A stretch of DNA of 64,000 bases from an uncultured Oscillospiraceae bacterium (GTDB lineage Bacteria; Bacillota; Clostridia; Oscillospirales; Oscillospiraceae), in NCBI GenBank assembly GCA_944385095.1, contig CALWVS010000002.1, forward strand, positions 1-64,000. The letters are read 5' to 3'. The notes beneath the pieces are model-generated. The model saw nothing but the letters and a program-made list of their open reading frames with translations. It was not told the DNA's origin and made no database searches. Positions 1-64,000 of the stretch are shown here, one piece after another. Each line of letters begins with the position of its first letter. Within the stretch, counting starts at the first letter, position 1. Made by a program: the position numbers and the translations under genes.

Positions 1-2
1 AT

Positions 3-49
3 GACACCCCCTGATGTAGTCTATTTTCCTACATCAGGGGGTGTTTTGT
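3..49 (+). terminator. Rho-independent terminator of an upstream gene
   Basis: A 16-bp perfect stem (ACACCCCCTGATGTAG pairing with its complement around a 9-nt loop) is followed by TTTT. It probably ends a plus-strand gene lying left of the window. It may also stop transcription from the convergent minus-strand gene, though no U-tract is visible on that side inside the window. Confidence 0.8.
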
Positions 50-97
50 CACTGTCCATTTTTACTGGACCTGTTCAGTTTACCATCAGGGAGCTTT

Positions 98-796
98 TTA
101 TATGCCTCGCAATTCTACATGTTTCACATAGGGGCGGACGGTATCAGCGTATTGTAAAAGAGTTTCTTTGTCATAGGGGTGTAGATTGGAAGTTGGTACC
201 CCATTACGGTCAACAAAAGATTGAATATAGTAGTGGGATGCCCCCTGAATCCATTGCCCAATTTGAACAAAATCAGATATTTCATGAAATTCCTGTACCA
301 CGGTGGTACGAAATTCAAAAGAAATGGAGGCAGAATGTAAAATGTGGATACTTTCTGTAATGGGTGCAGGATTGAAACTGGCTTTTCCAACCGTTTGTGC
401 ATATTTGGATGGGGAATTTTTAATATCCATAGCTACATAATCCAACAGACTTTTTGAGAGCAGGCTGTTAAGATGGTCCGGGTGGGTTCCATTGGTGTCT
501 AGTTTGATGAGGTATCCCATGTTACGAATTTCTGTCAATAGGGTATCCAAGTCGGCATGGAGTAGGGGTTCTCCGCCTGAGATACAGACACCATCCAAAA
601 GCCCCTGTCTTTTTTTCAGAAATTCAAACAATTCTGATGGGGTGATTGTGCCACTGGATGTGGGTTGAATGAGTGGTGCATTGTGACAAAAGGGGCAACA
701 TAAGTCACAGCCACCAAGAAAAATAGTACATGCGGTGTGGTTTGGATAATCCAATAAGGTCAGTTTTTGAAGTCCTTGTATATTCAAATATGACAC
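98..796 (-). CDS. nrdG: Anaerobic ribonucleoside-triphosphate reductase activating protein (radical SAM, NrdG type)
   Basis: This radical-SAM activase would install the glycyl radical on the class III ribonucleotide reductase NrdD. The CxxxCxxC iron-sulfur motif is at about residues 30-37 (CDLCCPFC), and the glycine-rich SAM-binding GGEPLL follows near residue 75. The N-terminal GLQKLTLLDYP is typical of the NrdG2-like branch. The 232-residue length suits that family. The start given is GTG at 796; a TTG at 787, six bases after AGGTG and giving MNIQGLQKLTLLDYP, is equally plausible. The matching nrdD lies 20 kb away on the other strand rather than next to it, so the pairing is an inference. 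Its upstream region shows no clear NrdR box. Confidence 0.88.
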   Translation of the reverse strand: MSYLNIQGLQKLTLLDYPNHTACTIFLGGCDLCCPFCHNAPLIQPTSSGTITPSELFEFLKKRQGLLDGVCISGGEPLLHADLDTLLTEIRNMGYLIKLDTNGTHPDHLNSLLSKSLLDYVAMDIKNSPSKYAQTVGKASFNPAPITESIHILHSASISFEFRTTVVQEFHEISDFVQIGQWIQGASHYYIQSFVDRNGVPTSNLHPYDKETLLQYADTVRPYVKHVELRGI

Positions 797-870
797 CTAC
801 TTTCACTCTCTATTGTGATAAAGTACAAAAGAAGGCAAAATAATTTATGTGTTATTTTATCATGTTACGA

Positions 871-899
871 TTGACTTTTTCAAGGGAGATGGCTATACT
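871..899 (+). promoter_or_regulatory. Sigma-A promoter of the M14 carboxypeptidase gene
   Basis: TTGACT (871-876), a 17-bp spacer and TATACT (894-899) form a near-consensus promoter. The predicted start near 906 lies about 55 bases before the coding start. Confidence 0.7.
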
Positions 900-961
900 A
901 GACCCAAGTTCAATTTAGTCAACTAATGAAATAAATTGAAAAAGAAAGGGAGATGAAGAAC

Positions 962-2434
962 ATGGCAGGAACGAAGTGCAAAAGGGTGTTCAGCATGGGT
1001 TTGGCATTGGCAATGGTGGGGACATTGACCGTTCATGCTGCACCCAGCACAAGCGAGGGAGATATTCTTCTGAATCTGGAAAATCGTCCAGATGCTCCAG
1101 AGAACATTCCAACAAATCTGGATATTGACTGGAATAAACAGTACCGATTTGATGAGATTGAAGCTTATTTGGAGTCCATGGCAGAGGAGTATCCAGAAAT
1201 TACCGAACTATACTCCATTGGTCGTAGTCACCAGGAACGAGATCTGTGGTGTCTGGAAATTACCAATGAGGATGTGCCAAAAGAGGACAAAACTGGAATT
1301 GGTGTGTTTGCCAATATTCACGGTGGTGAGCGTGAGAGCGCGGCTTCTGCTCTGTATACAGCATGGTGGACGGTACTCTGTTCCGAAGATGAGTATGTGC
1401 AGACACTGTTGGATGAGTACATTCTCTATGTCATTCCTGTTATCAATCCAGATGGGTATGAACAGTCTTTTGTTGTTAACACCCGCCAAAATCTGCGTCC
1501 TCGTGACTTAAATGGAGATGGGATTCCATTCAGCGACCCCTATACAGACATTGATGGAGATGGATACATTGCCACCATTTACCGTGGTACTGCCGATGAT
1601 ACCCCATCCACAGAGTTGGAGCAATTTGGTATGGAAAGCTGTGACTGGGATGGAAATGGTATTTTAGGTGATGACCCCAGAAACAGTGGCATTGATATGA
1701 ACCGCAACTTTAACTATCAATGGAACCGCTTTGATATTGAAACGGAAGATACACAGGTGATTGGCAACAATGCGTGGGACAGAGCAGGTCCTGATGCTGC
1801 CAGCGAGCCAGAAGTTGAGGCATTGCAGCAGTTTATGTATAAAACGCCTATGTATGCCCTTGCTACTTTGCACACTGGTATTCAGTGTGTGCTGTATCCT
1901 TGGTGCTATCGCCCCTATGATGCAGAGAATCCAGATGATGCAGAAATTCCATTTATGCAGGAGACTGCTGCAAAAATGGCAGAGGCATTTCAGGAGTACA
2001 CAGGTCGTGGCTTCTACACAAAATCTTCTTATGAGGATTACCCCACATCTGCGGAACTGATTGACTATGCCTACGGTCGATTGAATATTCATGCCTATAC
2101 CATTGAGGTCTATGACCCCGGCAAGTCTGAGGATGGGGATATTGCTGCCTGCAAATGGGAAAACACACTGCCTGAGCCTACATGGGTATTTTATTCCCGT
2201 GAGGAAATTGAGAGCAAGTTGGGACTAGACCCAGATGCCCTGACAGATGAGGAAGGCAATCCTTTGGGAGCAGATGAGGGACTGTGGTTCTATACCAGTT
2301 CCACTGCACAAATGGCAGATCAGGCACCTGAAAATCAGGATGTCATGGTGCGTGGCTGTCGGGATGCCATTTTGACCATGATTGGAAATGAGCCCAGTGG
2401 AAATGGTGCGCAGGTTCCCTATTACTATAAATAA
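962..2434 (+). CDS. Exported M14-family zinc carboxypeptidase
   Basis: This is a secreted metallopeptidase that trims C-terminal residues or cell-wall peptides. A signal peptide covers about residues 1-27, with a basic N-terminus, a hydrophobic core and VHA as cleavage region. The M14 signature is complete: HxxE zinc ligands at about H120/E123 (HGGERE), the NRNF substrate-binding stretch near 247, the third zinc ligand in TLHTG near 304 and the catalytic Glu in YTIEVYD near 382. Between the first and third ligands lie three Asp-rich loops (DLNGDG, DIDGDG, DWDGNG) resembling calcium-binding EF-hand loops. ATG 962 is preferred because AGGGAG at 947-952 sits nine bases upstream; the ATG at 953 abuts it. 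The gene is monocistronic, between its own promoter and a strong terminator. The exact substrate is unknown. Confidence 0.9.
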   Translation: MAGTKCKRVFSMGLALAMVGTLTVHAAPSTSEGDILLNLENRPDAPENIPTNLDIDWNKQYRFDEIEAYLESMAEEYPEITELYSIGRSHQERDLWCLEITNEDVPKEDKTGIGVFANIHGGERESAASALYTAWWTVLCSEDEYVQTLLDEYILYVIPVINPDGYEQSFVVNTRQNLRPRDLNGDGIPFSDPYTDIDGDGYIATIYRGTADDTPSTELEQFGMESCDWDGNGILGDDPRNSGIDMNRNFNYQWNRFDIETEDTQVIGNNAWDRAGPDAASEPEVEALQQFMYKTPMYALATLHTGIQCVLYPWCYRPYDAENPDDAEIPFMQETAAKMAEAFQEYTGRGFYTKSSYEDYPTSAELIDYAYGRLNIHAYTIEVYDPGKSEDGDIAACKWENTLPEPTWVFYSREEIESKLGLDPDALTDEEGNPLGADEGLWFYTSSTAQMADQAPENQDVMVRGCRDAILTMIGNEPSGNGAQVPYYYK

Positions 2435-2441
2435 TCATAGT

Positions 2442-2476
2442 GCAGGTGCAGTTCAATGACTGCACCTGTTGTTTTT
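2442..2476 (+). terminator. Rho-independent terminator after the carboxypeptidase gene
   Basis: Stem CAGGTGCAGT/ACTGCACCTG with a 6-nt loop, followed by TTGTTTTT. Confidence 0.88.
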
Positions 2477-2531
2477 CGTTGAAAAACATGGTAAAATAAC
2501 TCCCAACGCTGACGGTGAGGAGTAACAAATT

Positions 2532-3002
2532 ATGCCATACGCAATTTTAGTGGTACTTTTGGTGGGTTTGGACCAGTTGGTAAAACATCTGGTTGTACAG
2601 AATATTTCTATGGGAGAGCATGTCCCATTTCTTCCCCATATTTTAGATTTGACCTATGTACAAAACACGGGGGCTGCATTTTCTATTTTTGCAGAACATA
2701 CATGGCTGCTTACATTGATTTCCCTTGTCATGTCTGTAGTGTTGGCAGTTGCACTGTGGAAAGGTTTTTTTAGACATCCTTTTGGACGTACCATGTTGGC
2801 TTTGCTTTTGGCAGGAGCCATTGGCAATCTAATAGACAGAGCTACTCTTGGTTATGTGGTAGATATGTTCCATGTGCTGTTTGTGAATTTTGCCGTGTTC
2901 AATGTGGCTGACATCTGTGTTGTAGTTGGTGGAATTGGTGGTGCAGTGTACTATGTACTGTTTGCAGAAAAGCTGGAGAAAAAGGGAGGCACAGAGCAGT
3001 GA
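2532..3002 (+). CDS. lspA: Lipoprotein signal peptidase (signal peptidase II)
   Basis: This membrane aspartyl protease cleaves the signal peptide of diacylglyceryl-modified prolipoproteins. The 156-residue protein has four hydrophobic segments and all conserved family blocks: VQNTGAAFS near residue 37, GNLIDR near 97 containing the first catalytic Asp, and FNVADICVVVG near 121 with the second Asp. GGTGAGG lies ahead of the ATG. The stop codon overlaps the GTG start of rluD by four bases, a translationally coupled lspA-rluD pair common in Firmicutes. Confidence 0.96.
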   Translation: MPYAILVVLLVGLDQLVKHLVVQNISMGEHVPFLPHILDLTYVQNTGAAFSIFAEHTWLLTLISLVMSVVLAVALWKGFFRHPFGRTMLALLLAGAIGNLIDRATLGYVVDMFHVLFVNFAVFNVADICVVVGGIGGAVYYVLFAEKLEKKGGTEQ

Positions 3003-3907
3003 CCCAGGTGACATTAACCGCGGATAAAACAGGGGAAAGAGCAGATGCTTTTCTGGCAAGATGTGTGGAAGGGCTGACCCGCTCCGCAGCCCAAAGGCTG
3101 CTGGAGGAGGGAGCTGTCACCTGTTATAGTAAAATATTAAAGAAAAATGACAAATTAAATGAGGGGGATACTGTGATTCTTGTGCTGCCTGAGCCGGAAG
3201 TGGTGGATATAAAACCCCAGAACATTCCCTTAGATGTGGTATATGAAGACGAAGATGTAATTGTAGTCAATAAACCGGTGGGTTTGGTAGTGCATCCTGC
3301 ACCGGGGCATCCAGACGGTACCTTAGTGAATGCGTTGCTCTATCACTGTGGAGACAGTTTATCTGGTATCAATGGGGAATTGAGACCTGGTATTGTACAC
3401 AGAATTGACCGTGATACCTCTGGTCTGATCATTGCAGCCAAGAACGACAGGGCACATCTGGCACTGGCGCAGCAGTTACAGGACCATTCTCTGGCAAGGG
3501 TATATGAAGCCATTGCAGTGGGCAATTTTCGAGAGGATGAGGGGACGATTTGTGCCCCCATTGGACGTCATCCCATCGACCGAAAGAAAATGGCAGTTGA
3601 CCATAAAAACGGCAGGGAGGCTGTGACACATTGGAAGGTGCTTGCCCGATATCCCGGTTACACCCATATAGAATGTCGTTTGGAGACAGGGAGAACCCAT
3701 CAAATTCGTGTACATATGGCATCTGTGGGGCATCCTCTGTTGGGAGATGTGGTGTATGGAAATAAAAAGCCCTATGGCGGGTTGGCTGGGCAGTGTCTCC
3801 ATGCAAGAAAATTAAAATTTGTGCATCCATCCACTCAAAAACTGGTAGAGCTGGAGTGCCCTCTGCCTGACTGGTTTGAACAGGTTTTAAAGAAAATAAA
3901 CAGATGA
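2999..3907 (+). CDS. rluD: RluD-family 23S rRNA pseudouridine synthase
   Basis: The enzyme isomerises uridine to pseudouridine in 23S rRNA. An S4 RNA-binding domain covers about residues 12-75. The catalytic domain carries HRIDRDTSGL near residue 137, whose Asp is the nucleophile, and the RTHQIRVHM block near 233. At 302 residues it has standard RluD/YlyB length. It starts with GTG inside the lspA stop region, so it should be translationally coupled. Which uridines it modifies cannot be told from sequence; the family includes RluC and RluD types. Confidence 0.92.
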   Translation: MTQVTLTADKTGERADAFLARCVEGLTRSAAQRLLEEGAVTCYSKILKKNDKLNEGDTVILVLPEPEVVDIKPQNIPLDVVYEDEDVIVVNKPVGLVVHPAPGHPDGTLVNALLYHCGDSLSGINGELRPGIVHRIDRDTSGLIIAAKNDRAHLALAQQLQDHSLARVYEAIAVGNFREDEGTICAPIGRHPIDRKKMAVDHKNGREAVTHWKVLARYPGYTHIECRLETGRTHQIRVHMASVGHPLLGDVVYGNKKPYGGLAGQCLHARKLKFVHPSTQKLVELECPLPDWFEQVLKKINR

Positions 3908-3943
3908 AAAAATCCGTGTGTCAGTTTTGATACACGGATTCTT
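3905..3943. terminator. Bidirectional terminator between rluD and the CBS-domain gene
   Basis: AATCCGTGT/ACACGGATT hairpin. The better U-tract (TTTTTT) is on the minus strand, ending the CBS-domain transcript; the plus strand has CTTTC. Confidence 0.75.
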
Positions 3944-3980
3944 TCATCTGTGGGTTTAGATGGGAGAAAAAATAAGGATG

Positions 3981-4409
3981 TCATCGACGAACAATATTTT
4001 CTGAAATTTTTCCCAGTGCCTGAGCCGCTTCCATGTCAAAACGTTGGCTGCGTGCAATGTCTGCCAGTGACAGGACACCTACAAGTTTTCCATTGTCTAC
4101 AACGGGAAGTCTGCGTACTTGTTTGGAAGCCATCAGAGCAATGGCCTCCTGCCCATTCTGTTGGGCAGAGATGGTGGTACAGCCTCGAGACATAATTTCT
4201 CTGACAGGGGTCTGGGCGGGGTCCTCCTCAGCAGCGATACAGCGTAGAATTATGTCCCGATCTGTAACCATACCACGCAGACGACCATCAGCACTGCATA
4301 CGGGCAGGGCTCCTATGTTGTGGTGGCTGAGTAGTTTGGCTGCCAATGCCACAGAGGAGGATGGCTCCACTGTAATGACATTGGGGTTCATCATCGCTTG
4401 TACCTTCAC
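3981..4409 (-). CDS. Tandem CBS-domain protein
   Basis: The 142-residue protein consists of two CBS domains (about residues 5-62 and 70-128) forming one Bateman module, a fold that binds adenosyl ligands such as AMP, ATP or SAM. No catalytic domain is attached. Motifs such as VTDRDI in the first repeat and GVLSLADIAR in the second are typical of stand-alone CBS proteins. A GTG start at 4409 is chosen because AAGGAG lies a few bases upstream; the longer open frame has no such site. The gene is monocistronic, convergent with rluD and divergent from the next gene. Ligand and target are unknown. Confidence 0.85.
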   Translation of the reverse strand: MKVQAMMNPNVITVEPSSSVALAAKLLSHHNIGALPVCSADGRLRGMVTDRDIILRCIAAEEDPAQTPVREIMSRGCTTISAQQNGQEAIALMASKQVRRLPVVDNGKLVGVLSLADIARSQRFDMEAAQALGKISENIVRR

Positions 4410-4589
4410 ACAATCACTCCTTACAAGTAGATAAATGGAGTGTACCCAAACAAAAGCACATTCATAATTAGAATTCGTCTTTACTAAATTTTTATGGAAT
4501 TGTTTTGTTATTTCGGTTGCATTTTCCATAGAAAACAGGTATACTTGCATCATTTCAAAGGACGCTTTTCAACAAAGGAGAATATTGCA

Positions 4590-6314
4590 GTGAAAAAGTC
4601 AGAACAATCGGGAAAACCGAAGGGCAGTATCAAACAAATTTTGATTAACCTATTGGTTACTGCCGTAGTGGGAGCAGTTTATTTCTACATCTCCCTGCCA
4701 GCCATTAACTTACAGGCAAATGAGTTCTATAGTTTTGTGATGGTACTATGTGTTGCCTATGTCCTGTCCGCACTTGTGACCTCTGGCTTTCAGACACAGA
4801 TGAGTGCATCTGGAAAGGGGCAGGTCAAAACCTACTTTCATTTCATCAAACAGCGTTGTCTGCCAGTAGGGATTTTGTTGGCGGCTATGATTGTCATTGC
4901 TGTAGCAGGGCAAATCATTTCTATGCCTATCTTTCGGGCAGGGGCATATCGGGATTTGTTGACTGTGGAGAGTGGAGAATTTGCACAGGATATCAGTCAG
5001 ATTTCCTTTAATGAAATCCCCACACTGGACAAGTATTCCGCTGAATATTTAGGGGACCGGCAGATGGGAACCTTAAGTGATATGGTCAGTCAGTTTGAGT
5101 ATGCAGGAAACTCAACTCAGATTAACTATCAGGGTCGCCCTGTGCGTGTGGCACCCATTGCCTATGCAGATTTGATTAAATGGTTTACCAACCGTGGAAC
5201 AGGGCTGCCTGCCTATGTGCTGGTAGACATGGTCACACAGGAGGCACAAGTCATTCGACTCAATGAAGGGATGAAGTATTCTTTTTCTGAGCCGCTGAAC
5301 CGTAATATTATGCGTCATCTGCGTTTCCAGTACCCCACTTTCATGTTCTCTACCCCACGTTTTGAAATTGATGAGGATGGTCAACCCTGGTGGATTGCCC
5401 CTAAAGTGGTAAAAACCATTGGACTGTTTGGCGGTGTGGATATTCAGGGGGCTGTTCTGTGCAATGCCATTACAGGAGAGAGCCAGTACTATGAGGAAGT
5501 CCCCACTTGGGTGGACAATGTATATACTCCTCAGCTCATTATGCAGCAGTATGACTATCATGGAACTTTGGTCAATGGATTTATCAACTCCATCTTAGGT
5601 CAGCGTGATGTAACAGTAACCACGACAGGATACAATTACATTGCCTTGAATGATGATGTGTATGTATACACAGGGGTCACATCTGCCAACTCTGACCAGT
5701 CCAATCTTGGTTTTCTGCTGTCCAATCAGCGTACAAAGGAGACCATCTTCTATGATGCCCCTGGTGCCACTGAAGTGGCAGCTCAGGCATCTGCGGAAGG
5801 TGTGGTGCAGGACTTAGGATACAAAGCCACATTCCCATTGCTCATCAATGTGGCAGGGCAACCCACCTATTTTATTCCTTTGCAGGATAATACCTTATTG
5901 GTGAAAAGCTATGCAATGGTCAATGTGGCACAGTATCAGATTGTAGCCACTGGTTCTACTGTGTCCCAGTGTGAACAGCAATATATTCGTATGTTGTCAG
6001 AAAAGGGGATTACACAGGAGGAAGCATTGCCCCAGACACAGGCGACAGGTACTGTGGCAGAAATCCGTTCAGCAGTGTTGGACGGAAACACATGGTATTA
6101 TGTACGGCTGGAGGGAGAACAGGTATTTTATGCCTTGTCTGCTGCTCAAAATCAGTTGGCAGTGATTCTTAATGTGGGAGACAAAGTTACCATCGACCAT
6201 GCAGTAAGTGAGGTAGAATCCAGTATTTTGGATGGATACTCTTTGAGTATCTCAGGAAAAAGTTCTGTAAACCCACAAACGGAACTGACATTGCCAGAGA
6301 CAACAGTATCATAA
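4590..6314 (+). CDS. Uncharacterised membrane-anchored protein
   Basis: I do not recognise the family. The 574-residue product has a short basic N-terminus, then three hydrophobic segments (about residues 15-37, 46-68 and 92-113). The remaining roughly 460 residues are hydrophilic and probably extracytoplasmic, with many aromatic and beta-prone stretches. The C-terminal 80 residues (VRLEGEQVFYALSAAQ and IDHAVSEVESS) look like a small beta-barrel, but this is a guess. GTG 4590 is chosen because AAAGGAG precedes it by nine bases. It is a single-gene unit followed by a strong terminator. Confidence 0.75.
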   Translation: MKKSEQSGKPKGSIKQILINLLVTAVVGAVYFYISLPAINLQANEFYSFVMVLCVAYVLSALVTSGFQTQMSASGKGQVKTYFHFIKQRCLPVGILLAAMIVIAVAGQIISMPIFRAGAYRDLLTVESGEFAQDISQISFNEIPTLDKYSAEYLGDRQMGTLSDMVSQFEYAGNSTQINYQGRPVRVAPIAYADLIKWFTNRGTGLPAYVLVDMVTQEAQVIRLNEGMKYSFSEPLNRNIMRHLRFQYPTFMFSTPRFEIDEDGQPWWIAPKVVKTIGLFGGVDIQGAVLCNAITGESQYYEEVPTWVDNVYTPQLIMQQYDYHGTLVNGFINSILGQRDVTVTTTGYNYIALNDDVYVYTGVTSANSDQSNLGFLLSNQRTKETIFYDAPGATEVAAQASAEGVVQDLGYKATFPLLINVAGQPTYFIPLQDNTLLVKSYAMVNVAQYQIVATGSTVSQCEQQYIRMLSEKGITQEEALPQTQATGTVAEIRSAVLDGNTWYYVRLEGEQVFYALSAAQNQLAVILNVGDKVTIDHAVSEVESSILDGYSLSISGKSSVNPQTELTLPETTVS

Positions 6315-6320
6315 CATATG

Positions 6321-6364
6321 AAAAACCGACAGAAGTTGAACTACAACTTTTGTCGGTTTTTTGT
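6321..6364 (+). terminator. Rho-independent terminator
   Basis: AAAACCGACA...GAAGTTG pairs with CAACTT...TGTCGGTTTT, followed by TTTTTGTTG. Confidence 0.85.
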
Positions 6365-6410
6365 TGAAAGATGGTGGTATGAAAGAAACTGTCCAGTCTA
6401 TAATGTGTGA

Positions 6411-7734
6411 TTATTTAAACAAAATGGTATAAAGTCCAGAAGCAGTCATAATCAATGCAAAAATATAACTAATGGTCATACAAATACGCAACACAGTGGG
6501 TTTTTTATATCCTTTGTTTACATCCTCACGCCATAAAAGCAACAGTACAAAGAGACCACCCACAGGAGTGGCAATGGAGGTAGCAATATTTGCTAAAAAG
6601 ATAAGCTGTGTGGGGGAACCATTAAAACTATAGCATACACACATGGCAAACAGGAGACAGATTAAACAGCCAATCCGAATGAATTTGGATTCAAGAGCCA
6701 CAGACTTATCCAACCCTGCACCTAGCAGCACCATGCCACGCTGGGTATTTGCCAGTAGAGAGGAGAAACCGGCACCGAGCAAAGCGAGACCCATAATATA
6801 CCGTGCTGCGGAACCCATAATGGGAACCAGTAGTTCTGCCAACTGTACAGGCGTTTTAATGGACAGTCCCTGTGGGTGGAGCACAATGTCCATTTTATGT
6901 GAGCCATATAGTTCCTTTGTTGGACAGTCCCTGTGGGTGGAGCACAATGGCGCCCACCAGAATAATGGAGGAAGATATAAGTACAACACTGATGACATGA
7001 ACTAGGGCATCAGTGAACATGACACCATTAAATAAATCATCCTTATTCCATTTTTTCTCTTTGCCAAGATAGGTTGCATAAATGCCCGCTGTCACAGAAG
7101 CGTTGGTGGAAATAAAAGCCAGTGCAGTGGACAGGCTGCCTTCTGGAACTTGAAAACTGACCAGTCCTTTCCCAAATGAAAACCAGTCTGGACCACCTGT
7201 TCCAATCAATGTGATATAGAAGGAGAGAATCATGACCAAAATGCAGAGTGTAATAATTTTCTCTACTTTAGAGTAGACATTCTTTGCGAAATAGCAGTAG
7301 AGCACCACAGCAATCATAACAAGAGAACCAATTTTCCAGTCGATTCCAAAGATAAGATTCATGCCAGCACCAGTGCCAGAAATATTTCCCATTGTAAAAA
7401 ACAAACAGGACAAAAACACAGCAATTCCGACTACATAAGAAGCCAGTTTGCCATAGTATGTTCGGATGGCGTGAATAGTTGGCATACCAGTTGTAATTGC
7501 CAGACGGTTGGTGGTCATCATAAAGGTAATACCCATAAAAATAATGGGTATAATCAGCCATATTAGGGCATAGCCATAGTCGGCACCCAACATGGCCGCA
7601 GTGGTCACTGCACCAGGACCAATGACAATACCAGTTGCCACCAGACCTGGACCAATACGTTTGAGTAGTTGGCTCAATGGCAGACGCTTGATGTCTGCAC
7701 CATACTCAGTTACAACACCTGTGTTTTCTTCCAT
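6411..7734 (-). pseudogene. Nramp-like transporter, frameshifted by a 61-bp repeat insertion
   Basis: This is an Nramp/SLC11-fold membrane transporter broken into two overlapping reading frames: residues 1-279 in one (6895-7734) and the C-terminal part in another (to 6411). A 29-bp sequence occurs twice (6860-6888 and 6921-6949), 61 bp apart. Removing one copy plus the 32-bp spacer restores one frame of about 420 residues running VGAIVLHPQGLSIKTPVQ, the normal family length. TM1 reads IGPGAVTTA where metal transporters have DPGN, and TM6 reads TNASVTAGIY where they have MPH. Classical metal coordination is therefore absent. It follows the DapA-family gene on the same strand, preceded by AAGGAG, suggesting it imports the aldolase substrate (inference). 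Natural mutation, phase switching or assembly error remain possible. Confidence 0.8.
6860..6949. repeat. 29-bp direct repeat with 32-bp spacer (A-B-A) inside the transporter gene
   Basis: Copies at 6860-6888 and 6921-6949 are identical and both encode IVLHPQGLS, in different frames. The spacer is bordered by the inverted hexamers TGTCCA and TGGACA. Recombination between copies would delete 61 bp and restore the reading frame. Confidence 0.9.
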
Positions 7735-7835
7735 TGTGCATTCTCCTTACTAAAAATTAGGGCAGGATATGATAAAATTCGATATCCTGCCCACAAAAAC
7801 TGTGAAATTGAATGCCTGTTTGGTATGGTTTAAGC

Positions 7836-8807
7836 TTACTTGTACTGGCTCATATCAACAGCAGGAAGCTGGCTGCGCTCCAGTCCCTGAGCAACCCAGT
7901 CTTTTTCCTCCTGATTGAGGGGCAGAACAGGTTTACGCATCAGAGCATTGGAGAAAATGCCACGCTGATAGAGAGCCTCCTTCAGACGGGCATGGGCTTC
8001 ACCGGAGGGCTGACCACCGCCATAGATAGCCTGAGAGATGTGATAAATACGGTTGGACCAATCCTGAGCTTCCTTGAGAGTATGCTTGTCAGGGTTTGCA
8101 AAGACTTCACGGGCAGGGCAGATAATTTCAGGCACACAGCCAGCAAAGCCAATCAGGGCACCATCCATTCCGGGGAACCAGCTTACACACAGAGTTTCAT
8201 CATGGCAGGTAATCAGGGAGATATCAGGGCACTCCTGACGAAGCAGACGTACATCATGCTCATAGATGGAGGTGACTCTGGTGCCCATCTTAATGCATTT
8301 TACATGGTCGATTTCTTTGCACATCTTAATGAGAGTTTCAACAGGATAGAAAGCCTTAGAGGTAGCAGGATACAGATGAATGATAATATCAATGTCAGCA
8401 CCTTCTGCCACATCCTTTACATACTGGAAGGGGGCATCAGGGTGCATACCAAAGCGCAGCCACATGTGAGGAGGCATGAGCAGAATACCATCTGCACCAG
8501 CAGCCTTGGCTTCGGCAGCCATTTCAATGGATTCCTGAGTATTCTCGCAGTTAATACCAGAGATAATGGTCATCACATCGCCACATTCTTCTGCGCAAAT
8601 CTCCACAACACGTTTGCGCTCAGCACGAGTAAGACCTGTGATTTCGCCTGTATGACCATTGCAGACCAGACCATCCATGCCCTTGCCGTAGAAACTCTTA
8701 ATCCAGCGCAGATATGCACGGAATTCAGGCTCATTGATAGAGAAGTCATCATTCAGAGGGACAGAAACTGCTGGAAAAATAGTTTTAAAAGTTTTGACCT
8801 TTGCCAT
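7836..8807 (-). CDS. DapA-family (dihydrodipicolinate synthase/N-acetylneuraminate lyase superfamily) aldolase
   Basis: This class I aldolase of the DHDPS superfamily cleaves or condenses a 2-oxo acid through a Schiff base. The 323-residue barrel shows GHTGEITGLT (residues 51-60, the family GxTGE loop), the active-site Tyr146 in HLYPATSK and the Schiff-base Lys173 in CIKMG. Substitutions around these (His52, and Thr149-Lys151 where DapA has PxR) argue against lysine biosynthesis. ATG with AAGGAG upstream. It lies directly upstream of the Nramp-like transporter and divergent from a LacI regulator, with LacI-type operators in its promoter. A catabolic role on a sugar acid or similar compound is therefore likely (inference); the substrate is unknown. 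Confidence 0.85.
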   Translation of the reverse strand: MAKVKTFKTIFPAVSVPLNDDFSINEPEFRAYLRWIKSFYGKGMDGLVCNGHTGEITGLTRAERKRVVEICAEECGDVMTIISGINCENTQESIEMAAEAKAAGADGILLMPPHMWLRFGMHPDAPFQYVKDVAEGADIDIIIHLYPATSKAFYPVETLIKMCKEIDHVKCIKMGTRVTSIYEHDVRLLRQECPDISLITCHDETLCVSWFPGMDGALIGFAGCVPEIICPAREVFANPDKHTLKEAQDWSNRIYHISQAIYGGGQPSGEAHARLKEALYQRGIFSNALMRKPVLPLNQEEKDWVAQGLERSQLPAVDMSQYK

Positions 8808-8913
8808 AATACGACACTCCTTATTTCAATCAACAATCAACATGGAAGACAAGATTTTTACAACAGGAACTTACAGAACTCTACAGAACTATTGCGCGCC
8901 ATACTCTGTTTCT

Positions 8914-8967
8914 GCAATCGTTTGCCTTATGTGCCCACATTATGACACAGCAAACGTTTGGTGTCAA
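8914..8967 (-). promoter_or_regulatory. Promoter and LacI-type operators of the aldolase/transporter operon
   Basis: On the minus strand, TTGACA (8962-8967), a 17-bp spacer and CATAAT (8939-8944) form a strong promoter. The spacer contains the perfect palindrome CAAACGTTTG (8951-8960), and a second site GCAATCGTTTGC (8914-8925) lies just after the start point. The sites share the CG-centred palindrome recognised by LacI/GalR proteins, so the divergent regulator probably represses here. Confidence 0.75.
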
Positions 8968-9120
8968 TAAAACAGAGATTGCTTGCAACTTTTTGCATAT
9001 GCTTTGCAATTTTTTGCCTATTTTGTCTAAAGTGCTTTTTGTAATATATTATTTTCGTGCAATATTACCAATCTCTACCTGTTGTATGTTTTTTGTTACT
9101 TTGATAAACTGAGGATAAGT

Positions 9121-9132
9121 ACAAACGATTGC
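9121..9132. promoter_or_regulatory. Putative LacI-family operator at the regulator's own ribosome binding site
   Basis: ACAAACGATTGC is the reverse complement of the 8914-8925 site with one mismatch. It directly abuts the AAGGAGGT ribosome binding site, suggesting autoregulation. The rest of the 337-bp divergent region (8808-9144) is AT-rich with no gene seen. Confidence 0.6.
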
Positions 9133-9144
9133 AAGGAGGTCTCT

Positions 9145-10140
9145 ATGGCAACTTTAAAAGATGTAGCACGTGCAGCCAATGTAGATGTCAGCACAGTATC
9201 CCGTGCACTCAATAACACATCTCATGTTCATCCAGATACCAAAGCCCGTATCTATGCTGTTGCGGAGGCATTAGGATACCGTCCTAATTTTATTGCACAG
9301 GCATTGCGTCAGGGACGACGATATACCATAGGGGTTGTGGTTCCCCGTCTGCATCTGGCAATTTTCTCTGAGATTGTACAGGGAATAGAGGCGGAAGCAC
9401 GAAAACTAGGATATTCTACCATTATTTGCACCACAGAAGATGACCCAAGGGTGGAATTGGATTGTTTGAATCGTCTGCGTAATGGGTTTGTAGATGGAAT
9501 TATGATTGCAGGAACAGGGCGAAACAGCCGTATTTTGCGTGATTTACATGCCAGTGGAATTCCAGTTGTTCAAATTATGAGAAAGCAGGAACCACGCATC
9601 AGCAGTGTGGTGGCTGATTTTGAAGCCTGTGGAGAGGAAGCTGTACATTATCTCTATCAGCAGGGCTGTCGAACCATAGGGCTGATTAGTGGTTCACTCC
9701 ATTTGGCACCTTATCAGGAACGATATCGGGGGTATTGTGCAGCAATTCAAGCCCTCGCATTGACCCCTCATCTCAGTGAAGCTACAACCACAGTAAACAG
9801 TTTTGAGTATGGCTATTTATGTGCCAGCCAACTGTTAACTTCTGTCTCCACACTGGACGCAATTTTGGCTGCCGTGGATTTGCAGGGATTGGGAGCCATT
9901 CGTGCTGTGACAGAACATGGGCTGAAAATTCCTCAACAAATTAAAATCATGAGCCTGACAGGACATGAGTTAGGCTCTATGCTGGAAACCCCTATGACAT
10001 CTATGGAAATGCCTGCCCATCAAATGGGGCATAAAGCGGCACAGATGCTGATTGAAGAAATTCAGGCAGGAAAGCAAACACAGTTTGTACCACAACACCT
10101 GTCGTTTCCCATGGTATTGGTGGAACGGGAAAGTACATAG
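9145..10140 (+). CDS. LacI/GalR-family transcriptional regulator
   Basis: This is a ligand-responsive repressor. An N-terminal helix-turn-helix (TLKDVARAANVDVSTVSRAL, residues 3-22) is followed by the hinge and a periplasmic-binding-protein-like effector domain (about 60-331). ATG 9145 is fixed by AAGGAGGT at 9133-9140 and by the conserved MATLKDVA start. At 331 residues it has normal length. It is divergent from the DapA-family/Nramp-like operon, and matching CG-centred palindromes lie in that promoter and beside its own start, so local control is likely. The effector is unknown. Confidence 0.92.
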   Translation: MATLKDVARAANVDVSTVSRALNNTSHVHPDTKARIYAVAEALGYRPNFIAQALRQGRRYTIGVVVPRLHLAIFSEIVQGIEAEARKLGYSTIICTTEDDPRVELDCLNRLRNGFVDGIMIAGTGRNSRILRDLHASGIPVVQIMRKQEPRISSVVADFEACGEEAVHYLYQQGCRTIGLISGSLHLAPYQERYRGYCAAIQALALTPHLSEATTTVNSFEYGYLCASQLLTSVSTLDAILAAVDLQGLGAIRAVTEHGLKIPQQIKIMSLTGHELGSMLETPMTSMEMPAHQMGHKAAQMLIEEIQAGKQTQFVPQHLSFPMVLVEREST

Positions 10141-10218
10141 AGCAAGCGGAAATCACTGGAAATGCTGTGAATTTAAAGAATCCTTTATCATTTATACATT
10201 CCAATATAGGAAGATTTA

Positions 10219-10227
10219 TGGTATAAT
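10219..10227 (+). promoter_or_regulatory. Extended -10 promoter of glf
   Basis: TGGTATAAT (extended -10) lies 47 bases ahead of the TTG start of glf; the -35 region is poor. Confidence 0.5.
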
Positions 10228-10273
10228 GAATGGAATTCACAACAATGTTGAAACATAAAGGTGGGAATACACA

Positions 10274-11455
10274 TTGAAGCATACATTTGATTGTCTGGTG
10301 GTTGGTGCAGGTTATGCAGGAGCCATTGTAGCAAGAGAGCTGGCAGAGGCAGGCGGAAAACAGGTTCTGGTACTGGAACGGCGCAACCATGTGGCAGGCA
10401 ATGCCTATGATTGTTTTGACGAGGCGGGTATTTTGATTCACCAATATGGACCCCATATTTTCCATACCAATGATAAACAAGTCTATGATTGGCTGTCTCG
10501 GTTTACTAAATGGCGTACCTATGACCACCGTGTCATTGCCAATATTCCAGATGGACGAGGAGGAAGAATGACCTATCCGGTTCCATTTAATTTGACCTCT
10601 TTGGAAGTGGCATTTGGACAGGAGGAAGGGCAACGGCTGGGACAGAAGCTGACGCAGGTCTATGGAACAGAGAAAAAAGTAACCATTTTGGAACTGAGGC
10701 AAAATCAGGACCCAGAAATTGCTGCACTGGCAGATTATGTATATGAACATGTATTTGTACAGTACACCATGAAGCAGTGGGGACAGACACCAGAGGAAAT
10801 TGACCCAAACACAACTGCAAGAGTTCCTGTGTTTCTGTCAAGAGATGACCGCTATTTTCAGGACACCTATCAAGGAATGCCTTTGGAAGGCTATACTCCC
10901 ATGTTTGAAGCGATACTAGACCACCCCAATATTACAGTAGAGCTGGGACAGGAAGCTCTCAATCGGTTGGATGTAACAGGGGATGTACTGAAATTAGATG
11001 GAGAAGTCTGGGATGGACAGGTCATCTACACAGGTCAAGTGGATGAACTGTTTGCCTTCCAGTTTGGACGTCTGCCCTACCGCACATTGGACTTTATATT
11101 TGAAGCCGTGCCACAGGATGATGTACAGGGGTATGGAACGGTCAACTATACGATGGATGAGGCATACACCCGCATCACAGAGTTTAAGCATTTGACAGGT
11201 CAGGTGAAGCCTGGTGTTTCCACCATTGTGAAAGAGTATTCAAAGGCATATACTGGGGCAGAGGATGAAACCCCTTACTATGCTATTATCAATGAAACCA
11301 ACAATGCCCTTTATGGGCAATATAAGGCGTTGGCAGGTCGTTTCCCAAATCTCTACTTGCTGGGTCGCTTGGCAGAGTATAAATACTATAATATGGATGC
11401 CATAGCCCAAAGGGCATTGGCACTGGCAGCAGAAATTTTAGGCAAAGCCAGATAA
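10274..11455 (+). CDS. glf: UDP-galactopyranose mutase
   Basis: This flavoenzyme interconverts UDP-galactopyranose and UDP-galactofuranose, the donor for galactofuranose in surface glycans. The N-terminal FAD-binding Rossmann motif VVGAGYAGAIVAREL (about residues 9-23) and YGPHIFHTND near 59 are characteristic, as is the C-terminal GRLAEYKYYNMD FAD contact near 363. The 393 residues match the family. The start is TTG, supported by AAAGGTGGG eight bases upstream; no better start precedes GAGYAG. The next gene, a GT2 glycosyltransferase, follows after 15 bp, suggesting a two-gene operon for a galactofuranose-containing polymer (inference). Confidence 0.94.
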   Translation: MKHTFDCLVVGAGYAGAIVARELAEAGGKQVLVLERRNHVAGNAYDCFDEAGILIHQYGPHIFHTNDKQVYDWLSRFTKWRTYDHRVIANIPDGRGGRMTYPVPFNLTSLEVAFGQEEGQRLGQKLTQVYGTEKKVTILELRQNQDPEIAALADYVYEHVFVQYTMKQWGQTPEEIDPNTTARVPVFLSRDDRYFQDTYQGMPLEGYTPMFEAILDHPNITVELGQEALNRLDVTGDVLKLDGEVWDGQVIYTGQVDELFAFQFGRLPYRTLDFIFEAVPQDDVQGYGTVNYTMDEAYTRITEFKHLTGQVKPGVSTIVKEYSKAYTGAEDETPYYAIINETNNALYGQYKALAGRFPNLYLLGRLAEYKYYNMDAIAQRALALAAEILGKAR

Positions 11456-11470
11456 TAGGGGAGAAATACA

Positions 11471-12499
11471 ATGGAAAAATTGATTACATTTGCAGTTCCA
11501 TGTTACAACTCAGCCGCCTATATGGAGCACTGTGTAGATACATTGCTTCAGGGTGGAGATGATATTGAAATTATTTTGGTAGATGATGGGTCTACAAAAG
11601 ACAATACCGCAGAAATTTGTGACCGATATGAGGAGCAATATCCCGACATTGTAAAAGCCATTCATCAACCCAATGGAGGGCACGGAGAAGGAGTCAATCA
11701 GGGCATTCGCAATGCAAGGGGTATTTACTACAAAGTGGTGGACTCTGATGACTGGGTGGATGTACCATCCCTTCATAAAGTGTTGGATAAACTGCGCCAG
11801 TTTGTACGGGATGACCGGCTTGTGGATATGATGGTCTGTAACTATGTGTATGAACATGCAGAGACCAACAGCCAGAGAGTGATGGATTACCGAAATGTAT
11901 TCCCAAGGAATAAGGTATTTGGATGGGATCAAATTGGACGGTTCCGTCCCTCTCAGTATCTTTTGATGCACTCGGTCATTTATCGCACCCAGTTGCTGCG
12001 TGATTGTCATCTGGAGTTACCCAAACACACCTTTTATGTGGACAATATTTTTGTCTATCAGCCTCTGCCTATGGTCAAGAACATTTATTATATGGATGTG
12101 GATTTGTACCGCTATTTCATTGGTCGCTCTGACCAGTCTGTCAATGAAAAAGTGATGGTAACAAGAGTAGACCAGCAACTGAGAGTGACCTACCATATGA
12201 TTCAGTCTCATGATTTGCGGCAGGTGGCAGCAGCACATAAAAAGTTAGGTCGGTACATGTTTAATTATCTGGCTATGATGATGGCAATTTCCTCTATTTT
12301 CCTCATTATTGACAGCAGCCCAGAGGCGTTGGGTAAGCGCACCCAGCTATGGGAGTATTTAAGAACAGTGGATGCTGGTATTTATCACAAGATGAAATAC
12401 CGTGCTGTGTCTGCGTTTACTGCATTCCCTGGCTATCAGGGCAGAAAACTTTCTGTGGGACTTTATCGTCTGGCAAGAAAAATTTATAAGTTTAATTGA
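11471..12499 (+). CDS. Family 2 glycosyltransferase
   Basis: This is a GT-A fold glycosyltransferase. VPCYNSAAYMEHCVDTLL opens the domain (residues 9-26), ILVDDGS near 36 binds the nucleotide, and VVDSDDW near 92 is the DXD-type metal site. The C-terminal roughly 120 residues are helical and not recognised. No transmembrane segment is obvious apart from one moderately hydrophobic stretch near 262-280. It is co-directional with glf and 15 bp downstream, so a galactofuranosyl or related transfer is plausible, but the acceptor and donor are not determined by sequence. Confidence 0.88.
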   Translation: MEKLITFAVPCYNSAAYMEHCVDTLLQGGDDIEIILVDDGSTKDNTAEICDRYEEQYPDIVKAIHQPNGGHGEGVNQGIRNARGIYYKVVDSDDWVDVPSLHKVLDKLRQFVRDDRLVDMMVCNYVYEHAETNSQRVMDYRNVFPRNKVFGWDQIGRFRPSQYLLMHSVIYRTQLLRDCHLELPKHTFYVDNIFVYQPLPMVKNIYYMDVDLYRYFIGRSDQSVNEKVMVTRVDQQLRVTYHMIQSHDLRQVAAAHKKLGRYMFNYLAMMMAISSIFLIIDSSPEALGKRTQLWEYLRTVDAGIYHKMKYRAVSAFTAFPGYQGRKLSVGLYRLARKIYKFN

Positions 12500-12581
12500 C
12501 AAAAAAATTGAAAGTCATGTGGCAGTGTGCCATGGAGAATTACACTGTAACAAGTGGGTGTATGTTTGGCAGATTGACAGG

Positions 12582-12610
12582 TTGACACGCTTATATGGTT
12601 GTACTATGAT
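12582..12610 (+). promoter_or_regulatory. Sigma-A promoter of the FlxA-like gene
   Basis: TTGACA (12582-12587), 17-bp spacer, TATGAT (12605-12610). Confidence 0.72.
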
Positions 12611-12690
12611 ACGCTCAGAAAGATAGATGATCGTCTTACATATAGATACAGTTGTTTTGATGAGAATCTGTTGCAAGGGAGGAAGCAACC

Positions 12691-13341
12691 ATGAGTATAG
12701 GAAGTGTAGTTGGAGTCGGTCATTCAGCATCTGTCACTAAAGCACAGAAAAGTAATGATACATCTTCTTTAGATCAGAAAATAGAACAACTGGAAAAACA
12801 GATAGAACAAATCAAAAATAATGAGAAACTATCTCAAGAGGAAAAGGATAAACGGATTACAAATATAGAAAACCAGGTTGCACAGCTAGAACAGAAAAAA
12901 CAGCAAGAAGGCAGAAATGATTCTTCTATTGAACTGAAAAAAAGATTTGATACCTATGAAGCACAGCCACAACAGCAGTCAGCTGGGGTGTATCAAGTTA
13001 CACATGATGCAGAAGGACACCAAATCATTCAAGTAGATGACAATTTGGAAACTGCTCAGGAGCAAACGGAAGCCCAGCCTCAGGACGAGGACGAAAAACC
13101 GATGATTGTAAAAACAACCGGAAACACAGATAAAGTAGACAGAGAGATTGAAAAGCTCAAACAGACACAGGCTCAACTGGAACAAAAAATCGCAGCAGCA
13201 AAAGAACCAAAGGATAAAGAAGCATTAGAAACACAACTTGCACAAGTGGAAGCTGAACTCAAGTTGAAAGACAATGATACATACCGTCGCCAACATATGG
13301 AAATTACAGAACAAAAAGTTGTTTCAAAAGTTGGAGAATAA
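12691..13341 (+). CDS. FlxA-like coiled-coil protein
   Basis: The 216-residue hydrophilic protein is rich in Gln, Glu and Lys. It contains two coiled coils: residues 25-72, with heptad-like IEQLEKQIEQIKNNEKLSQE, and 150-192 (IEKLKQTQAQLEQKIAAAKE). The first resembles the FlxA-like family often found in Clostridia; its function is unknown. There is no signal peptide or membrane segment. The start has a good GGGAGG site. It is a single-gene unit with a strong promoter and terminator. Confidence 0.8.
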   Translation: MSIGSVVGVGHSASVTKAQKSNDTSSLDQKIEQLEKQIEQIKNNEKLSQEEKDKRITNIENQVAQLEQKKQQEGRNDSSIELKKRFDTYEAQPQQQSAGVYQVTHDAEGHQIIQVDDNLETAQEQTEAQPQDEDEKPMIVKTTGNTDKVDREIEKLKQTQAQLEQKIAAAKEPKDKEALETQLAQVEAELKLKDNDTYRRQHMEITEQKVVSKVGE

Positions 13342-13360
13342 ACGAGGGTAAAGAGCAAGA

Positions 13361-13412
13361 AATTCCCAACAGGCTTGTTATCGGTTGATAGCATCCTGTT
13401 GGGAATTGTTTT
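13361..13412 (+). terminator. Rho-independent terminator after the FlxA-like gene
   Basis: 13-bp perfect stem AATTCCCAACAGG/CCTGTTGGGAATT with a 21-nt loop, followed by GTTTTTC. Confidence 0.8.
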
Positions 13413-13458
13413 TCTAAAATGGAGTTTTTGAATCAGTTGTGCAAGTTCTGAAAAATGT

Positions 13459-15267
13459 TTATTCCTCATCCAGTTTGAGCACAGCCATAAATGCCTCTGT
13501 CGGCATCTGCACAGTACCCAAACTGCGCATTTTCTTTTTGCCTTCCTTTTGTTTTTCCAACAACTTTTTCTTACGGGTAATATCACCACCATAGCACTTT
13601 GCCAAAACGTCTTTCCGCATGGCTTTGACGGTTTCACGAGCAATGATTTTACCACCAATGGCTGCCTGAATGGGAACTTCAAATAGTTGACGTGGAATAT
13701 TCTCCTTTAACTTCTCACAGATTTTTCTGGCACGGGCATAGGCTTTTTCTTTGTGGGCAATAAAGGAGAGTGCGTCCACCTGGTCGCCATTGAGTAACAG
13801 GTCCACCTTTACCAATTCACTGGGCTGATATCCCTGTAACTCATAGTCCAGGGAGGCATATCCTTTGGTGCGTGCCTTCAGTGCGTCAAAGAAATCGTAA
13901 ATAATTTCACCCAAAGGCATGGAGTAGTGCAGTTCTACCAGATTGGTGTCCAAATACTGCATATCCAGAAAAACGCCACGGCGGTCTTGACACATGGGCA
14001 TAATATTGCCTACATAGTCAGGGGGTGCAATAATGGACACTTTGGAATAGGGTTCTCTGGCTTCTACAATATGGGCAGGGTCAGGATAGTTATGGGGATT
14101 GTCAACCGCTACCACAGAGCCATCTGTTTTTGTGACCTCATAAATGACAGAAGGAAGTGTTGTCACCAAATCCAAGTCAAATTCTCGCTCTAAACGCTCC
14201 TGAATGATTTCCATGTGGAGCATACCCAAAAAGCCACAACGGAAGCCAAAACCCAGAGCCACAGAGGATTCCGGCTCAAAAGAGAGAGAGGCATCATTCA
14301 GTTGGAGCTTTTCGAGTGCGTCACGCAAGTCGGGGTATTTACTGCCGTCCTGTGTATAGATACCACAGTATACCATAGCCTGAGCAGGGCGATAGCCTGG
14401 CAGAGCCTCAGATGCAGGACGCTGGCTTTCTGTAATGGTATCACCCACACGGGTATCTTTCACATTTTTAATAGAAGCAGTAAACCAGCCCACTTCACCA
14501 GCCATCAGCTCCCCACAGGAGTCCATACCCAGAGGGCGCAGATAGCCACAGTCTAACACCTGATAAGTGGCACCAGATGCCATCATTTTAACAGATATGC
14601 CCTTTTTGAGTGTGCCTTCCATTACACGGAAGTAGACAATGACACCTACATAGGGATCATACTGGCTGTCAAAAATCAGTGCCTTTAATGGTGCATTGGG
14701 ATCTCCACTGGGGGCAGGCACATGGGCAACAATATCCTCCAATACAGCAGGAATATTTAGTCCCATTTTTGCAGAAATCTCTGGTGCATCCAGAGCAGGC
14801 AGACCAATAATATCCTCAACCTCCTGTTTGGCTTTGGCAGGGTCAGCAGCAGGCAGGTCAATTTTATTAAATACAGGCAAAATTTCTAAATCATGTTCCA
14901 ATGCCAGATAGGTATTGGCCAATGTTTGAGCCTCTACGCCCTGTGTGGCATCCACTACCAGAACAGCCCCTTCACAGGCAGCCAGAGAACGGGATACCTC
15001 ATAGTTGAAGTCCACATGACCAGGGGTATCAATCAGATTCAGGGCGTATACCTGCCCATCAGAAGCGGTGTAGTCCAGCCGTACGGCTCTTGCTTTGATG
15101 GTAATGCCACGTTCCCGCTCCAAATCCATGTTGTCCAAAAGCTGGGACTCCATTTCACGTTGGGAAACTGCCCCACACTGTTCAATTAATCGGTCGGACA
15201 ATGTGGATTTTCCGTGGTCAATGTGGGCAATAATAGAAAAATTTCTAATTTTAGACTGATCTGTCAT
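13459..15267 (-). CDS. lepA: Elongation factor 4 (LepA)
   Basis: This ribosome-associated translational GTPase is implicated in back-translocation and initiation or assembly of 30S subunits. The G domain motifs are AHIDHGKST (G1, near residue 14), DTPGH (G3, near 80) and NKID (G4, near 134). EF-G-like domains and the LepA-specific C-terminal domain follow. The 602-residue length is standard. It lies 18 bp downstream of an XRE regulator on the same strand and is probably co-transcribed with it. Confidence 0.97.
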
Positions 15268-15285
15268 AGAAAGAAAACCTCCTGA

Positions 15286-15981
15286 TTAGTTCCCTTTTCG
15301 CTGAGAAAAGGTGTGATTGATGCGCTCACCAGTGTTGTGAATCAACTGTAAAATAGACTGGTAAAGAACAGGATAATCTCTGGCAAGGGCAGCATGGTCC
15401 ATTTCTGGCATAGCACCTTTTTCTTTCATGTGGGCAGCAAGGGCGTCTTGTAATTCCACTTCGCTCAGGTGCATATCAGCCTCTGGCAGACCAGCGGAAA
15501 AGTGACGCTGAGGAACAGAGAAAAAATCTGGATTATTGTTTGGATTTGCATGGTAAATGTCACGATACATTTTGTAGACACTGGTAGAAAGATAATTGGC
15601 AACTGCCTGAATGATGTCTCGATTTCCTGTTTTCGCTAATAGGTCAAACAGCATACCAACAGAGTTCACCAATAGCTTTTTGGACAACAGAGCCAGTACA
15701 GACCCTCGCATGCTGTTGTCTTTTTCCTGACTGATATCATACAATTCTTCTGCACTAATGGTTGTTCCATCCCGTGTCAGTGTGCGTCCCAGCAGGTAGT
15801 CAGCAGAAACATTGTAGTAGGCGCAGGCTTTGACCACAAAGGTTAGACCTGGCTCACGAATTCCATTTTCATAGTGGGAGAGCAACGCCTGTGAAATGCC
15901 CAGTTCACTGGAAGCGGTGCGTTGGCTGACTCCTTTTTCCTGACGTAATAGGGATAATGTGCGTGCAAATTCTGCATTCAA
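15286..15981 (-). CDS. XRE-family helix-turn-helix regulator
   Basis: The 231-residue protein has an N-terminal Cro/CI-type helix-turn-helix at about residues 8-62 (LRQEKGVSQRTASSELGISQ), then a roughly 160-residue helical domain I do not recognise. The TTG start at 15981 is chosen because GAGGTGAG precedes it and the domain begins right after; the longer open frame crosses the promoter. It is the first gene of a probable operon with lepA. Two TGATnCAATAC direct repeats flank the -10 region, suggesting autoregulation. Target genes and any ligand are unknown. Confidence 0.82.
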   Translation of the reverse strand: MNAEFARTLSLLRQEKGVSQRTASSELGISQALLSHYENGIREPGLTFVVKACAYYNVSADYLLGRTLTRDGTTISAEELYDISQEKDNSMRGSVLALLSKKLLVNSVGMLFDLLAKTGNRDIIQAVANYLSTSVYKMYRDIYHANPNNNPDFFSVPQRHFSAGLPEADMHLSEVELQDALAAHMKEKGAMPEMDHAALARDYPVLYQSILQLIHNTGERINHTFSQRKGN

Positions 15982-15997
15982 AAATCTCACCTCAAAT

Positions 15998-16046
15998 TGA
16001 TTCAATACACAGGGTATAGTATAACTGATACAATACCTGAGGTAAA
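15998..16046 (-). promoter_or_regulatory. Promoter of the XRE-lepA operon with direct repeats
   Basis: On the minus strand TTTACC (16041-16046), 17 bp, TATACT (16018-16023). Plus-strand repeats TGATTCAATAC (15998-16008) and TGATACAATAC (16026-16036), 28 bp apart, flank the -10 box and may be the regulator's binding sites. Confidence 0.5.
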
Positions 16047-16121
16047 GAGAAAAATAAAAATTTTTTCTCATATGTTTGTATAGGCTTTAGAAAATAATCC
16101 AAAATGAAGATAGAGACACTC

Positions 16122-16150
16122 TTGCATTTTGATTGGGAAAATGCTACCAT
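16122..16150 (+). promoter_or_regulatory. Candidate pta promoter
   Basis: TTGCAT (16122-16127), 17-bp spacer, TACCAT (16145-16150). The match is moderate; it lies about 60 bases before the pta start. Confidence 0.4.
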
Positions 16151-16213
16151 AGAGCAAGAAACAGGAGCAAATGAAAACTCCAATTTGGTATATTTGGAAG
16201 GAATGATGCAATC

Positions 16214-17188
16214 ATGTTTAAAAAACTCATTGATCTGTTAAAAGCACATCCCCGTAAAATTGTCTTTACCGAAGGTACAGACCCCCGTATTCTGGAGGCC
16301 TCTGCCCGTCTGCTGTCTGGTACCTTCTTGACGCCAGTTCTCATTGGTAATGAAGAGGAAATCCGTACTGCCGCAGAGGATGCAGGCTTTAATATCCGTG
16401 GTGCCATTGTGGTTGACCCTGAGACCTATGATAACATGGATGCTATGGTTGCCAAGATGGTAGAGCTGCGCAAGGGCAAGATGACCGAGGAGGAGTGCCG
16501 TGCTGCACTGAAGAAGGGCAACTATTTTGGCACCATGCTTGTGGCAATGGGTGAGGCTGATGCACTGCTGGGTGGTGCAACCTACTCCACTGCTGATACA
16601 GTCCGTCCTGCTTTGCAGTTGGTTAAGACCAAGCCTGGCAACAAGATTGTGTCTTCCTGCTTTATTCTGGTTCGTCCTTCTGCAACCGGTGACAGCGATG
16701 TACTGGCTATGGGTGACTGCGCCATCAACATCAAGCCTAATGAGGATGAGCTGGTAGAAATTGCAATGGAAACTGCCGAATGTGCGAAGATTTTCGGCAT
16801 TGATCCCAAGGTTGCATTCCTGAGCTACTCTACCTTTGGCTCTGGTAAGGGTGAAGATGTAGATAAGATGCGCAATGCCTGCGAGAAGGCAAAGCTGGCT
16901 ATGCCTGACATCCCTGTGGATGGTGAATTGCAGTTTGATGCCGCTGTGTCTCCCCGTGTAGCAAAGACCAAATGCCCCGACTCTAAGGTGGCAGGTTATG
17001 CCAATACCTTCATTTTCCCTGACATCAATGCTGGTAATATTGGCTACAAGATTGCACAGCGTCTGGGTGGCTTTGAGGCATATGGTCCTATCCTGCTGGG
17101 TCTGAATGCTCCTATCAACGATTTGTCCCGTGGTTGTAATGCACAGGAGGTCTACTCCATGGCAATTATCACCGCTGCACTGGCTTAA
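16214..17188 (+). CDS. pta: Phosphate acetyltransferase
   Basis: The enzyme converts acetyl-CoA and phosphate to acetyl phosphate and CoA, the step before acetate kinase in fermentative ATP formation. The 324-residue short form lacks the DRTGG regulatory domain of enterobacterial Pta. Recognisable blocks are RKIVFTEGTDPRILEA near residue 14, SSCFILVRPS near 152 and the C-terminal GPILLGLNAPINDLSRGC. The ribosome binding site GGAAGGA precedes ATG 16214. It is monocistronic; no ackA lies nearby in this window. Its codon use is strongly biased like that of the ribosomal genes, indicating high expression. Confidence 0.96.
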   Translation: MFKKLIDLLKAHPRKIVFTEGTDPRILEASARLLSGTFLTPVLIGNEEEIRTAAEDAGFNIRGAIVVDPETYDNMDAMVAKMVELRKGKMTEEECRAALKKGNYFGTMLVAMGEADALLGGATYSTADTVRPALQLVKTKPGNKIVSSCFILVRPSATGDSDVLAMGDCAINIKPNEDELVEIAMETAECAKIFGIDPKVAFLSYSTFGSGKGEDVDKMRNACEKAKLAMPDIPVDGELQFDAAVSPRVAKTKCPDSKVAGYANTFIFPDINAGNIGYKIAQRLGGFEAYGPILLGLNAPINDLSRGCNAQEVYSMAIITAALA

Positions 17189-17201
17189 TCAATCAAATAG
17201 A

Positions 17202-17236
17202 AAGGGCTGCCTGTCAAACGGGCAGCCCTTTGTTTT
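17202..17236. terminator. Bidirectional terminator between pta and pncB
   Basis: AAGGGCTGCC/GGCAGCCCTT hairpin with TTTGTTTT on the plus side and a shorter TTTC on the minus side. Confidence 0.85.
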
Positions 17237-18686
17237 ATCCAGATATTTCATGAGAGTTCAGCAAGTTTTGCTTAATATCCCATAATTTTTGAGACAGGTC
17301 TACATAATAGTTATGGGGGTTTTCAAACCGTTTGACCTCATCCCAGAGGGAATCCACCTGACGCTGGCAATATGCTCTGCAGGCTTGCAGGTCAGGAACT
17401 TCATAGACCAGTTTGCCATTGAGGAAAATGGGAACCATCAGTTCTTTTGCCTCAAAATCAGTGTACACTTTTCGTTTCCATGTGGCATCTGGGTCAAACA
17501 ACTCCAGTGGTTTGGTTGCATCCAGTTCCTCATCATGGAGACAAATCAAATCGGCTTCTGCTTTTCCAGTGGCTTTGGAGAAAATACGATAAATCTTCTT
17601 AAAGTGAGGCGTGGTAATTTTGGCTGCATTCTCACTAATTTTTATTTTTGGAATGATATTTCCTTGTTCATCTTCAATGGCAGCCAACTTATAGACACCA
17701 CCGAAAACAGGCTCACTGCGAGAGGTGATGAGACGTTCACCCACACCAAAGGAGTCAATTCTTGCCCCCTGACGCACCAAGTCACGAATGATGTACTCAT
17801 CCAGAGCATTGGAAGCAAAAATTTTACAGTCTGTCAAACCAGCGGCATCCAGCATTTCACGAGCCTTTTGGGAGAGGTAGGTTAAGTCACCAGAGTCCAG
17901 ACGGATGCCACATTTGGTAATGCCTTTGGGCAGTAACACCGTTTGGAAGGCACGAATGGCATTGGGGACACCAGATTTTAGTACATTGTAGGTATCAACC
18001 AGCAGAACTGCATTGTGTGGATATAATTTGCAGTAGGTTTCAAAGGCGGTATACTCATCTGGGAACATTTGAACCCAGGAGTGAGCCATGGTACCAGTGG
18101 CAGGGGAGCCATAGTGTTGGTCTGCCATGGTGCAGGCGGTGGCAGAGCAGCCAGCAATATAGGAGGCACGGGCACCCAAAAGGGCACCATCGGGACCATG
18201 GGCTCGTCGAGAGCCAAACTCTGCAACAGGGCGTCCCTCCGCTGCACGCACAATACGGTTCGATTTTGTGGCAATGAGGCATTGGTGATTCAAACACAGA
18301 AGCACAAAGGTCTCAATAAACTGAGCCTGAATGGCAGGAGCTCGAACGGTTAAGATGGGTTCCCCGGGAAAAATGGGAGTGCCTTCTGGAACAGCCCAAA
18401 TATCTCCTGTAAAGGAGAAATTCCGTAGAAAATCCAAAAATTCTGGTGAAAAACACCCTTTGGAACGCAGATATGCCAAATCTTCTTCATCAAAGGAGAG
18501 ATTTTCAATATACTCTATCACTTGTGCAAGACCAGCAGCCACTGCAAAGCCGCCACGATCAGGAACAGAGCGATAAAATACATCAAAATAACAAATACGG
18601 TCAGCAAGACCAGTCTGGAAATATCCATTTCCCATTGTCAGCTCATAAAAGTCGCAGAGCATGGTTAAATTTGTTTTTGCTTTCAT
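17235..18686 (-). CDS. pncB: Nicotinate phosphoribosyltransferase
   Basis: The enzyme makes nicotinate mononucleotide from nicotinate and PRPP in NAD salvage. The 483-residue protein has NLTMLCDFYELTMGNGYF near its N-terminus, GSRRAHGPDGALLGARASYIAG near 155-176 and the substrate-site IRLDSGDLTYLSQKARE near 257, all characteristic of the PncB/NAPRT family. GAGGAGG lies upstream of ATG 18686, with a hairpin (GGGTG/CACCC) just before it. It has its own promoter; the HD hydrolase gene lies further upstream on the same strand. Confidence 0.95.
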   Translation of the reverse strand: MKAKTNLTMLCDFYELTMGNGYFQTGLADRICYFDVFYRSVPDRGGFAVAAGLAQVIEYIENLSFDEEDLAYLRSKGCFSPEFLDFLRNFSFTGDIWAVPEGTPIFPGEPILTVRAPAIQAQFIETFVLLCLNHQCLIATKSNRIVRAAEGRPVAEFGSRRAHGPDGALLGARASYIAGCSATACTMADQHYGSPATGTMAHSWVQMFPDEYTAFETYCKLYPHNAVLLVDTYNVLKSGVPNAIRAFQTVLLPKGITKCGIRLDSGDLTYLSQKAREMLDAAGLTDCKIFASNALDEYIIRDLVRQGARIDSFGVGERLITSRSEPVFGGVYKLAAIEDEQGNIIPKIKISENAAKITTPHFKKIYRIFSKATGKAEADLICLHDEELDATKPLELFDPDATWKRKVYTDFEAKELMVPIFLNGKLVYEVPDLQACRAYCQRQVDSLWDEVKRFENPHNYYVDLSQKLWDIKQNLLNSHEISG

Positions 18687-18737
18687 CCCCAGGGATGCCT
18701 CCTCGCCTTGGGTGACAGGACCACCCGTATTAGACCC

Positions 18738-18766
18738 ATTATACTTGTTTCTGGAAAAAAACGCAA
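18738..18766 (-). promoter_or_regulatory. Sigma-A promoter of pncB
   Basis: On the minus strand TTGCGT (18761-18766), 17-bp spacer, consensus TATAAT (18738-18743), about 45 bases before the start codon. Confidence 0.7.
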
Positions 18767-18779
18767 GGACAACACGCCA

Positions 18780-19367
18780 TTAGACTGTTGGTTCCTCTTC
18801 CAAAAAATAGCTGGCTTCCATATCTGCGGTGGCAAGAGCAAAGGCGAGGGGATACTTTTGGAATGCCTGACCTACTGTACGGTTATCCTCTGTACCGGAA
18901 AAACCCATGTGCCAACGAATTGCCATTGCTTCTTCACGGGAGAGACGGATGAATCCATTGACAATATAAACTGATTTTTCCCCATGTCCATAGGGAAGGG
19001 GGTCATCAAACTGGTAAGTGGGAACAGAGTGCCAAGTTCCATTGGCATCTTTCACATTTCGCGTGCTGGGCTTATAACAGCCCACCTTACATACATCATG
19101 TAGTAGGGCCACAATTGCTACAGATTCTTCACTGTATTCTAGTCCGTATAGTTCCTGTACCCGTTCACGCTGTAAATAGTCCACCAGACAGTGGTACACA
19201 TTTAGGCTATGTTCGCATAGCCCTCCTTCATAGGCGCAGTGATACCGAGCAGATGCTGGGGCGGTGAAAAAATCACTTTTGTTTTCCAAATAATTAAGCA
19301 GTGCATCTGCACCGGGACGGGTGATTTTATCCTTAAAAATCTCGATAAATTCTTCTCGAAAGGACAT
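18780..19367 (-). CDS. HD-domain hydrolase
   Basis: This metal-dependent phosphohydrolase of the HD superfamily has about 195 residues. Putative ligands are His in CEHSLNV near residue 51, HD in ALLHDVCK near 89, His in PYGHGEKS near 126, His in RWHMG and Asp in TADMEAS near the C-terminus. The layout resembles the HD half of the exoribonuclease YhaM, without its OB domain, and phage-type HD proteins; the substrate is unknown. ATG 19367 is preferred over 19373 because AGGAGG lies seven bases upstream. The gene overlaps the end of the HAD gene region, so the two are likely co-translated. Confidence 0.8.
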   Translation of the reverse strand: MSFREEFIEIFKDKITRPGADALLNYLENKSDFFTAPASARYHCAYEGGLCEHSLNVYHCLVDYLQRERVQELYGLEYSEESVAIVALLHDVCKVGCYKPSTRNVKDANGTWHSVPTYQFDDPLPYGHGEKSVYIVNGFIRLSREEAMAIRWHMGFSGTEDNRTVGQAFQKYPLAFALATADMEASYFLEEEPTV

Positions 19368-19369
19368 TG

Positions 19370-20200
19370 TCATTCCTCCTGCTTTTTAGAATAAAGAGGG
19401 TCCAGATAATCCAAAATATCCCCAATCACACCCTCATTGCAGTGACACAGAAGATGGGCACCAAAGTCTTTCACTTCCTGAGCACAGTTGGATGGTGCAA
19501 AGGGAATGGCAGAGAGGGCAAGCATGGGAATATCATTTTGATTGTCTCCCACACAGTAGACATGGTCAGGGGCAATGTGATAATGCTCCATCAATAGAGA
19601 CACCATTCCCCCTTTGTTGCAGCCATAATGGGTAATTTCCAAATAATATCGGTTAGAAAAAATTGCTTCATATCGATTAGGACAGCGTTTTTTTAACCAG
19701 TCACGAGCCTGTAAAAGCACATCATATTCCTGTTGTACAATGGTTTTGGACCAAGGGCGGGGCATTTCTGAAATGGGGCATATGGTGTAGCTGGTGCCAA
19801 CCTTTTTCATGTGACCATCTGTAATCTCGTTTGGTCTGTAAACATAAATATGTTCCTCATGATACACCTCTAATCCAAGAGAGGGAAAGGTATCCATCAA
19901 TGCTTGCATGTCTTCAGGAGCATGTTCATCCAGTATGGTTTCAATCCAAGGTTCCTGATTCTGAAAATCATAAATTCCAGAGCCATTGGCTAAGATGACG
20001 GGGGCGTTGATGGGAGCCAGATGAACATAGGGAGCAAATGTGCGGTAGGCACGTCCCGTTGCAACAGTAAAAAGTCCACCCTCATCAATATAATAGCGTA
20101 ATGCCTCTAAATTTCGGGGTGGAATGCGGCAATTCCAGTCATATAATGTGTCATCAAAATCGCTGACCAACAGAACCCCATCAAATTTCCCCAATTCCAT
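19370..20200 (-). CDS. HAD-superfamily hydrolase (Cof type, subfamily IIB)
   Basis: This is a cytosolic phosphatase. Motif I DFDDTLYD (near residue 14) carries the nucleophilic and acid Asp; motif II is TVATGR near 46; motif IV is YCVGDNQNDIPML near 216. The cap between them is of the alpha/beta IIB type found in Cof and sugar-phosphatases. The length of about 276 residues is normal. ATG 20200 is chosen; a GTG directly before it is possible. The stop codon overlaps the first possible start of the HD-domain gene. The physiological substrate is not predictable. Confidence 0.88.
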   Translation of the reverse strand: MELGKFDGVLLVSDFDDTLYDWNCRIPPRNLEALRYYIDEGGLFTVATGRAYRTFAPYVHLAPINAPVILANGSGIYDFQNQEPWIETILDEHAPEDMQALMDTFPSLGLEVYHEEHIYVYRPNEITDGHMKKVGTSYTICPISEMPRPWSKTIVQQEYDVLLQARDWLKKRCPNRYEAIFSNRYYLEITHYGCNKGGMVSLLMEHYHIAPDHVYCVGDNQNDIPMLALSAIPFAPSNCAQEVKDFGAHLLCHCNEGVIGDILDYLDPLYSKKQEE

Positions 20201-20269
20201 CACCTCACAGATTCTTTCTCTTAGTATGCCTCATATTGTATCGTAGTTTGAAAAGTTCTGTCAAGAAAA

Positions 20270-20306
20270 GAAAAAAGGTCCCGGGCATACTGCCGAGACC
20301 TTTTTA
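20270..20306 (-). terminator. Rho-independent terminator of secG
   Basis: Minus-strand hairpin AAAAAGGTC...GACC followed by TTTTTTC, directly after the secG stop. Confidence 0.85.
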
Positions 20307-20537
20307 TCAAATCAGATACAGAGCCAATGTGAGCAACATAAACAGAATGGCAACCCACTTTGTCATTTTTGCCAACTTAGAGTCCCAAGTCTTTGCCTTG
20401 TTCTTAGACAGGAAAGTATCCATGCCACCAGCAATGGCACCAGACAGACCTGCACTCTTACCAGACTGGAGCATAACAATAGCAACCAAAAGAACACAGA
20501 CAATTACCTGAACCACAGTTAAGATCAATTTCAGCAC
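20307..20537 (-). CDS. secG: Preprotein translocase subunit SecG
   Basis: SecG is a small accessory membrane subunit of the SecYEG channel. The 76-residue protein has two transmembrane helices (about residues 2-23 and 53-75) joined by the conserved loop LQSGKSAGLSGAIAGG, which identifies SecG. The start is GTG with AAAGGGG upstream. The secY gene lies 16 kb away in the ribosomal protein cluster. Confidence 0.95.
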   Translation of the reverse strand: MLKLILTVVQVIVCVLLVAIVMLQSGKSAGLSGAIAGGMDTFLSKNKAKTWDSKLAKMTKWVAILFMLLTLALYLI

Positions 20538-20657
20538 TGTTTTTCGCCCCTTTCAAACCCTGTAGCACAGGGTTAAAATCCAATCAAAGCAACCGATTTT
20601 ACAGAATGCGCCAACTATCATAGCATATTACACGGAAAAAGGCAAGAGAAATCTCCA

Positions 20658-21035
20658 TCAGAGTTGGGCAATCACTTCAATTTCTACCAATACATCTTTG
20701 GGAAGACGGGCAACCTGTACAGCAGAACGAGCGGGATAGGGAGCCTGGAAGAACTGGGCATAGACCTCGTTCATAGCAGCAAAGTGCTCCATATCACTTA
20801 AAAATACAGTGGTTTTCACCACAGCCCCCATATTGGTGCCAGCCTCATTTAAAATTGCTTTGATGTTGTTGAGAGCCTGACGGGTTTGTTCCTGAATTCC
20901 CCCTTCTACCACAATGCCGGTGGCAGGATCAAGGGGGATTTGACCAGAGGTGTAGAGCATAGAACCAATTTGAACTGCTTGAGAATAAGGTCCAATGGCA
21001 GCAGGTGCATTGTCAGTATGAATGATTTGTTTCAT
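20658..21035 (-). CDS. ridA: RidA-family enamine/imine deaminase
   Basis: RidA proteins hydrolyse reactive 2-aminoacrylate and related enamines released by PLP enzymes. The 125 residues match the family (YjgF/YER057c/UK114) throughout: [15 protein letters not shown] near residue 9, [11 protein letters not shown] near 31 and the C-terminal [19 protein letters not shown], whose Arg binds the substrate carboxylate. It is divergent from nrdD. Confidence 0.94.
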
Positions 21036-21117
21036 GAAAGAAAACCCCTCTCACATTTTTGTAATCGATTGTATCACACAAGCTTATGATACGTCAATGG
21101 AATATATTTACCCAAGG

Positions 21118-21188
21118 AAACTATATATTGTGTCGTTTATAAAATAAAACAACAATATATTGAACATACAGAGAAAGCGTGTTATAGT
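21118..21188 (+). promoter_or_regulatory. nrdD promoter with tandem NrdR boxes
   Basis: Two NrdR-type boxes are present. The first, AAACTATATATTGTGT (21118-21133), matches 15 of 16 consensus bases. The second has the perfect core CAATATATTG (21153-21162). Their cores are 32 bp apart, three helical turns, the classic NrdR arrangement. The second box overlaps the -35 TTGAAC (21160-21165), which is 17 bp from the -10 TATAGT (21183-21188). Repression by ATP/dATP-sensing NrdR is strongly implied; nrdR itself is not in the window. Confidence 0.88.
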
Positions 21189-21263
21189 GATTACACAAAG
21201 TACGAGATAAGAATAGACCTTTTCACTGGTCTTGTCAATCTATGGAGAAAGAGGGAATTGGTT

Positions 21264-23390
21264 GTGAGTCAGAATAAAAAGAATCATTTGACCCAAATAG
21301 ATTATCGAGATGTTGTGGATAATTACCTTCAAATTCACGATTGGCGGGTGAAAGAAAATTCCACTGTGACCTATTCTGTAGGAGGTTTGATTTTGTCCAA
21401 TTCTGGTGCCATGACTGCCAACTACTGGTTGAGCGAAGTATATGACCAAGAAGTGGCAGAAGCCCATAGAAATGCAGAAATTCATCTGCATGATTTATCC
21501 ATGCTCACAGGCTATTGTGCAGGATGGTCACTAAAACAGCTGATTCAGGAGGGTTTAGGAGGAGTACCAGGGAAAATTACTTCTGCACCAGCAAACCATC
21601 TCTCTACCTTGTGTAACCAGATGGTCAATTTTTTGGGGATTATGCAGAATGAGTGGGCAGGAGCACAGGCGTTTTCCTCTTTTGATACCTATTTAGCCCC
21701 ATTTGTGCGTGTAGACCATTTGAGTTATAAGGAAGTCAAACAATGTATCCAATCTTTTGTATATGGGGTAAATACCCCAAGCCGTTGGGGAACACAGGCT
21801 CCCTTTTCTAATATTACCCTGGATTGGACTGTGCCAAAGGATTTGGCAGACGTTCCAGCCATTGTGGGTGGTAAGGAAATGGAATTTACTTATGGCGACT
21901 GCAAACAGGAGATGGACCTCATCAATAAGGCATTTATTGAAATTATGATAGAAGGAGATGCCAATGGCAGAGGATTTCAATATCCCATCCCGACCTATTC
22001 CATTACACGAGATTTCGACTGGTCAGAGACAGAAAACAACAAATTACTGTTTGAAATGACTGCAAAATATGGTACCCCTTACTTTTCCAACTATATCAAT
22101 TCCGATATGGAACCATCTGATGTGCGCTCTATGTGCTGTCGTTTGCGTCTGGATTTACGGGAGCTGAGAAAGAAATCAGGTGGATTTTTTGGGGCAGGGG
22201 AGTCCACTGGTTCTGTGGGGGTTGTCACCATCAATTTGCCCAGAATTGCCTATCTGGCAGCAGATGAACAGGATTTTTATAAGCGATTAGACCATTTGAT
22301 GGATCTTGCAGCCCGTTCTCTGAAAACGAAAAGAACATTTATTACAAAGTGTATGGAAGATGGACTATATCCCTATACTAAACGGTATTTGGGGACATTT
22401 GATAACCATTTTTCTACCATTGGACTCATTGGAATGAATGAAGTGGGGCTGAATGCCAACTGGTTGAGGGCAGATTTGACCCATGAGAGTACACAAAAAT
22501 TTGCCCAAGAAGTGTTGGACCACATGCGGGAACGGCTCAGTGACTATCAGGAGCAGTATGGGGACCTCTATAATTTGGAGGCTACTCCAGCAGAGTCTAC
22601 AACCTACCGATTTGCAAAACATGATAAAGCACAATTTCCTGATATTATCACAGCAAATGAGTATGGAACCCCATATTACACCAATTCTTCTCATCTGCCT
22701 GTGGGATATACAGAAGATATTTTCTCTGCATTGGATGTACAGGATGCCCTGCAAACAAGATATACCTCTGGCACTGTGTTTCATGCCTTTTTGGGGGAGA
22801 AACTGCCAGACTGGAAGGCGGCAGCCAATTTGGTACATAAAATTGCGGAACATTACAAATTGCCCTACTATACCATATCGCCCACCTATTCTGTTTGTAG
22901 TGAGCATGGTTATCTGGAAGGGGAACAGGCTGTCTGCCCTATTTGTGGGCAGAAGGCAGAGGTTTACAGTCGCATTACAGGTTACTATCGTCCTGTGCAG
23001 AACTGGAATGATGGAAAGGTGCAGGAGTTTAAAGACCGTAAGGTGTACCATATTGAATCTCAGACCGTCCAAACAATTGATGAAACAGCGAATACAGAGA
23101 CAATGGGGGCAAAAGAGAAGCAAAATGCGGATGTGTCTGTGGACAAGTTGGTGCTTGTTACCACACGCACCTGTCCAAACTGCCGTCAAGTGGAGGCACT
23201 ACTGCAAAAACAGGGAATTTTGTATGAGAAAATGCTGGCAGAGGAGCACCCTAAACTGATGGAGGAGTATGGGGTGAGACAGGCTCCTACCCTTCTCATA
23301 GAGGAGGAGACTTCCAAGCCGAAGTTGATTGCAGGAGTAGGACCAATTCAACGATTTATGAAAGAATATCAGGTAAGAAAAGTCTGTTGA
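21264..23390 (+). CDS. nrdD: Class III anaerobic ribonucleoside-triphosphate reductase with C-terminal glutaredoxin-like domain
   Basis: This oxygen-sensitive glycyl-radical enzyme reduces ribonucleotides to deoxyribonucleotides. The catalytic barrel occupies about residues 1-560. A zinc-site CPIC lies near 560 and the glycyl radical loop RITGYYRPV has its radical Gly at about 573. A linker of roughly 45 residues then joins a redoxin domain (about 625-708) with TTRTCPNCRQVEALL, active-site Cys637/Cys640, and a cis-Pro in VRQAPTLL. The fusion suggests a dithiol-dependent rather than formate-dependent enzyme (inference). GTG 21264 is chosen because AGAGGGA is eight bases upstream; TTG 21258 is too close to it. 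NrdR boxes govern the promoter; the activase lies at 98-796. Confidence 0.95.
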   Translation: MSQNKKNHLTQIDYRDVVDNYLQIHDWRVKENSTVTYSVGGLILSNSGAMTANYWLSEVYDQEVAEAHRNAEIHLHDLSMLTGYCAGWSLKQLIQEGLGGVPGKITSAPANHLSTLCNQMVNFLGIMQNEWAGAQAFSSFDTYLAPFVRVDHLSYKEVKQCIQSFVYGVNTPSRWGTQAPFSNITLDWTVPKDLADVPAIVGGKEMEFTYGDCKQEMDLINKAFIEIMIEGDANGRGFQYPIPTYSITRDFDWSETENNKLLFEMTAKYGTPYFSNYINSDMEPSDVRSMCCRLRLDLRELRKKSGGFFGAGESTGSVGVVTINLPRIAYLAADEQDFYKRLDHLMDLAARSLKTKRTFITKCMEDGLYPYTKRYLGTFDNHFSTIGLIGMNEVGLNANWLRADLTHESTQKFAQEVLDHMRERLSDYQEQYGDLYNLEATPAESTTYRFAKHDKAQFPDIITANEYGTPYYTNSSHLPVGYTEDIFSALDVQDALQTRYTSGTVFHAFLGEKLPDWKAAANLVHKIAEHYKLPYYTISPTYSVCSEHGYLEGEQAVCPICGQKAEVYSRITGYYRPVQNWNDGKVQEFKDRKVYHIESQTVQTIDETANTETMGAKEKQNADVSVDKLVLVTTRTCPNCRQVEALLQKQGILYEKMLAEEHPKLMEEYGVRQAPTLLIEEETSKPKLIAGVGPIQRFMKEYQVRKVC

Positions 23391-23392
23391 CA

Positions 23393-23436
23393 AATAACGC
23401 TGTTTTCTGATAGTCTCAGAAAACAGCGTTATTTTA
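23393..23436 (+). terminator. Rho-independent terminator after nrdD
   Basis: Long perfect stem AATAACGCTGTTTTCTGA/TCAGAAAACAGCGTTATT with a 5-nt loop, then TTATCC. Confidence 0.82.
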
Positions 23437-23498
23437 TCCACAAATTCGCATGGAATTGTGGAAAGTTTTTGAGCAAATGAAAAAGGAGTATCTGGTGC

Positions 23499-24452
23499 AT
23501 GGAGTATTATTTTGCCCCCATGGAGGGGGTCACAGGTTCAGAATTTCGTAGAGTACACCACAAGTATTTCCCGGGAGTAGATGCCTATTATATGCCATTT
23601 ATCTCGCCCACACAGGACCATGTGTTTACACAGAGAGAGCTGAGAAATATATTGCCAGAAAATAATCAAGGATTTCGAGCAGTTCCACAGCTTCTGACAA
23701 AAAATGCAGAGGATTTTCTGTGGGCAGCCAGAGAACTGGCAGCTATGGGTTATGATGAAATCAATTTTAATCTGGGGTGTCCATCTGCAACGGTAACTTC
23801 CAAAGGAAAGGGCGCAGGGCTGTTATCCAATCCAGAGTTTTTGCATCAATTATTGGGGGAAATTTATGAAAAAACTCCTGTGAAAATATCCATTAAAACA
23901 AGATTGGGTATGGAACAGCCAGAGGAATTTGAAAGGTTGTTAGATGTGTTCCAAAACTACCCCGTTTCTCTGCTGATTATTCACCCCAGAGTGCGGCAGG
24001 ATTTTTATCAGCACCCCATTCGCATGGAATCTTTTGAAAAAGCGGTGCAGAAATATCATGGAGCAATTTGTTTTAATGGTGGATTGAAAACAGTAGAGAA
24101 CTGTGTGACTTTGGAGAAACAATATCCTCAAATTCAGTCTATCATGATTGGACAAGGACTGCTGTCAAATCCAGCACTGATACAACAGATGAAAGGGTTA
24201 GGAGAATTGGAAAAAGAACGTCTGATGGCATTTCATGACACCCTGTTTCAGACTTACTTGGAAGCGTTTAAAAGTGAACGCAATACGGTATTCCATATGA
24301 AAGAACTGTGGAGTTACCTTATGGACTTATTTGAAGGGGCAGAAAAACCGTGGAAAAAAATTCGGAAAGCGGCGGACAGAGCAGGGTATGAAAGTGGAGT
24401 TCAGGACATGTTTGCTTTGCCACTTAAAATAGGGAAAGAAAGTCACAATTAA
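23499..24452 (+). CDS. dus: tRNA-dihydrouridine synthase
   Basis: This FMN- and NADPH-dependent enzyme reduces uridine to dihydrouridine in tRNA D-loops. The 317-residue TIM barrel begins FAPMEGVTG, the FMN-binding N-terminus. The catalytic Cys is in NFNLGCPSATVTSKGKGAGL near residue 97. IKTRLGM and HPRVRQDFY (near 166) are further family blocks. AAAAAGGAG lies about ten bases before the ATG. It is a stand-alone unit behind the nrdD terminator. The Dus subtype and target positions are not determined. Confidence 0.94.
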   Translation: MEYYFAPMEGVTGSEFRRVHHKYFPGVDAYYMPFISPTQDHVFTQRELRNILPENNQGFRAVPQLLTKNAEDFLWAARELAAMGYDEINFNLGCPSATVTSKGKGAGLLSNPEFLHQLLGEIYEKTPVKISIKTRLGMEQPEEFERLLDVFQNYPVSLLIIHPRVRQDFYQHPIRMESFEKAVQKYHGAICFNGGLKTVENCVTLEKQYPQIQSIMIGQGLLSNPALIQQMKGLGELEKERLMAFHDTLFQTYLEAFKSERNTVFHMKELWSYLMDLFEGAEKPWKKIRKAADRAGYESGVQDMFALPLKIGKESHN

Positions 24453-24482
24453 ACGAAACGGAGAGGAGCTATTGTAGGTACT

Positions 24483-25118
24483 ATGAAGATTTTATTTTGT
24501 AAAGTTTCCAGTATGAAATATTACAAAGGAGCCTGTAAACAGGATATTCCATCATATGGAGGAAAATTTGTAGAGCAAAACGGATATGGATATGAGGAGT
24601 TTAATTTTCTGCCTATACAGTTAGAAAATAGACAGGAACCAGAATGTTTTGGATTTGTGGAGCCAAAATCCCATCGAGGGGTTAGAAATACACTACATAT
24701 TGAAAAGATACAGGGCTGTACAGCACTGAGTAAAGAGCCATATGTAGATGATGTATTGGTTATTTGGTGCGCCAAAGGAGAACGAGGTACGACCACGGTT
24801 GTTGGATGGTATCAACATGCAACAGTATGGCGCAATCTTCGAGAAAGAACAGTTGTGATGGACAATGGAACAGAGAAAAAAAGGGAGTATAATGTATGTG
24901 CATTGGCACGTGACTGCGTTCTTTTGCCATATGGTGAACGTAATCGACATATATGGTCTGTTCCAGCTGCAAGTTATACAAAATCCTGTGGATTTGGGCA
25001 ATCTATGGTATGGTATCCCACAGAGCCAGAGGCACAGAATTTTTTGACTGGGCTGTTGCACTATATTGAACAATATAATGGCGAGAACTGGCTGGAACAA
25101 TATCCTGAGAAAAGATAG
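24483..25118 (+). CDS. Uncharacterised protein, possibly a PUA/EVE-like modified-base reader
   Basis: The 211-residue soluble protein contains VVGWYQHATVWRN (residues 106-118) preceded by VLVIWCAKGE. I associate this pattern loosely with N-terminal domains of some HNH or restriction-type endonucleases and with EVE/PUA-like folds; no nuclease motif is visible here, so the link is tentative. An aromatic-rich N-terminus (MKYYKGACKQD, GYGYEEFNFLPI) and two further Trp-containing segments are seen. It follows dus after 30 bp on the same strand. The ribosome binding site is weak (AGGT five bases before ATG). No function is assigned. Confidence 0.65.
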   Translation: MKILFCKVSSMKYYKGACKQDIPSYGGKFVEQNGYGYEEFNFLPIQLENRQEPECFGFVEPKSHRGVRNTLHIEKIQGCTALSKEPYVDDVLVIWCAKGERGTTTVVGWYQHATVWRNLRERTVVMDNGTEKKREYNVCALARDCVLLPYGERNRHIWSVPAASYTKSCGFGQSMVWYPTEPEAQNFLTGLLHYIEQYNGENWLEQYPEKR

Positions 25119-25131
25119 CAATATAAATACA

Positions 25132-25181
25132 ACAGCCTGTCTGAACATGGTTGAAAGAATCCTTGTTCAAACAGGCTGTAA
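25132..25181. terminator. Long hairpin between convergent genes
   Basis: ACAGCCTGTCTGAACA pairs with TGTTCAAACAGGCTGT with one mismatch. U-tracts are weak on both sides. It separates the unknown gene from queT and is probably a bidirectional terminator. Confidence 0.55.
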
Positions 25182-25190
25182 TTCAATAAT

Positions 25191-25733
25191 TTATGTGGGT
25201 GTGTGCAATTTTTGACCGATACGAGCCAGACGCTCAGATGGAATCATGGCACGGAATGGGGCAATACGAGGCAGAGCGGAAAGAATCACAGAACCTAAAA
25301 TATAACAGGCAAGCAGTTCACCAAAGCCCACGGTAAAGGCATTCAGAGCAAAGGAACCCCAGAATGCAGGGGTAATGCCAGTGGTCAACCAGGCGATTTC
25401 ACCACCCACAATGACAGCATTGCACAGAACTGGGGGCAGAGGAGCCAGCCAGCGGTTGGGCATACGCTCAGTCAGAATACAGGCAATCAAAGTGGCAGCG
25501 GTGCCAAATACTGCATCCAGCATAAAGGGGGAAAACAGGTTGGCAATAAAACAGCCTACCACAAGCCCAGGTGTTGCAGCAGGAAAGAGAAAGGGCAGAA
25601 CGGTAAAGGCTTCTGCCAGACGTACCTGAATGCCACCATACTGTGGAATGGGAAGTGTGACAGTCAGAACGGCATAGACTGCGGCAAGAATGGCTGCCAT
25701 GGTTAAATCTTTGGTTGTGTAACGACGCATCAT
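25191..25733 (-). CDS. queT: QueT-family ECF transporter S component (queuosine precursor uptake)
   Basis: This is the substrate-binding membrane subunit of an energy-coupling-factor transporter, expected to import preQ1/preQ0 or a related queuosine precursor. The 180-residue protein has about five hydrophobic helices and the QueT signature GGIQVRLAEAFTVLPFLFPA at about residues 33-52. The EcfA/EcfT energising module is not in the window and is probably shared from elsewhere. A structured leader immediately upstream fits preQ1 control. GGAGG precedes the start. Confidence 0.9.
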   Translation of the reverse strand: MMRRYTTKDLTMAAILAAVYAVLTVTLPIPQYGGIQVRLAEAFTVLPFLFPAATPGLVVGCFIANLFSPFMLDAVFGTAATLIACILTERMPNRWLAPLPPVLCNAVIVGGEIAWLTTGITPAFWGSFALNAFTVGFGELLACYILGSVILSALPRIAPFRAMIPSERLARIGQKLHTPT

Positions 25734-25850
25734 AAGTTTGTTTCCTCCATTTTCTTATTTAGAGAACGCCATTTCTGGCGAACGAACACAGAAAAGCAAT
25801 TCTGTGCTTGGACGAGGGTGTGGAAACTCGTCGGCAGCTATCCTACCATA
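25734..25850 (-). promoter_or_regulatory. Structured queT leader, candidate preQ1 riboswitch
   Basis: The minus-strand leader holds three successive hairpins: GACGAG/CTCGTC (25811-25832), CACAGAA/TTCTGTG (25787-25806) and CGCCA/TGGCG (25767-25780). The GGAGG ribosome binding site follows. preQ1-II (COG4708 motif) and preQ1-III riboswitches are known upstream of queT-type genes, the latter in Faecalibacterium relatives. I could not match the pseudoknot consensus by eye, so the class is open. The rest of 25851-25977 is AT-rich with no gene seen. Confidence 0.6.
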
Positions 25851-25977
25851 AAAAAATAGGAATGTCCAGAAAAAAATATGAGATGGATTAAGCGCACAAA
25901 GAAAGGGGAAAATAGACCAGAAGAAACAGACATCTCATATAAATGTAAAAAAGAGTGAAAAAAATTTGAAAAATCTC

Positions 25978-26007
25978 TTGACACACACGGCTATGTTGAT
26001 GTATGAT
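25978..26007 (+). promoter_or_regulatory. S10 operon promoter
   Basis: TTGACA (25978-25983), 18-bp spacer, TATGAT (26002-26007). Transcription should begin near 26014, leaving a 286-nt leader before rpsJ. Confidence 0.75.
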
Positions 26008-26013
26008 ACCAAA

Positions 26014-26299
26014 GTCCCTGCGTGGGGCACCTGCGATGATACGGGAGATTGCTCGAATACGAGGTAACTTCCGTGGAGTATGTCCGAGCTAGAATCGGGC
26101 GGCTGAAGGACCTGGGCACAGCGTATATCGTTGTGGTTGGGTGGGACCGGCCTGCTTGTGTGCCGGTTTCTTTCATGCCACGGAATGATACGCACGAGAA
26201 CGTGGACAGGAACTTCACCGTACGGAGCGAGGCGTCCGACAACATCGGTCGCACAGGACACAAAATCACTTCGTATGTAGTTTAAGGAGGAAACAACCA
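26014..26299 (+). promoter_or_regulatory. Long untranslated leader of the S10 operon with possible attenuator
   Basis: About 286 GC-rich nucleotides without a convincing gene. A hairpin ACCGGC/GCCGGT (26146-26167) is followed by TTCTTTC, resembling an intrinsic terminator inside the leader. Long structured leaders of ribosomal operons often bind an encoded protein such as L4 for feedback; this is inferred here from position only. Confidence 0.5.
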
Positions 26300-26614
26300 A
26301 TGGCAGCTCAGAAAGAAATGATCCGCATCCGCCTGAAGGCTTATGACCATCAGCTCATTGACCAGAGTGCGGAGAAGATCGTGGAGACCGCTAAGCGTAC
26401 AGGTGCTACTGTATCTGGTCCCATTCCCCTGCCCACCAAGAAGGAAGTCGTCACCATTCTGCGTGCTGTTCACAAGTATAAGGACAGCCGTGAGCAGTTT
26501 GAGCGTCGCACCCACAAGCGTCTGATTGACGTCATCAAGCCCTCTCCCAAGACAGTTGAGGCTCTGATGAGCTTGGAGCTTCCTGCTGGTGTAGAGATTG
26601 AGATTAAGCTGTAA
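26300..26614 (+). CDS. rpsJ: 30S ribosomal protein S10
   Basis: S10 is part of the 30S head and, as NusE, of transcription antitermination complexes. All 104 residues align with the family: [14 protein letters not shown] at the start and [13 protein letters not shown] in the loop region. It has an AAGGAGG site. It is the first gene of the S10 cluster; rpsL, fusA and tuf do not precede it. The 265-bp gap to rplC is unusual. Confidence 0.98.
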
Positions 26615-26879
26615 ACCCTCCCTTTGAGTCGCTGGAGCTGTGTGGGTTGTACAGGCAGAACACAGCCCGGGCGGGTGAAAGCCCTGATATCCGTGTGCTG
26701 TCAGGTACAGGATACCCAAGTGCGTCTGGTGGCTGAATGGAACACAGCAGACACTCAAAAACACAACTTTGTTTGTACCGCTGTCCATCGCGTTGATAGA
26801 GATGGACGGGTCAAGTTGACCGAGCAATACAGAATGTAACTCGCTCAACCAATAACCTATTATAGGAGGAAAATCCGAC
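26615..26879 (+). promoter_or_regulatory. Unusually long structured spacer between rpsJ and rplC
   Basis: Adjacent S10 operon genes elsewhere in this window are 1-20 bp apart, but here 265 bp lie between them. The spacer contains hairpin GTCCATC/GATGGAC (26783-26807) and other GC-rich dyads, no credible gene and no clear terminator or promoter. It may carry a feedback site for L3 or L4, or an RNA processing site (inference). Confidence 0.5.
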
Positions 26880-27605
26880 ATGGAGAAAGCAATCATCGGC
26901 AAAAAGATCGGCATGACCCAGATCTTCGATGAGGCTGGTCGTGTGGTTCCTGTAACCGTCATCGAGGCCGGCCCCTGCACTGTGGTGCAGAAGAAGACTG
27001 CTGAGAAGGATGGCTATGAGGCCATTCAGCTGGGTTATCAGGATGTTGCTGAGCGCAAGCTCACCAAGCCTGAGGTTGGTCACCAGAAGAAGGCTGGTCT
27101 GACTGAGTTTAAGAAGGTTCTGAAGGAGTTCGCTCTGGAGGACTGCTCCAAGTATGAAGTAGGCGACCAGCTCACTGCTGAGGTGTTCGCTGCTGGCGAC
27201 CGTGTAGATGTAACCGGTATCAGCAAAGGTCACGGCTATCAGGGCGTTATCAAGCGTCATGGCGCTTCCCGTCTGAAGGAAACCCATGGTACTGGTCCTG
27301 TTCACCGCCATGCTGGTTCTATGGGTTCCGGTACTGACCCCAGCCGTATCTTCAAGGGTAAGATTGGCGCAGGTCAGATGGGTAACGAGCAGGTTACTGT
27401 GATGAACCTGGACGTAATTAAGGTAGATACCGAGCTGGGTATCATTGCTGTGCGTGGTGCCATTCCTGGTCCTAAGGGCGGCATTGTGTATCTGCGCAAC
27501 AGCGTGAAGAAGTTCTTCGAGCCAAAGGGTGCCGCTGGCATTTCCAGCAATCCTCAGAAGGCTTCTGGACGCAATCCTCAGAAGGCTTCTGCCCGCAGCA
27601 AGTAA
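26880..27605 (+). CDS. rplC: 50S ribosomal protein L3
   Basis: L3 binds 23S rRNA early in assembly and reaches towards the peptidyl transferase centre. GKKIGMTQIFDE opens the protein and GHGYQGVIKRH near residue 115 is a core block. At 241 residues it exceeds the usual roughly 209. The extra C-terminus contains a tandem octapeptide NPQKASGR-NPQKASAR, encoded by a 24-bp repeat at 27548-27591. TAGGAGG precedes ATG. Confidence 0.98.
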   Translation: MEKAIIGKKIGMTQIFDEAGRVVPVTVIEAGPCTVVQKKTAEKDGYEAIQLGYQDVAERKLTKPEVGHQKKAGLTEFKKVLKEFALEDCSKYEVGDQLTAEVFAAGDRVDVTGISKGHGYQGVIKRHGASRLKETHGTGPVHRHAGSMGSGTDPSRIFKGKIGAGQMGNEQVTVMNLDVIKVDTELGIIAVRGAIPGPKGGIVYLRNSVKKFFEPKGAAGISSNPQKASGRNPQKASARSK

Positions 27606-27624
27606 GGAAAGGAGAGTGTAAATC

Positions 27625-28245
27625 ATGGCAAAAGCAAATGTATTTAACATGGCCGGCCAGCAGGTCGGCGAGATCGAGCTCTCCGAGGCTGTTTTCGGCA
27701 TCGAGCCCAATCAGACTGTTGTCCACGAGGTGGTCAAGAATCACCTTGCAAACTGCCGTCAGGGTACTCAGAGTGCACTGACCCGTGCAGAAGTTTCCGG
27801 CGGTGGCAAGAAGCCCTGGCGTCAGAAGGGCACTGGTCATGCCCGTCAGGGTTCCACCCGTGCTCCCCAGTGGACTCACGGTGGTATCGTGTTTGCTCCC
27901 AAGCCCCGCGACTACAGCTACACCCTCAATAAGAAGGTGAAGCGTCTGGCTCTGAAGTCTGCTCTGTCCGCAAAGGCTGCCTCTGGCGACATTGTGGTAG
28001 TAGACGGTCTGAAGCTGGATACCATTAAGACTAAGACCATGCGTGACTTCCTGACCGCTGTTGAGGCTGGCAAGTCTGTGGTTATCACCCCTGAGGTGGA
28101 CGAGGTCATTGTAAAGTCCGCCCGTAACATTCCCGGTGTTATCACCACCACCGCCAAGGTGCTGAGCGTGTATGACATTGTGAATGCAAAACGCCTGGTA
28201 GTTGACAAGGCTGCTCTGGCTATCATCGAGGAGGTGTTCGCATAA
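27625..28245 (+). CDS. rplD: 50S ribosomal protein L4
   Basis: L4 lines the nascent peptide exit tunnel, and in some bacteria it feedback-regulates the S10 operon. The 206-residue protein shows [19 protein letters not shown] (about residues 55-73), the tunnel-loop signature. Its stop overlaps the rplW start by one base (TAATG), giving translational coupling. Confidence 0.98.
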
Positions 28246-28538
28246 TGACCGCTTATGATATCATTAAACGTCCTATCATCACTGAGCAGTCTATGGCTGA
28301 GACCGAGATGAAGCGTTACACCTTTGAAGTGGACAAGAACGCAAACAAGATTGAGATTGCTAAGGCAGTTGAGGAAATCTTTGGTGTAAAGGTTGCTAAG
28401 GTGAACACCCTGAATATGCAGGGCAAGATGAAGCGTATGGGTGCCCGTCCTGCTGGTCGTCGTCCCAGCTGGAAGAAGGCTATGGTTACTCTGACCGCTG
28501 ATTCCAAGACCATCGAGTTCTTCGAGGGCATGGTGTAA
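28245..28538 (+). CDS. rplW: 50S ribosomal protein L23
   Basis: L23 sits at the tunnel exit and docks trigger factor and SRP. The 97-residue sequence ([14 protein letters not shown] at the start, [16 protein letters not shown] in the middle) is typical. The start overlaps the rplD stop. Confidence 0.98.
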
Positions 28539-28553
28539 GGAGGAGATTGAACA

Positions 28554-29387
28554 ATGGCGATTAAGACATTTAAGCCCACAACACCCTCCCGCCGTCACAT
28601 GACTGTGTCTGCCTTCGAGGGTATTGATAAGAAGGCTAAGCCTGAGCGTGCACTGACTGAAGTTCTGAAAAAGCACGCTGGTCGTAACAGCTACGGCCGC
28701 ATCACCGTTCGTCATCACGGCGGCGGCAACAAGCAGAAGTATCGTATTATCGACTTCAAGCGCAACAAGGATGGTAAGGCTACTGTCATTAACTTGCAGT
28801 ATGACCCCAACCGTTCTGCAAATATTGCTCTGATTGAGTATGAAGATGGCGAGCGTCGCTACATTCTGGCTCCTAACGGTCTGAAGGCTGGTCACATCAT
28901 CATGACTGGTGCTGACGCTGACATCCTCCCCGGCAACTGCCTGCCCATTGCTAACATTCCTGTTGGTGAAATGATTCACAACATTGAGCTGTACCCCGGT
29001 AAGGGTGCTCAGTTGGTGCGTGCTGCTGGTGTGGCTGCTCAGCTGATGGCAAAAGAGAATGGTATGGCTCAGGTTCGTCTGCCTTCTGGCGAGGTTCGCT
29101 ATATCCGTGAGAACTGCAAGGCCACCATTGGTCAGGTAGGTAACACTGATTGGGCTAACATCCAGATTGGTAAGGCTGGACGTAAGCGTCATATGGGCTG
29201 GCGTCCCACTGTTCGTGGTTCTGTTATGAACCCCTGTGACCACCCCCACGGCGGTGGTGAGGGTAAGAGCCCTGTAGGTCGTCCCGGACCTGTTACCCCC
29301 TGGGGTAAGCCTGCTCTGGGCTACAAGACCCGCAAGACCAAGAACCGCACTGACAAGTTCATTGTCAAGCGTCGTAATGCGAAGTAA
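28554..29387 (+). CDS. rplB: 50S ribosomal protein L2
   Basis: L2 bridges subunits and supports peptidyl transfer. The 277 residues include the conserved [20 protein letters not shown] near the C-terminus, containing the functionally important His, and the N-terminal [16 protein letters not shown]. Length is normal. Confidence 0.98.
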
Positions 29388-29401
29388 GGAGGGAGTAAAA
29401 G

Positions 29402-29674
29402 ATGAGCAGAAGTATCAAGAAAGGCCCCTTTTGCGCCCCCGAGCTGCTGAAGCGGGTAGACGAGATGAATCAGACTGGCGAGAAGAAGGTGCTCAAGACC
29501 TGGAGCCGTGCCTCCACCATCTTCCCCTCCTTCGTTGGTCATACCTTTGCTGTGCATGATGGCCGCAAGCATGTTCCTGTCTATGTGACTGAGGATATGG
29601 TTGGTCACAAGCTGGGCGAATTTGTTCCCACCCGTACCTTTAAGGGTCATGCGGGTTCCAAGACTGGTAAGTAA
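29402..29674 (+). CDS. rpsS: 30S ribosomal protein S19
   Basis: S19 is in the 30S head and contacts S13 and the A-site tRNA region. The 90-residue sequence begins [11 protein letters not shown] and has [18 protein letters not shown] and [16 protein letters not shown], all canonical. It lies 14 bp after rplB. Confidence 0.98.
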
Positions 29675-29688
29675 GGAGGAGAGAGACG

Positions 29689-30021
29689 ATGGAAGCTGTT
29701 GCAAACCTGAGATATCTGCGTATCTCTCCCCGTAAGGTGAAGATTGTCCTTGACCTGATTCGTGGCAAGGATGTGGCAACTGCCACCGCAATTTTGATGC
29801 AGACTCCTAAGGCTGCTTCTGAGCCTGTTCTGAAGCTGCTGAAAAGTGCTGCTGCAAACGCTGAGAACAACCATCAGATGGACCCTGAGAAGTTGTATGT
29901 CAGCACCTGCTATGCCAACCCTGGTCCTATCATTAAGCGCATTATGCCTCGCGCTCAGGGTCGTGCGTATCGTATCAACAAGCGTACCTCTCACATCACC
30001 ATTGCTGTGAGCGAGCGCTAA
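29689..30021 (+). CDS. rplV: 50S ribosomal protein L22
   Basis: L22 lines the exit tunnel with a long beta-hairpin (here [19 protein letters not shown] near residues 84-102), the site of macrolide-resistance changes in other species. The 110-residue length is normal. Confidence 0.98.
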
Positions 30022-30038
30022 GGGAGGAGGAACAATAA

Positions 30039-30872
30039 ATGGGACAGAAAGTTAATCCCCACGGACTGCGTGTGGGTGTCATCAAGGATTGGGACTCCCG
30101 TTGGTACGCTAAGAATGAACTGGTAGGCGACCTGCTGGTCGAGGACAAGAAGATCCGTGACTACCTGAAGAAGACCCTCTATGGTGCTGGTATTCCCAAG
30201 ATCGAGATTGAGCGTGACAACGCCAAGGTTCGCATCTACCTGCACTGCGCCCGTCCTGGTGTTGTCATCGGTAAGGGTGGCGAGGAGATCAAGAAGATTG
30301 AGGCTCAGCTGGTCAAGATGATCAAGAAGCCTGTTGATCTGAAGATTGTTGAAGTAAAGAATGCTGACATGGACGCTCAGCTGGTTGCTGAGAGCATTGC
30401 TCAGCAGCTGGAGAAGCGTATCGGCTTCCGCCGCGCTATGAAGAACGCCATGGGTCGCGCTATGCGCGCTGGTGCTCGCGGCATCAAGACTTCCTGTGCA
30501 GGTCGTCTGGGTGGTGCTGAAATTGCTCGTACTGAGCACTATCATGATGGTACCATTCCTCTGCAGACTCTGCGTGCTGACATTGACTATGGCTTTGCTG
30601 AGGCTGCTACCACTTATGGTCGTATTGGTGTTAAGGTGTGGATTTACAAGGGCGAAGTGCTGACTCAGGCTCTGCGCACCACTCCCCGCACTCTGGACAC
30701 CAGCAAGCCCTATCAGGAGCGTCGTGACCGTCCCCGTCGTGACCGCCGTGAGGGTGGCGAGCGTCGTCAGAACAACTTTAACCGTGACCGTCGTCAGGGT
30801 AATTTCAATAACAATCGTGGCCCCCGTCCCGCCGGTCAGGCCAATGCTCCTAAGGAAGGAGGCGCTCAGTAA
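30039..30872 (+). CDS. rpsC: 30S ribosomal protein S3 with long basic C-terminal tail
   Basis: S3 forms part of the mRNA entry channel. The KH domain has [17 protein letters not shown] near residues 75-91 with the GxxG loop. At 277 residues it is about 55 longer than the usual 215-220. The extra tail is rich in Arg, Asn, Gly and Gln ([27 protein letters not shown]), disordered and probably RNA-binding. The stop overlaps rplP by one base. Confidence 0.98.
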
Positions 30873-31303
30873 TGCTGCTGCCTAAGCGCGTAAAATATCG
30901 CCGCGTTCACCGCGGTCGCATGAAGGGCAAGGCCACCCGTGGCAACACTGTCACTTACGGTGAGTTTGGCCTGGTAGCCACCGAGCCCAGCTGGATTACC
31001 AGCAATCAGATCGAGGCTGCCCGTATCGCTATGACCCGTCACACCAAGCGTGGCGGTAAGGTCTGGATTAAGATTTTCCCCGACAAGCCCATCACTGAGA
31101 AGCCCGCTGAGACCCGCATGGGTTCCGGTAAGGGTTCCCCTGAGTACTGGGTGGCCGTGGTAAAGCCCGGTCGTGTTATGTTTGAGATTGCAGGCGTTGC
31201 TGAGGAAGTTGCTCGCGAGGCTCTGCGTCTTGCCAGCCACAAGCTGCCTGTGAAGTGCAAGATTGTGAAGCGTGAGGAGACCGAGAAGGGTGGTGAAGTG
31301 TAA
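30872..31303 (+). CDS. rplP: 50S ribosomal protein L16
   Basis: L16 is near the A-site and peptidyl transferase centre. The 143-residue sequence shows [18 protein letters not shown] and [18 protein letters not shown], the latter containing the Arg-rich family loop. The start overlaps rpsC and the stop overlaps rpmC, each by one base (TAATG). Confidence 0.98.
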
Positions 31304-31500
31304 TGAAGGCAAATGAAGTTCGCAAGATGTCCAGCGCTGAGCTGGAGACCAAGCTGATGGATCTGAAGAAGGACCTCTTTAACCTGCGCCTTCAGCACGC
31401 CACCAATCAGCTGGAAAACCCCGTGCGTATTGCCGAGGTTAAGAAGGATATCGCCCGGGTCAAGACCATCATCCGCGAGCAGCAGCTCGCAGGCCGCTAA
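31303..31500 (+). CDS. rpmC: 50S ribosomal protein L29
   Basis: This small two-helix protein lies at the tunnel exit. The 65 residues include [19 protein letters not shown], the L29 signature. The start overlaps the rplP stop. Confidence 0.97.
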
Positions 31501-31515
31501 GAGGAGGAATAGACA

Positions 31516-31776
31516 ATGGAAAACAGAACTTCTTCCCGTAAGACCAGAGTCGGCCTGGTGGTTTCGGACAAGATGGATAAGACCGTTGTGGTCGCCATCG
31601 CCGACCGCGTGGCCCATCCTCTGTATAAGAAGATTGTAAAGAGAACCTATAAGCTGAAGGCTCACGATGAGCTCAACCAGTGTGGCATTGGCGACCGTGT
31701 CCGTGTCATGGAGACCCGCCCCCTGTCCAAAGACAAGCGTTGGCGTGTGGTTGAGATTATTGAGAAGGCGAAATAA
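31516..31776 (+). CDS. rpsQ: 30S ribosomal protein S17
   Basis: S17 is an OB-fold protein and an early binder of 16S rRNA. The 86 residues contain [16 protein letters not shown] and the signature [20 protein letters not shown]. It has a GAGGAGG site. Confidence 0.98.
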
Positions 31777-31788
31777 GGAGGTGCCGGC

Positions 31789-32157
31789 ATGATTCAGGAA
31801 GAAAGCTATCTGAAAGTCGCCGATAACACCGGCGCCAAGGAAATCAAGACCATCCGTGTGCTGGGCGGTTCCAAGCGTAAGTTCGGCAACATTGGTGATG
31901 TGATCGTGGCTTCCGTCCGCAAGGCTCAGCCTGGCGGAACTGTGAAGAAGGGCGAAGTGGTGAAGGCTGTCATCGTCCGTACTTCCCGTGGTGTTCGCCG
32001 TCCCGACGGATCTTATGTCCGCTTTGACGACAACGCTGCTGTCCTCATCAAGGAGGACAAGAACCCCCGCGGCACCCGTATCTTTGGCCCAGTGGCCCGT
32101 GAGCTGCGTGACAAGGATTATATGAAGATCCTGTCCCTGGCTCCCGAAGTGCTGTAA
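31789..32157 (+). CDS. rplN: 50S ribosomal protein L14
   Basis: L14 sits at the subunit interface and forms the binding site of the RsfS silencing factor. The 122 residues start [19 protein letters not shown] and include [19 protein letters not shown], both canonical. Confidence 0.98.
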
Positions 32158-32172
32158 GGGAGGGTAACGAGC

Positions 32173-32487
32173 ATGAATAAAATGAGCATTAAGAAGGACG
32201 ACCAGGTCGTCGTTCTGTCCGGTAAGGACAAGGGCAAGCAGGGCAAGATCCTTGAGGTCATGCCCAAGAGCAGCAAGGTTATTGTAGAGGGTGTGAATGT
32301 GGTTTCCCGTCACACCAAGCCTCGCCGTCAGGGCGAGGAGGGTGGTATCCTGAAGAAGGAAGCTCCCGTCTATGCTTGCAAGGTGCAGAAGGTCTGCCCT
32401 CACTGCAATAAGGCAACCCGTATCGGCCACAAGGTCGAGGGTGATAAGAAGGTCCGCATCTGTAAGAAGTGCGGAGCCGAGATCTAA
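32173..32487 (+). CDS. rplX: 50S ribosomal protein L24
   Basis: L24 is an assembly initiator at the tunnel exit. The KOW motif lies in [18 protein letters not shown] (about residues 8-25). Two C-terminal CxxC pairs (CPHC near 75 and CKKC near 98) could form a zinc knuckle, as in many Firmicutes L24 proteins. ATG 32173 has GGGAGGG eight bases upstream. Confidence 0.97.
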
Positions 32488-32506
32488 GAGAGGAGGAGTG
32501 AATCCA

Positions 32507-33058
32507 ATGGCTAATACGCCCAACCTGAAGAAACTGTATCAGGACGAGGTCGCTCCTGCTCTGATGCAGAAGTTCGGCTACAAGTCCACCATGCAGATTC
32601 CACGTCTGGACAAGATCGTTGTCAATGTGGGCTGCAGCGAGGCCCGTGATAATGCAAAGGTGCTGGATGCAGTGGTATCCGACCTGACCACCATCACCGG
32701 TCAAAAGGCCATCGTGACCAAGGCTAAGAAGTCCGTGGCTAACTTTAAGCTCCGTGAGGGTATGCCCATCGGTGCAAAGGTTACCCTGCGTGGTAACAAG
32801 ATGTGGGAGTTCCTGGATCGTCTCTTTAACGTGGCTCTGCCCCGTGTGCGTGACTTCCGTGGTATTTCTGCTGATGCCTTTGATGGTCGTGGCAACTATG
32901 CTCTGGGTATCAAAGAGCAGCTCATCTTCCCCGAGATCGAGTACGATAAAATCGACAAGATCCGTGGTATGGACATTGTAATGTGCACCACCGCTCAGAC
33001 TGACGAAGAGGCCCGTGAGCTGCTCAAGCTCATCGGTGCTCCATTCGCAGGTCGCTAA
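32507..33058 (+). CDS. rplE: 50S ribosomal protein L5
   Basis: L5 binds 5S rRNA in the central protuberance. The 183-residue sequence has [16 protein letters not shown], the N-terminal family block, and [19 protein letters not shown] near the end. ATG 32507 is chosen from AGGAGG upstream and the [11 protein letters not shown] start; the longer open frame overlaps rplX. Confidence 0.97.
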
Positions 33059-33071
33059 GGAGGAGAAGAAC

Positions 33072-33257
33072 ATGGCTAAGAAATCTATGATCCTGAAGCA
33101 GCAGCGTGAGCCCAAGTTCTCCAGCCGCCGCTACAACCGCTGTAAGCTGTGTGGTCGTCCCCACGCCTACCTGCGTGACTACGGCATTTGCCGTATCTGC
33201 TTCCGTGAGCTGGCCTATAAGGGTCAGATTCCCGGTGTAAAGAAGGCTTCTTGGTAA
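33072..33257 (+). CDS. rpsN: 30S ribosomal protein S14, zinc-binding type Z
   Basis: This is the short 61-residue S14 with two CxxC pairs (CKLC near residue 24 and CRIC near 40) that bind zinc, unlike the roughly 90-residue zinc-free form. AAGGAGG lies just upstream. The gene ends a transcript segment: a strong hairpin follows at 33335 before rpsH. Confidence 0.97.
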
Positions 33258-33334
33258 TTCACCCAATCAGATTCTGGTCCGGAAAACGGAATCTGTGCGA
33301 GTTAAACAAGAGAAAAGCCCCAAATAGTTGTGTC

Positions 33335-33366
33335 AGAACCGGCTGTTTCACACAGCCGGTTCTTTG
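33335..33366 (+). terminator. Hairpin terminator after rpsN
   Basis: Perfect 12-bp stem AGAACCGGCTGT/ACAGCCGGTTCT with a 5-nt loop, followed by only TTG. The weak U-tract suggests partial termination or processing. Confidence 0.55.
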
Positions 33367-33412
33367 AACAAAAACTCAACCACGCTGTCGTGTGTGCGTA
33401 ATAAAAAACCAC

Positions 33413-33441
33413 TTGCTTTTTTTGAAAAAATAGGGTAGAAT
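33413..33441 (+). promoter_or_regulatory. Candidate internal promoter before rpsH
   Basis: TTGCTT (33413-33418), 17-bp spacer, TAGAAT (33436-33441). The -10 is good and the -35 weak. A 240-nt leader with hairpin TTGTGTC/GACACAA near 33573-33592 follows before rpsH. The whole 427-bp gap (33258-33684) shows no credible gene. Confidence 0.5.
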
Positions 33442-33684
33442 AAATTGCTTTTGCGTATCAGGGTGTTTTTCGTGAAAGAGAAATTATGATACACCAGACA
33501 CCGTGGTGAACACAAAAGCCGAAACATCCACATCTGTGGTCAATCCTGCCTGATCCGGCAGTTTTGATATTGTTGTGTCCAATGAGACACAAGGCGGTCA
33601 ACAGGTCGCAGTCGCTACCTAGACTTCGATACCTTACCGTCTGTACCGATGAAAGTCGGTAATCTAAATAGGAGGTATACACTC

Positions 33685-34083
33685 ATGCATATCACGGATC
33701 CCATTGCGGATATGCTCACTCGCATCCGCAACGCGAACAACGCCAAGCATGACACCGTGGACGTGCCTGCGTCCAACATGAAGAAGGCCATTGCTCAGAT
33801 CCTGCTGGACGAAGGATTCATCAAGAATTTCCAGCTCATCGACGATGGTACTCAGGGCGTCATTCGCATTACTCTGAAGTACGGTGCTGGCAAGGAGAAG
33901 GTCATCTCCGGTCTGCGTCGTGTATCTAAGCCCGGTCTGCGTGTCTACGCCGGTGCTGACGAGCTGCCCAAGGTTCTGCGCGGCCTGGGTATTGCAATTG
34001 TATCCACTTCTAAGGGCATCATGACTGACAAGAAGGCTCGTGCAGCTCATGTCGGTGGCGAAGTCCTGGCATTTGTCTGGTAA
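33685..34083 (+). CDS. rpsH: 30S ribosomal protein S8
   Basis: S8 organises the central domain of 16S rRNA and in E. coli represses the spc operon by binding its mRNA. The 132 residues begin [18 protein letters not shown] and contain the C-terminal [20 protein letters not shown] fixes ATG 33685. The long leader upstream makes an S8-type feedback site there conceivable. Confidence 0.98.
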
Positions 34084-34097
34084 GGAGGGTTATAGGA

Positions 34098-34643
34098 ATG
34101 TCCAGAATTGGTAGAGCTCCTATCGCCGTTCCTGCTGGCGTGGAGATTAAGATTGAGGCAGACAACACTGTCACTGTAAAGGGTGCAAAGGGCACTCTGA
34201 CTCAGCAGTTCCATCCCAACATGCAGATTGCACAGGAGGGCAATGTCATCACTGTTTCCCGTCCTAACGATGCAAAAGAGAACCGTTCTCTGCATGGTCT
34301 GACTCGCACCCTGATTCACAACATGATTGTGGGTGTCACCGAGGGTTACAAGAAAGAGCTGGACGTCAATGGCGTTGGCTATCGTGTGGCAAAAGAGGGC
34401 AATAAGCTGGTGATGAACCTTGGCTTCTCCCATCAGGTTACTATGGAGGAGGTTCCCGGCATCAGCATTGAGGTTCCCAACCCCAACAAGATTGTGATTG
34501 CCGGTTGCGATAAGCAGCAGGTGGGTCAGTTTGCTGCTGAAGTACGCGAGAAACGTCCCCCCGAACCCTACAAGGGCAAGGGCATTAAGTATAGCGATGA
34601 GGTCATCCGCCGTAAGGCTGGTAAGACCGGTGCTAAGAAGTAA
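34098..34643 (+). CDS. rplF: 50S ribosomal protein L6
   Basis: L6 has two homologous domains near the factor-binding stalk base. The 181-residue sequence begins [17 protein letters not shown] and ends with the signature [14 protein letters not shown] near residue 150. Confidence 0.98.
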
Positions 34644-34660
34644 TAAGGAGGTGTGCCACT

Positions 34661-35020
34661 ATGATCAACAGACCCGATACTCGTTCTCAGCGTTTAAAGC
34701 GTCATAAGCGTGTTCGTGCAAAGGTTTCCGGCACGCCCGAGCGTCCCCGTCTTAACGTATTCCGTAGTGCAACCAACATCTATGCTCAGATCATCGACGA
34801 TGTGACTGGTAAGACTCTGGTTGCTGCTTCTTCCTTGGAGAAGGATTTCTCCTGCGAGGGCACCAAGACTGATGCTGCCAAGCAGGTTGGCATCAATGTT
34901 GCTGAGCGTGCCAAGGCTAAGGGCATTGATACCGTGGTATTTGACCGCGGCGGCTATGTGTATCACGGACGTGTAAAGGCTTTGGCCGAGGGCGCTCGTG
35001 AGGGCGGCCTGCAGTTCTAA
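34661..35020 (+). CDS. rplR: 50S ribosomal protein L18
   Basis: L18 binds 5S rRNA together with L5. The 119 residues show [20 protein letters not shown] and end with the conserved [20 protein letters not shown]. Confidence 0.98.
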
Positions 35021-35037
35021 GGGAGGAGGAAACGACA

Positions 35038-35538
35038 ATGGCTAGATTTGAAAAAGAACCCAGCGAGTTCGTGGAGAAGCTCGTTTCCCTGAACCGCGTT
35101 TCTAAGACCGTAAAGGGTGGTCGTATCTTCAAGTTTGCAGCTCTGATGGTTGTGGGCGACGAGAAGGGCCGTGTAGGTTTCGGTCTGGGTAAGGCAGCCG
35201 AAGTACCCGAGGCAATTCGCAAGGGTATTGAGGATGCAAAGAAGAATATGATTACTGTGTCCCTGTCCGGTACCACCATTCCTCATGAAGTGATTGGTGA
35301 GTTTGGTGCTGGTCGTGTGCTGATGAAGCCCGCTGCTCCTGGTACTGGCGTTATTGCCGGTGGTGCTGTACGTTCCGTTCTGGAAGCTGTCGGCATTAAG
35401 GACATCTACACCAAGTGCCTGCGTTCTAACAATCCTCAGAATGTGGTTTCCGCTGCTTTTGAGGGCCTGAAGGCTCTGAAAAGCCCAGAGGAAGTTGCCC
35501 GCATCCGTGGTAAGAGCGTAGAAGAGATCTTGGGTTAA
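35038..35538 (+). CDS. rpsE: 30S ribosomal protein S5
   Basis: S5 supports decoding accuracy and lies near the mRNA entry. The 166 residues carry the double-stranded RNA-binding type block [20 protein letters not shown] and the loop [18 protein letters not shown]. Confidence 0.98.
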
Positions 35539-35552
35539 GGAGGACGTTCACC

Positions 35553-35735
35553 ATGGCTAATTTGAACATTAAGCTGGTCAAGAGCCTGAACGGTCGTATT
35601 GCCAAGCATAAGGCTACTGCCGAGGCTCTGGGCCTTCATAAGATTGGCGACACCACTGTACAGCCTGACAACGCTGCTACCCGTGGCAAGATTGCCCACA
35701 TCAGCTACCTGCTCCAGGTAACTGAGGAAAACTAA
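35553..35735 (+). CDS. rpmD: 50S ribosomal protein L30
   Basis: A small 60-residue large-subunit protein. INIKLVKS-like start [13 protein letters not shown] and [15 protein letters not shown] are the family blocks. AAGGAGG precedes it. Confidence 0.97.
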
Positions 35736-35751
35736 GAGGAGGCACGAGACA

Positions 35752-36195
35752 ATGAATCTGCATGAACTCTCTCCCGCTGCTGGCTCCAATACCAAGGCAT
35801 ACCGCAAGGGTCGTGGTGCTGGTTCCGGTAACGGCAAGACTGCTGGTCGTGGTCAGAAGGGTCAGTGGGCCCGCTCTGGCGGCGGTGTCCGCGTGGGCTT
35901 CGAGGGTGGCCAGATGCCTCTGGTTCGCCGTCTGCCCAAGCGTGGTTTCAATAATATTTTTGCAAAGCCCCTGGAGTCTGTGAACGTTTCCGTTCTGGAA
36001 GCAAAGTTCGAGGATGGGGCTGTTGTAAACGCCCAGGCTCTGCTGGAGAAGGGCATCCTCTCCAAGTGTGAGTACGGCGTTAAGATTCTGGGTGATGGCA
36101 GCATTTCTAAGAAGCTGACTGTCCAGGCTTCCGCCTTCTCCGCCTCTGCAAAGGAAAAAATCGAAGCTGCAGGTGGTAAGGTGGAGGTGGTCTGA
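35752..36195 (+). CDS. rplO: 50S ribosomal protein L15
   Basis: L15 binds 23S rRNA late in assembly. The 147 residues contain the glycine- and arginine-rich N-terminus [20 protein letters not shown] and the signature near [17 protein letters not shown]. It immediately precedes secY (1-bp gap). Confidence 0.98.
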
Positions 36196-36196
36196 T

Positions 36197-37549
36197 ATGA
36201 TCAAGACCGTCCGGGACGCATGGAAGGTTCCTGAGCTGCGCAAAAAACTGCTGTTTGTGGTATTTGCCCTGCTGATCTTCCGCCTGGGCTCTGCCATCCC
36301 AGTACCATATATCAACTCCATGCAGCTGGAGACCTATCTCAATGCTCAGAGTGGCACCATTCTGGGTTTGATGAATGCAATGAGTGGTTCAGCCTTTTCT
36401 ATGGCCACCATTTTTGCACTGAGTATCCAGCCTTATATCAATAGCTCCATTATCATTCAGCTGTTGACCGTTGCAATTCCAGCCCTTGAGCGTCTTGCAA
36501 AAGAGGGCGGTGAGGAAGGACGCAAAAAGATTGCTTCCATTACTCGCTATACCACAGTGTTGATTGCCCTGATTCAGGGCTTTGGCTATTACAGCCTGAT
36601 TAACAGCTATGGTCTCATTGAGACTGATGGCATGAACGCTGTCTGGGTTGCGATTGTGATTGTAATGTCCTTTACTGCTGGTTCTGCTTTCCTCATGTGG
36701 TTGGGTGAGCAGATTACAGAGTTTGGTGTTGGCAATGGTATCTCTGTGATTCTGTTTGCTGGCATCGTCTCCCGTTTTCCACAAATGATTGGGGATTTGG
36801 TTTCTGGTGTGCACCACTATATGAATCCTCTGACCGATGAAATGCGTGAGCAGATGGGAGAAACTGCTGCTGCTGCCTATGACAATCTGGCTCTGGCACC
36901 TTGGATGGTGGCAGTGATTGTGGTGGGTATGCTGGCTCTGGTGGTGTTCATTGTATTTATCAGCAATGCAGAACGCCGCCTGCCTGTACAGTATGCAAAG
37001 CGTGTTGTAGGTCGCAAAATGTATGGTGGTCAGTCCACCCATATTCCCATTAAGGTCAATATGAGCGGCGTTATGCCCATCATTTTTGCACAGTCCATTG
37101 CTTCTTTGCCTGCAACCATTGGTGCCTTTGCTGGCTGGACTACCGATAACAGCATTGTGATGCAGCTGTTTGATACTACAAAGCCTTTCTATAGCATTAT
37201 TTATTTTCTGCTGATTGTGGGCTTTAGCTATTTCTATGCTACCATGCAGTTTAACCCTGTAGAAGTGGCAAACAACCTGAAGAAGAATGGCGGATTTATT
37301 CCTGGGTTCCGTCCAGGCAAGCCTACCGCTGATTTTATTTCTAAGGTTTTAAACAAGATTACGATGTTTGGTGCACTGTATCTCTCTGTGATTGCCATTG
37401 CACCAATCATCACCGGCAATCTCTTTGCTTACAGGTCTTTGGCCATCGGCGGCACCTCTGTCATTATTGTGGTTGGTGTTGCATTGGAGACTGTAAAGCA
37501 GTTGGAAGCTCAGATGCTGATGCGTCACTACAAAGGCTTCTTAGAGTAA
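36197..37549 (+). CDS. secY: Preprotein translocase subunit SecY
   Basis: SecY is the protein-conducting channel of the Sec system. The 450-residue protein has ten predicted transmembrane helices. The family blocks are FRLGSAIPVPYINS (TM1/plug region), SIQPYINSSIIIQLLT (TM2) and GVMPIIFAQSI (TM7), with a cytosolic loop around NAERRLPVQYAKR. ATG 36197 lies one base after the rplO stop, with GGAGGTGG in the end of rplO. Confidence 0.97.
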   Translation: MIKTVRDAWKVPELRKKLLFVVFALLIFRLGSAIPVPYINSMQLETYLNAQSGTILGLMNAMSGSAFSMATIFALSIQPYINSSIIIQLLTVAIPALERLAKEGGEEGRKKIASITRYTTVLIALIQGFGYYSLINSYGLIETDGMNAVWVAIVIVMSFTAGSAFLMWLGEQITEFGVGNGISVILFAGIVSRFPQMIGDLVSGVHHYMNPLTDEMREQMGETAAAAYDNLALAPWMVAVIVVGMLALVVFIVFISNAERRLPVQYAKRVVGRKMYGGQSTHIPIKVNMSGVMPIIFAQSIASLPATIGAFAGWTTDNSIVMQLFDTTKPFYSIIYFLLIVGFSYFYATMQFNPVEVANNLKKNGGFIPGFRPGKPTADFISKVLNKITMFGALYLSVIAIAPIITGNLFAYRSLAIGGTSVIIVVGVALETVKQLEAQMLMRHYKGFLE

Positions 37550-37569
37550 TAGTAGGAGATGACTAGGGT

Positions 37570-38202
37570 ATGAAAATGATTCTGCTGGGTGCTCCAGGAG
37601 CAGGAAAAGGCACTCAGGCGGAGATTCTGAGTGTAAAACTTGGAATCCCTACCATATCCACCGGTAATATTTTGCGTGCAGCCATTCAGGATCAGACACC
37701 GGTTGGTCTGGAAGCAAAATCCTATATGGATGAGGGCAAGCTGGTACCAGACCGTGTGATTATTGAAATTGTCGCACAGAGACTTCAGCAGCCTGACTGT
37801 GCCAAAGGCTTTATTCTGGACGGTATGCCACGCACCATTGGTCAAGCTGAGGCATTGGACCATGCCGGCGTGAAATTCGATCGTGTGCTGTCTATCGAAA
37901 TTTCTGATGAAGAAATTGAAGCACGTATGTCCGGTCGTCGTGTATGTAGTAAGTGTGGTGCATCCTATCACGTTTCTGCCCGTCCTACTAAGGTAGAGGG
38001 TGTGTGTGATAGCTGTGGAGGCACAGTTGTGCAACGTGAGGACGATAAGCCTGAGACAGTGCGCAACCGCCTTACTGTATATCATGAGCAGACAGAACCC
38101 TTGAAGGAGTTTTATCAGAACAAGGGTGTATTGACCACTGTAGACAACCAACCAACCATTGAGGCTACCACAAAGGTCATTATGGAGGCGTTGGGAATTT
38201 AA
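37570..38202 (+). CDS. adk: Adenylate kinase
   Basis: The enzyme converts ATP + AMP to 2 ADP. The P-loop is GAPGAGKGTQ (residues 7-16), FILDGMPRT lies near 80 and the LID region has four Cys (CSKC near 129, CDSC near 149) forming the zinc finger of Gram-positive Adk. The 210 residues are of normal length. Its position in secY-adk-map is conserved in Firmicutes. Confidence 0.97.
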   Translation: MKMILLGAPGAGKGTQAEILSVKLGIPTISTGNILRAAIQDQTPVGLEAKSYMDEGKLVPDRVIIEIVAQRLQQPDCAKGFILDGMPRTIGQAEALDHAGVKFDRVLSIEISDEEIEARMSGRRVCSKCGASYHVSARPTKVEGVCDSCGGTVVQREDDKPETVRNRLTVYHEQTEPLKEFYQNKGVLTTVDNQPTIEATTKVIMEALGI

Positions 38203-38213
38203 TGGAGATTGAG

Positions 38214-38978
38214 ATGATTTCCATTCGGTCAGAGCGTGAGATTCAGGCAATGCGCAAGGCTGGGCGCATTACAGCCCAAGCCCGTGCATTGGCTGGTTCT
38301 ATGGTTGCCCCTGGGGTAACAACGCATGAGATCGATACAGCGGTGCGCCGGTTTATTGAAAGCCACGGTGCAAAACCATCCTTTCTAGGCTATGCTGGTT
38401 ATCCTGGCTCAGCCTGTATCTCGGTCAATGATGAAGTGATCCATGGGATTCCTGGTGGACGAAAGCTGCAAGAAGGGGACATTGTCAGTATTGATGTGGG
38501 AGCCTATATTGGTGGGTTTCACGGCGATTGTGCTGCTACCTATGCCTGTGGTGAAATTTCCCCTCAGGCACAGAAACTGATTGATGTAACCCAGGAGAGC
38601 TTTTGGAGAGGAATCCAAATGGCTCGAAAAGGTTGTCGTATTTCCGACATTGGACATGAGATTCAAAAGTATGTGGAAGAAAACGGCTTTTCTGTGGTTC
38701 GAGATTATGTGGGACATGGTGTGGGAGCAAAGCTCCATGAACCACCAGAAATCCGCAATTATGGACCAGCGGGGCATGGACCCAGACTGGTTCCAGGCAT
38801 GACATTGGCAGTGGAGCCGATGGTCAATGCGGGAGGCTGGCAGGTCCGAGTGTTATCTGACGGTTGGACGGTGAAAACACTGGACGGCAGTCTGGCTGCC
38901 CACTATGAGAATACAATTCTCATTACCGAAGGGGACCCTGAGATTCTCACAGTGACTGAGGATGGAGCCTATGTGTAA
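38214..38978 (+). CDS. map: Methionine aminopeptidase type I
   Basis: This metalloenzyme removes the initiator Met. Metal ligands are in SIDVGAYIGGFHGDC (two Asp), GHGVGAKLHEPPEI (His), TLAVEPMV (Glu) and the C-terminal YENTILIT (Glu). ATG 38214 is preferred because GGAG lies six bases upstream; an earlier ATG overlaps the adk stop as TAATG. About 254 residues. Confidence 0.96.
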   Translation: MISIRSEREIQAMRKAGRITAQARALAGSMVAPGVTTHEIDTAVRRFIESHGAKPSFLGYAGYPGSACISVNDEVIHGIPGGRKLQEGDIVSIDVGAYIGGFHGDCAATYACGEISPQAQKLIDVTQESFWRGIQMARKGCRISDIGHEIQKYVEENGFSVVRDYVGHGVGAKLHEPPEIRNYGPAGHGPRLVPGMTLAVEPMVNAGGWQVRVLSDGWTVKTLDGSLAAHYENTILITEGDPEILTVTEDGAYV

Positions 38979-39241
38979 ACACAGAGGCTGGATTGTTCAA
39001 GCATTGGCTGGACGAGAAAAAAATCAATTTTTCTGTGTAGTAGATGAGGAAGCTGAGACAGGATATCTGCTTTTGGCTGATGGTAAGTGTCGAAAAATTG
39101 CTTGCCCTAAACGGAAGAAGAAAAAACATGTGATACTGGTTAACAGTAATTGCATTGTATCAGAGAAACTCCAGCAGGGACAATTGGTCTCCGATCGAGA
39201 ACTGAGAAGGACATTGGCCGCATTCAAGGAGGGAATCACAC

Positions 39242-39255
<14 letters not shown>
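38971..39255 (+). CDS. KOW-domain RNA-binding protein (L14e/L6e/L27e-like)
   Basis: The 94-residue basic protein has an N-terminal KOW-like beta-barrel ([20 protein letters not shown]) and a Lys-rich middle ([13 protein letters not shown]). Small KOW proteins of this kind lie between map and infA in many Clostridia and are thought to bind ribosomal RNA; their role is unproven. ATG 38971 is chosen because GAGG lies nine bases upstream. The start overlaps the map end, and its own end overlaps the infA GTG, so the genes are tightly coupled. Confidence 0.85.
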
Positions 39256-39662
<407 letters not shown>

Positions 39663-39680
39663 TTGGAGGTGCTGTAACAA

Positions 39681-40049
39681 ATGGCTCGTATTGCCGGCAT
39701 TGATCTGCCAAAGGAGAAGAGAGTCGAAATCGGACTCACTTATATCTACGGCATTGGGCGCACCAGCGCCAACAAGATTCTGGCTGAGGCTGGAATTAAC
39801 CCCGACACCCGTGTAAAGGATCTCACCGAGGATGATGAGGCAAAGCTGCGTGAGGTCATCAGCCGCAGCTACACTGTTGAGGGTGATCTGCGTCGTAATG
39901 TAGCAATGGACATCAAGCGTTTGACTGAGATTGGCTGCTATCGTGGCATCCGTCACCGCAAGGGTCTGCCTGTGCGTGGTCAGCGCAGCAAGACCAACGC
40001 TCGTACCCGTAAGGGTCCCAAGCGTACCGTTGCAAATAAGAAGAAGTAA
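39681..40049 (+). CDS. rpsM: 30S ribosomal protein S13
   Basis: S13 lies in the 30S head and contacts P-site tRNA and the 50S subunit. The 122 residues start [20 protein letters not shown] and contain [19 protein letters not shown] with the basic tail. Confidence 0.98.
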
Positions 40050-40062
40050 GGAGGGATAACAC

Positions 40063-40464
40063 ATGGCTGCAAATACCAAAGGTAAGAGAGTGGTGCGTAA
40101 GCGCCGCGAGCGTAAGAACGTGGAGAAGGGCCAGGTGCATATCCGCTCTTCCTTCAATAACACCATGGTAACCGTTACCGATTTGCAGGGCAATGCCCTG
40201 TCCTGGGCTTCCTCTGGTGGTCTGGGCTTCCGCGGTTCCCGTAAGAGCACTCCTTTTGCTGCCCAGACTGCTGCAGAGACTGCTGCTAAGGCTGCAATGG
40301 AGTATGGACTCAAGACTGTTGAAGTCTATGTAAAGGGTCCTGGTGCTGGTCGTGAGGCTGCCATTCGTGCACTTCAGGCTGTGGGTCTGGAAGTTACTCT
40401 GATTAAGGATGTAACTCCTGTTCCTCACAATGGCTGCCGTCCACCCAAGCGCCGCCGCGTGTAA
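40063..40464 (+). CDS. rpsK: 30S ribosomal protein S11
   Basis: S11 forms part of the mRNA exit/platform region. The 133 residues contain [23 protein letters not shown]-like [10 protein letters not shown] and end [18 protein letters not shown], the C-terminal signature. Confidence 0.98.
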
Positions 40465-40488
40465 TTCGGAAGAAGGAGGTTTTGACAC

Positions 40489-41091
40489 ATGGCTAGAAAT
40501 ATGCAGCCCATTGCAAAGCGTTGTAAGGCTCTGAACCTGTCTCCTGCCGCTATGGGCTATGCCAAGAAGACAACCAACCGCAATCCCAAAGGTCAGATGC
40601 GTAAAAAGCAGTCTGAGTATGCTATGCAGCTGACTGAGAAGCAGAAGGTCAAATTTGTGTATGGAATCATGGAGAAGCAGTTCCGTATGTACTACGAGAA
40701 GGCTTCCCGTATGCAGGGTAAGACTGGTGAGAACCTGCTCACCCTGATTGAGCGCCGTTTGGATAACGTAGTGTATCGCATGGGCTTTGCTATGACCCGC
40801 CGTGAGGCTCGTCAGCTGGTGACTCATGGGCACTTCACTGTCAATGGTCAGCGCGTTGACATTCCCTCCTTCCTGGTGAAGGTAGGCGATGTGATTGAAG
40901 TTCGTGAGAAGAGCCGTTCTTCTGTGAAGTTTAAGCGTCTGCTGGGCGAGGATGCAGTGGTTGTAAACGTTCCCAAGTGGCTGGAGCATGCTAAGAATAC
41001 CCTGGAGGGTAAGGTTGTAGCTCTGCCTGTTCGTGATGACATTGACTTCCCTGTGGAAGAGCACCTCATCGTCGAGCTGTACTCCAAGTAA
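40489..41091 (+). CDS. rpsD: 30S ribosomal protein S4
   Basis: S4 is a primary 16S rRNA binder and helicase element at the mRNA entry. The S4 domain lies near residues 91-155 ([20 protein letters not shown]). The N-terminus lacks the zinc-binding Cys set. It is 200 residues. In Gammaproteobacteria S4 feedback-controls the alpha operon. Confidence 0.98.
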
Positions 41092-41265
41092 GAAACAAGT
41101 CCTCAGGGTCTCCGGTATACCGGAGACCTGGAAGGGCTTTGTCCTTCTCTGTTGGAAGAAGGACAGGGATTCTGTTTGGAAAGAATTAGACAACCCTCAG
41201 ATATTGGTGAGCTGAATCAGACGGCTTGACATAAGACCGTCGAGAAAAGGAGGGTATCATAGCAT
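41092..41265 (+). promoter_or_regulatory. Structured spacer between rpsD and rpoA
   Basis: Three hairpins lie in 174 bp: the perfect palindrome GGTCTCCGGTA/TACCGGAGACC (41107-41128), TGTCCTTC/GAAGGACA (41140-41165) and GACGG/CCGTC near 41219. None has a U-tract. It could tune rpoA expression relative to ribosomal proteins by processing or protein binding (inference). Confidence 0.45.
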
Positions 41266-42216
41266 ATGGTAGAAATCAAAAAGCCCCGCATTGATTGTGT
41301 GGAAAATCCAAATGACGCATCCTATGGAAAGTATGTGGTAGAACCTCTGGAGAGAGGCTATGGAACCACTTTGGGCAACTCAATGCGTCGCATTTTGCTG
41401 TCCTCTTTGCCTGGTACTGCGGTTACTTCGATTAAAATTGCTGGAGTACAGCATGAATTTTCCACCATTCCAGGCGTGAAGGAAGATGTGACTGAAATTG
41501 TCCTCAATGTCAAGAGCATTATTGCAAAGCTCCACTGTGAGGAGACAAAGACAGTACACATTGAGGCAGCAGATGAGTGTGTTGTAACAGCAGGTGACAT
41601 TAAGTGTGATGCAGATGTTGAGATTCTCAATCCAGATCTGCATATTGCCACCTTGGGAGCTGGTGCAACATTGAGCATGGAGCTGACCATTTCCCACGGC
41701 CGAGGCTATGTTCCCGCTGATCGGAACAAGCCCGCCCAGACTATTATTGGTCTGATTCCTGTGGACTCTATTTATACTCCAGTGCGCAAAGTCAACTATA
41801 CAGTGGAAAACACCCGTGTGGGTGATGCCACTGACTATGACAAACTGACACTGGAAATTTGGACGGATGGTACTATTGACGCAAGAGATGCAGTATCTCT
41901 TGGTGCTCGTATTCTGTGTGATCACTTTACACTGTTCACTGACCTGTCCGAGACAATGGGCAGCCGTTCCACTGTTGTGGAGCAGGCAGAAACCCAGCGG
42001 GATAAGGTCATGGAGATGACCATTGACGATATGGACTTGTCTGTCCGTTCCTATAACTGCTTGAAGCGTGCCAACATTAACACTGTGGAGGATTTGATTT
42101 CCAAGACAGAGGAAGAAATGATGAAGGTACGCAATTTGGGACGTAAGTCTCTGGAAGAAGTCATCAATAAGCTGTCCACCATGGGTCTGTCCCTGGCCAG
42201 CGATGACAATGTGTAA
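41266..42216 (+). CDS. rpoA: DNA-directed RNA polymerase subunit alpha
   Basis: Alpha dimerises to nucleate RNA polymerase assembly, and its C-terminal domain binds UP elements and activators. The N-terminal domain has [20 protein letters not shown]-type sequence ([18 protein letters not shown] near residue 26). The C-terminal domain contains [16 protein letters not shown]-like [18 protein letters not shown] near 255. The 316-residue length is normal. Confidence 0.98.
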
Positions 42217-42373
42217 TAAAGGTATAATTGCCTGATTGGACAGCATGAAAGGTATGTAACGTTCCGCTTTCTGCACAGGTTGTAACCTGTCTTATCAAGA
42301 GTGTCCAAGTCGAAAGACAAATTGAACGAATTTAACTGGATCTCGCCACGTCGAGGTCGAAGGAGTGTTTATT

Positions 42374-42718
42374 ATGTCTCTGAAGAATCGTAAGCTGGGA
42401 CGTACCAGCGATCAGCGTAAGGCTATGCTCCGTGCAATGGTAACCTACCTGCTGGAGAATGGTCAGATTAAGACCACTGTTACCCGTGCTAAGGAAGTAG
42501 CTCCCGTGGCTGAGAAGATGGTGACTCTGGCTAAGAAGAATACCCTGGCTTCTTACCGTCAGGCTTTGGGCTTCATCACCAAAGAGGATGTGGCTAAGAA
42601 GCTGTTTGACGAGATTGGACCTAAGTATGCTGAGCGTAACGGTGGTTATACCCGTATTGTTCGCATTGGTCCACGCCGTGGTGATGCTGCTGAGATGGCT
42701 ATTATCCAGCTGGTGTAA
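42374..42718 (+). CDS. rplQ: 50S ribosomal protein L17
   Basis: L17 is at the exit side of the 50S subunit. The 114 residues begin [20 protein letters not shown] and end with [18 protein letters not shown] 42374 is fixed by AAGGAG. It is the last gene of the alpha cluster; a hairpin follows. Confidence 0.98.
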
Positions 42719-42744
42719 TCCAATCCCTAGTTGTGTTATTTCAT

Positions 42745-42782
42745 GCCCTGTAGAGTGTATTATATGCTCTACGGGGCATTTT
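42745..42782 (+). terminator. Terminator at the end of the ribosomal protein cluster
   Basis: GCCCTGTAGAG/CTCTACGGGGC hairpin followed by ATTTTC. Moderately strong. Confidence 0.65.
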
Positions 42783-42796
42783 CTATGGAGGAATTT

Positions 42797-43312
42797 ATGA
42801 AACAGCATTTGTTTTTAACAGGGGAAAAGGGGATTGGAAAAAGCACATTGATCCAAACATGGCTTTCTCAATATCAGGGTCAAGTAGGTGGATTTCTCAC
42901 ATGTAAACAGATGGGCATACAGGAGGGAAAAGTATCTGTGCATCTCTTGACACTGGGGCAGGATATGGTTCCATCTATACACAATCTGTTGTTTTTATGT
43001 GGGGAGCAAAATCACCAGGAGACAATCAAGCGATTTCATACAGTGGGATGTCAGGCGTTGGAGTTTAAGACAAAGCCAGATTTAATTATTATGGATGAAT
43101 TGGGACCTCATGAGGAGAGTGCAGTTTATTTTACAAAAAAAGTCATGAGTATTTTAGATGGTTCAGTTCCTGTGCTTGGAGTAGTACAAAAGGCAGCCTC
43201 AAATTTTCTACTGCATGTGGCAACCCATCCAAAGGTAAAAATTCAGGAAGTTACAGTTGAAAATCGTAATCAACTGGCGCATCAAACCATAGACCATATA
43301 ATCAATCAATGA
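42797..43312 (+). CDS. THEP1-like P-loop nucleoside-triphosphatase
   Basis: The 171-residue P-loop protein resembles the NTPase_1/THEP1 family. Walker A is TGEKGIGKST at about residues 8-17. LIIMDELGPHE near 98 is the Walker B, followed by a helix and PVLGVVQK near 128. THEP1 enzymes hydrolyse nucleoside triphosphates slowly; their cellular role is unclear. ATG 42797 is chosen from GGAGG five bases upstream. It lies just after the rplQ hairpin, where many Clostridia have the ECF transporter ecfA1-ecfA2-ecfT genes. Confidence 0.8.
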   Translation: MKQHLFLTGEKGIGKSTLIQTWLSQYQGQVGGFLTCKQMGIQEGKVSVHLLTLGQDMVPSIHNLLFLCGEQNHQETIKRFHTVGCQALEFKTKPDLIIMDELGPHEESAVYFTKKVMSILDGSVPVLGVVQKAASNFLLHVATHPKVKIQEVTVENRNQLAHQTIDHIINQ

Positions 43313-43345
43313 TAAATATAATCTTTATAAAAAGTAAAACTTCAT

Positions 43346-43385
43346 GGAACATTAGTTTGACGAAATAGAAATTCTGTGGTATAAT
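43346..43385 (+). promoter_or_regulatory. lexA promoter with LexA box
   Basis: TTGACG (43357-43362), 17-bp spacer, consensus TATAAT (43380-43385). GAACATTAGTTT (43347-43358) matches the Gram-positive LexA box GAACnnnnGTTC in seven of eight bases and overlaps the -35, as expected for autorepression. Confidence 0.72.
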
Positions 43386-43455
43386 AGTCGCAGGTGAATC
43401 AAACCATAATTATGAAATCGGTCATAATATTATGTATACAGAAAGGAGCTTTTTT

Positions 43456-44073
43456 ATGGCACAGTTAACAGCGAAACAACAGCGCATTTATGAGTACATT
43501 CAAGCTTTTGCTGTTGAGCATGGATATCCACCCTCTGTGCGTGAAATTGGGGCAGCAGTGGGCTTAAAATCCCCATCCACGGTACATTTCCACCTAAAAG
43601 GCTTGGAGGAGGCAGGGGTTATTATTAAGGCAGAAGGTAAGACGAGAGCCATTACACTGCCAGGGGCCTCATTCCATTTGGCAACAGAGCAGACCACCAA
43701 TGCAAATCGTATTCCAGTGCTGGGCAATGTGGCAGCAGGTACACCTATCTTAGCAGAGGAGTGCATTGAAGAATACATTACCTTTGATACACAGGGGAGA
43801 GGAAATGAGTATTTTGCCCTGAAGGTAAGAGGAGAATCTATGCTCAATGCTGGGATTTTGCCTGGAGATTTGGTGGTGGTTCACCGCCAGCCAGAGGCAA
43901 ACAGCGGAGAAATTGTAGTGGCACTGTTTGAGAATGAAGCCACAGTAAAGACCCTGAGACGAAAAGAGGACCATATATGGCTGATGCCTGAAAACGACAG
44001 CTATGATCCCATTGATGGTACCTATGCAGAGATTATTGGTAAGGTGATTGCAGTGGTACGGCGTTACAAATAG
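43456..44073 (+). CDS. lexA: LexA repressor
   Basis: LexA is the SOS repressor, inactivated by RecA-stimulated self-cleavage. The N-terminal winged helix has VGLKSPSTVHFHLKGLEEAG (about residues 35-54). The cleavage bond Ala94-Gly95 lies in NVAAGTP. The catalytic pair is Ser128 (GESM) and Lys165 (ATVKTL). ATG 43456 follows AAAGGAG. It is 205 residues. A LexA box overlaps its promoter. No other SOS gene is adjacent. Confidence 0.97.
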   Translation: MAQLTAKQQRIYEYIQAFAVEHGYPPSVREIGAAVGLKSPSTVHFHLKGLEEAGVIIKAEGKTRAITLPGASFHLATEQTTNANRIPVLGNVAAGTPILAEECIEEYITFDTQGRGNEYFALKVRGESMLNAGILPGDLVVVHRQPEANSGEIVVALFENEATVKTLRRKEDHIWLMPENDSYDPIDGTYAEIIGKVIAVVRRYK

Positions 44074-44118
44074 AAATAACTGTAGCAAGCATATTTGTGC
44101 TTGCTACAGTTATTTCTA
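44071..44118. terminator. Bidirectional terminator between lexA and the unknown gene
   Basis: Perfect 21-bp stem TAGAAATAACTGTAGCAAGCA with its complement around a 6-nt loop; T-rich on both sides. Confidence 0.8.
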
Positions 44119-44121
44119 TTG

Positions 44122-44583
44122 TTATGGGTTAATTTTGGGCAGTTGTGTTTTTAACTCCTCCAGATGCTGCATCATACGATTTAAAGTGGCATCCATTTCA
44201 TCCAATGTGGGTTTATCCACATTGTAGTTGAGAAATAGTTGCTCCACTTCCTGTGCTAACTGTACACTTTTACGGGAAATTCCAACAAACTCATCAAAGT
44301 TGGAACTGCCTTCTGCCACTCGAAACTGTTTCAAATCCTCTTTGATAAATTGTGTAATTTCTTTTGTGTTTGCATATTTGCCCTGCACCATGGCATAGGG
44401 ACGCATGCGTTGGAGAAAGTATTTGTCATGCTTGGTAATATTAAAGACATAGGAAATCAGGAGACCATGTTCCAACTGAAAATCTACAATATACATATTG
44501 CTTCTCAATTTGGTAATTTGTGTGGCACCCATTTGTCCCAGTTTTAGATCTACAATGTCACCGCTGACCGTATTTTTGTTCAT
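44122..44583 (-). CDS. Uncharacterised cytosolic protein
   Basis: I do not recognise this 153-residue protein. The N-terminal half is beta-rich (VDLKLGQMGATQITKLRSNM, YIVDFQLEHGLLISYVFNI) and the C-terminal half is helical with a coiled-coil-like end (LDEMDATLNRMMQHLEELKTQ). There is no signal peptide or membrane segment. GGAGG lies before the ATG. It follows the ArsB/NhaD-like carrier gene by 55 bp on the same strand, so they may be co-transcribed. Confidence 0.75.
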   Translation of the reverse strand: MNKNTVSGDIVDLKLGQMGATQITKLRSNMYIVDFQLEHGLLISYVFNITKHDKYFLQRMRPYAMVQGKYANTKEITQFIKEDLKQFRVAEGSSNFDEFVGISRKSVQLAQEVEQLFLNYNVDKPTLDEMDATLNRMMQHLEELKTQLPKINP

Positions 44584-44638
44584 GATGAACCTCCATAATT
44601 GATACCATGCTGTATTGTGTTACAGATGGTAGATTGCT

Positions 44639-45907
44639 CTATGCAAATCGGATAAGCAAATAGACTGTACTGATCACAATGGTTAAAATCATAATAGGGA
44701 ATCCTGTTTTCAAGTAGTTCATAAAGGTGATAGGATAGCCGTTTTTGGCACTGACCCCAGCCAAAACCACATTGGCACTGGCACCAATCAAGCTGCCGTT
44801 TCCGCCTAAGCAGGCACCCAGGGATAGTGCCCACCAAAGGGGGGTTACATCCATGCCACCATGTTCCATTGTAAGCAGCATGGGGATCAGGGTAGCAACA
44901 AAAGGAATGTTATCCAAGAAAGCGGAAATGATAGCGGAAGCCCAGAGGATTAAAATAATGGCAAATACTTGATTGTTCCCCACAAAAGTGAGCATCCAGT
45001 TTGCAAGGGCGGCAATGACACCAGTTTCATTCATACCGCCAACCACAACAAACAGCCCTACAAAAAACAGAATGGTGGACCATTCTACTCCCAAAATGAT
45101 TTCTTCTGCATCCTGACCACCAATCAACAGCATAATGGCGGCAGCAGACAAGGCTACAGTTGCAGACTCAATACCGAGCTGTGAATGAAAGATAAAGCCT
45201 AAAACCACCAGTACAATCATTATAACACTTTTAATCAAAAGTGGCTTACTTTTTATTGCTAAATTTTCATCCAACCCCACTACTTTTTTCATGTTTTCAG
45301 GGGCAACAGACAATGAGCCACGATAAAGCAAATAAAAAAGAATGGCTAATAATAGCAGAATAATAACCACAACGGGTGTAGTATTTTGAATGAAATCTAA
45401 AAAACTAAGCCCTGCTGAGCTGCCAATCATAATATTGGGAGGGTCACCAATCAGGGTTGCAGTACCACCAATGTTAGAAGCCATAATCTGTGTCAAAAGA
45501 TAGGGCACAGGATTGACCTCTAAAATCTGCGTAATGGCAATGGTCATAGGACCAATCAGCAACACAGTGGTTACGTTGTCCAGAAAGGCAGACAGAACAG
45601 CAGTGATAATCATAAAAACAGTTAAAATAGCCATAGGCTGTCCCTGTGTCAGTTTTGCAGATTTGACCGCGATATACTCAAACAAACCTGAATTTTTCAC
45701 AACAGACACAAAGAGCATCATACCAACCAAAACACCGATGGTATTCATATCCACATAGGTTACAGCACTTTCAATGGTAAGTACATGGGTTAATAACAAC
45801 AAAATTGCACCAGCCATTGCAGCCACACTGCGGTGTACCCGTTCTGAAATGATGGCAATCATCACCAGAAGAAACACAACAACAGATATGATTTGCTCCA
45901 TACTCAT
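44639..45907 (-). CDS. ArsB/NhaD-superfamily (SLC13-like) ion transporter
   Basis: The 422-residue membrane protein has about eleven helices. The repeated signature FLDNVTTVLLIGPMT (near residue 112) and ASNIGGTATLIGDPPNIMIG (near 144), with counterparts FLDNIPFVATLIPML and GACLGGNGSLIGASANVVLAG in the second half, places it in the ion-transporter superfamily containing ArsB, NhaD and the P protein. Substrate (arsenite, sodium, dicarboxylate or other) cannot be assigned; no arsR or arsC is adjacent. Confidence 0.85.
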   Translation of the reverse strand: MSMEQIISVVVFLLVMIAIISERVHRSVAAMAGAILLLLTHVLTIESAVTYVDMNTIGVLVGMMLFVSVVKNSGLFEYIAVKSAKLTQGQPMAILTVFMIITAVLSAFLDNVTTVLLIGPMTIAITQILEVNPVPYLLTQIMASNIGGTATLIGDPPNIMIGSSAGLSFLDFIQNTTPVVVIILLLLAILFYLLYRGSLSVAPENMKKVVGLDENLAIKSKPLLIKSVIMIVLVVLGFIFHSQLGIESATVALSAAAIMLLIGGQDAEEIILGVEWSTILFFVGLFVVVGGMNETGVIAALANWMLTFVGNNQVFAIILILWASAIISAFLDNIPFVATLIPMLLTMEHGGMDVTPLWWALSLGACLGGNGSLIGASANVVLAGVSAKNGYPITFMNYLKTGFPIMILTIVISTVYLLIRFA

Positions 45908-46126
45908 ATTGAATCACTTCCTTCACAAGCGGACATTTTACTCCCATTTGTGGAGGATGTAAAGGGTAAAGTTGCAAGATTTACGTCATTTTAACACACA
46001 ATTTTTTGGACAGGGTTGTTATAAAATTAAGAAATCAAAACAAATAAAAGAGAAAAAAGTGAAAAACAGAAAGAAACAAAAGAAAGCTGTCATGTAAACA
46101 TAAAAAAGAAGCTGACCAAGTGAACA

Positions 46127-46360
46127 TTAGAGCATATACTCTGGATTTCTCCGATACCGTTTGTCATAGTAATGTTCTGTTAGACTTGCCAGAGCTTTGG
46201 CTTCATAGTACATTTGAGAGAGGAGTTGTATACGTTCACAGAGATGTTGACGACGAGTGGGATTGGATTCTGTTTGATAGTGTAATTGTAATTCATCTAT
46301 GCGATGCTTTAGGGTTTGTGCATGTTGTTGATATTCCTTTGAAAGTTCCTGTAATGTCAT
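46127..46360 (-). CDS. Small helical protein of unknown function
   Basis: The 77-residue protein is predicted to be all helical and coiled-coil-like (TLQELSKEYQQHAQTLKHRI) with a basic, Tyr-rich C-terminus (HYYDKRYRRNPEYML). ATG 46360 is fixed by AAAGGAG upstream and overlaps the stop of the zinc-ribbon gene (ATGA), so the two are translationally coupled. Family not recognised. Confidence 0.7.
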   Translation of the reverse strand: MTLQELSKEYQQHAQTLKHRIDELQLHYQTESNPTRRQHLCERIQLLSQMYYEAKALASLTEHYYDKRYRRNPEYML

Positions 46361-46554
46361 GATTGTGACTCCTTTCGTCTGTGACCAGATGTAGAACAAC
46401 AGGGGCATTTGATACGTCCATTATGGGTAGACTGGATTTCCCAAGCATAAAGTTCCATACCGCATTTGGGGCAGATATAAATGGGGACAGATAATTGAGT
46501 GTCTCTCAATGGTGGTCGCAGACCAAAGGAACATAGTGGTTTCGTAATAAACAC
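46357..46554 (-). CDS. Small zinc-ribbon protein
   Basis: A roughly 65-residue frame whose C-terminal half reads IYICPKCGMELYAWEIQ and IKCPCCSTSGHRRK, two CxxC pairs forming a probable zinc ribbon. The start is uncertain: the GTG at 46554 is too close to AAAGAGG, which is better spaced for a non-standard ATT a few bases later. Its stop overlaps the next gene. A tRNA promoter lies just upstream on the other strand. Confidence 0.5.
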   Translation of the reverse strand: MFITKPLCSFGLRPPLRDTQLSVPIYICPKCGMELYAWEIQSTHNGRIKCPCCSTSGHRRKESQS

Positions 46555-46591
46555 CTCTTTAAAAAATTTTTGATTTTTTTCAAAAATAGTA

Positions 46592-46620
46592 TTGACAATC
46601 TATATATAGTCTGGTAGAAT
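46592..46620 (+). promoter_or_regulatory. Promoter of the tRNA-Thr/tRNA-Tyr unit
   Basis: TTGACA (46592-46597), 17-bp spacer, TAGAAT (46615-46620), 28 bp before tRNA-Thr. Confidence 0.85.
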
Positions 46621-46647
46621 AGGTTCTGCTGTTGGGCGAGTAAAACA

Positions 46648-46724
46648 CGCTGGTGTAGCTCAGCCGGTAGAGCAGCTGATTTGTAATCAGCAGGTCGGGG
46701 GTTCGAATCCGTCCACCAGCTCCA
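46648..46724 (+). tRNA. tRNA-Thr (anticodon TGT)
   Basis: The acceptor stem GCTGGTG/CACCAGC, D-loop AGCTCAGCCGGTAGAGC, anticodon stem GCTGA/TCAGC with loop TTTGTAA, and GGTTCGAATCC T-loop form a full cloverleaf. The anticodon TGT reads ACA and related Thr codons. CCA is encoded. It is co-transcribed with tRNA-Tyr 11 bp downstream. Confidence 0.96.
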
Positions 46725-46735
46725 CAATTTCATAT

Positions 46736-46820
46736 GGAGGAGTTCCCGAGTGGCCAAAGGGGGCAGACTGTAAATCTGTTGCGTTTCGCTTCGGTGGTTC
46801 GAATCCACCCTCCTCCACCA
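46736..46820 (+). tRNA. tRNA-Tyr (anticodon GTA)
   Basis: The acceptor stem GGAGGAG/CTCCTCC, anticodon loop CTGTAAA with GTA, and a long variable arm (TTGCGTTTCGCTTC region) mark a class II tRNA-Tyr. CCA is encoded. Confidence 0.95.
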
Positions 46821-46851
46821 AAACCGATAACCTTGTGGTTATCGGTTTTTT
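46821..46851 (+). terminator. Terminator of the tRNA unit
   Basis: AAACCGATAACC/GGTTATCGGTTT with a TTGT loop, followed by TTTT. Confidence 0.92.
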
Positions 46852-46982
46852 GTCAAGCGAAATAAAACTTTTGTTTGAAGTCTGGAACAGTATACTACTA
46901 TTTTTGTTCGATGTCAATAGGTAAACAAAAAATAAAACAATCAACCACCTAGAAGGATTGATTGTTTTGGAAAGATAGACTG

Positions 46983-47016
46983 AAAAATCCCCCTGCTCAA
47001 AGCAGAGGGATTTTTT
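46983..47016. terminator. Terminator of the small P-loop gene
   Basis: AAAAATCCCCCTGCT/AGCAGAGGGATTTTTT hairpin; symmetrical U-tracts suit both strands. A second dyad AAACAATCAA/TTGATTGTTT lies at about 46936-46968. Confidence 0.82.
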
Positions 47017-47018
47017 CA

Positions 47019-47429
47019 TTAGAAGTATTGACGGATGCCTTCGGGAGCCAGATCAGGCTCATCGCTGATGGCGATAGTAAACTTAATGCCATGCTTGTCG
47101 CTGAAGTTGCTCAGCCACTTCAGGAAAGCTTCTGTCTCCACATAGCCTTCTGTAGGGACGATCTTTGTCAGGCTGTCAATAAAGACATGGGTAATATCAA
47201 AGTTACCTGCGTACAGACCAGAAATAAAGCCCTTCATAGCGGGGAAGGTGTCGATATCATAGTCACTGGCCTCTACCAGACGAATCTGATAGTGGACATC
47301 AAAGGTCATTTTGCTACCCTTTTCAATGCAGACCACGTTTCCGTGCTCGCTCTGCACAGTCTCGTTAATCATGTCGATCATCTGCTTGGTCTTGCCAGTT
47401 CCTTTGTTACCCATGATGACTCGAATCAT
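47019..47429 (-). CDS. Small P-loop ATPase-like protein
   Basis: The 136-residue protein begins MIRVIMGNKGTGKTKQMIDM with a Walker A (GNKGTGKT) and has a Walker B-like FIDSLTKI near residue 89. It appears to be a minimal ASCE-type NTPase fold, without C-terminal domains. I do not recognise the specific family; short proteins of this kind occur in Clostridia. ATG 47429 is chosen because AAGGAG lies eight bases upstream. Confidence 0.72.
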   Translation of the reverse strand: MIRVIMGNKGTGKTKQMIDMINETVQSEHGNVVCIEKGSKMTFDVHYQIRLVEASDYDIDTFPAMKGFISGLYAGNFDITHVFIDSLTKIVPTEGYVETEAFLKWLSNFSDKHGIKFTIAISDEPDLAPEGIRQYF

Positions 47430-47550
47430 GTGAATCACTCCTTAATGGATATTACCAGGGAACTATCCCTCGTGTTACTATCACTTTACCATATTACAGT
47501 CTATTTTTCAACTGGTTTTTTCTCTTTTTCTTGTGCAAAATGGCAGAGAC

Positions 47551-48876
47551 TTAGAGGCGAGCTTCCAGTTTTGCTTTTTGTTCCTCGTAGCCTGGTTTTC
47601 CCAGCAGGGCATACATATTCACCTTATATGCCTCTACACCTGGCTGGTTGAATGGATTGACATCCAAAAGATAACCAGAAAGACCACAGACATACTCAAA
47701 GAAGTAAATGAGGTAGCCAGCAGACAGAGCAGAAATCTGAGGCATTTGGATCAGTACATTGGGAACACCGCCGTCTACATGGGCAAGAATAACAGCCTTT
47801 AGGGCTTGTTCTGCCACAAAGGACAGATTTTTGCCAGAGAGGAAGTTCAGACCATCTACATTGGCAGGGTCATTTGGAATCTGGAAAGTACCCTGAGGAG
47901 CAAACTGTACCACTGTTTCAAACATGATACGTTCACCTTCTTGGATGTACTGTCCCATAGAATGCAGGTCAGCAGTAAATTCTACGCTGGCAGGGAAGAT
48001 ACCCTTGCCATCTTTGCCTTCACTCTCACCATAGAGCTGTTTCCACCACTCGGAGAAGAAGCGGAAGCAAGGCTCATAGCAAGCCAGCAATTCAATCTTT
48101 TTTCCACTCTCATAAAGTGCATGACGGGCTGCGGCATATTGCCAAGCGGGATTGTCTAAGCCAGGAACAGCCAGTGCAGTCATAGCCTGTGCAGCACCAT
48201 CCATCAATGCCTGAATGTCAATGCCAGCCACAGCAATGGGGAGCAGTCCCACAGCAGTCAGAACAGAGTAGCGACCACCCACATCGTCAGGAACCACAAA
48301 CTCCTCATAGCCTTCTGTATCTGCAAGTCCTTTCAGTGCACCGCGCGCTTTATCTGTAGTGGCATAGATGCGCTCCTTTGCCCCTTCCTTTCCATACTTT
48401 TCCTCCAGCATGGTTTTAAAAATACGGAATGCAACAGCAGGCTCTGTGGTGGTGCCAGATTTAGAAATCACATTGACAGAGAAATCACGGTCACCAATGA
48501 GTGCAATGGTTTCCAAAAGAGCGTCTGTGGACAGTCCATTGCCAGCATACAAAATGTCAGGGGTATCTTTCTTTTTCAGGTTGTAGTTGGGAGAAGCCAG
48601 CAGGTCAATGACTGCACGGGCTCCCAGATAGGAACCGCCGATACCAATCACCACAAGCACCTGAGACTGTTGCTGAATTTTTTTTGCAGCAGCCTGGATG
48701 CGTGCAAATTCCTCTTTGTCATAATCACGAGGCAGAGAAACCCAGCCAGTGAAGTCTCCACCTGGTCCATTGTGATGAGCCAGCATGGAAGCAGCTTCTG
48801 TTAAACGGGCTTCACGAGTGGTAAGATAGTCGTTGGGGATAAAACCGTTTAGTTTGGACAAATCAAGGGTAAGCAT
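47551..48876 (-). CDS. pgi: Glucose-6-phosphate isomerase
   Basis: The enzyme interconverts glucose-6-phosphate and fructose-6-phosphate in glycolysis. The 441 residues, short for Pgi but normal in Firmicutes, show [19 protein letters not shown] near residue 74, [16 protein letters not shown] near 135 and the C-terminal QPGVEAYK with the catalytic Lys. AGGAGG fixes ATG 48876. It is monocistronic. Confidence 0.97.
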
Positions 48877-48988
48877 GAAAAAGCCTCCTTCGTACAATGA
48901 AAATTTACCACAGACAGTATAGCACAAATCATCTTTTTTTTCATGGCAGAAATAAGAAATATTAAAAAAAGAAAATACAAGAAAAGGA

Positions 48989-49017
48989 TTGACATCTTCT
49001 TGTGAATCGGTTATAAT
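48989..49017 (+). promoter_or_regulatory. Consensus promoter of tRNA-Val
   Basis: TTGACA (48989-48994), 17-bp spacer, TATAAT (49012-49017): a perfect sigma-A consensus 15 bp before the tRNA. Confidence 0.92.
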
Positions 49018-49031
49018 AACCTACGTTGTTC

Positions 49032-49107
49032 GGACGATTAGCTCAGCTGGTAGAGCATCCGCTTGACGTGCGGGAGGTCACAGGTTCAAGTCCTGTATCG
49101 TCCACCA
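49032..49107 (+). tRNA. tRNA-Val (anticodon GAC)
   Basis: The acceptor stem GGACGAT/ATCGTCC, D-arm AGCTCAGCTGGTAGAGC, anticodon loop TTGACGT with GAC, and T-arm ACAGGTTCAAGTCCTGT form a complete cloverleaf. CCA is encoded. Confidence 0.96.
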
Positions 49108-49112
49108 GATAG

Positions 49113-49147
49113 AAACCCCTGAAACCATTTGGTTTTAGGGGTTTTTT
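49113..49147 (+). terminator. Terminator of tRNA-Val
   Basis: AAACCCCTGAAACC/GGTTTTAGGGGTTT hairpin followed by a T-run. Confidence 0.9.
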
Positions 49148-49304
49148 GCGTGTTCTTGCTTTTCTGAAGGACAAAGGATACAATGAAAGGTGTAGATATG
49201 GAAGCAGAATGTGCTGCCTGAGAGTATATAGTATATTTGGTATGGCAGAATAGAAAATACATCTGCTCTATAAAATGCGGTCATTAGAAAAGGGGAGGGA
49301 GAAC

Positions 49305-51329
49305 ATGAAAAAGCGATTGTCGAGTTTGATACTGGTTTTTGTGCTGGTTTTGGGTATGATTCCTGCCATTACTTCAGGGGCGCAGGCATACAGTACTCCT
49401 GTGGTTGGTTCTGCCCATTCTGACCGGGGAAATACATTGGATGTCAATTCCAGCGGAAACTATGAAATTTTTATGGTGGATGGGTATCTGATTCAGATGC
49501 AGGATGGCAGTCTGAAAGATAATAGACACTTGATGGTACGTACATACACCCCTGATTTTCAGTTTCTGTCTGAAAAAGAGTTAGAAATTGAGTTGCAGGA
49601 ATTGGGTGGTGTCTTTTTTGGACAAGATTACAATTTCGTTGTGTTTGGTCAGGACAACTGGGAAGAACGGGCTGATGTGGAGGTACTGCGGGTTGTCAAA
49701 TACTCAAAAAACTGGGAGCGATTGGGCGCAGCAGGGCTTTATAGCGATACTGTGACGGATATTATTGGTCAGTGGGGCAACTTTGCCTATACTGAATATA
49801 ATGGGATGCTCTATATTCATTCTGGACGGTCTACCAACACATTGTATGATGGAGATCAACACCAGACCAACATGACCTTCTGTGTACGCCAGTCAGATAT
49901 GGTGGTCACAGATACTCGGTTGGGCATTACATCATTGGGTACTGGATATGTTTCCCATAGTCTTACGCAAGACATTCTTGTGGATTCTCAGGGACGTTTA
50001 GTGACAGTAGATACTGGAGATGCAACCCCAAGAGGAGCCTATCTGTTCCGCTATGACCAACCTGCGGGAGGAACTACATTTTATAATGGCAAAGGAGAGG
50101 GAGTTACCTTTGCTACATGGCCTGGAAAAGGGGGACATGTGACCAAGTATCCCACCAATGCACAGGTGACAGCCGTTGTGGAAACAGAGCAAGGGTATTT
50201 GGCAGCCTATATTGACACGGGAAGGGGTTCTTTAGGGGGAACAGGTTATCCATACAGTGCCTATTTGACCCTAATCCATAAAAATGACCTGTCAAACTAT
50301 ACTACACGCACACTACAGAGTTGGTCTCAGTATGCTCCAGAATGTGCATGGGGTGTTCAGCTCATTCCCATCAATAGCACATCGGGTTATGTACTGTGGT
50401 ATACCACAGCACCAAATGAAAATGGAACCTATCCAGCCGCATCTTCTGAGGATTATCACTACTATTATACCACTTACTCTGCTAATGGTTCTTTTGAGAA
50501 CCCTGTGGATTTAGGGGTTGTGCCTGGTGCCTATACTGGTCCCATTTACCACAATGGGCAACTCATCTGGGCAGATACATCAAAGGGAGCAGACAAAATT
50601 CGATTCTGTACGTTAGATACTTCTGGTTTGCAGATTCATACAGTCAATGAAAGTACATCACAGCCAGAACCAGAGCCAACACCTGTACCTGAAACGACAA
50701 CCTCTTTTCAAGATGTACCATCCAGTCATTGGTCTTATTCTTATGTGACTCGAGCAGCAGAAAACGGATGGGTTACAGGGATTGGAGATGGAAAATTTGC
50801 CCCAGATGATACACTGACCTATGCTCAATTCTATGCAATGGTCACTCCCATTTTTAGGGCAGACGATTTGGCAGAGTACCAACCAGATACAGGCAGCCAA
50901 TGGTGGCAAAAGTATATGTGGGTTGGTGGAAAAACATTGATGGCAAATTCTATTTGGGTAGATACACAGCCAGTTATGGGAAAAGAGCTTACATTGCAGG
51001 AATCTATCAACCAATACGCAGACAAGGCAATTTCCCGTACAGATGCCATTTCCATTATGTGGAGAGTATTGGGGGAGTGGAAAGCCAATGAAACGATTTC
51101 TGGTGTAGATGCAGCACGGGAAAAACTGCAAGCAGCAGGGGTATCCTTGAATGTAATGGAATGGGATACTGTGCCCGTCTGTTATGCTGCTGGGTTGGTT
51201 TCTGGAGACCAGAATGGTGATTTGAATCTTCAAGGAACATTGACCAGGGCTGAGGGATGTGTTATGCTGTGCAATCTGGTGGACTACGCAAGCAGTCATG
51301 GCATTAGTATGGGCAGAAAAGGAGCCTGA
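49305..51329 (+). CDS. Exported SLH-domain surface protein with beta-rich N-terminal region
   Basis: The 674-residue protein has a signal peptide (about residues 1-28, ending AQA). A beta-rich region of about 420 residues follows, with repeated Tyr/Trp/Gly-containing strands that may form a propeller (inference). A Pro/Glu linker (PEPEPTPVPE) leads to SLH repeats: SFQDVPSSHWSYSYVTRAAE near 467 is the clearest; two more degenerate ones reach the C-terminus. SLH domains bind pyruvylated cell-wall polymers, so the protein is likely wall-attached. ATG 49305 follows GGGAGG. It lies 43 bp upstream of a second SLH protein, a probable operon. The binding target of the N-terminal region is unknown. 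Confidence 0.85.
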   Translation: MKKRLSSLILVFVLVLGMIPAITSGAQAYSTPVVGSAHSDRGNTLDVNSSGNYEIFMVDGYLIQMQDGSLKDNRHLMVRTYTPDFQFLSEKELEIELQELGGVFFGQDYNFVVFGQDNWEERADVEVLRVVKYSKNWERLGAAGLYSDTVTDIIGQWGNFAYTEYNGMLYIHSGRSTNTLYDGDQHQTNMTFCVRQSDMVVTDTRLGITSLGTGYVSHSLTQDILVDSQGRLVTVDTGDATPRGAYLFRYDQPAGGTTFYNGKGEGVTFATWPGKGGHVTKYPTNAQVTAVVETEQGYLAAYIDTGRGSLGGTGYPYSAYLTLIHKNDLSNYTTRTLQSWSQYAPECAWGVQLIPINSTSGYVLWYTTAPNENGTYPAASSEDYHYYYTTYSANGSFENPVDLGVVPGAYTGPIYHNGQLIWADTSKGADKIRFCTLDTSGLQIHTVNESTSQPEPEPTPVPETTTSFQDVPSSHWSYSYVTRAAENGWVTGIGDGKFAPDDTLTYAQFYAMVTPIFRADDLAEYQPDTGSQWWQKYMWVGGKTLMANSIWVDTQPVMGKELTLQESINQYADKAISRTDAISIMWRVLGEWKANETISGVDAAREKLQAAGVSLNVMEWDTVPVCYAAGLVSGDQNGDLNLQGTLTRAEGCVMLCNLVDYASSHGISMGRKGA

Positions 51330-51372
51330 GAAAGGTATGTAAGGTTTCATTTTTGCAGAAGGAGAGAAATAT

Positions 51373-52614
51373 ATGAAAAAACGGTTTGTGTGCCAAATAC
51401 TTTCCCTCATGTTGTGCCTTGGATTAGTAGTCCCGGCATCTGCTGCCCATACCACATTTGAAGATGTTTCACCCACGCACTGGGCATATAATGCCGTTGA
51501 ATTTGTGGTAGATCAGGGGTTATTCAATGGAACTGGGGCTACAACCTTTTCGCCGGATGCGACCATGACCCGAGCTATGTTAATACAAGTTTTGTGCCGC
51601 TATGCTGGTTCCCCTGCTGTTTCTGGGACTATCAAAACAGATACAACTTTTACAGATGTACCAGACAATGCATATTATGCCAATGCGTTGGTGTGGGCTT
51701 GCCAGAATAAACTTCTGCCCAACTGGTTTTTGTACGACACATCTTATTATAATGTAGACTCAAAAGAACAGCATATTTTACATCAGTTCCAACCAGAAAA
51801 AGTGATGGTACGCTTAGATTTTGCCATTATGTTAAACAGATTTATGTCCACAGTACTGAATCAGCCACTGGGTTGGGACTTCTATCATTCACTAGAGTTT
51901 GATGCTTATAACTGCCCTCTGGTTGATATGCGAGAGTCAGGAATCAATACAGCATTTATTACAGCATACCCAGAATACAACAGGAGTGCAGATGATACCA
52001 TTGGAGCTTACTATGCACTGGCATGGGCATACAAGATGGGAATTATGAGCGGAACCAGTGCCACAACCATGTCTCCTACTGCTGATATCACCCGGGCACA
52101 GGTGGCAGTCATGTTGAAAAATTTTTCAGAGAACTATGGCACAGAATATAGTCCACAGGTTCCCGAAACCCAGCCAGAGGAACCCATCAATCCTGAACCT
52201 GTTACCCCCACACTTGCCAATGGAAAAGAAATCAATGATGATAACATCCGAGAAATTATCTATGGATTGCAAAGCAGTTATCCAGAAGGTATGCGCTGGA
52301 CCAATGACAACTATTACAGCTCAGATGCTCTTTATCGGGGAGGCTATGGCTGTGAGGGGTTTGGGTTAATTTGTAGTGATGCAGTATTTGGCTCTCTCCC
52401 ATTGAGTGGAGAGCATTCTGATTTTAATGAGATTCGGGTGGGTGATTTGGTTCGTATCAACCATGATACTCACACAGTTGTGGTTTTAGAAAAACATGAG
52501 GATAGTATTGTTGTGGTAGAAGGGAATTTCAACTCATCTATCCATTAGGGAAGAGAAATTAGCTATCAATCTTTAATAGATGGGGAGTTCTCTGTGCGTA
52601 CACGCTATCCATAA
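51373..52614 (+). pseudogene. SLH-domain protein with C-terminal papain-like domain, interrupted by TAG
   Basis: A signal peptide (about residues 1-24, ending ASA) precedes three SLH repeats (near 26-75, 90-160 and 200-265; FEDVSPTHWAYNAVEFVV is the first). A Pro/Glu linker (PETQPEEPINPEP) follows. The C-terminal domain has candidate catalytic Cys (GYGCEGFG), His (NHDTHTVVVLE) and EGNFN, resembling a papain/CHAP-like wall hydrolase fold. The frame stops at TAG (52546-52548), exactly where related sequences, from memory, have the Trp of SSIHWGR. The frame continues GREISYQSLIDGEF to TAA at 52612-52614. A TGG-to-TAG change would truncate 22 residues. Function may be lost or partly retained; the remaining product is 391 residues. 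Confidence 0.75.
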
Positions 52615-52666
52615 AAAGAGTTTTGCCATTTAACACTTGTAAGGATATAAAGAAGGGTATACATAA

Positions 52667-52716
52667 AAATCCCAGCAAGAAGGATTCAACAATCACTTTT
52701 TGCTGGGATTTATTTC
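52667..52716. terminator. Bidirectional terminator after the SLH pair and the chemoreceptor
   Basis: AAATCCCAGCAA/TTGCTGGGATTT stem with a 21-nt loop. The minus side has a TTTTT run, the plus side TTATTTC. Confidence 0.8.
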
Positions 52717-52745
52717 ATAATTTAAAAGGAAGTATGCTTTACATC

Positions 52746-54821
52746 TTATTTTCGATTTAATTGGAATTTACCAATGAGATCACGAAGATTTTGTGCCTTT
52801 CTTGACAGCTCTTGACTGGTAGCATCCGTTTCCTCAGAAGCGGCAGAGTTTGTTTGAACCACAGATGTCACCTGTTCCACTCCAATGTTAATTTGGGAGA
52901 TAGATTGAGACTGCATTATGGAAGAAGATGCAATTTCTTGAATCAATTTGGAAGTATCTTGACTGAAGGTTACGATTTCCTTCAAACTATCTGCGGTTTC
53001 ATTTGCAATTTTTCGACCCTGTTCTACTGCTTTGGAGGACTTTTCAATCAACAGGGATGTGTGATGGGCAGCTTCAGCAGATTTTTGTGCCAGTGTACGC
53101 ACCTCATCTGCAACAACGGCAAAGCCCTTGCCAGCAGTACCAGCTCTGGCGGCTTCTATGGCTGCATTCAGAGCAAGGATATTGGTCTGGAAGGCAATGT
53201 CATCAATAGTTTTAATAATTTGATTGATTTCGATAGAACTTTGAGAGATTTCCTCCATTGCTTCTACCATAGACTGCATTTGAGCATCACCTTCCATAAT
53301 TTTGCCTTCTGAGGTGGTAGCAATGGATTGTGCATGTTCTGCATGTGAAGCAGTTTTTTGGACATGTTCAGAAATTTCACTGATGGAAGCGGAGAGTTCT
53401 TGTAGGGTAGATGCCTGTAAAGTGCTGCCAGATGCAAGAGAGTGTGCACTTTCAGAAAGGACTTGAGAACTGGCGTTGACATCTTCTGCTACATCCTGAA
53501 TTTTGTACAGGGTATGACTTAGTGTCTCACGAATGGCAAAAAGAGCCTCTTTAATTTTAGCAAATTCCCCTACATAGTCCTGTTTTAAATAAAAATTTAA
53601 ATTTCCATCTGCAATTTTATTCAGGGCATTTGTGATTTCTGCAATGTAGGTAATGTAAGAATTTAAGCGGACTACAGTATGAGAAAGGGCAGTGGCTACT
53701 TCGCCAGTTTCCCCTTTGGTATCACAACGAATTTCTACATCTAATTTGCCATTGGCAATTTGTTCAGCACAACGTGCCAAAGTTTTCAGGGGGCGTACAA
53801 TACGACGTGCAACCACGACGGCAATGCCGACAGAAATGAGTCCAACAATCAAAGAGAAAAGAGCTGTGGAAGATATGATGGAGGTGGTGCTGGAAAAGGC
53901 AGCAGACTTTAGCTGTACTGTAATGACACCCCAGGGATCGGATGCCCCAGGGATTTCAATCGGTTGATAGGCATAAATGGCGTCTTCACCGGTTTCTGTT
54001 TTCAATTCCACAGTTCCAGTATTACCTTGTAAAAGTGCATCAGTCATATCCTGAAAGCCTTCTGGTAAAGTGATAGAAACTTCCTCAGTAATCTCTTTTC
54101 CAGAGGAATCTTTGGTAGACAGTGTTTTGGTTGCTGTCTTATAATTATAGAGCTGAGCAACATAGTCCTGGTTGGGATGAGCAATCAAATTGCCCTCTCC
54201 ATCTACCAGAATGGAGTAAATGTCATCTGTATTATAAGTATCAATTAGTTCCTGTAATTTTCCAAGGTTTAGGTCAGCGGCCAGCATACTGGTCATAGCA
54301 CCAGAAGCATTATGCACAGGAAATACAATTGTGGTCACCGGTTCCCCTGTAGTTATGGTATAATAGGACTTGGAGACATAGGGCTCCCGCAATTCCATCT
54401 CACGAATAAACCACCAGCGGTCAGCACGGTTGCCCAAGGTACCAGAGCTACGGGCGGTTTGATTGCCATCTAGGTTTTGTTGATAGAGTACGGAAAATGA
54501 AGGATTGTTTTCTACTGTTTCCACCAAAATGTTACGTTGCATGGTTGGGTCAAGAGAGGTAATGTCATAGCTAGAGGAAACACTTTCAATCACTGCGTAA
54601 GCAGTCTGAATGTAAGCTGTAACCTGACTGGAAATACTTTGGGTGCGTTCTTTGATGCTTTCATAGGCATCTGTTTTACCAAGAGAAAACGAAATTTGCG
54701 AACTGAGCAGACAGGAAATAAGCAGAGGAATCATTGAAATGCAGACGGAGAGGGCAATGATTCGAAAGTGAATGCTATGTGTGGGACAGCTAAAGTGTAA
54801 TGCGTGTTTTTTCTTTGACAT
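52746..54821 (-). CDS. Methyl-accepting chemotaxis protein
   Basis: This is a transmembrane chemoreceptor. The 691-residue protein has TM1 at about residues 22-42, a periplasmic-type dCache sensing region (about 45-310), TM2 near 320-342, a HAMP domain ([20 protein letters not shown]) and a long cytoplasmic coiled coil. The signalling tip [18 protein letters not shown] with [16 protein letters not shown] identifies it. No cheW-binding pentapeptide tail is seen. The dCache region probably binds a small ligand such as an amino acid; this is not predictable. No other chemotaxis genes are nearby. Confidence 0.95.
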
Positions 54822-55027
54822 AGTCGTACTCCTTTGTACCCAACAAAATACAACACAAAGTAGAGGTTCAGAATGAACCGGGATGGGCTACTATGTCATT
54901 GTACCATATTATAGGACAAGATTCACTGCAATTATCAACAAAATTTTCATTTATCACACATTCTGGAATGCGATGGAAAGTATGAGATTATATGTAAATT
55001 TGAACTGAGAATGAGAGGCGAGAGGTT

Positions 55028-58000
55028 ATGCAAGAAAGACAAGTGCGGCGTTTGACCCTTATGGTAGCAGAAAGAATGGAGCAGGAACAGCTATCCTGCG
55101 CCTCTACCAGACGGGAAGCAATGGAGTTATTGCGTACACCGGGTTGGATGGAGGAATTGAGTGCCCTGTTGCCCTTGCGCAGACGGTTGGAATGTGGTGA
55201 AGTGTTGGGAGTTTGTGCCCCTATTTTGGCAAAACTGTCACCAGTGCCAGAGGATGGCTGGCTCTCCTTTTGTTACCGCTATGTGCGCTCTATTTTATAT
55301 CCCCAAGGGGGGTTCGCACCTGATGCAGAGGAGTATGAGGTAGGAGCAAAGTTTTTTCTTCTTGTATTGCAGGTACTGCTGGACTATGAGAGAACAGTGC
55401 TGCCCTTTGACCCATTGATGGATTTGGCGTTTCTCACAGAAGAGGAGTATCGAGGATATGAATTGGAGGGAGAGTATCGTCAACTATTATACTATTATCG
55501 AAAAGAATATGTATATGAATTGATGCGATTGGGACAGGAAGTGACCCCATTCCGTACATTGGGTCATATCGGTGGAGTACACCATATTGCCATGACAGTG
55601 GCGCGGGGGTTACAGGCGGCTGGTGTGGAAATCGACCTGTCTCTCATATCAGGAGCCGCAGCAGCCCATGATATTGGAAAATATGGATGTAGACCAGGAG
55701 AGAGAGTGCCCTATCTCCATTACTACTACACTGACCAGTGGTTGCTGGAACGTGGAATGGAAGGAATTAGCCATATTGCAGCCAACCATTCCACATGGGA
55801 TTTGGAGCTTGAATCTCTATCAGTAGAGTCTCTGTGTCTCATTTATGCAGATTTCCGTTCCAAACAGGATCGAGACGAAAATGGAAATGAAATTACTGTA
55901 TTATATCCACTGGATGAGTCATTTCAGGTCATTCTGTCAAAATTGGATAATGTGGATGCCAGCAAACGGCGCAGATATGAACTTGTGTATGGAAAATTGC
56001 ATGATTTTGAGAACTATATGTGTACATTAGGGGTGGATATTGGGCTGACAGGGCAAATGCAGGAACCCAAAGCCTACAAAGACCCTGCTCTCATGGGACC
56101 AGAGGAGACAGTAGAGAAATTGACGCTGTTATCAGTGGAACATAACTTAAAATTGATGCACTTATTGTCAAATGAAAGAAAATTTGGCAACATTATTGAG
56201 TCTGCCCGTTCCACAAAAGACTGGAAGCAGCTGAGAGCGTATCTGAATATTTTTGGAGAGTATTTCACTTATTTGTCCGTGAAGCAAAAAAGACAAGCGT
56301 TGGCATTTCTCTATGAACTTCTGGTTCACCGAGAGGGAGATATCCGCAGACAAGCGGCTGCATTGATGGGGCAGATGATTGCACGGTTCCACTTGGTCTA
56401 TCGGAAAGAACTGCCTGTGGATGCACCAGAAGACCCTGCGGAGGCTGTGCCATTTACACTATGGGAACAGTATTTAAATATGATTTTGTATCCCGACCAC
56501 AAAACCACCCAACAACAGAGGGCGCATATCAGTTATACCTTGAAACTGGTACTGACCGCTTTGCTGGATTATGCCAGACCCAGTGACATTCCACATTTCT
56601 TAGGCGCATTGCTGCGCTACTATGAAAATGCTTACAATATGGATGCAGATACCGCCTTTACCTTATTAGATGCAGCCAGATATATTCCTTCCAAATACTG
56701 TGATGATGAAGTACGCAGCACATTGATTGAATTTGCTGCCCAATGGGCGGGGTCAAAGGATTTGAGGATGGAGACAGCCACTCTGCAATTCCTGAGACGG
56801 GCAGAACGTTCTCTGTCACGACAGCACCCACTGTTGAAACGCATTGTGGAAATTGCCAAAACAGTACAACCAAACAGTTTGCCTGTTACCTTTTTACAGT
56901 ACCGCATTTTGAAACGTGCAGGGGAAAATGTGAGCAGTCATAAGCATCTTCTATATGAACAGGATGTAACCAGTGAAGTTTTTCTGGACAATCTAAAGAC
57001 AGCAACTCCATGGATTGTGAAATCCGTGGGTGTGGAATTGCTGCAAGACCAGATAGAACATGGAATGATGGAGCATATTCTGCATATCTGTACACACTAC
57101 TCCAATTTGATTAAGGTTTCAGAACGTGTTGTGGTGCGACATGATGCAGGTGCTGCACTGGTGCGGATTTTGCCACTTTTACGCCGTGACCAACGCAATG
57201 AGGTGGTTGTGGAGCTTGGAAAGGGGCTGGAAATGGGTCAATATTCCATTTCGAAATACATTCCTGAGTATTTGGGGCAAGCCGCCCTCTTTTTACATCC
57301 CAGTGAGTTGGATGAGCAGGTACTATGGTTGAAAACATTGCTGGGTTCCCCCAATGACTCTGCTGTTTCTGGCGCACTCAATACCATAGGAGTTCTGTTG
57401 CAGTACTACCCCACCTACCGTACACGATTTACTCAGTCAGAACTTTCTTATGAAAACCGCCGACAGGATTTGTTGGGACTGCTTTTGCAGGGACTTGCCC
57501 ACTACCGTACACCTGTACGGCAAGAGGCGCTGCTGGTGGTTGGAAAGCTGCTCTTTGAAAGTCGAATTCTTCCCATGGAAGAAAAGGCACATATTTTCAG
57601 ATTAAGCTACCATAAGCTGCTCTTTTTGATTCAGGAATCTGGAAATCACGCCGATGATCTCACCTTTTTTTATCGTGCCTCTGCACTGGCATACATCAAC
57701 CGCTTTATCTCCCTTTGGCGGCTGGATCATGGGACCTTCGCCCTGCCAGCTCCACGAAAAATTGCATTTTTCCCTGGGACTTTTGACCCATTTACTCTGT
57801 CTCACAAAGGAATTGTATGTGCCATCCGAGATCTGGGATTTGAGGTCTACCTTGCCATAGATGAATTTTCTTGGTCGAAAAAAGCACAGCCACATCTGAT
57901 TCGCAGACAAATTGTAAATCTGTCTGTGGCAGGAGATTTCCATGTCCACCTGTTTCCAGATGATATTCCAGTGAATATTGCAAACCCCAGTGACCTGAAA

Positions 58001-59830
58001 CGACTACAAGAGTTGTTCCCCACACAGCAGGTCTATCTGGTGGTGGGAAGTGATGTAGTTGCACATGCTTCCTCCTATCAAAATCCCCCTCAGCCATGGT
58101 CTGTCCACTCTATGAACCATATTATTTTCCATCGAGCAGGAGAGGAGCCACTGCCAAAAGGGGAGAAACTGCCCATTACTGGTTCTGTGATTCAGCTTCA
58201 ATTACCACCCCATTTAGAGGACATCAGTTCCACACGTATTCGTGAAAATGTGGATTTGAACCGAGATATTTCTAATTTAATTGATCCAGTCATTCAGGAT
58301 TTTATCTACCGGAATGGTCTTTATCTGAGGGACAGTCAGAATAAACCTGTGTTAGGGCGTAGGGATGTCCAATTCCAGTGGGTTTCAGAGCCAGACGCCT
58401 ATATGATTGCCGACCTGACCGCTGGACGGGGAGACCGTGAGGCAATACGGACAGGGGTATTGCAGGGAAAAGACCAGTTGTTGCTCTTCCGCAGAGGTGG
58501 GCAACTGATGGGGTATGCCAGTTTCCGATATTTGACGGCAACCCAGCTATTTGGTGCATTGAAAGATACTGAACTAGCCAATCGGATTCGGCTGCGTTCT
58601 GCTGGTACTACATTGATGATTACTTCCATCGGTGCAGATTGTTCTGACCCATTGTGTGACAATTTACAGTTAATTTTGACGGAAGTTTTGGCAAAGGCGC
58701 TGGCAGATGACTGTATTTATGGGCTCTATTTCCCATATGGAACCCTGCCAGATGAAACCTTAGAGGATACACTTCAGCGACAGGGATTTTTAAGGCAGGA
58801 GGGCACCACACCCCTGTGGGAAGTGGATATGAGTGCTCCATCTGTGCTGTTCCAGAACTTAGAGACCGCGATTCAAGAGCCACTGAGCCAGAATGTGCAG
58901 GTTTTAACTGCCATACAGGAGGGACATAAACAACTGCAACGGGCATTGACAAAACTGTATCCTCGATTCCTGCTTTTGACTATCTCGTCAGAGGTCATGC
59001 ACCAAAGGCTGTTAGAGATGATTACAAGCTACAATGAGGTACCATCTGAACCAACAACCCCAAGAAAACTGGGAAAAAATATGTGTGTACCCTATGGCAA
59101 ACTGTTGCGCGGAAAAATAGTCCCCAACACAGTGACAAAAACCATTCATACAGACCGTGTCTATACACCGGATTTGTCAGAAAGCACTATGGAGGCGTTC
59201 CCATACTATGCCCCCATCCCAAGTCAAATCCGAACCATTAAATCCTTCCAGCGTCCTGTGATTCTGGTAGACGACCTGATGCACCCAGGATTTCGGATTC
59301 AATCCCTTGACCTAATTTTGCGCCAGGAAAATGTAGATATTCGTATGGTTTTGGTAGGACTGTTGTCAGGACATGGACGGGATTTGATGGAATCTCTGGG
59401 ATGGCCAGTGGACAGTGTGTATTATCTGCCCAGACTGCGGGATTGGTTTATCGAATCCACCCTGTATCCCTTTGTGGGTGGCAATACCGTGCAACGTGAT
59501 ACCTCTCCAGTACCTGGATTGTTGCCAGGAATCAACCACATTTTGCCCTATGCATCCCCTGCATTCCGAGGGCAGTGCACTGAGGAGGCAGTGTTTGAGG
59601 TGTCCCGCTGCTGTCTGGAATCTGCCTACAAGTTGATTTTTACATTGGAGCAGGAGTACAGAACCCTGTATGGAAAAAATTTAACATTAAGTCGATTGCC
59701 AGAGGCAATTATATTGCCACTGTGCCCAGATAAGGGGACCTGTTTGCGGTATGATCCATCATTGGCAGCCTCTGAATATCTGGAAAATGATTTGGAGCAG
59801 TTGTTGCGAACCCATATTCAGTGGGGATAA
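55028..59830 (+). CDS. Giant multidomain protein: HD hydrolase, helical repeats, NadD-like nucleotidyltransferase, GNAT-like and phosphoribosyltransferase-like regions
   Basis: The 1600-residue cytosolic protein has several parts. The HD domain has His in GGVHHIAM (near 185), HD in AAAAHDIGKYG (214-215) and His in ISHIAANHSTW (249-254). Residues about 360-900 are helical and HEAT-like (REGDIRRQAAALMGQMI, YRTPVRQEALLVVGKLL). A nucleotidyltransferase domain follows, with GTFDPFTLSHKG (917-928) and ISSTRIRE (1066-1073), the NadD-type motifs. Residues about 1090-1290 resemble a GNAT acetyltransferase (GQLMGYASFRYL, LMITSIGAD). Near 1408-1424 lies VILVDDLMHPGFRI, like the PRPP-binding loop of phosphoribosyltransferases. 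Two genes follow at 26-27 bp. The NadD-like domain and the partner genes suggest nucleotide-cofactor chemistry (inference). The family is not recognised by name. Confidence 0.85.
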   Translation: MQERQVRRLTLMVAERMEQEQLSCASTRREAMELLRTPGWMEELSALLPLRRRLECGEVLGVCAPILAKLSPVPEDGWLSFCYRYVRSILYPQGGFAPDAEEYEVGAKFFLLVLQVLLDYERTVLPFDPLMDLAFLTEEEYRGYELEGEYRQLLYYYRKEYVYELMRLGQEVTPFRTLGHIGGVHHIAMTVARGLQAAGVEIDLSLISGAAAAHDIGKYGCRPGERVPYLHYYYTDQWLLERGMEGISHIAANHSTWDLELESLSVESLCLIYADFRSKQDRDENGNEITVLYPLDESFQVILSKLDNVDASKRRRYELVYGKLHDFENYMCTLGVDIGLTGQMQEPKAYKDPALMGPEETVEKLTLLSVEHNLKLMHLLSNERKFGNIIESARSTKDWKQLRAYLNIFGEYFTYLSVKQKRQALAFLYELLVHREGDIRRQAAALMGQMIARFHLVYRKELPVDAPEDPAEAVPFTLWEQYLNMILYPDHKTTQQQRAHISYTLKLVLTALLDYARPSDIPHFLGALLRYYENAYNMDADTAFTLLDAARYIPSKYCDDEVRSTLIEFAAQWAGSKDLRMETATLQFLRRAERSLSRQHPLLKRIVEIAKTVQPNSLPVTFLQYRILKRAGENVSSHKHLLYEQDVTSEVFLDNLKTATPWIVKSVGVELLQDQIEHGMMEHILHICTHYSNLIKVSERVVVRHDAGAALVRILPLLRRDQRNEVVVELGKGLEMGQYSISKYIPEYLGQAALFLHPSELDEQVLWLKTLLGSPNDSAVSGALNTIGVLLQYYPTYRTRFTQSELSYENRRQDLLGLLLQGLAHYRTPVRQEALLVVGKLLFESRILPMEEKAHIFRLSYHKLLFLIQESGNHADDLTFFYRASALAYINRFISLWRLDHGTFALPAPRKIAFFPGTFDPFTLSHKGIVCAIRDLGFEVYLAIDEFSWSKKAQPHLIRRQIVNLSVAGDFHVHLFPDDIPVNIANPSDLKRLQELFPTQQVYLVVGSDVVAHASSYQNPPQPWSVHSMNHIIFHRAGEEPLPKGEKLPITGSVIQLQLPPHLEDISSTRIRENVDLNRDISNLIDPVIQDFIYRNGLYLRDSQNKPVLGRRDVQFQWVSEPDAYMIADLTAGRGDREAIRTGVLQGKDQLLLFRRGGQLMGYASFRYLTATQLFGALKDTELANRIRLRSAGTTLMITSIGADCSDPLCDNLQLILTEVLAKALADDCIYGLYFPYGTLPDETLEDTLQRQGFLRQEGTTPLWEVDMSAPSVLFQNLETAIQEPLSQNVQVLTAIQEGHKQLQRALTKLYPRFLLLTISSEVMHQRLLEMITSYNEVPSEPTTPRKLGKNMCVPYGKLLRGKIVPNTVTKTIHTDRVYTPDLSESTMEAFPYYAPIPSQIRTIKSFQRPVILVDDLMHPGFRIQSLDLILRQENVDIRMVLVGLLSGHGRDLMESLGWPVDSVYYLPRLRDWFIESTLYPFVGGNTVQRDTSPVPGLLPGINHILPYASPAFRGQCTEEAVFEVSRCCLESAYKLIFTLEQEYRTLYGKNLTLSRLPEAIILPLCPDKGTCLRYDPSLAASEYLENDLEQLLRTHIQWG

Positions 59831-59856
59831 TAGACATCTTATATGAGGTGAGGAAC

Positions 59857-61095
59857 ATGTATTACTACTATGAAAAAGCCGGCAAGGTATTGGCATCCAG
59901 TCAAGAGAATTTGCCCTACCCATCTATCACACCAACAGGAACAGAACATATCTACTACTTAATAGATGGGGACCCTGTACTGGGACGGGGCATGTTTAAA
60001 GTAAATCACGCCGGGCAGCTGGCGTGCCCCCATGATTTGCGTGTTTTGGATGCCTCCCGACTGCCTCAAGTGCAGTTGGATGAGACTTTGACCCAAGCAT
60101 TGGAACATGGCACCTTGACAGCGGTCAATACTGGTCGAGTCAACTGGGAATCCTGTCTGGAGGTGCAGCCAAAGACGGAGAAAAAGAGGGTACATATTCT
60201 GGCCATTGGAGATGTGGGCTCTACGTTGTTGACCGGGCTGAAACTGTTGGGAGGAGATGTGATTTCTACCATTGGTATTTGCGATGTCAGCCAGCAGACC
60301 ACAGCCAGATGGGAATTTGAAATGGGGCAAATCAATCTGCCTTGGGAGTATGATGCTTTTCCTGAGGTGGAGATTGTGCCAAAAGAGAACTTATTTGATT
60401 GTGATTTGTTTGTATTTGTGGCATCCAGAGGGATTCCCCCTGTTGGCTCTCAAATAAAAGATGTGAGAATGGCACAGTTTGAAACCAATGCCGCCATTGT
60501 AAAAGAATATGCAAGGATGGCAAGAGAGGCAAAGTTCCAGGGGTTATGGTGCGCTGTGTCTGACCCTGTGGACCCACTGGCAAAGACAGCCTATTTGGAG
60601 AGCAACCGAGATGAAAACGGGCAATGGGATGGAAAGGGACTGAGACCAGAGCAGGTACAGGGGTTTGGTCTGGGCGTTATGAATGCAAGAGCAGCTTATT
60701 TTGCAAAGAGAGATGAGCGGCTGGCGTCCTTTTTGAAAGAAGGTCGCTCCTTTGGTCCTCATGGAACAGGGTTATTTATTGCCAATTCTCTGGAACACTA
60801 TGATGAACAACTGTCTCAGGAGCTGACACAGCTCACTGTGACTGCCAACCTGAAAATGCGTGAAATTGGATTTAAACCCTATGTCGCACCCGCTCTGTCC
60901 TCTGGTGCCCTGTCTCTCCTGTTGACCATGAGAGGAGAGTGGCACTGTGGCTCTGTCTTTTTGGATGGAATTTATATGGGGGTAAAGAACCGCTATACCC
61001 CAGCAGGTGTAGAGACAGAACTGCTTTCCCAGATACCTGATCCACTGTTTGCCCATATTCAGGAGGCAGCAGACCATCTAAAGGGCATTTTGTAA
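59857..61095 (+). CDS. Lactate/malate dehydrogenase-like NAD-binding protein
   Basis: The 412-residue protein has a roughly 105-residue N-terminal region of unknown type (MYYYYEKAGKVLASSQ). A Rossmann domain follows with HILAIGDVGSTLLTGLKLLG (about 114-133) and an Asp at the end of the second strand (ICD, 143) favouring NAD(H). Further blocks CAVSDPVDP (232-240) and GFGLGVMNARAAYFAKR mirror lactate/malate dehydrogenase topology, and FGPHGTG supplies a candidate catalytic His. Whether it is an active dehydrogenase is unclear. ATG 59857 is chosen from GAGGTGAGG upstream. It is the second gene of the three-gene unit with the giant protein. Confidence 0.75.
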   Translation: MYYYYEKAGKVLASSQENLPYPSITPTGTEHIYYLIDGDPVLGRGMFKVNHAGQLACPHDLRVLDASRLPQVQLDETLTQALEHGTLTAVNTGRVNWESCLEVQPKTEKKRVHILAIGDVGSTLLTGLKLLGGDVISTIGICDVSQQTTARWEFEMGQINLPWEYDAFPEVEIVPKENLFDCDLFVFVASRGIPPVGSQIKDVRMAQFETNAAIVKEYARMAREAKFQGLWCAVSDPVDPLAKTAYLESNRDENGQWDGKGLRPEQVQGFGLGVMNARAAYFAKRDERLASFLKEGRSFGPHGTGLFIANSLEHYDEQLSQELTQLTVTANLKMREIGFKPYVAPALSSGALSLLLTMRGEWHCGSVFLDGIYMGVKNRYTPAGVETELLSQIPDPLFAHIQEAADHLKGIL

Positions 61096-61122
61096 GCCAA
61101 ACCGTGGTGAGAAGGTGAAGAA

Positions 61123-62181
61123 ATGGCACTGGTGGTTATTTGTCCAAAACAGGAAGGTGTCACACACCAGAGCAGAATGGAAGGAGTATTGCATAGGGTA
61201 CTGGAAAAAGAACGTGTGCAATGGATTACCCATGCACAGCAGCTAGAAGCCCTATGGGGACAGACAATCCTGTTTGCAGTTCAATTAAATGAGACAGGGT
61301 TGAATTTGGAGTATTATGCCATGTTATCCCGTTTGAGAGGAGAAACTGACCTACTGCATGGATGTACAGGTGGAATTTTGGTGGATGGAACAGGAGAATT
61401 ATACACAAAATCCACTGCAGCAGAACTGGCACTGGCATTGAGTGGAGCGGGCTGTCATCTCATTGGCAGACCATTGGTGGAGGCAACAGGCTCCCTTTTT
61501 AATTTTCGGATACAGGCAAACAATTTAAACTGTACTGTGGAACAGGCATATGAGACCGCAGTGGCAGAACTGGTCACACGGTTACAGACAGAACAATTTC
61601 CAAAGCGGGAAAATCCCAATCTTTTGGCACTTCACGCCTCCAGCTATCATGCTTCAAATACCATGACACTGTGGCAGAAAACAAAAAATCAACTGCCCAA
61701 ATCCTTTCAAATTACAGAAATAGGGCTGCGCAATGGCACCATCTATGACTGTGCAGCCTGTCCCTATACCACTTGTCTCCATTTTGGAGAAAGAGGTGGC
61801 TGTTTCTATGGTGGGGTCATGTCAGAAGAAGTTTACCCAGCCATTCGGCAGGCAGATGGGCTGATTTTAATGTGCCCAAACTACAATGATGCCATTTCTG
61901 CAAACTTAACCGCCTTTATTAACCGTTTAACCGCACTGTTTCGACAGACACGGTTTTATGATAAAGCAGTGTTTGCTATTGTGGTATCTGGATATTCTGG
62001 CAGTGATACTGTGGCTCGGCAGATTATTTCTGCACTCAACATGAATAAATCGTTTTATCTGCCAGCTCACAGTATCTGGATGGAAACAGCCAATGCACCA
62101 GGAGAAGTGCTGCATAATCAGGGGTTGACCCAGCGGTTGGATCAGTTTGTCCATATCATTACAGAAACATTACAGAGATAA
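61123..62181 (+). CDS. Flavodoxin-fold NAD(P)H-dependent oxidoreductase with N-terminal extension
   Basis: The 352-residue protein has an unrecognised N-terminal domain (about 1-160) and a C-terminal FMN-reductase/flavodoxin-like domain (about 165-345). The latter shows LLALHASSYHASNTMTLW (phosphate loop), a Cys set CAACPYTTC...GGC (Cys210, 213, 218, 227) like the CxxC of many FMN_red proteins, then ADGLILMCPNYNDAISANL and FAIVVSGYSGSD. It probably binds FMN; the Cys set could hold an iron-sulfur cluster or metal (inference). It is the third gene of the unit, 27 bp after the dehydrogenase-like gene, and a strong terminator follows. Confidence 0.8.
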   Translation: MALVVICPKQEGVTHQSRMEGVLHRVLEKERVQWITHAQQLEALWGQTILFAVQLNETGLNLEYYAMLSRLRGETDLLHGCTGGILVDGTGELYTKSTAAELALALSGAGCHLIGRPLVEATGSLFNFRIQANNLNCTVEQAYETAVAELVTRLQTEQFPKRENPNLLALHASSYHASNTMTLWQKTKNQLPKSFQITEIGLRNGTIYDCAACPYTTCLHFGERGGCFYGGVMSEEVYPAIRQADGLILMCPNYNDAISANLTAFINRLTALFRQTRFYDKAVFAIVVSGYSGSDTVARQIISALNMNKSFYLPAHSIWMETANAPGEVLHNQGLTQRLDQFVHIITETLQR

Positions 62182-62226
62182 AAATTACAACCCTTTCACA
62201 TGGTTATGTGAAAGGGTTGTAATTTT
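62181..62226. terminator. Strong bidirectional terminator
   Basis: Perfect 21-bp stem AAAATTACAACCCTTTCACAT with its complement and a 4-nt loop; T-rich on both strands, between convergent genes. Confidence 0.9.
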
Positions 62227-63082
62227 ATCTACAATGCTGGGACCATATACGACCAATGATAGCACCAAACACAAAAATATTCCCGCAAAAATAGAGCCAG
62301 GCAAGCAGAATCATGAGAGATGCTAAGGAACCATATACAAGAGAATAGCGGGTGGACATGTCAATAAACCAGGAAAAGAGAGCGGAACATGCCACCATAG
62401 CAAGGGCAGAGAGGCAGGCAGTAGCACGCAAAATACCACGGTGTTGGCGTCGAATTGCAGTTGGGGTTCCTGCGCGATATACCATGAGGACCAAAAGGAA
62501 CACAGATGAAAACAGCAAAAGATAGCGTAGCCACTGCCAAATAGAGGAGAAAGACGGCAATGGAATGGAAGAGGGGATAAATTGTTCTAAAACAAGAAAA
62601 AACCACTCCCCTGTAAAAATAACAATGATAGAGAGATACACAGTTAACAGGAACAGGAGCGAGAGGGAGACACTAAAGAAAATCCGATGCAGAGAATGGG
62701 AAAGGGGCACTTCATAGAGGTCATCCATCGTTTGCAGCAGTGTGCGCATACCAGCAGAGGCAGAAACCAGAATGGTGAATAGACTTGCAAAGAGCAGAGG
62801 TGTGGTCTGTGCTTTGGGAATGGATGAGACGTAGTTGAGATAATCTGACATAATTTGAATGCTGTCTTGTGGCAAAAAGGGTTCCAATCCATTTAAAAGT
62901 TCAGGGGCACCAATAGGTAGTAACCCAATTAGAAAATGAATACACATTAAAAGAGGAAACAGAGTGAGGACAAGAAAATAGGAAAGTGCAGCGGCGGCAC
63001 GGGAACCACCTATTCTACCGTGAGTTTCAGCAATTTCAAAAATCCATGTAATAGGTTGAGGAATCTTCCAGTTTATTCTCAT
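62225..63082 (-). CDS. YihY/BrkB-family membrane protein
   Basis: The 285-residue integral membrane protein has six predicted helices and the family blocks GGSRAAAALSYFLVLTLFPLL (about residues 26-46) and the C-terminal LVYGSLASLMILLAWLYFCG. The family was once labelled ribonuclease BN, a call since dropped; its function, possibly a transporter, is unresolved. It is convergent with the three-gene unit. Confidence 0.9.
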   Translation of the reverse strand: MRINWKIPQPITWIFEIAETHGRIGGSRAAAALSYFLVLTLFPLLMCIHFLIGLLPIGAPELLNGLEPFLPQDSIQIMSDYLNYVSSIPKAQTTPLLFASLFTILVSASAGMRTLLQTMDDLYEVPLSHSLHRIFFSVSLSLLFLLTVYLSIIVIFTGEWFFLVLEQFIPSSIPLPSFSSIWQWLRYLLLFSSVFLLVLMVYRAGTPTAIRRQHRGILRATACLSALAMVACSALFSWFIDMSTRYSLVYGSLASLMILLAWLYFCGNIFVFGAIIGRIWSQHCR

Positions 63083-63144
63083 AACATCACATCCTGATGT
63101 GGTTGTGTAGTGAGTGTAGCAGAAAATGAAAGAGAAGGAAATAG

Positions 63145-63175
63145 AAAAAAGCCGTCTGCTATGCAGACGGCTTAT
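63145..63175 (-). terminator. Terminator of rpsT
   Basis: Minus-strand stem AAGCCGTCTGC/GCAGACGGCTT with a tight loop, followed by TTTTTTC. Confidence 0.92.
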
Positions 63176-63199
63176 TCAGTGCCAGAAAAGAACAGACAA

Positions 63200-63463
63200 T
63201 CAAGCCAGCTTGTTCAGCTTAATGGTCATGCTGCTCTTCTTATGTGCAGCGTTGTTCTTGTGCAGAAGTCCCTTGACAACAGCCTTGTCAACAGCCTTAA
63301 CAGCGACCTTATAAGCTACATCGGCCTCGCTGCGGTTGCCTTCGGCTACAGCGGCCTCAAACTTCTTAATGTCGGTCTTCAGTGCAGACTTAGCGGCCTT
63401 GTTCTGCATAGCCTTGGTCTGAGAAACCAGAACACGCTTCTTAGCAGACTTAATATTTGGCAA
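63200..63463 (-). CDS. rpsT: 30S ribosomal protein S20
   Basis: S20 binds the lower body of 16S rRNA. The 87 residues read PNIKSAKKRVLVSQTKA at the start and GLLHKNNAAHKKSSMTIKL at the end. A TTG start at 63463 is required, since GGAGG lies about eight bases upstream and the family begins MPNIKSAKKR. S20 genes often use a weak start codon for autoregulation. Confidence 0.96.
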   Translation of the reverse strand: MPNIKSAKKRVLVSQTKAMQNKAAKSALKTDIKKFEAAVAEGNRSEADVAYKVAVKAVDKAVVKGLLHKNNAAHKKSSMTIKLNKLA

Positions 63464-63596
63464 ACCAAACACCTCCTCCGATTCTACCATCGTCAAATTT
63501 AGGCACAGAATCCCTGTGCAGATATGTATTATACCACCATGTTTTTTAAAATGCAACTATAAATTTTGAAAAAGAGCAATTTTTTTTGAAGGGGAA

Positions 63597-64000
63597 TCAA
63601 TCCTTTTTCATAATCACAAACTTCATCATGGGGTAGTTAATCACAACCTGCAAGAAGATGTTGATGACATTGGCAACTGTAGCGGCAAAGCTACCTACAT
63701 ACTGGCTGAGAATGGGGGTAATGTAGCCAGGCAGTGCAATGCTGATGAGACCAGCCACAGTCACAGTGAGGATGTACCAGCCGATGGTTTTGGAAATGTC
63801 CACAGTGGCACCAAACACCAATTTGCGCTGCACAATGTAGTTCACAATCTGAGCGCAGATATAGGCAACCAGGAAGCCCAGAAAACCACCTAGACCGCCT
63901 GAGCCTTCTGCACTGTAATCAAAAATAAACCACTGGAAGGGTTCGTTTAAGTTGGCAAACAGAATGCCAGTGGTCAACCAGAGAACCACAAAGTTTGTAA
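63597..64000 (-). CDS. GtrA-family membrane protein (partial)
   Basis: Four-helix membrane proteins of this family help translocate lipid-linked sugars such as bactoprenol glucose. The frame runs open to the window edge; helices include FLGFLVAYICAQIVNYIVQRKLVF (about residues 36-59 of the visible part, ending in the family R-K-x-V-F signature) and a C-terminal segment ending in MMKFVIMKKD. The start lies outside the window; a GTG at 63989 is possible but the frame continues upstream of it. Confidence 0.82.
   Translation of the reverse strand, partial: TNFVVLWLTTGILFANLNEPFQWFIFDYSAEGSGGLGGFLGFLVAYICAQIVNYIVQRKLVFGATVDISKTIGWYILTVTVAGLISIALPGYITPILSQYVGSFAATVANVINIFLQVVINYPMMKFVIMKKD

Follow-up and report, generated by a model that had tools for sequence, protein, structure and literature searches.

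NadD-YqeK offers a precedent for an HD domain placed beside NadD, and the sections of PMC9426524 that deal with it describe proofreading and a fusion of the two in mycoplasma. The protein analysed here (g1, encoded together with g2 and g3 in a window of 64,000 nucleotides from an uncultured Oscillospiraceae bacterium) likewise appears to be a single chain that holds an HD hydrolase as well as a nucleotidyltransferase of NadD type. Unlike NadD-YqeK, however, g1 has the HD part first, with about 500 residues of helical repeats between the two, and GNAT-like and PRPP-loop-like parts follow the NadD-like part. In addition, its HD domain has no match to the tails of host-type fusions, and its NadD-like part falls far below the cut-off for NadD.

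The best PDB match to the NadD-like domain is the uncharacterised VPA0413 (PDB 3h05; E 3.5e-5), presumably from Vibrio parahaemolyticus, which unlike g1 is a 177-residue chain without other domains. With PRK08887, an NCBIfam model of the NadD type, g1 scores 27.9 bits, the cut-off being 164. Positions ~200-300, in the C-terminal part of the DVU_1551 family NTP transferase model (NF045665), match the HD region in 25 of 25 g1 members (best E 7.8e-9) and, if these model positions form an HD domain, as predicted, NF045665 would be another case of an HD joined to a nucleotidyltransferase. The match is confined to g1 residues 155-263, however, and the transferase of g1 is NadD-like instead. No paper naming the DVU_1551 family was found in the literature searched. 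Neither the family libraries nor the literature searched contained a named pathway with g1, g2 and g3, in agreement with the first-pass annotation, which had recognised none.

Results

The three genes g1, g2 and g3 form one unit (Table 1). As had been read from the open reading frames, they adjoin on the + strand with gaps of 26 bp (g1-g2) and 27 bp (g2-g3). For g2, a GTG at 59821 is likewise open as an alternative start. A 20-pair hairpin lies directly 3' of g3, but the scan scores it as a terminator candidate for the - strand alone, so that the shared terminator proposed at the same time is an interpretation of the palindrome.

Table 1. Predicted features of the three-gene unit, in window positions
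Feature	Position	Strand	Basis
g1, 1600-aa multi-domain protein	55028..59830	+	ORF; alignments of 26 and 94 rows; relatives to 33-34% identity
g1 residues 150-345, putative HD domain	55475..56062	+	profile matches; 94-row alignment
g1 residues ~401-888, predicted helical (HEAT-like) repeats	56228..57691	+	PF02985; boundaries are our reading
g1 residues ~909-1104, predicted NadD-like nucleotidyltransferase, GTFDPF-T/S-xx-H ... GxD ... SSTxIR	57752..58339	+	profiles; 94-row alignment
g1 residues 1100-1285, GNAT-like stretch without canonical acetyl-CoA loop	58325..58882	+	hhalign
g1 residues 1285-1520, PRPP-loop-like motif VILVDDLxHxGxR at 1411-1423	58880..59587	+	profiles; alignment
g2, 412 aa, LDH/MDH fold, ~105-aa N-terminal extension	59857..61095	+	ORF from ATG 59857; profile matches
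g3, 352 aa, ~160-aa N-terminal part and FMN_red flavoprotein	61123..62181	+	ORF; profile matches
20-pair hairpin between g3 and convergent BrkB gene	62182..62225	.	terminator-like on - strand by scan

A search of 84,980 species genomes gave 173 stretches that encode a relative of g1, which speaks against a chance reading frame, and the best 80 of these were analysed. With starts chosen by us, the frame measures 1590-1622 residues in 74 of the 80, the remaining six being cut by a contig end or broken in frame. Identity among relatives goes down to 33-34%; judged by this divergence (to 33% identity), g1 appears to be old, with a nearly fixed length. Its pace is close to that of the housekeeping NadD (median distances of 0.60 and 0.62, respectively, in 18 genomes; 4 of 22 were left out). 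Conservation was read from an alignment of 94 rows, of which 89 were less than 98% alike and from which locus L136 is absent. The domain folds given below are predictions from sequence profiles, with counts in relatives taken at E up to 1 unless stated otherwise. In profile-profile comparisons (hhalign), unrelated pairings gave probabilities below 1 in seven cases and of 2.1 and 4.3 in two more; four loci were left out of the GNAT reference profile and two out of the PRTase one.

HD enzymes carry a six-ligand pattern, H...HD...H...H...D, in the part of PMC8177086 that covers them. The corresponding putative metal ligands of g1 (H180, H214, D215, H231, H254 and D275, with H180 as the first ligand chosen from weak alignments) are each invariant in 94/94 rows. 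Profile matches in relatives point to the same domain: PF01966 (HD) matches 25/54, the window protein scoring below its cut-off, and within 25 members the HD region is hit by the NCBIfam models NF045665 (25/25), TIGR00295 (21/25) and HDIG (16/25). Compared with a set of 16 HD sequences, in which 15 NadD-fusion tails stood for YqeK in place of a YqeK model, the g1 domain gave an hhalign probability of 2.1, that is, no match. The Arg conserved before the first HD His is also missing, R176 being Arg in 49/94 rows and the next consensus residue Thr. Membership of the YqeK group is not supported on these two grounds. The helical repeats that follow are predicted from PF02985 (HEAT), which matches 28/54 relatives, but not the window's own g1.

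The NadD-like nucleotidyltransferase is complete. PF01467 matches 54/54 relatives (in the window protein with 21.1 bits, the cut-off being 21), and the profile-profile comparison gives a probability of 98.5 (E 2.4e-15). G917, T918, F919, D920, P921, H926, D1009, S1068 and R1072 are each invariant in 94/94 rows, as is I1071 of the SSTxIR motif, and in the loop GTFDPF-(T/S)-x-(S/G)-H position 923 is Thr in 58 and Ser in 36. A further invariant stretch, DExxWxK (D945, E946, W949, K951), is one that we take to be atypical of NadD; its W-x-K aligns with VPA0413. Against TIGR00482 the domain scores 31.2-59.4 bits, with a cut-off of 112.45, in 22 genomes that contain the module. A separate canonical NadD above the cut-off was found in all 22, so g1 is not the cell's NadD. 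NadD-HD fusions similar in kind occur in the module genomes themselves, 15 of the 22 having a housekeeping NadD with an HD tail.

The remaining parts of g1 are assigned more weakly. The acetyltransferase-like region noted in the first-pass annotation may have a GNAT-like fold (profile-profile probability 93.9, E 1.6e-7), but is not supported as an activity. The acetyl-CoA loop of GNAT enzymes reads (R/Q)xxGx(G/A), and the aligned stretch at 1207-1219 has no conserved glycines across the 94 rows. Pfam GNAT models match 0/25 members at E up to 5, Acetyltransf_1 and Acetyltransf_10 match 3/54 and 1/54 relatives, and the stretch, among the least conserved of g1, has no PDB match to a GNAT of solved structure. 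The GNAT-like assignment is weak, and a working GNAT acetyltransferase is unsupported. The PRTase-like assignment of the C-terminal region is weak as well. In its favour, the PRPP-loop acids D1415 and D1416 are each kept in 93/94 rows, and PF00156 matches 15/25 members with E no higher than 5 (4e-5 in the best case) and 8/54 relatives; however, the window's own g1 is not among the matches, and the profile-profile alignment to PRTases (probability 79.7) covers only 33 columns. The phosphate loop reads HxGxR, that of type I PRTases being usually T/S-rich. The claim that one giant chain joins several domains of nucleotide-handling type nevertheless holds, with HD and NadD-like parts that keep their motifs and hence at least two predicted domains of catalytic type.

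The similarity of g2 to L-lactate/malate dehydrogenases, recognised at the outset, was confirmed, Ldh_1_N (the NAD-binding Rossmann half) matching 20/20 proteins. In an alignment with 8 canonical LDH/MDH proteins, all from the same phylum (of eleven loci, L129, L131 and L132 gave a wrong reading frame and were dropped), R204, R278 and H302 correspond to LDH Arg109, Arg171 and His195 and are invariant in 20/20. Unlike these enzymes, g2 has ~105 extra N-terminal residues, with Met275 in place of Asp168 and Asp236 in place of Asn140, both also invariant in 20/20. These two altered catalytic positions led us to reject a plain LDH identity, and since the catalytic Asp and Asn are replaced g2 may not be a dehydrogenase. 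The reading of g3 as similar to flavodoxin-fold oxidoreductases is likewise supported by FMN_red matches in 18/18. It shares with iron-sulfur flavoproteins of the FMN_red family this domain and four invariant cysteines (C210, C213, C218 and C227; 18/18), and as a flavoprotein it probably carries an Fe-S cluster. The cysteine spacing of g3, CX2CX4CX8C, differs from the compact CX2CX2CX(4-7)C of iron-sulfur flavoproteins, and its extra N-terminal part is a second difference. A duplicated flavodoxin fold was rejected for g3, its halves not matching each other (probability 1.7).

The trio is conserved in scattered anaerobic bacteria with a patchy distribution. Of 150 genomes of the host family, 15 have full-length g1, the same 15 have full-length g2, and 14 of them have g3, the missing case being 67% complete (Fisher p ~6e-21 for co-inheritance, calculated over related and hence non-independent genomes). 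Where g2 gave no more than weak LDH-type matches, in three genomes, g1 is absent, and all three genes are still present in those genomes with unlinked genes that were checked. The linkage first seen in the window is found in other species together with co-occurrence. Pairwise gene distances among g1, g2 and g3 correlate at 0.95, 0.92 and 0.87 (58 loci), correlations that would arise by shared ancestry even without joint function. Two loci (L070 and L071) scored as misses for no other reason than that the g2 start chosen there overlaps g1; in both, g2 adjoins g1. Antisense artefacts aside, any other gene family recurs at 16 of 100 loci at most; this neighbour count is too low, since long antisense frames displaced some real genes, and clustering picked up g2 and g3 at just 52 of the 100 each.

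A 41-residue stretch of g1 in one genome (G643, 95% complete), in which neither g2 nor g3 passed the search thresholds, was rejected as a stand-alone piece, as it lies at a contig end and runs into a frame that we read as LexA-like. No riboswitch was detected at g1 in window positions 48000-64000 or in 7 relatives searched. Anti-phage defence was rejected, no PADLOC family matching the window's g1, g2 and g3 or one distant g1 at E up to 1, and no relative was found in 50,697 phage records or in viral contigs. Among plasmids, a search for separate relatives of the C-terminal region of g1 returned only the g1 of Acetoanaerobium, and a plasmid-borne module was discarded, this single record being 2.63 Mb long and resembling a chromosome.

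Discussion

We propose, with a probability of about 0.4, that g1 both makes and quality-controls a nucleotide conjugate distinct from ordinary NAD, with g2 and g3 as redox steps; the activities, their order and the redox roles of g2 and g3 are what we infer. First, the C-terminal PRPP-loop region would attach or recognise a ribose-phosphate moiety. The NadD-like domain would then add a nucleotidyl group taken from an NTP, which yields a dinucleotide-like conjugate, and the HD domain would hydrolyse wrong or surplus product, by analogy with the YqeK partner of NadD. The parts of g1 may be kept together by its HEAT-like solenoid and GNAT-like fold, and g2, with the NAD-binding fold of 2-hydroxyacid dehydrogenases, and g3 could act as redox enzymes on either the precursor or the product. 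The three proteins would then constitute one self-contained pathway for a nucleotide-linked small molecule, from which faulty copies are cleared. The short PRTase alignment and HxGxR loop, the missing CoA loop, the lack of a match between the g1 HD and the tails of NadD fusions, the replaced Asp and Asn of g2, the negative riboswitch search and the G643 fragment weigh against this proposal. Genes inherited as such a trio presumably often make or use one molecule, and the retention of this trio with its giant g1 points to an as yet undescribed pathway around a nucleotide-type molecule. The original interpretation is partly supported, its anatomy, linkage and co-occurrence being borne out and an acetyltransferase activity not; the modified nucleotide cofactor and the salvage complex that it suggested would be candidate functions.

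An unlikely alternative, although one of some weight, is that the module is a second, elaborate pairing of NadD and HD that guards or salvages the ordinary NAD(P) pool. It would repair nicotinamide nucleotides after damage or recycle them, and g2 and g3 would recognise abnormal dihydro forms or oxidise them back. The paired NadD-like and HD domains would mirror the proofreading described for NadD-YqeK in the relevant sections of PMC9426524, and the Ldh_1_N and FMN_red matches of g2 and g3 count in its favour as well. However, the g1 domain is far from NadD and its HD domain unlike the tails of NadD fusions, most of the module genomes tested already have a housekeeping NadD with an HD tail, and a presence in one tenth of the host family is unlike a general housekeeping need. 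More speculatively, g1 may be a one-chain proofreading synthase for a new nucleotide-type redox cofactor of anaerobes that g2 and g3 charge or use; a base would react with PRPP first, and adenylyl or nucleotidyl transfer would come second.

The dinuclear-type set of putative HD ligands and the long solenoid would also fit a signalling device, in which the NadD-like domain would synthesise a dinucleotide alarmone for the HD domain to break down, with the HEAT-like repeats as sensor or effector surface; known HD phosphohydrolases include one that cleaves Ap4A (PMC8177086, in the part concerned). We consider this improbable, as it leaves the PRPP-loop motif and two co-inherited redox-type proteins without a role and no constant target genes lie near the loci. 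Action of g1 on RNA or tRNA ends or on a modified base, with the HEAT-like solenoid as RNA-binding surface and the nucleotidyl-transfer and PRPP-type motifs serving base exchange or end addition, is very unlikely: profile searches of g1 brought up no conspicuous family of RNA-binding domains, and the NadD superfamily, to our knowledge, acts on small molecules. Least probable is that g1 is chiefly a scaffold for g2 and g3 with mostly degenerate domains, as the poorly conserved GNAT-like part without its CoA loop might suggest, given that the invariant HD and NadD-like motifs and the nearly invariant PRPP-loop acids argue for active sites rather than relics.

All recognised parts of the proposed conjugate pathway come from known superfamilies, and the set has no named counterpart where searched. 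Its gut carriers are relatives of Flavonifractor, Oscillibacter, Lawsonibacter and Dysosmobacter, and if the molecule is a nucleotide cofactor or signal, the module would represent undescribed metabolism in common gut bacteria. It is directly testable because three named natural carriers, Oscillibacter valericigenes Sjm18-20, Sedimentibacter saalensis DSM 13558 and Acetoanaerobium noterae, hold all three genes.

Conservation and linkage of the module

The module comprises the gene for the 1600-residue multi-domain protein (g1) and those for an LDH/MDH-fold protein of 412 residues (g2) and an FMN_red flavoprotein of 352 residues (g3). It is flanked by a chemoreceptor gene transcribed in the opposite direction and by a convergent BrkB-family gene, and the interval between g3 and the latter contains a 20-pair hairpin that the scan scored as terminator-like on the minus strand.

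Positions of the three module genes in the window
Gene	Coordinates	Strand	Remark
g1	55028-59830	+	first of three head-to-tail genes
g2	59857-61095	+	second of three head-to-tail genes
g3	61123-62181	+	third of three head-to-tail genes

Relatives of g1 are encoded in 173 stretches of a collection of 84,980 species genomes, and the 80 best of these were retained. Linkage was assessed in the 65 of these 80 loci that extend 2.5 kb past the 3' end of g1. By script, g2 lies on the same strand and within 2 kb of g1 in 59 of the 65 (median gap 47 bp), and with two loci added by inspection (L070 and L071) it adjoins g1 in 61; g3 follows within 2 kb of g2 in 56 of 63 loci with enough room. At eight loci g1 lacks g2 or g3 as a neighbour or has it displaced; all eight of these genomes contain g2, and g3 was found under all 12 genome handles searched, which represent 11 genomes since G652 and G726 look like one genome. 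Once antisense artefacts are discounted, every further gene family is confined to 16 or fewer of 100 loci, a count that is an underestimate because ORF calling was crude.

Co-occurrence was examined in 150 genomes of the host family, with a threshold of E up to 1e-40 for g3. Full-length g1 is present in 15, the same 15 contain a strong g2, and 14 of them contain g3, the single exception being a 67% complete genome (G719). The other 135 lack all three genes at these strengths, five LDH-like matches to g2 and HD-sized matches to g1 in two genomes (G622 and G677) having been set aside as weak. Fisher's test of g1 against g2 gives 6e-21, although the genomes are related and hence non-independent. 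Across the phylum, strong g2 occurs in 8 of 398 genomes, including the host; the other seven all contain g1 and g3, which lie beside g2 in six, whereas in G519 g3 is beside g2 and g1 is elsewhere. As a control, three genomes with only weak LDH-type matches to g2 have no g1, and five with strong g2 all have it. The proposal of the first-pass annotation that the trio forms a unit thus holds in other species, both in co-occurrence and in linkage. One 95% complete genome (G643) has a 41-residue g1 fragment at a contig end but neither g2 nor g3 at the thresholds applied, and it speaks against strict linkage unless the fragment is an assembly join. At this locus (L168, contig G643:C33) the 41-residue stretch continues directly into two frames that we read as LexA-like and error-prone-polymerase-like, and it is either an assembly join or a broken g1.

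Distribution and evolution

Judged by their record titles, carriers of g1 include Flavonifractor, Pseudoflavonifractor, Lawsonibacter, Oscillibacter, Dysosmobacter, Fournierella, Flintibacter, Clostridium sporosphaeroides and Sedimentibacter. A locus with 99% identity belongs to an uncultured Oscillospiraceae MAG, which places the host as a relative of the Oscillospiraceae. Acetoanaerobium noterae was added through the plasmid collection. Its 2.63-Mb record (L173, NZ_CP154629.1), filed as a plasmid, may be a misfiled chromosome, since by our reading its ORFs include many ordinary-looking chromosomal genes.

Identity of g1 falls to 34% against the window and 33% against the nearest of four queries. 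With starts chosen by us, the ORF spans 1590–1622 residues in 74 of the best 80 of 173 loci; the remaining six (L045, L046, L051, L052, L054 and L090) are cut by a contig end or have a broken frame. In copies from the other genomes searched, taking the longest start, g1 encodes 1529–1834 residues, with one TAA within the match in G705. No differing domain order was seen among the copies examined.

Over 58 loci, the pairwise distances measured for g1, g2 and g3 correlate with one another (r = 0.95, 0.92 and 0.87), for which shared ancestry alone would account in part. Distances of g1 and of the housekeeping NadD also correlate (Pearson 0.67, Spearman 0.52; 18 of 22 genomes), with similar medians. 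In our reading, these correlations reflect strong constraint and chiefly vertical descent, accompanied by loss or some transfer.

Domains of the g1 protein

Fold assignments were made from sequence profiles. The NadD-like domain is complete, its motif residues being invariant in all 94 aligned rows (89 of them less than 98% alike). In hhalign comparisons, which were single pairings against small reference sets drawn from few genomes, it matched 22 canonical NadD proteins with a probability of 98.5. In the 22 module genomes tested, however, it scores 31.2–59.4 bits against a NadD cut-off of 112.45, and every one of these genomes has a separate canonical NadD above that cut-off. Therefore, g1 is not the cell's NadD. 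In 15 of the 22 the separate NadD bears an HD tail, which we take to be YqeK.

All six putative ligands of the g1 HD domain are conserved in every one of the 94 rows; H180 was taken as the first on the strength of weak alignments with 1xx7 (E = 0.16) and 4mcw (E = 0.32). Among 25 members, the domain matches NCBIfam NF045665 in all 25, in a part of that model that is by inference an HD, and TIGR00295 in 21. The HD tails of the NadD fusions, considered as relatives, gave no match in profile comparison. HEAT models match 28 of 54 relatives, the window's own copy not among them.

The first-pass annotation had also placed an acetyltransferase-like and a PRPP-loop-like region in this chain. Whereas the HD and NadD-like parts stand, the GNAT-like stretch lacks the acetyl-CoA loop in the 94-row alignment and is among the least conserved parts of g1. 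A GNAT-like fold is suggested by profile comparison (probability 93.9, against values below 1 for seven unrelated pairings and 2.1 and 4.3 for two more); Pfam and PDB sequence searches gave no support. In the C-terminal region each acid of the PRPP-loop-like motif is retained in 93 of 94 rows, and PF00156 matches 15 of 25 members at E up to 5. What these comparisons show of a PRTase fold is this putative loop.

The g2 and g3 proteins

The g2 protein is a full-length LDH/MDH-fold relative (E = 2.8e-6 to 4m1q), its C-terminal half also matching 2x0i (E = 2.0e-4). Equivalents of R109, R171 and H195 are present, but Met replaces Asp168 and Asp replaces Asn140, and neither replacement varies among the 20 aligned copies. 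A further gene of LDH type in the host (L113) carries the canonical NPVD and GEHGD motifs. The g3 protein belongs to FMN_red and has four invariant cysteines with CX2CX4CX8C spacing that probably form an Fe–S site. The searches run with its first 160 residues gave no convincing match.

Proposed function

On our best reading the module would form a pathway whose molecule is a nucleotide conjugate distinct from NAD. The NadD-like domain would carry out nucleotidyl transfer, the C-terminal region of g1 would bind PRPP or a ribose-phosphate, the HD domain would provide hydrolytic clean-up, and g2 and g3 would perform redox steps. An experimental precedent for pairing HD with NadD is the NadD–YqeK fusion of Syn3A, whose HD, according to PMC9426524, hydrolyses NaAD as well as the incorrect analogues that the NadD part is able to produce. 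Two alternatives are live: that the module serves NAD maintenance, and that it serves alarmone signalling. The gene set is not described in the titles and abstract beginnings of the open-access papers searched, a scope mostly outside the subscription literature, where a description may exist.

Genomic surroundings

The window is chromosomal; ribosomal-protein, SecY and RpoA genes end ∼13 kb upstream of the module. This housekeeping region (28554-42213) also encodes adenylate kinase and an M24 peptidase, presumably of the methionine aminopeptidase type. SAM riboswitches occur upstream of g1 at two other loci, L059 of Oscillibacter valericigenes (8605-8699, minus strand) and L143 (19361-19453, plus strand); they lie ∼1.3 and 4 kb from g1 and point away from it, and so probably belong to neighbouring genes. 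Elsewhere in the window, positions 21258-23390 encode a single chain of 710 residues that joins an anaerobic ribonucleotide reductase (NRDD, E = 1.8e-192) to a glutaredoxin/thioredoxin-like stretch at its C-terminal end (residues 632–684, E = 8.5e-6). Positions 49275-52548 encode two secreted-looking proteins of 684 and 391 residues with repeated segments that, by eye, look like S-layer homology domains.
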